In this document: positions 1 to 34,432 of the stretch, in pieces | Position numbering within the stretch: the first letter of the stretch is position 1 | Layout: every line of letters starts with the position of its first letter | Origin: Sterolibacterium sp. | Lineage (GTDB): Bacteria; Pseudomonadota; Gammaproteobacteria; Burkholderiales; Rhodocyclaceae | Reading direction: 5' to 3' | Assembly (NCBI GenBank): GCA_018062105.1 | Contig: JAGOSV010000007.1 | Location: forward strand, 1 to 34,432 | Length of the DNA: 34,432 nucleotides | Position numbers and translations under genes: made by a program | Notes under the pieces: model-generated | What the model was told of the DNA's origin: nothing | The model's input: only the letters and a program-made list of their open reading frames with translations | Databases searched by the model: none

Positions 1-231
1 CTGCTGCTCGACCCCGGCATGGCCGTACTGGTCATAGGCTGCACGTTTCTGTGCGTCCGACAGGATTTCGTAGGCGTTCTTGACTTCCTTGAACTGCTCC
101 TCGGCCTTGGGGTTGTCCGGATTGCGGTCAGGATGGTACTTCATGGCCAGTTTGCGGTAGGCCTTCTTGAGCTCGTCGTCGGAAGCATCCCGATTGACGC
201 CGAGAATTTCGTAAAAATCGCGTTTAGCCAT
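1..231 (-). CDS. dnaJ: Chaperone DnaJ, N-terminal part (cut by window edge)
   Basis: Only the first 77 codons are present; the gene continues past the left edge. The translation begins [19 protein letters not shown] and is a classic J domain. It carries the HPD tripeptide (in the YHPDRNP context) that stimulates the ATPase of DnaK, followed by the conserved [13 protein letters not shown] helix. The Gly/Phe-rich, zinc-binding and C-terminal substrate domains lie outside the window. DnaJ delivers unfolded clients to DnaK in the cytoplasm. It lies 87 bases downstream of dnaK on the same strand, in the standard grpE-dnaK-dnaJ order, so it is probably partly cotranscribed from the heat-shock promoters upstream. 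Confidence 0.97.
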
Positions 232-275
232 TGGATTCAGTGAGGCACGAGGGGCTGGGAATCACAAAAGGGAAG

Positions 276-296
276 CCCTGCGGGATGAGCGCAGGG
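276..296 (-). terminator. Hairpin between dnaK and dnaJ
   Basis: A 7-base perfect stem (276-282 pairs with 290-296, 7-base loop) lies between the dnaK stop and the dnaJ start. Read on the minus strand it is followed within a few bases by a pyrimidine-rich stretch containing TTTT. It could attenuate transcription so that dnaJ is made at a lower level than dnaK, or act as an mRNA processing or stability element. The T-tract is interrupted, so strong termination is unlikely. Confidence 0.4.
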
Positions 297-318
297 ATCC
301 CCTTTCCTGTGGAGGTTC

Positions 319-2253
319 TTACTTCTTGTCTTTGACCTCTTCAAACTCGGCATCGACCACATCGCCGTCGTCTTTCTTGACATCGGCCTGATGTTCGCCG
401 CCCGGTGCCGCGCCGCCTTGTGCTGCTTGCTGCTGGGCATAGACGGCTTCGCCGAGTTTCTGCGAGGCGGCGGACAGCGCTTCGGTCTTGGCTTCGATGG
501 CGGCCTTGTCGCTGCCGTCTGCCTTGAGGATGTCTTCGGCTTCCTTGACGGCAGCCTCGATCTTGGCCTTTTCATCGGCACTGACCTTGTCGCCATGTTC
601 GGACAGGGCTTTCTTCACCGAATGCACCATGGCATCGCACTGGTTGCGGGCATCGACCAGTTCGTGCGCCTTCTTGTCTTCCTCGGCATGCGCTTCGGCA
701 TCTTTCACCATGCGCTGGATTTCGTCTTCGGACAGACCCGAGTTGGCCTTGATGGTGATCTTGTTTTCCTTGCCCGTGGCCTTGTCCTTGGCGGAAACGT
801 GCAGGATGCCATTGGCGTCGATGTCGAAGGTCACCTCGATCTGCGGCATGCCGCGCGGTGCCGGCGGGATGTCGGCCAGGTTGAACTGCCCCAGGCTCTT
901 GTTGCCCCCGGCCATCTCACGCTCGCCCTGCAGGACGTGGATGGTCACCGCCGACTGGTTGTCGTCGGCGGTCGAGAACACCTGGCTCTGCTTGGTCGGG
1001 ATGGTGGTGTTCTTGGCGATCAGCTTGGTCATCACGCCGCCCAGCGTTTCGATGCCGAGCGACAGCGGGCTGACATCGAGCAGCAGCACGTCCTTCACAT
1101 CACCTTGCAGCACGCCGCCCTGGATGGCCGCACCAATCGCCACGGCTTCATCCGGGTTCACGTCCTTGCGTGGTTCCTTGCCGAAGAACTCCTTCACCTT
1201 GTCCTGCACCTTGGGCATGCGCGTCATGCCGCCGACCAGGATCACGTCGGAGATGTCGCCGACCTTGACGCCGGCATCCTTGATGGCCACGCGGCAGGGC
1301 TCGATGGAGCGCTCGATCAGTTCATCGACCAGCGACTCGAATTTGGCACGGGTGATCTTCAGCGTCAGGTGCTTGGGCCCCGAGGCATCGGCCGTGATGT
1401 AGGGCAGATTGATTTCCGTCTGCTGGCTGCTGGACAGCTCGATCTTGGCCTTTTCCGCTGCTTCTTTGAGGCGTTGCAGGGCGAGTACATCATTTTTCAG
1501 GTCGACGCCCTGATCTTTCTTGAACTCGGTGACGATGTAATCGATCAGGCGCTGGTCGAAATCTTCACCGCCGAGGAAGGTGTCGCCATTGGTCGACAGC
1601 ACTTCGAACTGGTGCTCGCCGTCAACTTCGGCAATGTCGATGATGGAAATGTCGAAGGTGCCGCCGCCCAGATCGAATACGGCGATCTTGCGGTCGCCTT
1701 CCTGCTTGTCCAGGCCGAAGGAAATCGCTGCCGCCGTCGGTTCGTTGATGATGCGCTTGACTTCCAGACCGGCGATGCGGCCGGCATCCTTGGTGGCCTG
1801 GCGCTGCGAATCGTTGAAGTAGGCCGGCACCGTGATGACGGCTTCGGTGACTTCCTCGCCGAGATAGTCCTCGGCGGTTTTCTTCATCTTCCGCAGCACT
1901 TCGGCGGAGACCTGCGGCGGCGCCATTTTCTTGTCGCGTACTTCCACCCAGGCGTCGCCATTGTCGGCCTTGACGATGTTGTAGGGCATCAGGTCGATGT
2001 CCTTCTGAACCTCTTTTTCCTCGAAGCGACGACCAATCAGGCGCTTGGCCGCAAAGATGGTGTTTCTCGGGTTGGTGACGGCCTGGCGCTTGGCTGAAGC
2101 ACCGCAGAGGATTTCGCCATCTTCGGCGTAGGCGACGATGGAGGGTGTGGTGCGAGCACCTTCCGAGTTTTCAATGACCTTGGGCTTGCCGCCTTCCATG
2201 ACGGAAACGCAGCTGTTGGTGGTGCCCAGGTCGATACCGATGATCTTGCCCAT
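319..2253 (-). CDS. dnaK: Molecular chaperone DnaK (Hsp70)
   Basis: The 644-residue protein starts [20 protein letters not shown], the Hsp70 phosphate-1 motif. It contains the nucleotide-binding signature [12 protein letters not shown] and the linker [18 protein letters not shown] between ATPase and substrate-binding domains, and ends EFEEVKDKK as in other proteobacterial DnaK proteins. An upstream in-frame ATG would add 24 unconserved residues; the start at 2253 is preferred because it has an AGGA ribosome site and begins the conserved Hsp70 sequence. DnaK binds exposed hydrophobic segments of client proteins in an ATP cycle driven by DnaJ and GrpE, both encoded next to it. A sigma-32 type promoter lies about 110 bases upstream. 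No odd residues were seen. Confidence 0.99.
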
Positions 2254-2360
2254 GTGAGTTCCTTTTGAATGTGCTTTTGAATGTGATTGGGGAGTGAAAG
2301 GCGAGGGGTGCGGCAGTGCCGTCATCGCTCGTCACGCCGGATGCTGTTGGCTTGTTGCGT

Positions 2361-2388
2361 AAATGGGGCGGAATGTGAAAAGTTCAAG
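2361..2388 (-). promoter_or_regulatory. Sigma-32 heat-shock promoter of dnaK
   Basis: Read on the minus strand, -35 CTTGAAC (2388-2382) and -10 CCCCATTT (2368-2361) are separated by exactly 13 bases. This matches the known sigma-32 (RpoH) consensus CTTGAAA / CCCCATNT with one mismatch. The predicted start of transcription gives a leader of roughly 100 bases before the dnaK ATG. The site lies in the gap between grpE and dnaK, so dnaK can be induced independently of grpE. Confidence 0.85.
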
Positions 2389-2423
2389 TGGGGTGCCGGG
2401 GCTATTTGGCCCTCTGCCTGCCT

Positions 2424-2981
2424 CTACTTGGCGACCATCACCAGAGCCGGGCGCAGGATGCGGTCGTTGAGGGCGTAGCCCTTTTGCAGTACCTGCAATA
2501 CCTGGCCTGGCGCACTGCCCGCCGGGCCGTCGATCTGGGCAATGGCCTGGTGTTTGTGCGGATCGAACTTCTCGCCCAGCGGGTTGAGCTCTGCCACGCC
2601 AGATTTCTCGAAAGCTGCTACCAGCTGGCGCAGGGTCAGCTCGACGCCTTCCCTCGTGCCGTCCAGGGTCTGTTGTTCGTTGGCCAGTGCCGCTTCCAGG
2701 CTATCCTTGACGGCCAGCAGCTCGCCGGCGAATTTTTCGCTGGCGTATTTGTGCGCTTTGCTGATGTCCTCCTGGGCGCGGCGGCGCACGTTTTCCGTCT
2801 CTGCCTTGGCACGTAGCCAGGCATCGTGATGCTCCTGCGCCTTCAATTCGGCCAGGCGCAGCGCCTCTTCCGGGCTTGGCATGGTATCCACCGCTGGCGT
2901 GGCCTCATGACCGGTGACCGGGATGGTGTCGGATGTTGCGGAGGTCAGGGGGATTTCTGGGGTGGGGGTGTTTTCCGTCAT
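2424..2981 (-). CDS. grpE: Nucleotide exchange factor GrpE
   Basis: This 185-residue protein has a low-complexity acidic/proline N-terminus, a long coiled-coil helix ([20 protein letters not shown] and following [18 protein letters not shown]), and the C-terminal beta domain containing [14 protein letters not shown] and [20 protein letters not shown]. These are hallmark GrpE segments. GrpE releases ADP from DnaK and acts as a thermosensor. Length is normal for proteobacteria. Only a weak GAGC-type ribosome site precedes the ATG. It is the first gene of the grpE-dnaK-dnaJ cluster and has its own sigma-32 promoter 50-75 bases upstream. Confidence 0.98.
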
Positions 2982-3030
2982 GGGACAAGCTCGCTCATTG
3001 AAAGTGAAAAATCTGAAACACCCTCCCCAC

Positions 3031-3057
3031 GGTGGGGCTCAAACCAGAAAATTCAAG
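3031..3057 (-). promoter_or_regulatory. Sigma-32 heat-shock promoter of grpE
   Basis: On the minus strand, -35 CTTGAAT (3057-3051) and -10 CCCCACC (3037-3031) are separated by 13 bases. The -35 is near consensus and the first five positions of the -10 agree with CCCCATNT. The -10 overlaps a 13-base palindrome (CCCCAC-G-GTGGGG, 3025-3037). The upstream end of the transposon-like RAYT element (3062) begins only 4 bases beyond the -35 box. Confidence 0.7.
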
Positions 3058-3061
3058 AGGA

Positions 3062-3086
3062 AAAAACGGGGTCAGACCACGGTTTT
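3062..3086 (+). repeat. Left inverted repeat of RAYT element
   Basis: This 25-base sequence with the core GGGGTCAGACCACGG is the exact reverse complement of 3875-3899. It lies immediately upstream of the grpE heat-shock promoter. Confidence 0.85.
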
Positions 3087-3817
3087 TAGCGGGCAGTGCG
3101 CGCCTTGGCTGGCTGGGGGCTGGTAGGTTCAGGGGGCTTTCGGGGACGCCCGGGCTTGCCCGGTACCATGCGCTGTCCTTGGGTGGTGGGTATTTCGGCG
3201 ATAAAGCCAGGGTTGCCCAGGACAAAATTACCGTTGGTGGCCTGACGAATCTGTTCAAGCAGCGCTGGCGCGAGTGCGTCATGGAACAGCATCTGATAGG
3301 CAGACTGGCGGCTGGTCGCCTCCGTACCCAGGCTCAGGTACAGCGCATGGGGCGTGACCAGGCTCTCGTCGCTTCCCAGGGCATTGGCCTGGTAGCTCGA
3401 CCAGCGGTAGTCCGCCGGATGGTTAGCCAGCCCGGCACGAACCGGATTCAGCTCGATGTAGCGCTGGCAGGCCAGCAGGTAGTTTTCGCTTTGTATCGGG
3501 CAGGAGCGGTAGCGCCCCTCCCACAGGGTGCCGCTGCGTTCGTGTTTGCGGTTGAAGTATTGGGTATAGCGTTGCCCCAGAGCCTTCATCAACGCCCCCG
3601 GTGCTTCGGGGTATTCGGCACTTACCAGCAGATGCACATGGTTGGTCATCAGCACATAGGCATGTATCCGGCAACCCGCCTTGTGGGCATATTCCTTCAG
3701 GCAATCTAGGTAGAACTGATGATCTTCGGTGCTGGCAAAGCAGATTTGCCGGTTGTTGCCGCGCTGGATCAGATGCAGCGGCATGTCAGGGAGAACCAGA
3801 CGGGGACGGCGGGGCAT
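3086..3817 (-). CDS. REP-associated tyrosine transposase (RAYT, Y1_Tnp)
   Basis: The 243-residue protein belongs to the Y1 (HUH) transposase family. It has an N-terminal PRRPRLVLPDMPLHLIQRGN segment, the metal-binding HxH in MTNHVHLLV (about residue 60), the YTQYFNRKHERSGTLWEGRY segment that follows, and CQRYIELNPVRAGL with the likely catalytic tyrosine. The C-terminus is a basic, proline-rich tail (PGRPRKPPEPTSPQPAKARTAR in part). These single-strand nucleases are thought to act on REP palindromes rather than moving themselves often. The gene appears intact. Its stop lies at the edge of the left flanking repeat and its strand points toward grpE. Confidence 0.93.
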   Translation of the reverse strand: MPRRPRLVLPDMPLHLIQRGNNRQICFASTEDHQFYLDCLKEYAHKAGCRIHAYVLMTNHVHLLVSAEYPEAPGALMKALGQRYTQYFNRKHERSGTLWEGRYRSCPIQSENYLLACQRYIELNPVRAGLANHPADYRWSSYQANALGSDESLVTPHALYLSLGTEATSRQSAYQMLFHDALAPALLEQIRQATNGNFVLGNPGFIAEIPTTQGQRMVPGKPGRPRKPPEPTSPQPAKARTAR

Positions 3818-3874
3818 GCGGGCTCCACTCCATGCGGCGGGAAAAGTGCGCGGGAGTGTAGCAGGAAATGGCAG

Positions 3875-3899
3875 AAAACCGTGGTCTGACCCCGTTTTT
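3875..3899 (-). repeat. Right inverted repeat of RAYT element
   Basis: This is the exact inverted partner of 3062-3086. Its outer base overlaps the stop codon (3901-3899) of the adjacent small reading frame. Confidence 0.85.
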
Positions 3900-4006
3900 C
3901 AGGGGCTGTGAAGTTTGAGGCCGATGACGCCGGCGATGAGTTCCCACAAATCACCTTCGGCGCCGTCATAGACGGCTTGAACGTCACTTAATTGGATAGT
4001 GCTCAT
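3899..4006 (-). CDS. Small 35-residue ORF, possibly the truncated start of a methyltransferase
   Basis: A strong AAGGAG ribosome site sits 6 bases before the ATG at 4006. The 35-residue product begins MSTIQLSDVQAVYDGAEGDL and continues WELIAGVIGLKLHSP. From memory, the segment LSDVQAVYDGAEG-LWEL resembles the N-terminus of a family of class I SAM-dependent methyltransferases, after which the similarity stops. The stop codon coincides with the outer end of the RAYT right repeat, and no continuation is visible on the other side of the element. The likeliest reading is a gene remnant cut when the RAYT arrived; a genuine small protein is possible. Function is unknown. Confidence 0.45.
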   Translation of the reverse strand: MSTIQLSDVQAVYDGAEGDLWELIAGVIGLKLHSP

Positions 4007-4134
4007 GTCGGTCTCCTTGCGATGTAAAAAGGGCATTCAGGTTAGCGCGGACGAAACGCAGGTTGGTGGGTGGCTGCTCGTTTCGGGTAGCAGGCTTCTC
4101 ATCATCACCTTCATTTTTCTGGCGGCGGGTGAGG

Positions 4135-7100
4135 TCATCCGTCCCCTGTGCGCCCCGGGTTGCCGGGTTGGAGTTGTGTGCGCAGTTGCTGGCGCTGTCG
4201 TTCGGCATGGTCGGCATTCCGCTGGCGGATGGCACCGTAGCCACGAATCTGTTCGGGCAGGGCGGCAAGCTGTAAGGCGGTGGGCAGGAGGAAGGGCAGA
4301 GTATCCGGGTTCAGCCGGGTGAGGATGAGGTCAATGTCTTCTTTGTATTCGGCTTGCAGGCGCTGTGTGAGGCGGTGTTCGGCCGCGTAACGGAAGGGAT
4401 CCAGAAAGGTGCCGCGCCAGTGGCGCAGGCTGGCCAGCAGGCGCATGGGAGGCAGGATCCATGAGCCCAGCTCGATCTTTTTGATCTGCCCGGTTTTGGG
4501 GTCTGGCCGTGCAAGCCAGGCCGGGGCGAGGTGAAAGCGCAGCTGGTAATCTCCCTCGAAGGTGTCGGCGAGCTGCCTGAAGAATTCTGGATGGGTATGG
4601 AGCCGGGCAACTTCGTATTCGTCCTTGACGGCCAGCAGCGAAAAATAGGCACGCGCCACGGTGCAGGTTAGCGGTAACGCTTCCGTATCCGGCCCGCTGT
4701 GGGCGGGCAGCGCCTGCTCGGCCTGGCGCACGCGCGCTACCAGCGTACGGTAACGGGCGGCGTAGGCGGCATCCTGGTAGGCGGTGAGGGTTTCGCTGCG
4801 TTGCTGGAGGAGTTGTTCCAGGGAGGATGTGGTGGTGGGGATCGTAGCTTGTGGTGGGTGGATCGCACAGGCTTCGACGGCGGCCTGCCGATGTGCGGCG
4901 TGCCGCCCCCAGAGAAAGGCCGAGAGGTTGATGGCGACGGCGGCACCGTTGAGTTCCAGTGATTTTTCGATGGTGGCACGCGATACCGGGATGAGCCCCC
5001 ATTGCCAGGCATAGCCCAGCAGGAACAGGTTGGCGACGATGGCGTCTCCGAGCAGCTGGCTGGCCAGCCGGGTGGCATCGATGAAGTGTGTCGCCGCCGG
5101 GTCGCCGATGGCTTCTTCGATGACGTGCTGGATGCCCTTTTGTGGGAATTGCCAGTCCGGATCATGGATGAAGTCGGCGGTTGGTGAGACGGCAGTATTC
5201 ACGGCGACACGGGTGCGGCCACTGGCCATGCGTGACAGGGCTTCGGCACTGGCGGTGACGATGGCATCACCGCCGATGACGGCATCGGCTTCGCCCGTGG
5301 CGATGCGCACGGCATGAAGTCTGTCCGGGTCGTCGCACAGGCGGACATGCGAGGTGACGGCGCCACCTTTCTGGGCTAGCCCGGTCATGTCGATGACGGT
5401 GACACCCTTGCCGTCGAGATGGGCGGCCATGCCGATCAGTGCGCCCAGGGTGATGATGCCGGTGCCGCCGACACCGGTGAGCAGGATGCCGTAGGGTTGG
5501 CTCGTCTCCGGCAGCATGGGCTCGGGCAGCGTGCCGTGTTGCGCTTCGAAGGTGGCGAGTGCGTCGTAGCCCAGCCCCCGTCCGCGACGCAGGCTGCCGC
5601 CAATGACGCTGACGAAGCTCGGGCAGAAACCGTTCAGGCAGGCGTAGTCCTTGTTGCAGGCGGATTGGTCGATCTGCCGCTTGCGGCCGAGCGCGGTTTC
5701 TTTTGGCAGGACGGCCAGGCAGTTGGACTGCTCGCTGCAATCGCCGCAGCCATCGCAGACGGCCTCGTTGATGAACAGGCGGCGGGCCGGGTCAGGGTAG
5801 GTGCCACGCTTGCGGCGTCGCCGTTTCTCGGCGGCACAGGTCTGGTCATAGATCAGCACCGACACACCGGGGTATTCGCACAGTTCGCGCTGCAGGGTAT
5901 CGAGCTCGTCACGCGGGTGGAAGGTGGTGCCGTGTGGTAGTTCCGAGGGGTGGTAGCTGCGCGGGCTGCCATCGGTCATGACGGCAATCCGGTGTACGCC
6001 TTCTGCCGCTAGTTGATGTGCCAGCAGCGGGACGCTGAGCGTGCCGTCGACCGGCTGACCGCCAGTCATGGCCACCGCATCGTTGTAGAGCAGCTTGTAG
6101 GTGATGCCGCCCTGTGGCGACCAGCCGGGTCGGGCAGGCTGTGCGCTGCCGCTGCGGTGGGCACCGGGTTTGTCGGTCTCGCCACCCGGAGCAGGCAGGC
6201 GGTAGGCCGCTACGGCAGCACGGATGGCCAGAATGCCGGAGTGAAAGTAGGTGCCATCGCCCAGGTTGGCAAAGACGTGTCGTTGTTCGGTGAAGGGGGC
6301 CTGCCCCAGCCAGGCCACGCCTTCGCCGCCCATGTGCGAGAAGGTGTCGGTGCGGCGGTTCATCCACGTCACCATGTAGTGGCAGCCGATACCGGCCAGG
6401 CCGCGGCTGCCTTCGGGGAGGCGGGTTGAGGTGTTGTGCGGGCAGCCGGCGCAGTAGAAGGGGATGCGCTGGCAGGCCAGGGTCTGGTGCGCCAGTGCCC
6501 GTTCCTTGTCGGCCAGGAAGTGCAGCCGTTTATGGATGCGCGGTGAGGTGAAGAAGCGGTCGATGCGTGCGGCGATGACGCGGGCGATTTGCGCCGGTGT
6601 CAGTTCGCCGGTGGCTGGCAGCAGCCAGTCGTCATGGGGCAGTGACCATTCCCCCTTCTCGTCGAATTTGCCGATGACACGTGGCCGCACGTCCTCGCGC
6701 CAGTTGTACAGCTCTTCCTTGAGCTGGTATTCGATGAGCTGGCGTTTTTCCTCGACGACCAGGATTTCCTCCAGCCCTTCGGCAAAGCGGCGCACACCGG
6801 AGGCTTCCAGTGGCCAGACCATGCCAACTTTGTAGAGGCGTAGCCCGATTTCTTCGGCCAGCGTCTCGTCGATGCCCAGATCATCCAGCGCCTGCCGCAC
6901 GTCGAGATAACTCTTGCCGGCCGTGATGATGCCCAGTCGTGCCGGGCGGTGGCCACCGATGAGGATGTGATCCAGCTGATTGGCGCGGCAGTAGGCCAGC
7001 GCGGCGTAGAGCTTGTGGTTGAGCAGGCGTGCTTCCTGGGCGAGCTTGGGGTCGTTCAGGCGGATGTTGAGGCCATCCGGCGGCGGCTGGAAATCCTCGG

Positions 7101-7770
7101 GCAGGAGGATGCGCACACGCTCAGGATCGATCTCGACAGAGGCGGAGGATTCGACCGTATCGGCCACCGCCTTGAAAGCGACCCAGCAGCCGGAATAGCG
7201 CGACATGGCCCAGCCATGCAGACCAAGATCGAGATATTCCTGGATGCTGGCCGGTGCCAGAACGGGCATCAGCGCGGCTTTGAAGGCATGTTCGCTCTGG
7301 TGCGGCAGGGTCGAGGAGCGGGCAGCGTGGTCGTCGCCAGCCACTACCAGTACGCCGCCGTAACGCGATGTCCCTGCAGCATTGGCATGCTTGAAGACGT
7401 CGCCGCAGCGGTCGACCCCCGGTCCTTTGCCGTACCACAGGCCGAACACCCCGTCGTACTTCGCCCCTGGGTAGAGATTGACCTGTTGCGAACCCCATAA
7501 AGCCGTGGCGGCCAGGTCTTCATTGAGACCGGGATGGAACACGATGTGATGTGTTGCGAGATGGTTCCGTGCCCGCATGAAGGTCTGGTCCAGACCACCC
7601 AGAGGCGAACCACGGTAACCGGAAACGTAGCCGGCAGTATTGAGGCCGGCAGCATGGTCACGCACCTGTTGCAACATTGTCAGCCGTACCAGCGCCTGGG
7701 TGCCGGTGAGAAAGACGCTGCCGCGTTCCAGCGTGTATTTGTCTTCCAGCGTCAGCGATTCCCGTTTCAT
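4135..7770 (-). CDS. Indolepyruvate (arylpyruvate):ferredoxin oxidoreductase, fused IorA-IorB
   Basis: This 1211-residue enzyme joins both Ior subunits. It oxidatively decarboxylates aryl-2-oxo acids such as indolepyruvate and phenylpyruvate to acyl-CoA with ferredoxin reduction, a step of aromatic amino acid degradation. The N-terminal half carries the pyrimidine-binding domain (SGYRGSPLGGLDQ near residue 50). The TPP site is FANLGDGTYFHSG (about 503) with NDAVAMTGGQ. Iron-sulfur ligands occur in CAGCPHNTSTRLP, CDGCGDCSEQSNC (about 673) and CNKDYACLNGFCP (about 705). The gamma-type domain begins GVGGTGIITLGALIG (about 765) with DMTGLAQKGGAV. The start has a GGAGG ribosome site. It diverges from icmF, suggesting shared catabolic control. 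Exact substrate is inferred only. Confidence 0.9.
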   Translation of the reverse strand: MKRESLTLEDKYTLERGSVFLTGTQALVRLTMLQQVRDHAAGLNTAGYVSGYRGSPLGGLDQTFMRARNHLATHHIVFHPGLNEDLAATALWGSQQVNLYPGAKYDGVFGLWYGKGPGVDRCGDVFKHANAAGTSRYGGVLVVAGDDHAARSSTLPHQSEHAFKAALMPVLAPASIQEYLDLGLHGWAMSRYSGCWVAFKAVADTVESSASVEIDPERVRILLPEDFQPPPDGLNIRLNDPKLAQEARLLNHKLYAALAYCRANQLDHILIGGHRPARLGIITAGKSYLDVRQALDDLGIDETLAEEIGLRLYKVGMVWPLEASGVRRFAEGLEEILVVEEKRQLIEYQLKEELYNWREDVRPRVIGKFDEKGEWSLPHDDWLLPATGELTPAQIARVIAARIDRFFTSPRIHKRLHFLADKERALAHQTLACQRIPFYCAGCPHNTSTRLPEGSRGLAGIGCHYMVTWMNRRTDTFSHMGGEGVAWLGQAPFTEQRHVFANLGDGTYFHSGILAIRAAVAAYRLPAPGGETDKPGAHRSGSAQPARPGWSPQGGITYKLLYNDAVAMTGGQPVDGTLSVPLLAHQLAAEGVHRIAVMTDGSPRSYHPSELPHGTTFHPRDELDTLQRELCEYPGVSVLIYDQTCAAEKRRRRKRGTYPDPARRLFINEAVCDGCGDCSEQSNCLAVLPKETALGRKRQIDQSACNKDYACLNGFCPSFVSVIGGSLRRGRGLGYDALATFEAQHGTLPEPMLPETSQPYGILLTGVGGTGIITLGALIGMAAHLDGKGVTVIDMTGLAQKGGAVTSHVRLCDDPDRLHAVRIATGEADAVIGGDAIVTASAEALSRMASGRTRVAVNTAVSPTADFIHDPDWQFPQKGIQHVIEEAIGDPAATHFIDATRLASQLLGDAIVANLFLLGYAWQWGLIPVSRATIEKSLELNGAAVAINLSAFLWGRHAAHRQAAVEACAIHPPQATIPTTTSSLEQLLQQRSETLTAYQDAAYAARYRTLVARVRQAEQALPAHSGPDTEALPLTCTVARAYFSLLAVKDEYEVARLHTHPEFFRQLADTFEGDYQLRFHLAPAWLARPDPKTGQIKKIELGSWILPPMRLLASLRHWRGTFLDPFRYAAEHRLTQRLQAEYKEDIDLILTRLNPDTLPFLLPTALQLAALPEQIRGYGAIRQRNADHAERQRQQLRTQLQPGNPGRTGDG

Positions 7771-7810
7771 GATGCCCCTCCACAGGAAATACGACCATCA
7801 CACGCCGTCG

Positions 7811-7838
7811 ATTGTAGGCCGAAGCCGGGACGATTCAA
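7811..7838 (-). promoter_or_regulatory. Predicted sigma-70 promoter for the ior gene
   Basis: On the minus strand, -35 TTGAAT (7838-7833) and -10 TACAAT (7816-7811) are separated by 16 bases, about 45 bases upstream of the oxidoreductase ATG. The -10 lies in GCCTACAAT, a 9-base word repeated in inverted orientation at 7880-7888 in front of icmF. Confidence 0.5.
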
Positions 7839-7879
7839 CTGCCTGACACAACACTGCCCGAGTACCCATTGCCTGGCCA

Positions 7880-7888
7880 GCCTACAAT
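7880..7888 (+). promoter_or_regulatory. Predicted -10 region for icmF
   Basis: GCCTACAAT contains the -10-like hexamer TACAAT about 38 bases before the icmF ATG. It is the exact inverse of the word at 7811-7819 that forms the -10 of the divergent gene. No convincing -35 hexamer is placed 16-18 bases upstream, so an activator may be required or the match may be chance. Confidence 0.3.
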
Positions 7889-7925
7889 GGAGGCGTTGCC
7901 ATCGCCATCTCATGGGAGGCTGACC

Positions 7926-10900
7926 ATGAAGCTGCAACCACAATTGCAACCGCAACCGCAACATTCTGGTCGTCGCCGTGGCCGCATTCGCATTGTGACG
8001 GCAACGGCGCTGTTCGATGGCCATGATGCGGCCATCAACATCATGCGGCGCATTTTGCAGGCCAGTGGTGCCGAGGTGATTCACCTTGGCCATCACCGTT
8101 CGGTGGAGGAGATCGTCGAGGCGGCCTTGCAGGAGGATGCCGACGCGGTTGCCGTGTCTTCCTACCAGGGCGGCCATGTCGAGTTCTTCCGTTACATGGT
8201 CGATCTGCTGCGTGCGCGGGGTGGGGCGGACATCCAGATATTCGGTGGTGGCGGCGGAGTCATCGTGCCCCATGAGATCGAGATGCTGCATGCCAGCGGT
8301 GTGACACACATCTATTCGGTGACGGATGGCCAGATGTTGGGGTTGCAGGGTATGGCCGACGACCTGTTGTCCCGCGTGGTGGCACAGAGGTCGTTGCGCT
8401 CCGAGCTGACCATGGCGGATGTTCAGCGCCTGGTTCAGGGCGATCGTCAAGCCTTGGGCCGTTTCATCACGGCGCTGGAGGATGGGTGTTGCCCGCATGC
8501 CGTCCGGGAGCAACTGCATTGCCAGGTAGCCACCGCTGGCCGCTCGGTGCCGGTGGTGGGCATCACCGGGACGGGCGGAGCCGGCAAGTCTTCGCTGACG
8601 GATGAGCTGATCCGCCGCTTCCGGCTTGATCAGGAGGATCGATTGCGGCTGGTGGTTCTGTCCATCGACCCGTCGCGCCGGCGCACGGGTGGTGCCTTGT
8701 TGGGCGACCGCATTCGCATGAACGCCATCGATCATCCGAATATCATGATGCGCTCACTGGCAACTCGCGATTCGGGCAGTGAGCTTTGTGCCGTGTTGCC
8801 CGAGGTGATCGCCGCCTGCCGGCTGACCGGCTTTGATCTGATCCTGGTGGAAACTGCCGGAATCGGCCAGGGCGATGCTGCCATTGCTCCGCTGGTCGAT
8901 GTGGCTCTGTATGTCATGACACCAGAGTTTGGTGCGGCAAGCCAGCTGGAGAAGATCGACATGCTGGATTATGCCGACATCGTGGTCATCAACAAGTTTG
9001 ACCGTAAGGGCGCCGAGGATGCGCTGCGCGATGTGTGCAAGCAGTTCCAGCGTAATCACGGACGCTTTGCCGAGTCGCCGGAGACCTTGCCGGTGTTTGG
9101 CACCGTGGCGGCACGCTTCAATGATGACGGGGTGACGGCTTGTTATCAGGCATTGCGTCAGCAGTTGGCGGCGGCGGGTCTGGTGCTGGCGGCTGGTGGC
9201 CTGCCGGTGGTTCACGTCCGTCATTCTTCACATTTGCAGGCCGTGGTGCCGGCCGGGCGGGTGCGCTATCTGGCCGAGATTGCTGATGCCGTGCGCAGTC
9301 ATCACCGTCGCGTCGAGGTGCAGGTGGCGCTGGCGCGTGAGTGTCAGGCATTGCGTGTGACCCAGGCGTTGCTGGCGACAGCCGGCCGGCCGGTGGATGA
9401 GGTAGCAGCCTTGTGTGCGTTCAAGGAGGCACAGAGGAGCGAGGAGGCACGTCGCCTGCTGGTGCAGTGGCCGCAGGTGCGTGCCGCCTATTCCTGTACG
9501 GAGGAGCAGGGCGCTTGCAGTCCGTTATTTTGTGAAACGTTGTCCGGCTTGCGTCTGCCCCGGGTAGCGTTGCCTGATGACGCGGCGGATGTCGATGAGG
9601 GCACGCTGCTACGTTTTTTGATGCGCGAGAATTTGCCGGGTGCCTATCCCTACACCGCCGGGGTTTTTGCCTTCAAGCGCGCAGATGAAGAGCCGACACG
9701 CATGTTTGCCGGCGAGGGCGATGCCTTTCGCACCAACCAACGATTTCATGCGCTGTCGGCGGGCATGCCGGCTCGGCGGCTGTCTACGGCTTTCGATTCG
9801 GTGACGCTGTACGGCAGTGACCCCGAGGTGCGGCCGGATATTTACGGCAAGATCGGCAATGCCGGTGTGTCGATTGCCACGCTCGATGATCTCCGGGAAC
9901 TCTATGCCTGGTTTGATCTTTGCGATCCTGCTGTGTCGGTGTCGATGACCATCAACGGCCCGGCACCAGTGTTGCTGGCGATGTATTTCAATGTTGCACT
10001 CGACCAGCAGGTCGAGAATTTTCGGGCTGCACAGGGACGTGCTCCAGACAGCGGGGAATGGCAGGCGATCCGGCAGCGGGTGCTGCATGCGGTGCGCGGC
10101 ACGGTGCAGGCCGACATCCTCAAGGAGGATCAGGGACAGAACACCTGCATCTTCTCGACCGAGTTTGCCTTGCGGATGATGGGTGATGTCCAGGAGTGGT
10201 TCATCCACCACGAGGTGCGTCATTTTTATGCGGTGTCGGTGTCCGGTTACCACATCGCCGAGGCTGGGGCGAATCCAGTCACCCAGCTGGCCTTTACGCT
10301 GGCCAATGGCTTTACCTATGTCGAAGCCTGCTTGGCACGCGGCCTGCGGATCGACGACTTTGCTCCCAGTCTGTCGTTCTTTTTCAGCAACGGCATGGAG
10401 CCGGAATATGCCGTCATCGGTCGGGTTGCCCGGCGCATTTGGGCGGTGGCGATGAAAGAGCGCTACGGTGCCAATGAACGCAGCCAGAAACTCAAGTATC
10501 ACATCCAGACTTCCGGCCGCAGCCTGCATGCGCAGGAGATGGCGTTCAACGACATCCGCACCACCTTGCAGGCGCTGATTGCCAGCTATGACCATTGCAA
10601 TTCGCTGCATACCAATGCCTATGACGAAGCCATCACCACGCCGACCGAGGATTCGGTGCGCCGGGCGTTGGCGATCCAGCTCATTATCAATCGTGAGTGG
10701 GGACTGTCGAAAAATCAGAATCCCAATCAGGGCTCCTTCATCATCGAGACCCTGACCGATCTGGTCGAAGAGGCCGTGCTGCGTGAGTTCGATGCGCTGA
10801 CGGCACGCGGCGGGGTGCTCGGTGCCATGGAAACGGGCTACCAGCGTAGCCGGATCCAGGAAGAGTCCTTGCACTATGAACGTCTGAAGCATGATGGCAG

Positions 10901-11201
10901 CCTGCCCGTCGTCGGCGTGAATACCTTTCTCAAGGCGCAGGGGATATCGCCAGCGGTATCGGCAGGGATGGTGCTGGCACGTTCATCAGAAGCCGAAAAG
11001 CAGTCGCAGTTGCAACGCCTGCAGACCTTTCATGAACGCCATCAGGCCGAGGTGGCCCGATGTCTGGTGCAATTGAAGCAGGCCGCACTGAATGGTGGCA
11101 ATGTCTTCGAGGTGTTGATGGAGGCTGTTCGTCACTGTTCGCTAGGACAGATCACGGCCGCCCTGCATGAAGTCGGGGGGCAGTATCGGCGAGGCATGTA
11201 G
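7926..11201 (+). CDS. icmF: Fused isobutyryl-CoA mutase IcmF
   Basis: This 1091-residue adenosylcobalamin enzyme interconverts isobutyryl-CoA and n-butyryl-CoA, and some homologs also act on isovaleryl/pivalyl-CoA. The domain order fits IcmF: a B12-binding domain with DGHDAA (residues 31-36; His is the cobalt ligand), a MeaB-like G-protein chaperone domain with P-loop GTGGAGKSS (about 215) and VVINKFDRKGAEDA as base-recognition segment, then the TIM-barrel mutase domain beginning near YPYTAGVFAFKR and including KIGNAGVSIATLDD, GQNTCIFSTEFALRMMGD and the C-terminal repair of HIQTSGRSLHAQE. The ATG at 7926 has GGGAGG 6 bases upstream; an earlier in-frame ATG lacks one. The fusion length is typical. 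It probably serves branched-chain amino acid or fatty acid catabolism. Confidence 0.95.
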   Translation: MKLQPQLQPQPQHSGRRRGRIRIVTATALFDGHDAAINIMRRILQASGAEVIHLGHHRSVEEIVEAALQEDADAVAVSSYQGGHVEFFRYMVDLLRARGGADIQIFGGGGGVIVPHEIEMLHASGVTHIYSVTDGQMLGLQGMADDLLSRVVAQRSLRSELTMADVQRLVQGDRQALGRFITALEDGCCPHAVREQLHCQVATAGRSVPVVGITGTGGAGKSSLTDELIRRFRLDQEDRLRLVVLSIDPSRRRTGGALLGDRIRMNAIDHPNIMMRSLATRDSGSELCAVLPEVIAACRLTGFDLILVETAGIGQGDAAIAPLVDVALYVMTPEFGAASQLEKIDMLDYADIVVINKFDRKGAEDALRDVCKQFQRNHGRFAESPETLPVFGTVAARFNDDGVTACYQALRQQLAAAGLVLAAGGLPVVHVRHSSHLQAVVPAGRVRYLAEIADAVRSHHRRVEVQVALARECQALRVTQALLATAGRPVDEVAALCAFKEAQRSEEARRLLVQWPQVRAAYSCTEEQGACSPLFCETLSGLRLPRVALPDDAADVDEGTLLRFLMRENLPGAYPYTAGVFAFKRADEEPTRMFAGEGDAFRTNQRFHALSAGMPARRLSTAFDSVTLYGSDPEVRPDIYGKIGNAGVSIATLDDLRELYAWFDLCDPAVSVSMTINGPAPVLLAMYFNVALDQQVENFRAAQGRAPDSGEWQAIRQRVLHAVRGTVQADILKEDQGQNTCIFSTEFALRMMGDVQEWFIHHEVRHFYAVSVSGYHIAEAGANPVTQLAFTLANGFTYVEACLARGLRIDDFAPSLSFFFSNGMEPEYAVIGRVARRIWAVAMKERYGANERSQKLKYHIQTSGRSLHAQEMAFNDIRTTLQALIASYDHCNSLHTNAYDEAITTPTEDSVRRALAIQLIINREWGLSKNQNPNQGSFIIETLTDLVEEAVLREFDALTARGGVLGAMETGYQRSRIQEESLHYERLKHDGSLPVVGVNTFLKAQGISPAVSAGMVLARSSEAEKQSQLQRLQTFHERHQAEVARCLVQLKQAALNGGNVFEVLMEAVRHCSLGQITAALHEVGGQYRRGM

Positions 11202-11242
11202 CCGGCTGGCCGGAATGGCGCGGGGCTGGCGGATGTGCCGTC

Positions 11243-11276
11243 GTTCCGGCGCATGCGACGGGTGCATGGCCGGAAC
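11243..11276 (+). terminator. Hairpin downstream of icmF
   Basis: GTTCCGGC (11243-11250) pairs perfectly with GCCGGAAC (11269-11276), with further partial GCATGC/TGCATG pairing inside. There is no T-tract, so it would be a factor-dependent terminator or mRNA 3' stabiliser for icmF at best. Confidence 0.35.
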
Positions 11277-11292
11277 AGTGGGGCGGTGCGTT

Positions 11293-11390
11293 ATTGATCC
11301 GGTGCGGTGATGTATGAACCGTTTGCCCTGAGCTTGTCGAAGGGCTTCGACAGGCTCAGCCCGAACGGAACTTCATCTGGCCGGATCAAT
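11293..11390. repeat. Nested inverted repeat (REP-like cruciform)
   Basis: An outer perfect 10-base pair (ATTGATCCGG 11293-11302 with CCGGATCAAT 11381-11390) encloses an inner imperfect hairpin at 11319-11368. The inner arms include GCCCTGAGC...GTCGAAG and CTTCGAC...GGCTCAGCCC. The inner sequence belongs, from memory, to a dispersed repeat common in GC-rich proteobacterial intergenic regions. It sits between the converging icmF and ferritin-like genes and may double as a bidirectional terminator. Confidence 0.7.
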
Positions 11391-11409
11391 AGCGAGTTGG
11401 CGAGTCAGT

Positions 11410-11865
11410 TCAGCCTGTGAACGCGGCGGTGTCCCCCGGGCGGCGCAGCATCTTGTTGACTTCGTCCAGGTGCAGAGCCTCGCTGACGATCATTTCACGG
11501 GCATATTCTTCGAGCAGCACCGATTGTCCTTCGACGATGCTGAGCAAGTTCTTGTAGGCTTCTAGGGCGGATTTTTCGTGTGCCAGGCTTTCGCGCAGGA
11601 TGTCGCCGATGTCATGTTGCTGGGTTTCCAGCAGGGGGCCGATCTTGAGTGAAGGGTGGCCACCCAGCAGGGTCACCAGTTCACCGGCCTTTTGTGCGTG
11701 TGCCAGGCTTTCACTGGCATTGGCCTTCATCCACGAGACGATGGGGATGCGGTTGTAGCCATAAATCATCAGGGCGTAATGGCTGTAGCGAACCACGCCG
11801 GCCAGTTCCAGTTCCATGATGTGGTTGAGCGCGTCGCTGGCGGATTGTGTCGTCTGTTCGTTCAT
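11410..11865 (-). CDS. Ferritin-like / bacterioferritin-family protein
   Basis: This 151-residue four-helix protein has spaced acidic and histidine residues consistent with a diiron site: E20 (MELELAGVVRY), E52 and H56 (ASESLAHA), E97 (LAHEKSALEAY), and E129 with H132 (SEALHLDEV). Classical bacterioferritin has a haem-ligand methionine directly after the second-helix glutamate; here that residue is serine, so haem binding in the usual way is doubtful. Such proteins oxidise and store iron or protect against peroxide. The start has AAGGAAG five bases upstream. It stands alone between a repeat and the cold-shock leader, so no partner is indicated. Confidence 0.8.
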   Translation of the reverse strand: MNEQTTQSASDALNHIMELELAGVVRYSHYALMIYGYNRIPIVSWMKANASESLAHAQKAGELVTLLGGHPSLKIGPLLETQQHDIGDILRESLAHEKSALEAYKNLLSIVEGQSVLLEEYAREMIVSEALHLDEVNKMLRRPGDTAAFTG

Positions 11866-12199
11866 GGTGCTTCCTTTCGGGTGGGTGAGTGGTGGGTGAT
11901 GGATGACCGGGGGATGATGGTGCGACAGCAGGGTGGATTGTAAGCGACCTTTTTTCTGCTGGAATTATCTTTTGGGGGGGTTTGTTGACAAGCTGATTTA
12001 AAATGTGTAAAAAGCCCGCGATGTTTGTTGTCATCAAGATGGGCTGAGGGTTCGTAAGACTCCAAAGCTGCTTCGGACGGTTCGCCACTTTTCATCACTT
12101 GGTGTTTCCGTTGCTGTAGCGTGCTTGACGTGCAAACATGCTCTGGCTTGTTTTTTGTGACATGTCGGGTTTGAGTGTTTTTTTTAAGGAATAGGTTTT
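11866..12199. other. 334-base intergenic region holding the cold-shock promoter and leader
   Basis: No credible coding frame is seen. The left part is upstream of the ferritin-like gene. The centre has the predicted cold-shock gene promoter. About 180 bases from 12020 to 12199 would be the untranslated leader of the cold-shock mRNA, ending in a T-rich stretch and an AAGGAA ribosome site. Confidence 0.6.
11985..12013 (+). promoter_or_regulatory. Predicted sigma-70 promoter of the cold-shock gene
   Basis: A perfect -35 TTGACA (11985-11990) is followed after 17 bases by TAAAAA (12008-12013). Transcription from here would give a leader of about 180 bases. Long leaders of comparable size act as RNA thermosensors in enteric cspA, so the layout suggests post-transcriptional cold control. 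Confidence 0.6.
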
Positions 12200-12403
12200 A
12201 TGGCACAAGGTACTGTCAAGTGGTTCAACGACGCCAAGGGTTTTGGCTTCATCACTCCGGATGATGGCAGCGAGGATCTGTTCGCGCATTTCTCGGCTAT
12301 CACCATGGCTGGCTTCAAGTCCCTGAAAGAGGGCGAGAAGGTTTCGTTTGATGTGGTGCAAGGCCCCAAGGGCAAGCAGGCAGCCAACATCCAGAAGCCC
12401 TGA
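12200..12403 (+). CDS. Cold-shock protein, CspA family
   Basis: The 67-residue single-domain OB-fold protein starts [20 protein letters not shown]. It contains both nucleic-acid-binding motifs, RNP1 (KGFGFI, residues 13-18) and RNP2 (DLFAHF, residues 26-31). It binds single-stranded RNA and melts secondary structure, acting as an RNA chaperone. Size is normal. AAGGAA precedes the ATG, a long leader lies upstream and a strong intrinsic terminator 33 bases downstream, so it is a single-gene transcription unit. Whether it is cold-induced or constitutive cannot be read from the protein. Confidence 0.97.
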
Positions 12404-12436
12404 TGATCCATTAGCGTCCCGACGCTCAGGATTTCA

Positions 12437-12469
12437 GCCCGCCGGCATGCAAGTGCCGGCGGGCTTTTT
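12437..12469 (+). terminator. Intrinsic terminator of the cold-shock gene
   Basis: A perfect 11-base GC-rich stem (GCCCGCCGGCA 12437-12447 with TGCCGGCGGGC 12454-12464), a 6-base loop and TTTTT (12465-12469) form a textbook rho-independent terminator. Confidence 0.93.
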
Positions 12470-12603
12470 CTTTGGTTGTCCGGCAACGATTCATAAACGC
12501 CCCGGCTGCAATCCGGTAACATGCGTTCTTCGATGTGCCTGTCTGACCACAAGCGGCCGGCGGGTGGCTTTCTGTTTTCGGCTTTCCCCATTTGTCTGTG
12601 CTC

Positions 12604-14145
12604 ATGCCTGCAGCCCGTATCGATTATCTGGAGAAAATTCTTAACGCCCGTGTGTATGACGTGGCCGTCGAGACACCGCTGGAACTGGCACCCAACCTTT
12701 CCAGTCGCACGGCCAATCGCATTCTCATCAAGCGTGAAGACATGCAGCCGGTGTTTTCGTTCAAGCTGCGCGGCGCGTACAACAAGATGGTGCGGCTGAC
12801 ACCGGCTCAGCGGGCGCGTGGCGTCATCACGGCCTCGGCGGGCAATCATGCCCAGGGAGTGACCTTGTCGGCGCAGCGCCTGGGCTGTCGGGCGGTCATC
12901 GTCATGCCAGTGACGACGCCGAACATCAAAATCCGTGCGGTCGAGGCGCGTGGTGGCGAGGTGGTGCTGGCGGGTGAGTCCTTCCGCGAGGCTTATGTTC
13001 ATGCCTTGCAGCTGGAGAAACAGCATGGTCTGACCTTTGTTCATCCGTATGACGACCCTGAGGTCATTGCCGGGCAGGGCACCATCGGCATGGAGCTTTT
13101 GCGCCAGCATCCTGATCCGCTCGATGCCATCTTCTGTCCGGTGGGCGGGGGCGGGCTGATTGCCGGGGTGGCGGCATATGTGAAGCGACTGCGGCCGCAG
13201 ACGAGAATCATCGGGGTGGAAACTACCGACGCCGATGCCATGGATCGTTCGCTGAAGGCAGGGCGACGGGTGACGTTGGAGAATGTTGGGCTGTTTGCCG
13301 ATGGTACGGCCGTCAAGCAGGTCGGGCGCGAGACGCTGCGCCTGTGTCGCGCGTATGTCGACGAGATGGTGCTGGTCGATACCGATGCGCTGTGCGCGGC
13401 GATCAAGGATGTGTTCGAAGATACCCGGGCGGTGCTGGAGCCATCGGGTGCGCTGGCGGTTGCCGGTGCCAAGGAGTACATCCGGCGTCACCATTTGCAG
13501 GGGCAGACGCTGGTAGCGGTCGCCTCCGGTGCCAATATGAATTTTGACCGGCTGGGGTTTGTGGCCGAGCGTGCTGAGGTCGGGGAGCATCGCGAGGCCA
13601 TCCTGGCCGTGACCATACCCGAGCGTCCGGGCAGTTTTCGCAAATTTTGCACGCTCATTGGCGCACGTAACATCACCGAGTTCAACTACCGCTTTGCCTG
13701 CCCCGAGGAGGCGCAGGTGTTCGTCGGAGTGCAGGTGGCGCATCGGGCGGAAACGGCGAAACTGGTTGCCTCCCTGCAGAAGAAGGGGCTGGCGACGATC
13801 GATCTGTCCGACGATGAAATGGCCAAGCTGCATGTGCGCCACATGGTGGGTGGGCATGCACCTCAGGTGGAGGACGAACTGCTTTATCGCTTCGAGTTTC
13901 CTGAGCGCCCCGGTGCCCTGATGCGTTTCCTGGAAAGCATGAGCGCTGGCTGGAACATCACGTTGTTCCATTACCGCAATCACGGTGCCGACCATGCGCG
14001 GGTATTGGTCGGCATGCAGGTGCAGCGCGGCCAGATGCGTCATTTCCGGACTTTCCTCAAGAGCCTGGGTTATCGCTATTGGGATGAAAGCAACAATCCG
14101 GCCTATCGCCTGTTTCTCGGCCCGGGGGCGGTGTGCGCACGCTAG
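12604..14145 (+). CDS. ilvA: Threonine ammonia-lyase (biosynthetic)
   Basis: The 513-residue PLP enzyme converts threonine to 2-oxobutanoate, the first step of isoleucine synthesis. The PLP lysine lies in FSFKLRGAYNKM, and the phosphate-binding loop is the glycine-rich PVGGGGLIAG. SAGNHAQG marks the substrate loop. Two ACT-like regulatory domains follow (ERPGSFRKFCTLIGARNITE and FEFPERPGALMRFLESMSAG), so feedback inhibition by isoleucine is expected. Length matches the biosynthetic enterobacterial enzyme (514 residues). The ATG at 12604 was chosen because MPAARIDYLEKIL matches the family start; TTG and GTG codons lie just upstream and no clear ribosome site is present. The next gene begins 11 bases after its stop. 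Confidence 0.95.
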   Translation: MPAARIDYLEKILNARVYDVAVETPLELAPNLSSRTANRILIKREDMQPVFSFKLRGAYNKMVRLTPAQRARGVITASAGNHAQGVTLSAQRLGCRAVIVMPVTTPNIKIRAVEARGGEVVLAGESFREAYVHALQLEKQHGLTFVHPYDDPEVIAGQGTIGMELLRQHPDPLDAIFCPVGGGGLIAGVAAYVKRLRPQTRIIGVETTDADAMDRSLKAGRRVTLENVGLFADGTAVKQVGRETLRLCRAYVDEMVLVDTDALCAAIKDVFEDTRAVLEPSGALAVAGAKEYIRRHHLQGQTLVAVASGANMNFDRLGFVAERAEVGEHREAILAVTIPERPGSFRKFCTLIGARNITEFNYRFACPEEAQVFVGVQVAHRAETAKLVASLQKKGLATIDLSDDEMAKLHVRHMVGGHAPQVEDELLYRFEFPERPGALMRFLESMSAGWNITLFHYRNHGADHARVLVGMQVQRGQMRHFRTFLKSLGYRYWDESNNPAYRLFLGPGAVCAR

Positions 14146-14156
14146 AGGCAACGGAC

Positions 14157-16583
14157 ATGGGGCAGGCCTTGCTGCACATGGGGTATCAGCGCATGCATCA
14201 CACCGTGTTGATGACCCTGGGGATTTGCTCGATCTTCTTTTTTATCTTCCGGCCTTTTTTCCCGATGCCGCAGGGCTGGTTCTGGATTGCTGCCCTGATG
14301 GCCGTGGCCGCCTTGCGTTATGTTCTATGGCTGGCTTATGGCCTGGCCTCGCGCCGGCAGACGAGGCTCGGTAGGCTGTGGACGTGGCTGTATGTCGGGA
14401 TGGCTGTGCTGGCCGGAGCCAGCTGGTCGCTGGGGGCGGTGCTGCTGCTGCAGACCACGACCTCGTTCGACCTGCTGCTGATCGTGACCTTGACGGTGCT
14501 GGCCGTCAGTGCCGTGGCCGTATCTTCGCTGGCCGTGCAGCCGTGGGCCATGCAGGGATTTTTGCTGGCGGCGATCCTGCCGGCCGTGCTGGCTCTGATG
14601 ATGCAGGGCGAGCGGTTTGCCGGTATTGCGGCGGGTGTGCTGTGTGCTGGCGGGGTGCTGCTGTCCCTGTCCGGACGTGAATCGGGCAAGACGATAGTCA
14701 AGCTGGTGGCGACCCGGATGGAGCTGTCGCAGGCCATGCAGACGGTGCAGCAAGCCTTGCTGGCCAGCGAGCAGGCCGCCCAGCAGGTGCTTGAACTGAA
14801 TGGACAGCTGGAACAGCGTGTGATGGATCGCACACAGGAGCTGTCGCTGAAGGATGCCGCCCTGAGCGAGGCGCTGGCTTTGAACCAGGAGATATTCATG
14901 GCCTCGGCGGCCGGCATGGCGGTCTATCGCGCTGACGGGCCATGCATCATGGGCAACCCGGCCTTCGTCGAGATCGTCGGTGGGACGGCGGAATCCATCC
15001 TGGCAGATGATTTTTTGAAGCGGGAAGCCTGGCAGGCGACCGGGGGGCGCAAGGCCGCGTTGCGGGTTCTGGCGACCGGACGCAAGGAGGTGCTGCATGT
15101 CGAGACGACTACCAGTGCCGGTCTCAAGCTGTGGCTGTATTGCCAGCTCATGCGCATCGAGCATCAGGGTGAGCTACATCTGCTGGTGATGACCCAGGAT
15201 ACGACCCAGTACAAGATGGCCGAGGAGGAAATTCGTCAGCTGGCGTTTTTCGATCATCTGACCAACCTGCCCAACCGCCGTCTTCTGCTCGACCGACTGC
15301 ATCAGGCGCGCATCGCTGCGAGGCGGCACGGTTGCCATGGTGCATTGATGTTGCTCGACATGGATAACTTCAAGGCGCTCAACGACACCCTGGGACATGA
15401 CGTGGGGGATCGTTTCCTGATCGAAGTGGCCAGCCGTTTGCGGCGCTGTGTACGCTCCGGTGACACGGTGGCGCGGCAGGGGGGCGACGAGTTCATGATC
15501 GTCCTCGAAGACATCAATGGCGGCATGCTGGCCGCCTCACAGGTAGAAAGTGTTGCCGTCAAAATCCTGCAGGCCATCAGCCAGCCGTATCAGCTCGAGT
15601 TGAATGCGATTTCGGGACGCCCACAGACCTACAGCTACCATTGCACTTCTAGTATCGGCATTGCCTTGTTCCAGGATGACACCCTGACCGTCGAAGAACT
15701 CATGAAACACGCGGATACCGCGATGTATCAGGCCAAATCGGCAGGACGCAATGGTCTGCGGTTTTTCGATCCGGAAATGCAGGCAGAAGTCACCGCGCAT
15801 GTGACGCTGGAAAACGAGCTGCGCGAGGCGGTGCGGCGCAATGAGTTCGTCCTGCACTATCAGCCCCAGGTGGATCACGAAGGCCGCATCATCGGTGCCG
15901 AAACCCTGGTGCGCTGGCAACATCCCCAGCGGGGGCTGATCGGTCCGGGAGAGTTCATTTCTCTGGCCGAGCTGAACGGGCTGATCCTGCCCATCGGCCA
16001 TTGGGTGCTGGAGCAGTCCTGCCAGCAATTGCAGGCCTGGTCAGAGCGTCCGGAGTGTCGTCATCTGACGTTGGCTGTCAATGTCAGCGCCCGCCAGTTT
16101 CTGCGCACGGATTATGTCGAGCAGGTGGTGGCGGTGCTCGAACGTAACGGCATCCGTCCAGATCAGCTCAAGCTGGAGCTGACGGAAAGCCTGCTGGCAC
16201 ACGATGTCGATGACATCGTGGCAAAAATGACCGCACTCAAGGCGCACGGCGTCAATTTCTCGCTCGACGATTTTGGCACCGGCTATTCTTCCCTGGCCTA
16301 TCTGAAGCGCTTGCCGCTCGATCAGCTCAAGATCGACCAGTCTTTCGTGCGGGATGTCCTGAGCGACCCGAACGATGCCACCATCGCCTGCACCATCGTG
16401 GCCCTGGGGCAGAGCATGGGGCTCAGCGTCATCGCCGAAGGGGTCGAAACCCAGGCGCAGCGCGAGTTTCTGGCCAGCAACGGCTGTCACCTCTATCAAG
16501 GATATTTCTTCAGCAGACCGGTGCCGCTCACGGTGTTAGAGCAATTGCTGTCAGAATCGCCGGTGCTGCCGGCGGGGCGCTGA
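14157..16583 (+). CDS. Membrane GGDEF-EAL c-di-GMP signalling protein
   Basis: The 808-residue protein begins with about six hydrophobic segments (residues 15-190), then a coiled coil (about 195-240), a PAS-like domain (about 245-355), a GGDEF domain with intact GGDEF in ARQGGDEFMIVLED, and an EAL domain. The product-inhibition I-site RSGD lies five residues before GGDEF. The EAL signature reads ETL, but other metal and catalytic positions look present: NVSARQF, LELTES, DDFGTGYSSL, LKIDQSFV and AEGVETQ. It may therefore both make and degrade c-di-GMP. The ATG at 14157 is preferred; its AGAGG ribosome site overlaps the ilvA stop codon, suggesting cotranscription. The sensed signal is unknown. 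Confidence 0.92.
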   Translation: MGQALLHMGYQRMHHTVLMTLGICSIFFFIFRPFFPMPQGWFWIAALMAVAALRYVLWLAYGLASRRQTRLGRLWTWLYVGMAVLAGASWSLGAVLLLQTTTSFDLLLIVTLTVLAVSAVAVSSLAVQPWAMQGFLLAAILPAVLALMMQGERFAGIAAGVLCAGGVLLSLSGRESGKTIVKLVATRMELSQAMQTVQQALLASEQAAQQVLELNGQLEQRVMDRTQELSLKDAALSEALALNQEIFMASAAGMAVYRADGPCIMGNPAFVEIVGGTAESILADDFLKREAWQATGGRKAALRVLATGRKEVLHVETTTSAGLKLWLYCQLMRIEHQGELHLLVMTQDTTQYKMAEEEIRQLAFFDHLTNLPNRRLLLDRLHQARIAARRHGCHGALMLLDMDNFKALNDTLGHDVGDRFLIEVASRLRRCVRSGDTVARQGGDEFMIVLEDINGGMLAASQVESVAVKILQAISQPYQLELNAISGRPQTYSYHCTSSIGIALFQDDTLTVEELMKHADTAMYQAKSAGRNGLRFFDPEMQAEVTAHVTLENELREAVRRNEFVLHYQPQVDHEGRIIGAETLVRWQHPQRGLIGPGEFISLAELNGLILPIGHWVLEQSCQQLQAWSERPECRHLTLAVNVSARQFLRTDYVEQVVAVLERNGIRPDQLKLELTESLLAHDVDDIVAKMTALKAHGVNFSLDDFGTGYSSLAYLKRLPLDQLKIDQSFVRDVLSDPNDATIACTIVALGQSMGLSVIAEGVETQAQREFLASNGCHLYQGYFFSRPVPLTVLEQLLSESPVLPAGR

Positions 16584-16621
16584 AGTCCCCGCCTGGCGAC
16601 TTATAGTTTGCTGCTTGCAGC

Positions 16622-17869
16622 TTACAGCTTCCAGCCCCAGGCGATGCCTAGGATGTCTTCCTTGAGGTGCACGTTGGCTTCGCCGCCACCAAAAGGCATG
16701 GCTGGAATCGAGCCGCTGCCGTGGACGGTGTTCTTGAAGGCGTGGGTGTAGGCCACACTCAGCTCGCCCTGGCCAGTCTTCCAGGTAGCGCCCAGCGACA
16801 GATGCTCCTTGATGACCCCCGGGGCGATGATGTTGAACATCGTCTGGTCGGCCGGGATCGGCTGGCTGTTGCGGCTGTAGCCGGCACGCAGGGTCAGGTC
16901 ACGGTTGTAGTCGTAGCTTGCGCCCAGCTTGGTGGCGGTGACATCGCGCCAGCCGAAACCACCGCCATTGGCACTGCCCAGTGGATTGCCGGTGAGCAGG
17001 TTGCTGAGGGGATTGCCGACAGATTTCACGTCGTTGTACTCGATGCGTTGCACTTCGGCGGCCAGGGTCAGGTTGTCCGTCGCTTTCCAGCTTGCGCCGA
17101 TGCCGTAATTGGCCGGAATGTCGAAGCTGCCCTGTTCGGCAAACAGGCCGCGGTATTTGTCGAACTCACCCATGCGGGTCTTCGAGGCCCAGGTGGCGGC
17201 CAGGGTCACGGTCGGCGAGATATGTCCCGTCCAGCCCAGCCGCACGCCCCAACCGTTGCTGGTGTCCCGGCCGCGATCGGTCAGGTTGGCCGGGTCGGCC
17301 GAGGAGCGGGCAAAGGCACCGGCACCCTTCATCGAAAACCGCTGGTGTGCCACATTCAGCGCCACTCCCAGGGCGTGCTCTGGCGTGGCTTTCCAGGCCA
17401 CGGCCGGCGAGATGAAGAGCTGTTCGAGGTTCATGTACAGGGAGCCCGAGGAGCCAAAGCCGGCAAAGGGGTTGCGGCTGTAGTCGGTGTTCATGCCGCC
17501 ATTGCCATAGACGGCCACACCAGCACTCAGGGTCGGGCTCAATTGCTTCACATAACCAAATTCCGGGATGAAGAAATCGCGGCTGTCATTGCCTTCATAG
17601 CGGCCGCTGATCATCGGGTTGCCGGTGATCTCTGCGCCGCGCCTGGGGGCAAACCAGGTCAGGCCGAGATCGAGACGGTCGCCGACGAAGGCCTGGCCGG
17701 CCGGATTGCTGGCGGCGGCCAGGGCATCCTGCGGCAGGGCGATGCCGATGCCGGCGATGCCCTGGGACTTAACGCCGTAGCCATGCTGAAAATAGCCATT
17801 GGTGGCGTGCGCCACCAAGGGGAAGCACAGCAGCAAGGCGGCGGGAAGGAGGGGGTTCTTGAGGATCAT
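16622..17869 (-). CDS. OmpP1/FadL-type outer-membrane transporter
   Basis: The 415-residue protein has a signal peptide (MILKNPLLPAALLLCFPLVA, cleavage after AHA). It is followed by TNGYFQHGYGVKSQGIAG and ALPQDALAAASNPAGQAF, the N-terminal plug signature of FadL proteins. The rest is rich in alternating beta strands and ends GIAWGWKL, a beta-barrel terminal strand. FadL proteins carry hydrophobic compounds such as long-chain fatty acids or aromatic hydrocarbons across the outer membrane. The ATG at 17869 is chosen for its GGAG site and because the signal peptide starts there; an upstream ATG adds 8 residues. It converges with the GGDEF-EAL gene 38 bases away. Substrate is not determinable. 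Confidence 0.93.
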   Translation of the reverse strand: MILKNPLLPAALLLCFPLVAHATNGYFQHGYGVKSQGIAGIGIALPQDALAAASNPAGQAFVGDRLDLGLTWFAPRRGAEITGNPMISGRYEGNDSRDFFIPEFGYVKQLSPTLSAGVAVYGNGGMNTDYSRNPFAGFGSSGSLYMNLEQLFISPAVAWKATPEHALGVALNVAHQRFSMKGAGAFARSSADPANLTDRGRDTSNGWGVRLGWTGHISPTVTLAATWASKTRMGEFDKYRGLFAEQGSFDIPANYGIGASWKATDNLTLAAEVQRIEYNDVKSVGNPLSNLLTGNPLGSANGGGFGWRDVTATKLGASYDYNRDLTLRAGYSRNSQPIPADQTMFNIIAPGVIKEHLSLGATWKTGQGELSVAYTHAFKNTVHGSGSIPAMPFGGGEANVHLKEDILGIAWGWKL

Positions 17870-17924
17870 GCAAGGCTCCGGAGAGGGTGACATGGGCCGG
17901 TACGAATGAAGACTGCCGGCAGAG

Positions 17925-17948
17925 AAAAAAGCCCGTCCGGAGACGGGC
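17925..17948 (-). terminator. Intrinsic terminator of gdhA
   Basis: On the minus strand, GCCCGTC pairs with GACGGGC around a 4-base loop (stem 17931-17937 with 17942-17948), followed by TTTTTT (17930-17925). It ends gdhA transcription before the FadL-type gene. Confidence 0.92.
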
Positions 17949-17985
17949 TGGGGCGAAACGGGGCAACGAGGCGAACCTCGAGGGC

Positions 17986-19329
17986 TCAGATCACGCCTTG
18001 TGCCAGCATGGCTTCGGCCACTTTGACGAAGCCGGCGACGTTAGCGCCATTGACGTAGCTCACCGAGCCATCGGCACGGCGACCGTGTTGCAGGCAGGCT
18101 TCGTGGATGCTGCGCATGATGCCATGCAGACGGGCATCGACTTCTTCGTGTGTCCAGGAAATACGCATCGAGTTTTGCGTCATTTCCAGGCCGGAGGTGG
18201 CGACCCCGCCGGCATTGCTGGCCTTGCCGGGAGCGTAGAGCACGCCGCGGCCTTCAAAGACCTTGACGGCTTCCAGCGTGGAGGGCATGTTCGCCCCTTC
18301 GGCCACGCACTTGACGCCGTTTTTCACCAGCAGCTCGGCATCCTGACCGTTCAGTTCGTTTTGTGTGGCGCAGGGCAGGGCGATATCGACGGGAACATGC
18401 CAGGGCGTGACACCGGGCTGGAAATTAACCTTGGTGCGCTGGGCATAATCGCTGACGCGGCCATAAAGATGATTCTTCACTTCCATCAGCTCGGCCAGTT
18501 TCTCGGTGGTGAAGCCCTCTTCGTCGATGATGGTGCCGCTGGAATCGGAAACGGTGATGACCTTGGCGCCCAGTGCCATGGCTTTTTCGACAGCGTACTG
18601 GGCGACATTGCCCGAGCCGGAGACGCTGACGCGCAGGCCATCGAAGCTCAGACCGCGCTGCTTGAGCATTTCTTCAGCGAAATACACCGTGCCGTAGCCG
18701 GTGGCTTCCGGGCGGATCAGCGAGCCACCATAGCTCAGTCCCTTGCCGGTGAAGACACAGTCGGCGCGGTTGCTGAGTTTTTTCATCATGCCGGCCATGA
18801 AGCCGACTTCGCGTCCGCCCACACCGATGTCACCGGCCGGTACGTCGGTATCCGAACCGACATGGCGGAACAGCTCGCTGACGAAGGCTTGGCAGAAGCG
18901 CATGACTTCGCCAGGGCTGCGACCCTTGGGGTCGAAGTCGGAGCCGCCCTTACCGCCGCCCATGGGGAGCGTGGTCAGCGCGTTCTTGAAGGTCTGTTCA
19001 AAGGCCAGGAACTTGAGGATGGACAGGTTCACCGAGGGGTGAAAGCGCAGGCCGCCCTTGTAGGGGCCGATGGCCGAGCTGTGCTGGATGCGGTAACCAC
19101 GATTGACCTGGACATCACCGTGATCATTGACCCAAGAGACGCGGAAGGTGATGACGCGCTCCGGTTCGACCAGGCGGTCGAGCAGGCCGTGTTCAGCATA
19201 GCGCGGATGCTTTTCGATGAAGGGCCACAGGCTGTCCATCACTTCCGTGACGGCCTGCAGGAACTCGGGTTGGCCAGGATTACGCTCAGCGACGTAAGCC
19301 ATGAAGTTTTCAAGCGAGGTGTATTTCAT
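17986..19329 (-). CDS. gdhA: Glutamate dehydrogenase (NADP-type)
   Basis: The 447-residue enzyme has the same length as E. coli GdhA. It catalyses reductive amination of 2-oxoglutarate with ammonium. The substrate-binding region contains GPYKGGLRFHPSVN and LPMGGGKGGSDFDPKG, with the catalytic lysine in GGGKGG and the following DVPAGDIGVGGREVG. The nucleotide fold has SGSGNVAQYAVEKA. Sequence style is of the small hexameric, NADP-specific group, though cofactor is inferred. The start MKYTSLENFMAYVAERNPGQ fits the family; the ribosome site is weak. A -10-like TATAAA lies about 40 bases upstream (19374-19369) without a clear -35. A strong terminator follows the gene. Confidence 0.97.
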   Translation of the reverse strand: MKYTSLENFMAYVAERNPGQPEFLQAVTEVMDSLWPFIEKHPRYAEHGLLDRLVEPERVITFRVSWVNDHGDVQVNRGYRIQHSSAIGPYKGGLRFHPSVNLSILKFLAFEQTFKNALTTLPMGGGKGGSDFDPKGRSPGEVMRFCQAFVSELFRHVGSDTDVPAGDIGVGGREVGFMAGMMKKLSNRADCVFTGKGLSYGGSLIRPEATGYGTVYFAEEMLKQRGLSFDGLRVSVSGSGNVAQYAVEKAMALGAKVITVSDSSGTIIDEEGFTTEKLAELMEVKNHLYGRVSDYAQRTKVNFQPGVTPWHVPVDIALPCATQNELNGQDAELLVKNGVKCVAEGANMPSTLEAVKVFEGRGVLYAPGKASNAGGVATSGLEMTQNSMRISWTHEEVDARLHGIMRSIHEACLQHGRRADGSVSYVNGANVAGFVKVAEAMLAQGVI

Positions 19330-19503
19330 CGGGGCTGTCCATCATTCATGGGTTGTAAAAGGCTGAATTTTATACCCGCAGGGTTGGTGAGGGGATGAAA
19401 ATTTGGCGGTGGCTCATTGCATGGTGGCAGCAACAGCGACGAACAGCAAAGAATCGTGTTATTTTTCGCGGCTGTGTTCTGATGTGGCGTAAGGAGACAG
19501 GTC

Positions 19504-21033
19504 ATGCAGCATGTCGTGCGGGGGATGTTCGGGCTGGGGCTGGGCTGTCTGGCGCTGTGGGGGCTGGCCGGCTGTAATGGGGGATCATCCGGCGACGCTG
19601 GCACACCGGCTGCGCAGGCAGCAGTCACGACAGTGGAAGGGCCGGTCAAGGGTGGGCTGGGCATGATCTCCGTCAGCTCGACGATGTTTCCGTTGCTGCC
19701 GCTGGGCTATACCGCTAATGAATATTTCGTGTCGGGGACGGCCGGTAGCTTCACAGCAGAGGGTGTGCTGCCTGCGGATGGTTACTGGCAGGTACGGTCG
19801 GCCGGGGATGCAGCGGCCTACAAGACGCGTATCGTCGTCTATCGGCCGCAGAATGCCCGCAATTTCAATGGCACGGTGATCGTTGAATGGCTGAATGTCA
19901 GCGGCGGGCTGGACAGCGCCCCGGGCTGGATCAATGCCCACACCGAACTCATGCGCGAGGGCTATGCCTGGGTGGGCGTGTCGGCGCAGAAGGAAGGGAT
20001 TGATGGCGGCGGCATGATCAGCATGGTGAACCTGCCGCTGAAGAAATTTGATGCCAAGCGTTACGACAGCCTGGTGCATCCGGGGAATCGTTACTCCTAC
20101 GACATGTTCACCCAGGTGGCGCGCCTGCTGCGTCAGCCGGTGGGCGTGAATCCGCTGGAAGGGCTGAATGTGCAGAAGCTGATCGCCAGCGGCGAATCCC
20201 AGTCGGCCATGCGTTTGGTGACTTACGTCAACGGCATCGCTCCGCTGGGCAATGTGTTCGATGGCTACATGATTCACAGCCGGACATTCGGCAACGCCCC
20301 GCTGTCGGGCGATATGCGCCCCGATGAACCCACCGATGTAGTCATGCGCGTGCGCACCGACATCGTGCCGGTCATGACGGTGGAAACCGAGAGTGACCTG
20401 TTCTTGCTCAACTACTTTGGCAGTCGCCAGACGGATGGTACGAACTTCCGCCTGTGGGAGATGGCGGGCACGTCTCATGCCGATCTGTACACGCTGAATG
20501 GCCTGTTCGATCTCAATGGCAGTGACGTGCAATACGCCCAGGTGGCCGAGGTCAGTAAGCCGATGGGCGGGGTGGTGAATTGCGCCCGCCCCATCAATTC
20601 CGGGCCGCAGCATTTCATTGTCAGCGCTGCCTATGCCGCCCTCAATCGCTGGGTGACCCTGGGGGTGCCGCCGGCCATCGCCCCGCGCCTGGCCACCAAT
20701 GCTGCCGGCACGGGCTTCGTTATCGATGCCTATGGCAATGTGCAGGGCGGCATCCGCACGCCCTTTGTCGATGTGCCGACCGCTACCTTGTCGGCTTATG
20801 GCCAGCCGGGCAGCATGCAGACCATCGGCAAGGATGCCCAGAGCTTCTGTTTCCTGTTCGGGACGACGACCCTGTTCGACAGCAGCCGGCTGAAGCAGCT
20901 CTATCCGACCCACACGGCGTATGTGAATGCCGTCAATGCCTCAACCGATGCAGCGCTCGCCCAAGGCTTCCTGCTGGCCCCCGATGCTGCCCTCATCAAG
21001 AAGGCAGCGCAGGCGTCGACGGTCGGTAACTGA
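19504..21033 (+). CDS. Lipoprotein of the alpha/beta-hydrolase domain family
   Basis: The 509-residue protein has a lipoprotein signal with lipobox LAGC (Cys24), so it is probably anchored in the cell envelope. The mature part shows the pattern of the alpha/beta-hydrolase domain family (Pfam Abhydrolase_10 type): VIVEWLNVSGGLDSAPGW, GYAWVGVSAQKEGIDGGG, the nucleophile elbow ASGESQSAMRL (about residue 228-238) and a likely catalytic histidine in WEMAGTSHADLY. Substrates are unknown; an esterase activity is plausible. AAGGAGA lies 6 bases before the ATG. It is a single gene between divergent gdhA and the defense operon, and marks the last ordinary chromosomal gene before the island. Confidence 0.85.
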   Translation: MQHVVRGMFGLGLGCLALWGLAGCNGGSSGDAGTPAAQAAVTTVEGPVKGGLGMISVSSTMFPLLPLGYTANEYFVSGTAGSFTAEGVLPADGYWQVRSAGDAAAYKTRIVVYRPQNARNFNGTVIVEWLNVSGGLDSAPGWINAHTELMREGYAWVGVSAQKEGIDGGGMISMVNLPLKKFDAKRYDSLVHPGNRYSYDMFTQVARLLRQPVGVNPLEGLNVQKLIASGESQSAMRLVTYVNGIAPLGNVFDGYMIHSRTFGNAPLSGDMRPDEPTDVVMRVRTDIVPVMTVETESDLFLLNYFGSRQTDGTNFRLWEMAGTSHADLYTLNGLFDLNGSDVQYAQVAEVSKPMGGVVNCARPINSGPQHFIVSAAYAALNRWVTLGVPPAIAPRLATNAAGTGFVIDAYGNVQGGIRTPFVDVPTATLSAYGQPGSMQTIGKDAQSFCFLFGTTTLFDSSRLKQLYPTHTAYVNAVNASTDAALAQGFLLAPDAALIKKAAQASTVGN

Positions 21034-21112
21034 ATATTGCCAGAACATTGCCAGAGGCTACTGTACTGGATACCGCTGTGCTTTGAGAAGGTGGTGCCGT
21101 TCGCTCATCCCG

Positions 21113-21132
21113 CGACGATCGTTGCATCGTCG
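21113..21132. repeat. Short hairpin in the island-boundary gap
   Basis: CGACGAT (21113-21119) pairs perfectly with ATCGTCG (21126-21132). No T-tract follows. Role unknown. Confidence 0.4.
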
Positions 21133-21148
21133 TCCAGGTTGAAGCCGG

Positions 21149-21178
21149 GTGAGCAAGCCCCCAACCATGCTCACTTTT
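21149..21178 (+). terminator. Weak terminator after the hydrolase gene
   Basis: GTGAGCA (21149-21155) and TGCTCAC (21168-21174) form a 7-base stem with a 12-base loop followed by TTTT (21175-21178). It is the best candidate for ending hydrolase transcription before the BREX operon. Confidence 0.45.
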
Positions 21179-21194
21179 GGAAGCGGGCACCTAT

Positions 21195-21216
21195 TTGGCA
21201 TCTGGTTGGTATCTGG
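21195..21216 (+). repeat. Tandem 11-base direct repeat upstream of the BREX operon
   Basis: TTGGCATCTGG and TTGGTATCTGG are adjacent, differing at one base, 73 bases before the first operon gene. Their position in the predicted promoter region makes them a candidate operator. Confidence 0.45.
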
Positions 21217-21288
21217 TCTGCCTAGGCTCACTATGGCAAAATCTGCAATCTTTGGCAATCCCAATTCAACATCGGCAAAGGCTGGGCG

Positions 21289-21504
21289 ATGGCAAACGTT
21301 GACGATGAAATTCTGACGCTGGACGAAGTTGCGGCCTACCTGAAGGCGGGCAAGCGCACGGTCTACCGCCTTGCGGCTGAAGGCAAGCTCCCCGCTTTCA
21401 AGTTGGGTGGCACGTGGCGCTTCCGGCGCACTGAGCTGGATCGCTGGATTGCAAACCGTATCGACACGCACAGCCAATCCAATCCAGACGGAGATGCGCC
21501 GTGA
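21289..21504 (+). CDS. Small excisionase-type helix-turn-helix protein
   Basis: The 71-residue protein consists almost wholly of a winged-HTH of the HTH_17/excisionase type: ILTLDEVAAYLKAGKRTVYR (residues 8-27) followed by the wing LGGTWRFRRTELDRWI. Such domains bind DNA as regulators or recombination directionality factors. It is the first gene of the defense operon and its TGA overlaps the GTG of brxF by 4 bases, so it is translated with BREX genes. It is more likely a regulator of this operon than an excisionase, since no integrase is seen, but this is inference. Tandem 11-base repeats upstream could be its target. Confidence 0.8.
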   Translation: MANVDDEILTLDEVAAYLKAGKRTVYRLAAEGKLPAFKLGGTWRFRRTELDRWIANRIDTHSQSNPDGDAP

Positions 21505-22016
21505 GCGGGCCTGTCTCCCAAGGCATTCCCAGCAATCCGGTACTCGACAGGCTTGAGCGGCTGGTCGGCGAAATCGGCGATCTTCAAAGCAAGCTGATCC
21601 TGCTGGTGGGCAACGGCGGCAAGACCCGGCTCCTGCGCACATTGGCACAGCGGCTGAACGTCGCGCCGTTCAATCTCGGCGTGGAGCTGGGGCATCGGCT
21701 GGCGGCTACGCCTGTGTCCGAGCGCGGCTTCTCGGCGAACGAACTGCTGCGCGAATTGACCGACAGCGCGCGCGGTGACGCGCCGCTGATGCTCGACAAC
21801 CTCGAAGTGCTGTTCGAGCCGAGCCTGAAGATCAATCCGCTCGACCTCATCAAACGGCTGGCGCATTCGTGCCGCGTCGTCGCCGTGTGGCCGGGTGAAA
21901 TGCGTGATGACCGCTTGGTGTACGCCAGCATGGGGCATCCCGAATACCGCGACTACACCCGCGATGGCGTCGTCGTTTTTGAAGCGGCGCAGGGCCAGCA
22001 AGGAACCAGAACATGA
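21501..22016 (+). CDS. brxF: BREX-3 P-loop protein BrxF
   Basis: The 171-residue protein is a small NTPase-like protein. It has a short glycine loop LLVGNGGKTRLL (residues 34-45) and a Walker-B-like LMLDNLE (96-102), in the position and size of BrxF, the first core gene of type 3 BREX. Its role is thought to be ATP-dependent help for BrxC, but the mechanism is not established. The P-loop is shorter than the canonical GxxxxGK[ST], an oddity discussed in the findings. It starts with GTG overlapping the previous stop and its own stop overlaps the brxC ATG (ATGA). Assignment rests on context plus motif pattern. Confidence 0.8.
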   Translation: MSGPVSQGIPSNPVLDRLERLVGEIGDLQSKLILLVGNGGKTRLLRTLAQRLNVAPFNLGVELGHRLAATPVSERGFSANELLRELTDSARGDAPLMLDNLEVLFEPSLKINPLDLIKRLAHSCRVVAVWPGEMRDDRLVYASMGHPEYRDYTRDGVVVFEAAQGQQGTRT

Positions 22017-25000
22017 AATACAAAGACCTGATTCAGTTCGAACAGATCGAATCCGTCGTCCAACTGCTCGACGCCGACCGCCCGGACGAAGCCAAGAAGC
22101 TCGTCTCGACCTTCGTCATCTCCGACGACATGGCCGAGCGCATCGCCAAGCTCATGGTGCCGCAGCTTGGCTTCGACGAAGCGGTCGATCACAAGGGCGT
22201 GCTCATCGTCGGCAACTACGGCACCGGTAAATCGCACTTGATGTCGGTGCTGTCGCTGGTGGCCGAGGACGCGGCCTACGCGCCGATGATCCGTCACCCC
22301 AAGGTCGTGGATGCCGTTGCTTCTATCGCCGGGAAGTTCAAGGTGCTGCGTATCGAGATCGGCGGGCTGGAAATGCCGCTGCGCCAGGTCATTACCCAGC
22401 AGCTTGAACGCTTCCTCAAGAAACTCGGCGTGGACTTCACCTTCCCAGCGGCGGATCAGGAACTGAACAACAAGGATTCCTTCGAGGAAATGATGGCCGC
22501 GTTCGGCGAGAAATTCCCGAGCCAGGGGCTGCTGCTCGTGGTGGACGAGTTCCTCGAATACCTGCAATCGCGCCGCGATCACGAACTGGTGCTCGACTTG
22601 GCCATTCTGCGCCAGATCGGTGAAGTCGCGAAACACCTGAAATTTCGCTTCGTGGCGGGTGTGCAGGAAGCCATCTTCGACAGTGGCCGCTTCCAGCACG
22701 TTGCCGACAGCATTCGCCGCGTCAATGAACGTTTCACGCAAATCCTGATTGACCGTCAGGACGTGAGCTTCGTTGTCTCCGCGCGCCTGCTCAAGAAATC
22801 CGCCGACCAGCAGAACAAAATCCGCGACTACCTCAAGCCCTTCGCCAAGTTCTACGGCTCGATGAACGAGCGCATGGACGAGTACGTCCGGCTGTTCCCG
22901 GTGCATCCGGACTACCTCAAGACCTTCGAGCAGATTCACTTCACCGAAAAACGCGGCGCGCTCAAGACCATCGAAGCCGCGATGCAGGCCATCCTCGATC
23001 AGGACGTGCCCACCGACCGCCCACAACTGATCGCCTACGAGAGCTTCTGGAACACGGTCAAGAGCAATCAGGTGCTGCGCGCCGACCCCAACATCAAGGA
23101 AGTGCTGCGCGTCTCCGAAGTGCTGGAATCCCGCATCCAGCAGGCATTCACGCGCCCGGCCTACAAGCCGATGGCGCTGCGTGTCATCAACGGCTTGGCC
23201 GTGCATCGTCTGACCACCGGCGGCGACATCCACATCCCGATTGGCCCCACCGCCGCCGAACTGCGCGACGCCCTGTGCCTGTTCCAGTCCGGTGTCGAGG
23301 ATATGCCTGGCGAACCTGCCGAGAACCTGCTGTCGATGGTGCAGACGGTGATGCGTGAGGTGCTGAAAACCGTCAACGGTCAGTTCATCTCCAAGGCAGC
23401 CGACACGGAACAGTATTACCTCGATCTGAAGAAGGACATCGACTACGACGCCCAGATCGAAAAACGTGCCGAAGCCCTGTCCGACGATGCACTCGACCGC
23501 GCCTACTACAGCGCCGTCAAGGCACTGATGGAGTGCAGCGACGACCTGCGTTACCCCGGTTTCCAAATCTGGCAATACCAGATCGAGTGGCAGGAACGCC
23601 GCGTCGAACGCCTGGGCTACCTGTTCTTCGGCGCGCCCAACGACCGCCCCACGGCGCAGCCGGAGCGCGACTTCTACATCTACTTCATCCAGCCCTTCGA
23701 CAAGCCGCGCTTTACCGATACGCAGCAACCGGACGAAGTGTTCTTCCGCCTGAAATCGCCGGACGAGGACTACAAGCGTCACCTGTCGCAATACGCAGCC
23801 TCGCTGGACTTGGCATCCACCGCCAGCGGCGGCGCAAAAGCCGTCTATCAGTCCAAGGCGCAGGATTCTTTGCGCGCGATGAGCAAGTGGTTGCAAGAAA
23901 AGCAGCTCACCGCTTTTGAAGTCACCTATCAAGGCAAGGCCAAAACGCTGCAAGACTGGGCCAAGGGCGTCTCACTGCGCGACCGCGCACGCTTGGGGCC
24001 GGATGAACGCATCAACTTCCGCGACATCGTGAACATCGTCTCGGGTTTGGTCTTGGCCCAGCGTTTTGCCGACATCGCACCCGAATACCCCAAGTTTCCG
24101 GTGCTGGTCACCGAGGCCAACCGCAAATCGCTCATCACCAGCACGCTGCGCGCACTGGCAGGCGGCGCGCGCACGAAGGACGCCACCGCCGTGCTCGACG
24201 CGCTGGAAGTGCTCGATGGCGAACGCATCGATCCGGCGCAGTCACGTTATGCCCAAGAAATCCTGAACCGCCTCAAGGCCAAGGGCCACGGCCAGGTGCT
24301 CAACCGCAACGAACTCATCACCGGTGCGACTGACGTGGAGTATTTCGCGCCCGCCAAGCTCCGTCTGGAACCTGATCTGCTCGTCGCGGTGTTGGGCACG
24401 CTGGTGTATTCCGGCGACATCGTGCTTTCCATCACTGGCGACAAGATCGACTCCGGCAAGCTTGCCCTGCTGTCCGAACGCTCGCTCGACGAACTCAAAG
24501 CGTTCAAGCACATCGAAGCACCCAAGGAAATCAACCTCGCGGTGCTGCGCGCGCTGTTCGAGTTGCTCGGCTTGCCATCCGGTCTGGCGCAAAAGGCCAG
24601 TCAGGGCGACACGGAGCCGGTCGTCGCTTTGCAAGAGAAGGTCAGCGCGCTGGTGCCGCGCGTGCTCAAGGCAGGCTCCGATCTCCAGCAAGGCAAGCTC
24701 GGCTTCTGGGGCCAGAACCTGCTGCGCGACGAAGAAGCCAAGGACTGGTATGCGCGGCTGGACGCACTCAAGAAGTTCACCGAGTCGCTCTCGCCCTACA
24801 ACACCGTCGGCAAGCTCAAGAACCTGCGCGTTACGCAGGAAGACCTCGACACCCAGAAGAAGAATCTGGACGTGCTCACCGGCGTCGAGCGCCTGCTGGA
24901 ACTGGTGGGTGAACTCGGTGGCACTTCGTCCTACCTGTCGCAGGCGGAAATGGTCTTGCAGCCCGGCCACGACTGGGTGAAGCAGGCCGAGGCCGCGCGC

Positions 25001-25753
25001 AAGGCGCTGTTCGACAAGCTGGGCGAAGACCGTACGGCGGAACGTGCCGCCACCGTACTCGGTGAAGGTCGCCAGACGTTGGCGCAACTCAAAAAGGATT
25101 ACATCGCCGCCTACATCGCCAGCCACAGCAAGGCGCGGCTGGGTGTATCCGAGGAGAAAGCCCGCAACGCCCTGCGGCGCGACGACCGCTTGCTGTCCCT
25201 GCGCGTGCTGGCAGGCGTTTCCTTGATGCCCACCAGCCAGCTCACTTCCTTTGAAGACGCGCTCAATGGCCTGAAAAGCTGCTCCGCGCTGGACGAGCCC
25301 ACGCTGCTCACCAGCCCGGTGTGCCCGCACTGCCAGTTCCGCCCGTCCGCCGAACAACTGGAACTGCTGCCCGCCGCCAACCGCCTGAACAAGCTCGACG
25401 ACGATCTGGATCAGTTGCAGGCCAACTGGCAACAAACCCTGCTGGAAAATCTGGAAGATCCGTTCACGCAGGACAGCCTGGGCCTGCTGCCGCCTGCGGC
25501 CAAGAAGCTGATCGACGCCTTCCTTGCCGCGCGCAAGCTGCCGGAGCCGGTGACATCCGATTTCGCCAGCGCCGTGCAGGAAGCCCTGTCCGGTCTGGAG
25601 AAGATCGCGGTCACCACCGGCGAACTGCGCCAAGCCCTGCTGCAAGGCGGCTCACCCGCCACGCCCGAAGAACTGCGCAAGCGGTTCGACGCGCTCATCA
25701 GCGAGCGCGGCAAGGGTAAGGACGCCACCAAGCTGCGCTTCGTCATCGAGTGA
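22013..25753 (+). CDS. brxC: BREX ATPase BrxC/PglY (DUF6079 family)
   Basis: The 1246-residue ATPase has a canonical Walker A GNYGTGKSH (residues 67-75), a Walker B LLLVVDEFLEY (173-183) and a long C-terminal region with SPVCPHCQF (CxxC). These features and its size, between brxF and the methyltransferase, fit BrxC/PglY. That large ATPase is required by BREX for phage exclusion and, in some systems, for methylation. It acts in the cytoplasm on DNA together with the methyltransferase and PglZ. The gene appears intact. ATGA overlap with brxF and GTGA overlap of its stop with an upstream in-frame GTG of the next gene indicate tight coupling. Confidence 0.9.
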   Translation: MKYKDLIQFEQIESVVQLLDADRPDEAKKLVSTFVISDDMAERIAKLMVPQLGFDEAVDHKGVLIVGNYGTGKSHLMSVLSLVAEDAAYAPMIRHPKVVDAVASIAGKFKVLRIEIGGLEMPLRQVITQQLERFLKKLGVDFTFPAADQELNNKDSFEEMMAAFGEKFPSQGLLLVVDEFLEYLQSRRDHELVLDLAILRQIGEVAKHLKFRFVAGVQEAIFDSGRFQHVADSIRRVNERFTQILIDRQDVSFVVSARLLKKSADQQNKIRDYLKPFAKFYGSMNERMDEYVRLFPVHPDYLKTFEQIHFTEKRGALKTIEAAMQAILDQDVPTDRPQLIAYESFWNTVKSNQVLRADPNIKEVLRVSEVLESRIQQAFTRPAYKPMALRVINGLAVHRLTTGGDIHIPIGPTAAELRDALCLFQSGVEDMPGEPAENLLSMVQTVMREVLKTVNGQFISKAADTEQYYLDLKKDIDYDAQIEKRAEALSDDALDRAYYSAVKALMECSDDLRYPGFQIWQYQIEWQERRVERLGYLFFGAPNDRPTAQPERDFYIYFIQPFDKPRFTDTQQPDEVFFRLKSPDEDYKRHLSQYAASLDLASTASGGAKAVYQSKAQDSLRAMSKWLQEKQLTAFEVTYQGKAKTLQDWAKGVSLRDRARLGPDERINFRDIVNIVSGLVLAQRFADIAPEYPKFPVLVTEANRKSLITSTLRALAGGARTKDATAVLDALEVLDGERIDPAQSRYAQEILNRLKAKGHGQVLNRNELITGATDVEYFAPAKLRLEPDLLVAVLGTLVYSGDIVLSITGDKIDSGKLALLSERSLDELKAFKHIEAPKEINLAVLRALFELLGLPSGLAQKASQGDTEPVVALQEKVSALVPRVLKAGSDLQQGKLGFWGQNLLRDEEAKDWYARLDALKKFTESLSPYNTVGKLKNLRVTQEDLDTQKKNLDVLTGVERLLELVGELGGTSSYLSQAEMVLQPGHDWVKQAEAARKALFDKLGEDRTAERAATVLGEGRQTLAQLKKDYIAAYIASHSKARLGVSEEKARNALRRDDRLLSLRVLAGVSLMPTSQLTSFEDALNGLKSCSALDEPTLLTSPVCPHCQFRPSAEQLELLPAANRLNKLDDDLDQLQANWQQTLLENLEDPFTQDSLGLLPPAAKKLIDAFLAARKLPEPVTSDFASAVQEALSGLEKIAVTTGELRQALLQGGSPATPEELRKRFDALISERGKGKDATKLRFVIE

Positions 25754-25764
25754 AGGAGATCAAC

Positions 25765-26943
25765 GTGCTGCTCAAGTCACTGAAACTGACCAATTTCCTG
25801 AGCTTCGGCGAGTCCGCGCAGGTGCTGGAACTGCGCCCGCTCAATGTGGTGATCGGCCCCAATGGGTCGGGGAAATCCAATCTCATCGAAGCCATTGACC
25901 TGATTCGTTCCGCGCCCAGCACCTCGGAGAAATCCAACCTGCTGGCGGCCATCCGCGATGGTGGTGGCGTGCGTGACTGGTTGTGGAAAGGCGCAATCAA
26001 AACACCACACGCAACAATTAATGCGGTGTTCGACAACCCAAGAGCGCACCAGAATTTGCGCTACGTGCTGAGTTTTTCTGAAGTGGGGCAACGCTTCGAG
26101 ATCCTAGATGAGCGTGTCGAACACGAGCAGCCGGACTCTGGACATACCAACCCCTATTTTTATTACCGTTTCCAGAACGGTCATGGCGTGCTCAACATCA
26201 AAGGCCAAGAGCGACGCTTGCAGCACGAAGACATCGACTCCACTGCGTCAATTTTGTCTCAGCGCAAAGACCCCGATCAGTACCCAGAACTGACTTGGCT
26301 AGGTAATTCCTTCGGGAAGATGCGGCTCTACCGCGAGTGGACATTTGGGCGCTACACCACGCCAAGACTGCCGCAGAAGGCTGACTTGCCAAACGACCTG
26401 CTGGAGCCGGACGCCAGCAACCTGGGCTTGGTTCTCAACCGGTTGCGCCGCGATCCAGAGGTCAAAAAGAAGCTGCTCGACGCACTGCGCGCGCTGTACG
26501 ACGGTATCGATGATTTCGACGTGCAAATAGAAGGTGGAACGGTGCAGGTGTTCTTTCAGGAAGGCAGGTACATTGTTCCCGCTACGCGGCTTTCAGATGG
26601 CACTTTGCGCTATCTGTGCTTGCTGGCCATCCTTTGCCACCCCAATCCGCCGCCACTGATTTGTATTGAAGAGCCCGAATTGGGCCTGCACCCCGACGTT
26701 CTGCCAACCTTAGCCGACCTGCTCAAAGATGCGTCAGATCGCACCCAACTGATCGTCACCACCCATTCCGATGTGCTTGTCGATGCTCTGACAGATCAAC
26801 CAGAAGCGGTCATTGTTGCTGAGCGCGGCCCGCAAGGAACCACACTGACCCGACTGGATGCCGAAAAGCTGAAACCCTGGTTGGAAAAATACCGACTCGG
26901 ACAACTCTGGACGCGCGGCGAGATCGGGGGGACGAGATGGTGA
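25765..26943 (+). CDS. AAA ATPase (AAA_15/AAA_21, SMC/ABC-like), partner of DUF4276
   Basis: The 392-residue ATPase has the ABC/SMC-like arrangement: Walker A GPNGSGKSN (residues 31-39), signature LSDGTLR (about 275), Walker B LICIEEPELGLHPD (about 302) and a switch histidine in TTHSD. There is no long SMC coiled coil. This class drives defense systems such as OLD, Septu, RloA/B and PARIS, normally paired with a nuclease. The GTG at 25765 is chosen because AAGGAG lies 6 bases ahead and MLLKSLKLTNFLSFG is the family start; a GTG at 25750 overlaps the brxC stop. It shares 7 bases with the downstream DUF4276 gene, so the two act as a pair. It is not a BREX core gene. Confidence 0.85.
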   Translation: MLLKSLKLTNFLSFGESAQVLELRPLNVVIGPNGSGKSNLIEAIDLIRSAPSTSEKSNLLAAIRDGGGVRDWLWKGAIKTPHATINAVFDNPRAHQNLRYVLSFSEVGQRFEILDERVEHEQPDSGHTNPYFYYRFQNGHGVLNIKGQERRLQHEDIDSTASILSQRKDPDQYPELTWLGNSFGKMRLYREWTFGRYTTPRLPQKADLPNDLLEPDASNLGLVLNRLRRDPEVKKKLLDALRALYDGIDDFDVQIEGGTVQVFFQEGRYIVPATRLSDGTLRYLCLLAILCHPNPPPLICIEEPELGLHPDVLPTLADLLKDASDRTQLIVTTHSDVLVDALTDQPEAVIVAERGPQGTTLTRLDAEKLKPWLEKYRLGQLWTRGEIGGTRW

Positions 26944-27566
26944 AGCTGTATGTAGAAGGCGGCGGCGACACAGCGGCATTGAAAACGGCCTGCCGTGAAG
27001 GATTCACGACATTTATTACCAAGGCCGGCTTGAAGAAACGTCCACGAATCGTGGCTTGTGGAAGCAGGCGCGATGCCTTCGATTCCTTTTGCACCGCAAT
27101 CAATAACGGAGAAGATGCCTTATTGCTCGTGGACAGCGAGGAAGCCGTCAGCGCACAGCATCAACAAGGGCAACCAAACAACTGGCAACCCTGGGTACAC
27201 CTGAAAGCCAGGCAGGGTGACGGCTGGGACAAGCCACAGCATTCCGTCGATACGGATTGCCATCTCATGGTGCAAGTCATGGAAAGCTGGTTTCTCGCCG
27301 ACCGGGAGACACTCAAGGCGTTTTTCGGTCAAGGTTTCAAGGAAAACGCCTTACCTGCCGCCAACAACGCCATCGAAGTCATTGCGAAGCAGCAGGTCTA
27401 TAACTCACTGGCGCAGGCCACCAGTAACTGCAAGACCAAAGCCGCCTACGGTAAAGGCGAACATTCCTTCAAACTGCTGACGAAGATCGACACTGCCAAA
27501 GTCACGCAGGCATCGCCGTGGGCTAAACGGTTCGTGGACGAATTGCGCAAGAAGATGGGTGCCTGA
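26937..27566 (+). CDS. DUF4276 TOPRIM-like protein, probable effector of the ATPase
   Basis: The 209-residue protein starts [20 protein letters not shown]. The E7...D11 residues and the later [10 protein letters not shown] (D66, E68, E69) match the acidic pattern of TOPRIM folds, and [14 protein letters not shown] (111-124) is typical of DUF4276. OLD-like and PARIS-like systems pair an ATPase with a TOPRIM-type nuclease; by analogy this may be a nuclease released or switched on by the ATPase upstream. That is inference: activity of DUF4276 proteins was not established from anything I can see. Overlap of 7 bases with the ATPase and 4 bases to the next ATG place it firmly in the operon. Confidence 0.75.
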
Positions 27567-27570
27567 CGCC

Positions 27571-28809
27571 ATGACCAGAGACGAACAGCTCGCCCGGCTC
27601 CAGTCCATCGAATGGAGCGACATCGAATTCAAGGAAGCGACTTGGGCCGCTCCCCGCGATTCGCTGAAAACCGTCAGTGCCTTCGTGGAAGACAACCTCA
27701 TCAAGGCGTGGCAGGCCATCGTCGAGTTCTATTTCCGCCATAGCGAGCGGCCCTTTGCCGTCGATGCCGCCACCCTGCGCCGTGATGACGATCCGCCGGA
27801 CTACATCTCCTTCCGCGAAGCGGCCATCAACCTGCTGATCCACCAGGACTTCGGCGACACCACGCGCGTGCCGGTCATCCGCTTCTTCCGCGACCAGACC
27901 GAGTTCTTCAACCCCGGCGATGCCTTTGCCTCGCGCGAGCAACTGCTCGACCCTGGCGACAAGGAAGTGCGCAACCCCAGCATCGTCAACGCCTTCCGCC
28001 GCATCGGCCTGTCCGATCAGGGCGGCACCGGCGTGCGCGCCATCTTCGACGGCTGGCGCAGGCTGGGCTACCTGCCGCCGGAAATCGAAAACCACAAGGC
28101 CGAGAAGAGCTTCCGCCTGCGCCTGCGCAAGGAGAAGCTCATCACCGAAGCCCAGCTTCTGGCGCAAGCCAGCCTGGGCGCACACCTGTCCGCGCAGGAA
28201 GCCGACGTTTTCGCCTACCTCACCCGCAAGGGCCAGATCGACCTGACCGACGTGAAGGCGCTCACCGGCCTGTCAGGTGCGGACGCCCGCCAGCTTGTGC
28301 AGCGGCTCACCGTACAAGCCCTGCTTGTGCCGCAGGGCGAAACCGGCAACTTGTTCGGTCTGGCCGAGCACCTGCGCGCCCGCTTCCTGCCCGCCACGCC
28401 CGGTCAGGCCAATAAAAATCAATACGTTATCGACGCTGGTGTCGCTGCCGAAGGCACTGCACAAGCCACTGAACAAGTGACCGATCAAGTCGCGCCAAGG
28501 CAGCCCGAACTTGATCGGTCACTTGATCGGTCGCTGCATCAATTATCCGATGTGCAACGGCAGCTCATTGAATTTGCTGATGTGCCGCGCTCGATGGCGG
28601 AATTGATGGCCCACGCAGGTTTCAGCCATCGCCCGCACTTCGTTGCCACCTACATAGAACCTTTGCTGGCTGGCGGCGTGTTGCGCCTGACCATCCCCGA
28701 CAAGCCGCGCTCGTCGCAGCAACGCTACGTGCTCACCGACGCGGGCGTGCAGCTCAAGCTGCTGCACGAACAACAACAGGCCGCAGGCCAAGCGGATGGG
28801 CAGTCATGA
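27571..28809 (+). CDS. AlbA/Schlafen-type and RecG-like HATPase regulator, internally deleted
   Basis: The 412-residue protein begins with an AlbA_2 (Schlafen-like) remnant, [20 protein letters not shown] (residues 13-32) then KTVSAF. It jumps to [22 protein letters not shown] (39-60), which in related proteins lies well after the AlbA domain. It then continues with an HATPase-type segment: [19 protein letters not shown] (81-99), FNPGDAF, and [21 protein letters not shown]. Winged-helix-like C-terminal domains follow, joined by a QVTDQV linker. An in-frame loss of roughly 100-200 residues is inferred from recalled family layout, not from alignment. Intact homologs act as DNA-binding regulators. 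The ATG at 27571 follows the DUF4276 stop by 4 bases; the stop overlaps the next ATG (ATGA). Confidence 0.7.
28474..28525. repeat. Perfect 16-base inverted repeat inside the AlbA/HATPase gene
   Basis: CAAGTGACCGATCAAG (28474-28489) and CTTGATCGGTCACTTG (28510-28525) form a 16-base perfect stem with a 20-base loop, and a partial third half follows. It encodes a glutamine/valine- and leucine/arginine-rich linker. Confidence 0.8.
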
Positions 28810-29372
28810 ATCAACCCACACGCGGCAAGGCTTCTCCCTCTCCCCCAACCCATCTCCCGCTCGTGGGAGATGGGAGCAAAGCACACAGCGAGGCCGTATT
28901 TCTCCCCGCCCAGAGTGGTGCCGCACTTCTCCCCTCTCCCGCGAGCGGGAGAGGGGCCGGGGGAGAGGGCGATTCCCTGCTAAACCGCGCCAAATCCCTG
29001 CGCAGCCACCAGACCGACGCCGAACAACGGCTTTGGTACCACCTGCGCGCGCACCGCTTCAATGGGCTGAAATTCAAGCGACAAAAACCCATCGGCCCCT
29101 ACATCGTCGATTTCGTCTGCCATGCGCCGTGTTTGGTGATTGAACTCGACGGCGGACAACACGTCGATCAGACCACCTACGACCGCAAGCGCGATACCTA
29201 CTTGCAGGCACAAGGCTTTGCCGTGCTGCGCTTCTGGAACAACCAAGCATTGACCGAAACCGATGCGGTGCTGGACGCGATTCGGCTGAAGGTGCTTGAG
29301 CTTTCCACCCTCTCCCCCAGCCCCTCTCCCGCCAGCGGGAGAGGGGAGAAAAACTCGGCAGGAACTCCATGA
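28806..29372 (+). CDS. DUF559 endonuclease-like protein
   Basis: The 188-residue protein has a PDDEXK-type DUF559 core of about 110 residues. Its elements are [20 protein letters not shown] (64-83), D102 in [10 protein letters not shown]113 and D115 in VIELDGGQH, and a final [14 protein letters not shown]. Such domains resemble very-short-patch repair (Vsr-like) nucleases and occur near restriction and defense genes; a nicking role here is a guess. The first about 55 residues and last about 20 residues are not DUF559: they are translated palindromic repeats (GRGAGGEG and [11 protein letters not shown]). The start overlaps the previous stop and the stop overlaps the next ATG (ATGA), so the chimeric frame is really used as an operon link. 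Confidence 0.8.
28834..28876 (-). repeat. Palindromic element copy 1 (variant stem)
   Basis: CCCATCTCCC (28849-28858) pairs with GGGAGATGGG (28865-28874). Preceded by CTCCCTCTCCCCCAA, it is inverted relative to copies 2, 4 and 5. The stem carries a paired change (A-T) from the common CCCCTCTCCC. Confidence 0.7.
28931..28969 (+). repeat. Palindromic element copy 2
   Basis: A 12-base perfect stem (CCCCTCTCCCGC 28931-28942, GCGGGAGAGGGG 28945-28956), GA loop, is followed by CCGGGGGAGAGGG. It lies in frame in the DUF559 gene. Confidence 0.85.
29308..29346 (-). repeat. Palindromic element copy 3
   Basis: CCCTCTCCCCCAG (29308-29320) precedes the 12-base stem 29321-29332 / 29335-29346 with CA loop. 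Its orientation is opposite to copies 2, 4 and 5. It encodes the tail of the DUF559 protein. Confidence 0.85.
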
Positions 29373-32179
29373 GCGATTTTTTCCAGAACCATGCGGCCAA
29401 GTCAGGCCCCGTCGAATGCCTCGGCCAAACCTTCCCCAGCGACGACGCCCGGCGCTCCCACTTCCTTGCGCTGCTAGCCGAAAAGCTGCAAGACCCGGCA
29501 TTCCGCAAGCAGGAAGGTTTCCCGCAGGGCACGATTGAGGCCATCCTCGCCCTATCCGATCCGCCGTATTACACCGCCTGCCCGAACCCGTGGTTGGCGG
29601 AGTTCGTGGCGCATTACGGCACGCCTTATCCCCCCTCTCCCGCTGGCGGGAGAGGGGCGGGGGGAGGGGCCAAGCCCTACAGCCGCGAGCCGCTGGCGAT
29701 TGACGTGAGCGTGGGCAAGACCGACGCCATCTACAAGGCGCACAGCTACCACACCAAGGTGCCGCACCTGGCCATCGTGCCGTCCATCCTGCACTACACC
29801 CAGCCGGGCGATGTGGTGCTGGACGGCTTTTCCGGCTCGGGCATGACCGGCGTGGCCGCGCAGTGGTGCGGCACCGCCCCGGCCAGCTACCGGCTTGAGC
29901 TGGAACAGGCGTGGAAGAAAGAAGGCCGCGCCGCGCCCCAGTGGGGCGCACGCCGTGCGGTGCTCAATGACCTGTCGCCCGCCGCCACCTTCATCGGCGC
30001 GAACTACAACATTCCCTTCGATGTGGATGCCTTCGCCCAGGCGGGCAAGCAACTGCTGAAAGCGCTGGAGCAGGACATCGGCTGGATGTACGAAACGCTG
30101 CACAGCGATGGCAAGACCCAAGGCCGCATCGAATACACGGTGTGGAGCGAGGTGTTCAGTTGCCCGGAATGCGCTGGGGAAGTGAATTTTCTGGACGAAG
30201 CCTTGGATGAGGAATCCAAGCGCGTCAAAGATGAGTTTCCGTGCCCACACTGCAATGCAGGACTGACGAAGAAGAAGCTGGAGCGGCTGTACGTCACCAA
30301 GCTGGATAGCGCCACCGGCACCACGCTGCAAACGCTCAAGCGAGTGCCCAGCCTGATTGCGTATCGCATCGGCAAAACGAAATACGAAAAGAAACCCGAT
30401 GCAGCCGACTTGGCTTTGCTGCAAAAGATTGATGCCTTGCCGCTGCCCGGCGACGTTCCCACGGTCGCGTTTCCTTTTGCCGACATGTGGGAAGCGCCGC
30501 GTATGCGTGACAAAGGAATCACTCACACCCATCACATGTTCCTGCCGCGTGCCGCGCAGGCAATGGGCGCGTTGTGGGCAAAGGCACAAGCACACCCCGA
30601 CGCTCGGATTCGCGGCTTCTTGCTGTTTACGGTTGAGCAGGCGATCTGGGGTATGACTGTTCTTGCGCGGTACGCACCGACTCACTTCTCGCAGGTCAAT
30701 CAGTACCTCGCAGGCGTGTATTACGTATCTTCGCAACACGCGGAGTGCAGCCCTTGGTACATCCTCGACGGAAAGCTGGATCGACTGGTCAAGGCGTTTC
30801 GTCAATATCACGCAAAACCGACAAACGCGGCAGTCACCACCGGTACGGCAGCAAAGCTGCCACTCGCGGATGACTGCATCGACTACATCTTCACCGATCC
30901 GCCGTTCGGCGAAAACCTGCCCTACGCAGAGCTGAATTTCATTGTTGAGGCTTGGCACGGCGTGATGACCCAAGCCAAGCTGGATGCCATTGTGGATCGC
31001 GCCAAGGAAAACCGGGCGGCACAAAAGTCGGTGGACGACTACCGCAGGTTGATGGCGAGTTGCTTCAAGGAATACTTCCGTGTGCTCAAGCCGGGCCGCT
31101 GGATGACGGTGGTGTTTTCCAACACGCAAGCGGCGGTATGGAATGGTTTGCAAACCGCCATGCAGCAAGCCGGGTTCGTCGTCGCCAATGTGTCGGCACT
31201 CGACAAGCAGCAAGGCAGCTTCAAGGCGGTAACAACCGCTGTCGCCGTCAAGCAGGACTTGGTGATCTCCGCCTATAAACCCAACGGCGGCTTGGAGCAA
31301 CGATTCGCAGAGCGTGGCGCAACGCCGGAATCGGCGTGGGATTTCGTGCAGACGCACTTGAAGCAGCTTCCGGTCGTGAAGGTCAGGGGCGGCGAACTGG
31401 AATTCGTCGCCGAGCGCGATCCGCGCATCCTGTTCGATCGGATGGTGGCGTGGTTTGTGCGGCACAGCGCACCCGTGCCGCTTTCCAGCCAGGAGTTTCA
31501 GGACGGTCTGCGCAGCCGCTTCCCCGACCGCGACGGCATGGTCTTCCTGCCCGAGCAGGTGGCCGAATACGACAAGAAGCGCGCGCAAACCGCGCAAGCG
31601 CCGCAGATGGAATTGTTCGTCTCCGACGAGCGCAGCGCCATCGACTGGGCGGCGGACTACCTGAAAGCGCGGCCTTCCACCTATCAGGACATCCACCCGG
31701 AGTTCATCAAGCAACTGGGCGCAGGCTGGAAGAAGCACGAAACCCGCCCGGAACTCTCGGCGCTGCTGGAAGCCAACTTCCTGCGCTTCGAGGGCACGGG
31801 CGAAGTTCCCAGCCAGATTCACCGCTACCTCTCCACCAACTACCACGACCTGCGCGGGCTGGAGAAGAACGATCCTCGCCTGATCGCCCGCGCACAAGAC
31901 CGCTGGTATGTGCCCGACCCGAACAAGGCGCAGGACTTGGAGAAGAAGCGCGAAAAGGCACTGCTCAAGGAGTTCGAGACCTACAAGACGTTCACTGGCC
32001 GCAAGATCAAGGAATCGCGCCTGGAAGTGCTGCGCGCCGGTTTCCGCGATGCCTGGGCCAGAAAGGACTACGCCACCATCCTCGCCATCGCCCACAAGCT
32101 GCCGGACGAAACCCTGCAAGAAGACGAAAAGCTGCTCACCCTGTACGACATGGCGCTGACGCGCAGCGAGGAAAGCTGA
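29369..32179 (+). CDS. pglXI: DNA methyltransferase PglXI of BREX-3 (DUF1156 family)
   Basis: The 936-residue enzyme is an amino-DNA methyltransferase. Motif IV-like SDPPYYTACPNPW (residues 63-75) precedes the SAM-binding LDGFSGSGMTGVAA (about 150), the beta-class order, and a second TDPPFGENLPYAELN occurs near 510. Two zinc-ribbon CxxC pairs (SCPECAGE about 265, CPHCNAG about 291) lie between. It is expected to methylate adenine at a BREX site to mark self DNA, but base and site are unknown. Residues about 87-101 ([14 protein letters not shown]) are encoded by palindromic copy 4 and look like an insertion. ATGA overlaps the DUF559 stop. In type 3 BREX, the methyltransferase follows brxC; here four cargo genes separate them. 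Confidence 0.85.
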   Translation: MSDFFQNHAAKSGPVECLGQTFPSDDARRSHFLALLAEKLQDPAFRKQEGFPQGTIEAILALSDPPYYTACPNPWLAEFVAHYGTPYPPSPAGGRGAGGGAKPYSREPLAIDVSVGKTDAIYKAHSYHTKVPHLAIVPSILHYTQPGDVVLDGFSGSGMTGVAAQWCGTAPASYRLELEQAWKKEGRAAPQWGARRAVLNDLSPAATFIGANYNIPFDVDAFAQAGKQLLKALEQDIGWMYETLHSDGKTQGRIEYTVWSEVFSCPECAGEVNFLDEALDEESKRVKDEFPCPHCNAGLTKKKLERLYVTKLDSATGTTLQTLKRVPSLIAYRIGKTKYEKKPDAADLALLQKIDALPLPGDVPTVAFPFADMWEAPRMRDKGITHTHHMFLPRAAQAMGALWAKAQAHPDARIRGFLLFTVEQAIWGMTVLARYAPTHFSQVNQYLAGVYYVSSQHAECSPWYILDGKLDRLVKAFRQYHAKPTNAAVTTGTAAKLPLADDCIDYIFTDPPFGENLPYAELNFIVEAWHGVMTQAKLDAIVDRAKENRAAQKSVDDYRRLMASCFKEYFRVLKPGRWMTVVFSNTQAAVWNGLQTAMQQAGFVVANVSALDKQQGSFKAVTTAVAVKQDLVISAYKPNGGLEQRFAERGATPESAWDFVQTHLKQLPVVKVRGGELEFVAERDPRILFDRMVAWFVRHSAPVPLSSQEFQDGLRSRFPDRDGMVFLPEQVAEYDKKRAQTAQAPQMELFVSDERSAIDWAADYLKARPSTYQDIHPEFIKQLGAGWKKHETRPELSALLEANFLRFEGTGEVPSQIHRYLSTNYHDLRGLEKNDPRLIARAQDRWYVPDPNKAQDLEKKREKALLKEFETYKTFTGRKIKESRLEVLRAGFRDAWARKDYATILAIAHKLPDETLQEDEKLLTLYDMALTRSEES
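29632..29669 (+). repeat. Palindromic element copy 4, inside the methyltransferase gene
   Basis: A 12-base perfect stem (29632-29643 with 29646-29657), TG loop, is followed by CGGGGGGAGGGG. It is read in frame as part of the methyltransferase. Confidence 0.85.
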
Positions 32180-32180
32180 C

Positions 32181-33233
32181 ATGGCCAAACGCCCCGCCCA
32201 GCGTGATCAGGCCGTGTCGCTGCTGCCCGTGCCCGAAGGCTACGCACCTTGGCTGGAGGAGTTGAAAGGCCGTATCCACACGGCGCAGCAACGCGCCGCG
32301 CTGGCCGTCAACCGGGAACTGGTGCTGCTGTACTGGCAGATTGGCCGCGACATCCTGCAGCGGCAAGCCGCGCAAGGCTGGGGCAGCAAGGTGATCGAGC
32401 GGCTGGCGCATGATTTGCGGGTGGCGTTTCCGGGCATGAAGGGGTTTTCACGCGCCAACCTGATGTATATGCGGGCATTTGCCGAGGCCTGGCCGGATGC
32501 CGAAATTGTCCAACAGGCTGTTGGACAATTGCCCTGGGGCCACAACCTGGTGCTGCTGACCAAGCTAAAAGCACAGGATATGCGCCTGGCCTATGCGCGG
32601 GCTGCCATCGAGCACGGTTGGTCGCGCAATGTCCTGAACATCCACATCGAAACCCGGCGGCTGGAGCGCAGCGGCCAGGCCATCACCAACTTTGTGGAAC
32701 GCCTGCCCATGCCGGGCAGCGACTTGGCGCAGCAGTCGCTCAAAGACCCTTACCTGTTCGATTTTCTCGATGTCGGCAACGAGGCCGACGAGCGCGAGAT
32801 CGAATCGGCGCTGGTCAAGCACATCACCCAGTTTCTGCTGGAGCTGGGTGCAGGCTTTGCCTTTGTCGGGCGTCAGGTGCATCTGGAAGTGGGCGGCGAT
32901 GACTTCTTCATCGATCTGTTGTTCTACCACCTCAAGCTGCGCTGCTATGTGGTCATCGAACTGAAGGCCGAGAAGTTCAAACCCGAGCATCTGGGGCAGT
33001 TGAGCTTTTACATCACGGCAGTGGATCGGCAGGTCAAGGCCGAGCAGGACGCGCCCACCATCGGCTTGCTGCTGTGCAAGAGCAAGAACGAAGTGGTGGC
33101 CGAATACGCCTTGGGCGACAAAACCCAGCCCATGGGCGTGGCCGAATACAAGCTGCTGGAATCCTTGCCCAAGGAGCTGCAAACCAATCTGCCCAGCATT
33201 GAGCAGATCGAGCGCGAGCTGGGCGGGCAATGA
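32181..33233 (+). CDS. DUF1016 (YhcG-type) PDDEXK nuclease
   Basis: The 350-residue protein has the N-terminal DUF1016 helical region (LVLLYWQIGRDILQRQ) and a C-terminal PDDEXK nuclease with D245 in DDFFIDLLFYH and E260-x-K262 in VVIELKAEKFKP. Members of this family are often found in defense islands and inside restriction or BREX operons; a cleaving effector or DNA repair role is plausible, not shown. It sits one base after the methyltransferase stop and overlaps the helicase ATG (ATGA), inside the BREX core. A 27-base perfect palindrome occurs within it at 32504-32530. No missing catalytic residue is visible. Confidence 0.85.
   Translation: MAKRPAQRDQAVSLLPVPEGYAPWLEELKGRIHTAQQRAALAVNRELVLLYWQIGRDILQRQAAQGWGSKVIERLAHDLRVAFPGMKGFSRANLMYMRAFAEAWPDAEIVQQAVGQLPWGHNLVLLTKLKAQDMRLAYARAAIEHGWSRNVLNIHIETRRLERSGQAITNFVERLPMPGSDLAQQSLKDPYLFDFLDVGNEADEREIESALVKHITQFLLELGAGFAFVGRQVHLEVGGDDFFIDLLFYHLKLRCYVVIELKAEKFKPEHLGQLSFYITAVDRQVKAEQDAPTIGLLLCKSKNEVVAEYALGDKTQPMGVAEYKLLESLPKELQTNLPSIEQIERELGGQ
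32504..32530. repeat. 27-base perfect palindrome within the DUF1016 gene
   Basis: AATTGTCCAACAG (32504-32516) and CTGTTGGACAATT (32518-32530) flank a single G. It encodes IVQQAVGQLP near a conserved QLPWGHN segment. Confidence 0.85.
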
Positions 33234-34432
33234 GTAGCTCGTTCGACACCGGCGACTGGTGCTGGCACACACGGCAGGCCACGCCTTGCCGCGTGGTGGA
33301 GCGGCTGGCGCTGTGGGGCGAAGCGGCCTACCGCGTGTGGCTGCCATCCAAGAATGCCGTGCTGCGCGCGCGGGCAGCGGAACTGGCTGCACTTGCCAGC
33401 GTGCGGCCGACGGTGGAGCAGCTTCTGCACGCCACGGCGGCGGCCAAGTTGCAGGACGCGCTGGAAGAAAACCTGTTGCTCGCGCCCATCCAGTCCAGCG
33501 TCATCCCGCTGCCGCACCAGCTTTACGCACTGAACCGCGCCATCAGCCGTGACCGCATTCGCTATCTGTTGGCTGACGAGGTGGGTCTGGGCAAGACTAT
33601 CGAGGCTGGCTTGGTGCTGCGCGAGTTGAAACTGCGTGGTCGAGTGAAGCGCATTCTGGTGGTCGCGCCGAAAGGGTTGGTGCGGCAATGGCAGGCGGAA
33701 ATGCGCCAGCACTTCGGCGAACCGTTCCACTTCGTGGAGCCGTCCTCGCTGGCTGCCCTGCGCGCTTTTTCCTCCCCTCTCCCGCGTGCGGGAGAGGGGC
33801 TGGGGGAGAGGGTAAACGAAGACAACCCGTGGCGGATGCACGATCAAGTGATCTGCGCACTGGATTCGGTGAAGCCGCTGGAATCCCGGCGCGGCTGGAG
33901 CCTAGAGCAGATCCAGACCTACAACCGCGAACGCTTCGAGGATTTGGTGTCGGCGGCGTGGGACTTGGTCATCATCGACGAAGCGCACCGCATGGGCGGC
34001 AGCACCGAGCAGGTAGCGCGCTACAAGCTGGGCGCGGCGCTGGCGGAGGCCTCGCCCTACCTGCTGCTGCTCTCGGCCACGCCGCATCAGGGCAAGACCG
34101 ACCAGTTTATGCGCCTGATGCAGTTGCTGGACAGGGACGCATTCCCGGATGAAGGCAGCGTCAGCCGCGAACGTGTGCAGCCCTTCGTGATCCGCACCGA
34201 AAAGCGTGCCGCCATCAATGCCGAAGGCCAGCCGCTGTTCCGGCCCCGGCTCACGCGCTTGCACGCGGTGGCGTGGCAGGCGCGGCACGCGGCGCAGCAG
34301 CAGTTGTATGAAGCCGTGACCGACTACGTGCGCCACGGCTACAACCAGGCTTTGGCCGCCAAGCAGCGCCACGTCGGCTTTCTGATGATCCTGATGCAGC
34401 GGCTGGTGACATCCAGCACGGCGGCGATCCGC
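33230..34432 (+). CDS. brxHII: SNF2/DEAH helicase BrxHII (open at window end)
   Basis: The first 401 codons of a superfamily 2 helicase are present. Motif I is LLADEVGLGKTIEAG (residues 113-127), motif II IIDEAHRMGG (248-257) and motif III LLLLSATPHQGKTDQF. This is the HepA/RapA-like group used as BrxHII in type 3 BREX and similar to DrmD in DISARM. Residues about 181-195 ([14 protein letters not shown]) derive from a palindromic repeat inserted between the first helicase segments. The start ATG overlaps the DUF1016 stop. The remainder, and the expected downstream PglZ and BrxA, are outside the window. BrxHII is preferred over DrmD because of the brxF-brxC-pglX neighbours. Confidence 0.85.
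   Translation, partial: MSSSFDTGDWCWHTRQATPCRVVERLALWGEAAYRVWLPSKNAVLRARAAELAALASVRPTVEQLLHATAAAKLQDALEENLLLAPIQSSVIPLPHQLYALNRAISRDRIRYLLADEVGLGKTIEAGLVLRELKLRGRVKRILVVAPKGLVRQWQAEMRQHFGEPFHFVEPSSLAALRAFSSPLPRAGEGLGERVNEDNPWRMHDQVICALDSVKPLESRRGWSLEQIQTYNRERFEDLVSAAWDLVIIDEAHRMGGSTEQVARYKLGAALAEASPYLLLLSATPHQGKTDQFMRLMQLLDRDAFPDEGSVSRERVQPFVIRTEKRAAINAEGQPLFRPRLTRLHAVAWQARHAAQQQLYEAVTDYVRHGYNQALAAKQRHVGFLMILMQRLVTSSTAAIR
33774..33812 (+). repeat. Palindromic element copy 5, inside the helicase gene
   Basis: A 12-base perfect stem (33774-33785 with 33788-33799), GT loop, is followed by CTGGGGGAGAGGG. It is translated in a different frame from the copies in DUF559 and the methyltransferase, giving [12 protein letters not shown]. 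Confidence 0.85.

Follow-up and report, generated by a model that had tools for sequence, protein, structure and literature searches.

Described systems closest to the pair

BREX loci that contain an ATPase paired with a TOPRIM-type protein have been published before (PMC12839542), a precedent that the first-pass annotation of the DNA analysed here had overlooked. Rakesh and Krishnan (2026) reported that, in at least 1242 taxa, BREX loci and loci related to them contain nucleases associated with OLD-ABC ATPases, and these OLD-ABC/TOPRIM "backup effectors" of BREX share both idea and layout with the pair described below; Schlafen genes were likewise placed within BREX and related loci (PMC12839542). 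DUF4276 is absent from the main text of that paper, and its accessible sections describe neither one slot common to the BREX types nor scars of brxC tails. PARIS, which consists of AriA and AriB, also combines an SMC/OLD-type ATPase with a small TOPRIM-type partner and has also been found inside BREX loci (PMC11341690, PMC9009780). More generally, genes between BREX components were reported for approximately 7,000 of approximately 9,000 genomes in which pglZ and pglX are co-located (PMC11341690), and on pEFER brxU is situated between brxC and pglX (PMC8565348). The candidate system HEC-01 is mentioned in passing as a defence system in PMC12724379. Within the literature searched, no experimental test of HEC-01 and no functional study of any DUF4276 protein were found, nor was DUF4276 itself.

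Gene order of the locus

The stretch of DNA analysed (34,432 nucleotides; hereafter the window) contains most of a type 3 BREX operon, whose genes and cargo are as follows.

21501..22016, + strand: brxF, first gene of the type 3 BREX operon (PADLOC BrxF, 159.2 bits; NCBIfam BREX_3_BrxF, 156.4 bits, cut-off 50)
22013..25753, + strand: brxC (DUF6079), left neighbour of the HEC-01 pair (DUF6079, 1894.5 bits; PADLOC BrxC, 1865.3 bits)
25765..26943, + strand: HEC-01A, ATPase of the ABC/OLD type (AAA_21), 392 codons (AAA_21 and PADLOC HEC-01A matches)
26937..27566, + strand: HEC-01B, DUF4276 protein of 209 amino acids, probable TOPRIM/RloB-like metal-dependent nuclease (PF14103; PADLOC HEC-01B)
27571..28809, + strand: Schlafen-type gene, with HATPase_c_4 and Fic-like_C as its only Pfam matches
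28806..29372, + strand: DUF559 gene, further cargo (PF04480, 140.9 bits)
29369..32179, + strand: pglXI methyltransferase gene, right edge of the cargo slot (PADLOC PglX/PglXI, 1334.3 bits)
32181..33233, + strand: YhcG/DUF1016 nuclease gene (PADLOC PDC-S02), cargo in a second slot (YhcG_C, 218.6 bits; PDC-S02, 549.4 bits)
33230..34432, + strand: brxHII, running past the end of the window (PADLOC BrxHI/BrxHII, 1412 bits when the full-length gene in L009 is scored)

The operon is completed by pglZ and then brxA, both located past the end of the window on its contig (69,051 bases). It is tightly packed, with intergenic spacings of -7 to +11 nt from brxF through the YhcG gene, and the gap between brxC and the ATPase gene amounts to 11 nt. 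The best start of the ATPase gene is the GTG at 25765, which has an AAGGAG 6 nt upstream and was preferred over the alternative mechanical start, a GTG at 25750; the DUF4276 gene starts with the ATG at 26937 and overlaps the ATPase gene by 7 nt. Coordinates, ATPase start and overlap thus agree with the first-pass annotation, which had also placed the pair between brxC and the methyltransferase gene. The pair does lie between them, but it does not adjoin the latter, as the Schlafen-type and DUF559 genes intervene. The Schlafen-type gene is a cut-down form: when aligned with relatives of 621 and 646 amino acids that carry SLFN_AlbA_2, it showed an in-frame gap of about 219 amino acids, by which most of the AlbA_2 nuclease domain and the following linker are absent.

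Assignment of the pair to HEC-01

The ATPase matched Pfam AAA_21 at 135.8 bits and, over 392 residues, the PADLOC model HEC-01A (PDLC04177) at 629.4 bits. In an alignment of the window protein with five homologues of 67–75% identity, the motifs that we take to be Walker A (GPNGSGKS), signature (LSDGT), Walker B (CIEEPE), and H-loop (TTHS) were invariant in all six sequences. Its predicted model (pLDDT 86.7) had 635 PDB matches at E ≤ 0.001 and resembles the heads of SMC and Rad50, the retron/Septu protein PtuA, and OLD nuclease, with OLD 6p74 among the structure matches; a profile search of PDB sequences likewise retrieved SMC, OLD, PtuA, and AriA chains among its matches. The protein is an ABC/OLD-type ATPase with intact motifs.

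The DUF4276 protein matched PF14103 at 91.1 bits (cut-off 30.2) and the PADLOC model HEC-01B (PDLC04201) at 277.8 bits. Because both genes match the two HEC-01 models so strongly and are adjacent with the ATPase first, as in HEC-01, the pair belongs to this PADLOC-catalogued candidate system, a point missed in the first-pass annotation. The rule for HEC-01 presumably asks for two adjacent genes with the ATPase first, an arrangement that the window pair shows with its 7-nt overlap. The name, which we take to stand for Hma-embedded candidate, would refer to another host system, whereas the pair of the window is embedded in type 3 BREX. With it, a candidate system already listed is seen in a setting of a kind known from the literature.

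Three other named systems were compared with the pair, and the architectural parallel of an ATPase and its partner that had been drawn to OLD, RloA/B, and PARIS was upheld for each; membership was rejected in all three cases. The partner in PARIS belongs to DUF4435, whereas the window partner matched only DUF4276 in Pfam, and comparison of the two families with hhalign gave 4% (0.2% for an unrelated control); it is not AriB as judged from these profiles. The positions differ as well, the Salmonella ATPase/DUF4435 pair being located between pglX and pglZ (PMC9009780) and the window pair after brxC. RloA/RloB (AbiL-like) has the same composition of ATPase and partner, and the RloB motif order EG..TE, D.D, FE.W, Y.K is common to both, but the HEC-01B profile matched RloB at 32–58% only, and PF13707 of RloB had no match at E ≤ 0.001 in HEC-01B and none in the genome of the window (G000). 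In OLD class 1 and Gabija (GajA) an ABC-type ATPase is likewise combined with a Toprim-type nuclease, but the two are fused in one protein, whereas they are separate genes here. No UvrD-like GajB gene adjoins the window pair, the neighbours of which are brxC, the Schlafen-type gene, and the DUF559 gene.

The DUF4276 partner

A diverse set of 25 DUF4276 members, taken from 19 of the 30 phylum-sample loci described below and six other loci, was aligned. The sole invariant residues were E7, D66, and E116, while G8 and K173 were nearly invariant. These acids occur in the same order as in RloB proteins and, in part, in DUF4435 proteins. The second motif reads D-x-E in 6 of the 25 members, which form the subfamily of the window, and D-x-Y in 17, not D-x-D; two members (L041, L042) have D-R-D, provided that an alignment gap is closed. 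Profile comparison with RloB gave 58% for a wide DUF4276 set, although in an odd register, and 32% for a narrow set, in which D66/E68 fell on the DRD of RloB and E116-x-W on its FE-x-W.

No solved structure was found for DUF4276 by sequence at E ≤ 10. The predicted model (pLDDT 85.2, pTM 0.85) has a core of alternating strands and helices. None of its 331 Foldseek matches in the PDB and none of 159 matches among viral models reached E ≤ 0.001. The highest TM score among the 50 PDB matches listed was that of the Toprim domain of Burkholderia pseudomallei OLD (6nk8; 0.48/0.50, E 0.64), and among the 50 viral models listed that of an RloB-like protein (0.40, E 0.66).

From motif order and predicted fold, DUF4276 is probably TOPRIM-like but divergent. 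The TOPRIM-like centre proposed in the first-pass annotation thus kept its rightly placed invariant acids, and a family devoid of such an acidic centre was not what the alignment showed outright; the case is weaker than had been stated, given a partial RloB profile match, a weak fold match, the prevalence of D-x-Y, and the distance from the PARIS nuclease profile. These same weaknesses, namely structural matches that are all non-significant and a second motif of D-x-Y in most members, would suit a DUF4276 protein that partners the ATPase in a structural or signalling role and is no nuclease. We consider this unlikely: the invariant acids follow the order in RloB and partly that in DUF4435, residues 66/68 and 116 align with the RloB motifs, D-R-D does occur in two members with the gap closed, and the top TM scores among the listed matches belong to the Toprim domain of an OLD protein and to a protein resembling RloB. 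A structure of DUF4276 would decide whether this family, for which sequence searches found no solved relative, adds a new branch to the TOPRIM nucleases.

Occurrence of the pair across genomes

DUF4276 was detected in 65 of 398 genomes of the phylum sample at E ≤ 0.001, in 59 of them above the curated cut-off. Thirty loci from these 65 genomes, with flanks of 1.5 kb or less, were used to count pairing, and a related ATPase gene was located directly upstream of the DUF4276 gene in 29 of them; the exception (L045) is truncated where its contig stops. Owing to this conserved order and to family scores far above the cut-off, the pair of the window is not a chance call. Within 1.5 kb, a BREX gene of the query set was found at none of the 30 loci and HsdR at two, so that a general link of the family to restriction systems is not upheld. 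The subfamily of the window is rarer, with a DUF4276 match in 5 of 369 genomes of the class and an ATPase match at E ≤ 1e-40 in 3 of 250 genomes of the order, its own genome being included in both counts.

In type 1 BREX the pair occupies the slot between brxC and pglX at three loci (L016, L018, L182) in the genomes G273, where two contigs encode near-identical proteins, and G892; in G254 (L017) it follows a near-identical type 1 brxC on a contig that stops before pglX. In the type 3 BREX operon of an IMG/VR contig (L077), the pair is flanked immediately by brxC and pglXI, and its two proteins are 78% and 65% identical to those of the window. A further copy in G892 (L183) precedes the pglW gene of a type 2 BREX by approximately 0.8 kb, its ATPase being a 150-residue fragment that is cut by the contig end and 85% identical to the ATPase of the window. 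Standalone pairs, defined by the lack of any query-set match within a stretch of 6–35 kb, were found in G169, G042, and G410 and at L049 and L051, among others, and degraded copies in G640 and G907 and at L050. In a type 1 BREX of a Spirochaetia genome (L048), the gene immediately ahead of pglX is the ATPase gene, with no DUF4276 gene beside it. The genome of the window contains a divergent second pair between a SIR2-like and an HsdR gene.

The first-pass annotation had regarded the pair as a separable module outside the BREX core, and its recurrence in or beside BREX of types 1, 2, and 3 as well as alone, rather than with a single subtype, agrees with that view. As the pair occurs outside BREX and its slots can be empty, a role as BREX core component or inseparable accessory was rejected.

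Carriage of the pair by phages or plasmids was unsupported. A tblastn search with the DUF4276 protein at 1e-5 yielded no match among 72,556 plasmid and 50,697 phage records, and the lone matching IMG/VR contig is no proof of phage carriage, since its first 12.7 kb contain a host-type BREX operon.

Cargo slots in type 3 BREX

PF19557 matched in 25 of 369 and 25 of 398 genomes (the window's own in both), many of the matches being short and to other BrxC types. Twelve type 3 loci, namely the window, L077, and loci of ten other genomes, were readable across the brxC/pglXI slot; G200, G191, and G497 were left out as unreadable and G394 and G640 as relics. HEC-01 was present in 2 of the 12 slots (window and L077) and is thus not universal to type 3 BREX. 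Elsewhere the slot held Schlafen genes with AlbA_2 (G061, G376, G388, and G426, the last with an additional Mrr-type gene), of which the window has the cut-down form, PtuA/PtuB (Septu; G199), PDC-M07A/B (G451), Phd/PIN together with a 23S-IVP protein (G136), or DUF1828 (G441), and it was empty in G261 and in G350, whose brxC is split. A second slot, between pglXI and brxHII, contained YhcG in the window and HEC-02A in L077. HEC-01 is therefore exchangeable cargo of the type 3 BREX operon and not part of its core.

Base composition and ATPase phylogeny

The ATPase and DUF4276 genes have G + C contents of 0.562 and 0.544 and GC3 values of 0.656 and 0.648, respectively. The six BREX core genes (brxF, brxC, pglXI, brxHII, pglZ, and brxA) lie above the pair, with 0.61–0.64 and 0.75–0.82, and the GC3 of the remaining cargo is 0.69 for DUF559, 0.77 for the Schlafen-type gene, and 0.79 for YhcG. 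The step in composition points to the pair being foreign to the operon that carries it.

In one ATPase tree the window, L077 (type 3 BREX), L183 (type 2 BREX), and the standalone G169 and G042 formed a group (81/99, not starred); the other tree grouped the same mixed set, including G907, with support of 99/99. The type 1 ATPases fell outside this group, and two changes occur on the tree, of which one is forced by well-supported branches. Neither tree fixes the inner order of the mixed group, in which L183 is represented by its 150-residue fragment, and no direction of transfer is claimed for this reason. Although the pair was already catalogued, its movement between BREX types is informative, and this spread, together with the scars described below, goes beyond the routine.

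Proposed function and alternatives

The reading that we favour, with moderate confidence, is that the HEC-01 dyad is an autonomous defence module of ATPase and nuclease, for which the brxC/pglXI slot of type 3 BREX is an exchangeable cargo site. It most likely serves as a PARIS-like backup in which the ATPase would sense and DUF4276 would cut nucleic acid. The ATPase may form a scaffold with bound nucleotide that keeps DUF4276 in an inactive state, and may sense a sign of infection; DUF4276, once triggered, would cut RNA or DNA by metal-dependent chemistry and thereby stop the infected cell. Less firmly, the dyad might be triggered when the restriction-type system next to it is lost or inhibited, which would place it second in line behind BREX. 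In AriB the Toprim mutation E26A abolished tRNA cutting (PMC12409363), and E7 of DUF4276 may be the counterpart of this residue.

It is also possible, if distinctly less probable, that the pair truly guards BREX and responds to anti-BREX phage proteins, as PARIS does to Ocr and PrrC to Stp, and that its position in the operon is functional. Guarding is made plausible by the finding that Ocr both inhibits BREX and triggers PARIS (PMC11341690); recurrence of the pair in the brxC/pglX slot of BREX types 1 and 3 and close to pglW in type 2, the 11-nt distance from brxC in a tightly packed operon, and the HsdR gene beside the second pair of the same genome point in this direction as well. Standalone copies nevertheless persist (G042, G410, L049, L051), 28 of the 30 loci of the wider family have no query-set BREX or HsdR gene within 1.5 kb, and the contents of the slot are functionally unrelated, with a toxin-antitoxin pair among them. 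Furthermore, the Salmonella PARIS inside BREX is reported to be inactive against every phage tested, to respond to no phage or Ocr homologue tested, and to be deletable with no loss of defence (PMC11341690). With a small two-gene module and a matched operon with an empty slot at hand, the question whether BREX-embedded systems are guards or passengers becomes directly testable.

That the pair is neutral or selfish, toxin-antitoxin-like cargo hitchhiking in a permissive slot appears improbable. Degraded copies (G640, G907, L050), the Phd/PIN toxin-antitoxin pair in another type 3 slot, and the location of two relics near tRNA-Val(GAC) are what such cargo might leave, but the ATPase motifs and E7/D66/E116 are conserved across phyla, which argues for selection for activity. 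A BREX accessory that adds to restriction or methylation and has no trigger of its own would fit the tight spacing within the operon, but is very hard to reconcile with pairs that occur without BREX, with 2 of 12 type 3 slots being empty (G261, and G350 with its split brxC), and with the analogous Salmonella ATPase/DUF4435 genes, which have no effect on BREX methylation (PMC9009780).

Scars of brxC tails

Irrespective of how the favoured autonomous defence module is triggered, some of its copies outside BREX retain a piece of brxC. ATPase genes outside intact BREX were aligned upstream with the end of brxC and compared with 200 plain base shuffles each; the 33 genes comprised 10 chosen ones (among them the locus of L047 as L184) and those of 23 of the 30 phylum loci, with L001, L025, L030, L033, L038, and L045 omitted. 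Clear scars were present at three of the 33 (L147, L146, L012). In G640, the final 44 codons of brxC from a type 3 operon lie upstream of a degraded HEC-01 pair (score 142 versus at most 43 in the shuffles). In G394, the last 43 type 3 brxC codons precede a PDC-M07A ATPase gene, which is followed by an RloB gene (195 versus at most 39), and the "standalone" pair of G169 is preceded by the last 20 brxC codons and the stop (74 versus at most 42). Two of the three scarred dyads are thus HEC-01. Four embedded controls scored 290–304. The other 30 genes showed no clear scar by this comparison: L035 was borderline (score 46, equalled by 1 of 200 shuffles), the scores of L050, L029, and L039 were reached by 7, 7, and 8 of 200 shuffles, and those of the remainder by at least 15.

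The brxC tails suggest that these three dyads probably came from BREX loci, which they left or outlived while keeping a piece of brxC. Although comprising three cases only, the scars are the least expected result of this study. They invite the speculative, and on present evidence rather doubtful, proposal that the BREX types share a dedicated exchange socket at the point where brxC meets the methyltransferase gene. HEC-01, Septu, PDC-M07, and other sensor-nuclease dyads would be swapped there by recombination, with a left breakpoint in the last 20–45 codons of brxC, and would leave with the brxC tail as a scar; a plugged-in dyad would sense failure of its host BREX or restriction system. In any case, one catalogued dyad is found in or beside three BREX types and standalone, and brxC tails trace the origin of some of its copies. 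The brxC tail in G640 is located approximately 20 nt from a tRNA-Val(GAC) gene, and the broken copy of G907 also lies near tRNA-Val(GAC).

brxC Tails and tRNA Genes at Pairs outside BREX

Dyads of ATPase and partner gene located outside BREX were directly preceded by the tail of a type 3 brxC gene:

L147 (degraded HEC-01 pair), 3584–3715: last 44 codons of type 3 brxC
L146 (locus of the PDC-M07A ATPase), 11195–11323: last 43 codons of type 3 brxC
L012 (standalone HEC-01 pair), 17103–17162: last 20 codons of type 3 brxC

Genes of tRNA-Val(GAC) lie close to two broken HEC-01 copies, in L147 (3736–3810) and in L181 (9615–9691), which suggests that the islands carrying these two copies integrate at tRNA-Val(GAC).

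Cargo Slots of the Type 3 BREX Operon

A second cargo slot of type 3 BREX, between pglXI and brxHII, was found in the window and in the IMG/VR contig L077, with the following contents:

Window, 32181–33233: YhcG/PDC-S02
L077, 10078–11618: HEC-02A and a gene encoding 169 amino acids

Two type 3 loci (L138 of genome G136 and L140 of G350) carry a split or frameshifted brxC, so decay may be under way in some BREX operons of this type. In the window, the HEC-01 pair is adjoined by a Schlafen-type gene (27571–28809) that, compared with relatives of 621 and 646 amino acids from the same slot, lacks approximately 219 amino acids in frame, namely the greater part of the AlbA_2 domain together with the linker that follows; this gap may reflect either a deletion or an assembly error.

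Other ATPase Arrangements

The Sterolibacterium genome contains a second, divergent ATPase-DUF4276 pair on contig C83 (L011, 423–6343), whose ATPase is 30% identical to that of the window and whose overlapping genes are flanked by a SIR2-like gene and an HsdR gene. In a type 1 BREX locus of a Spirochaetia genome (L048, 10001–11200), a HEC-01A-like ATPase gene without DUF4276 directly precedes pglX and may be an orphan or have lost its partner.
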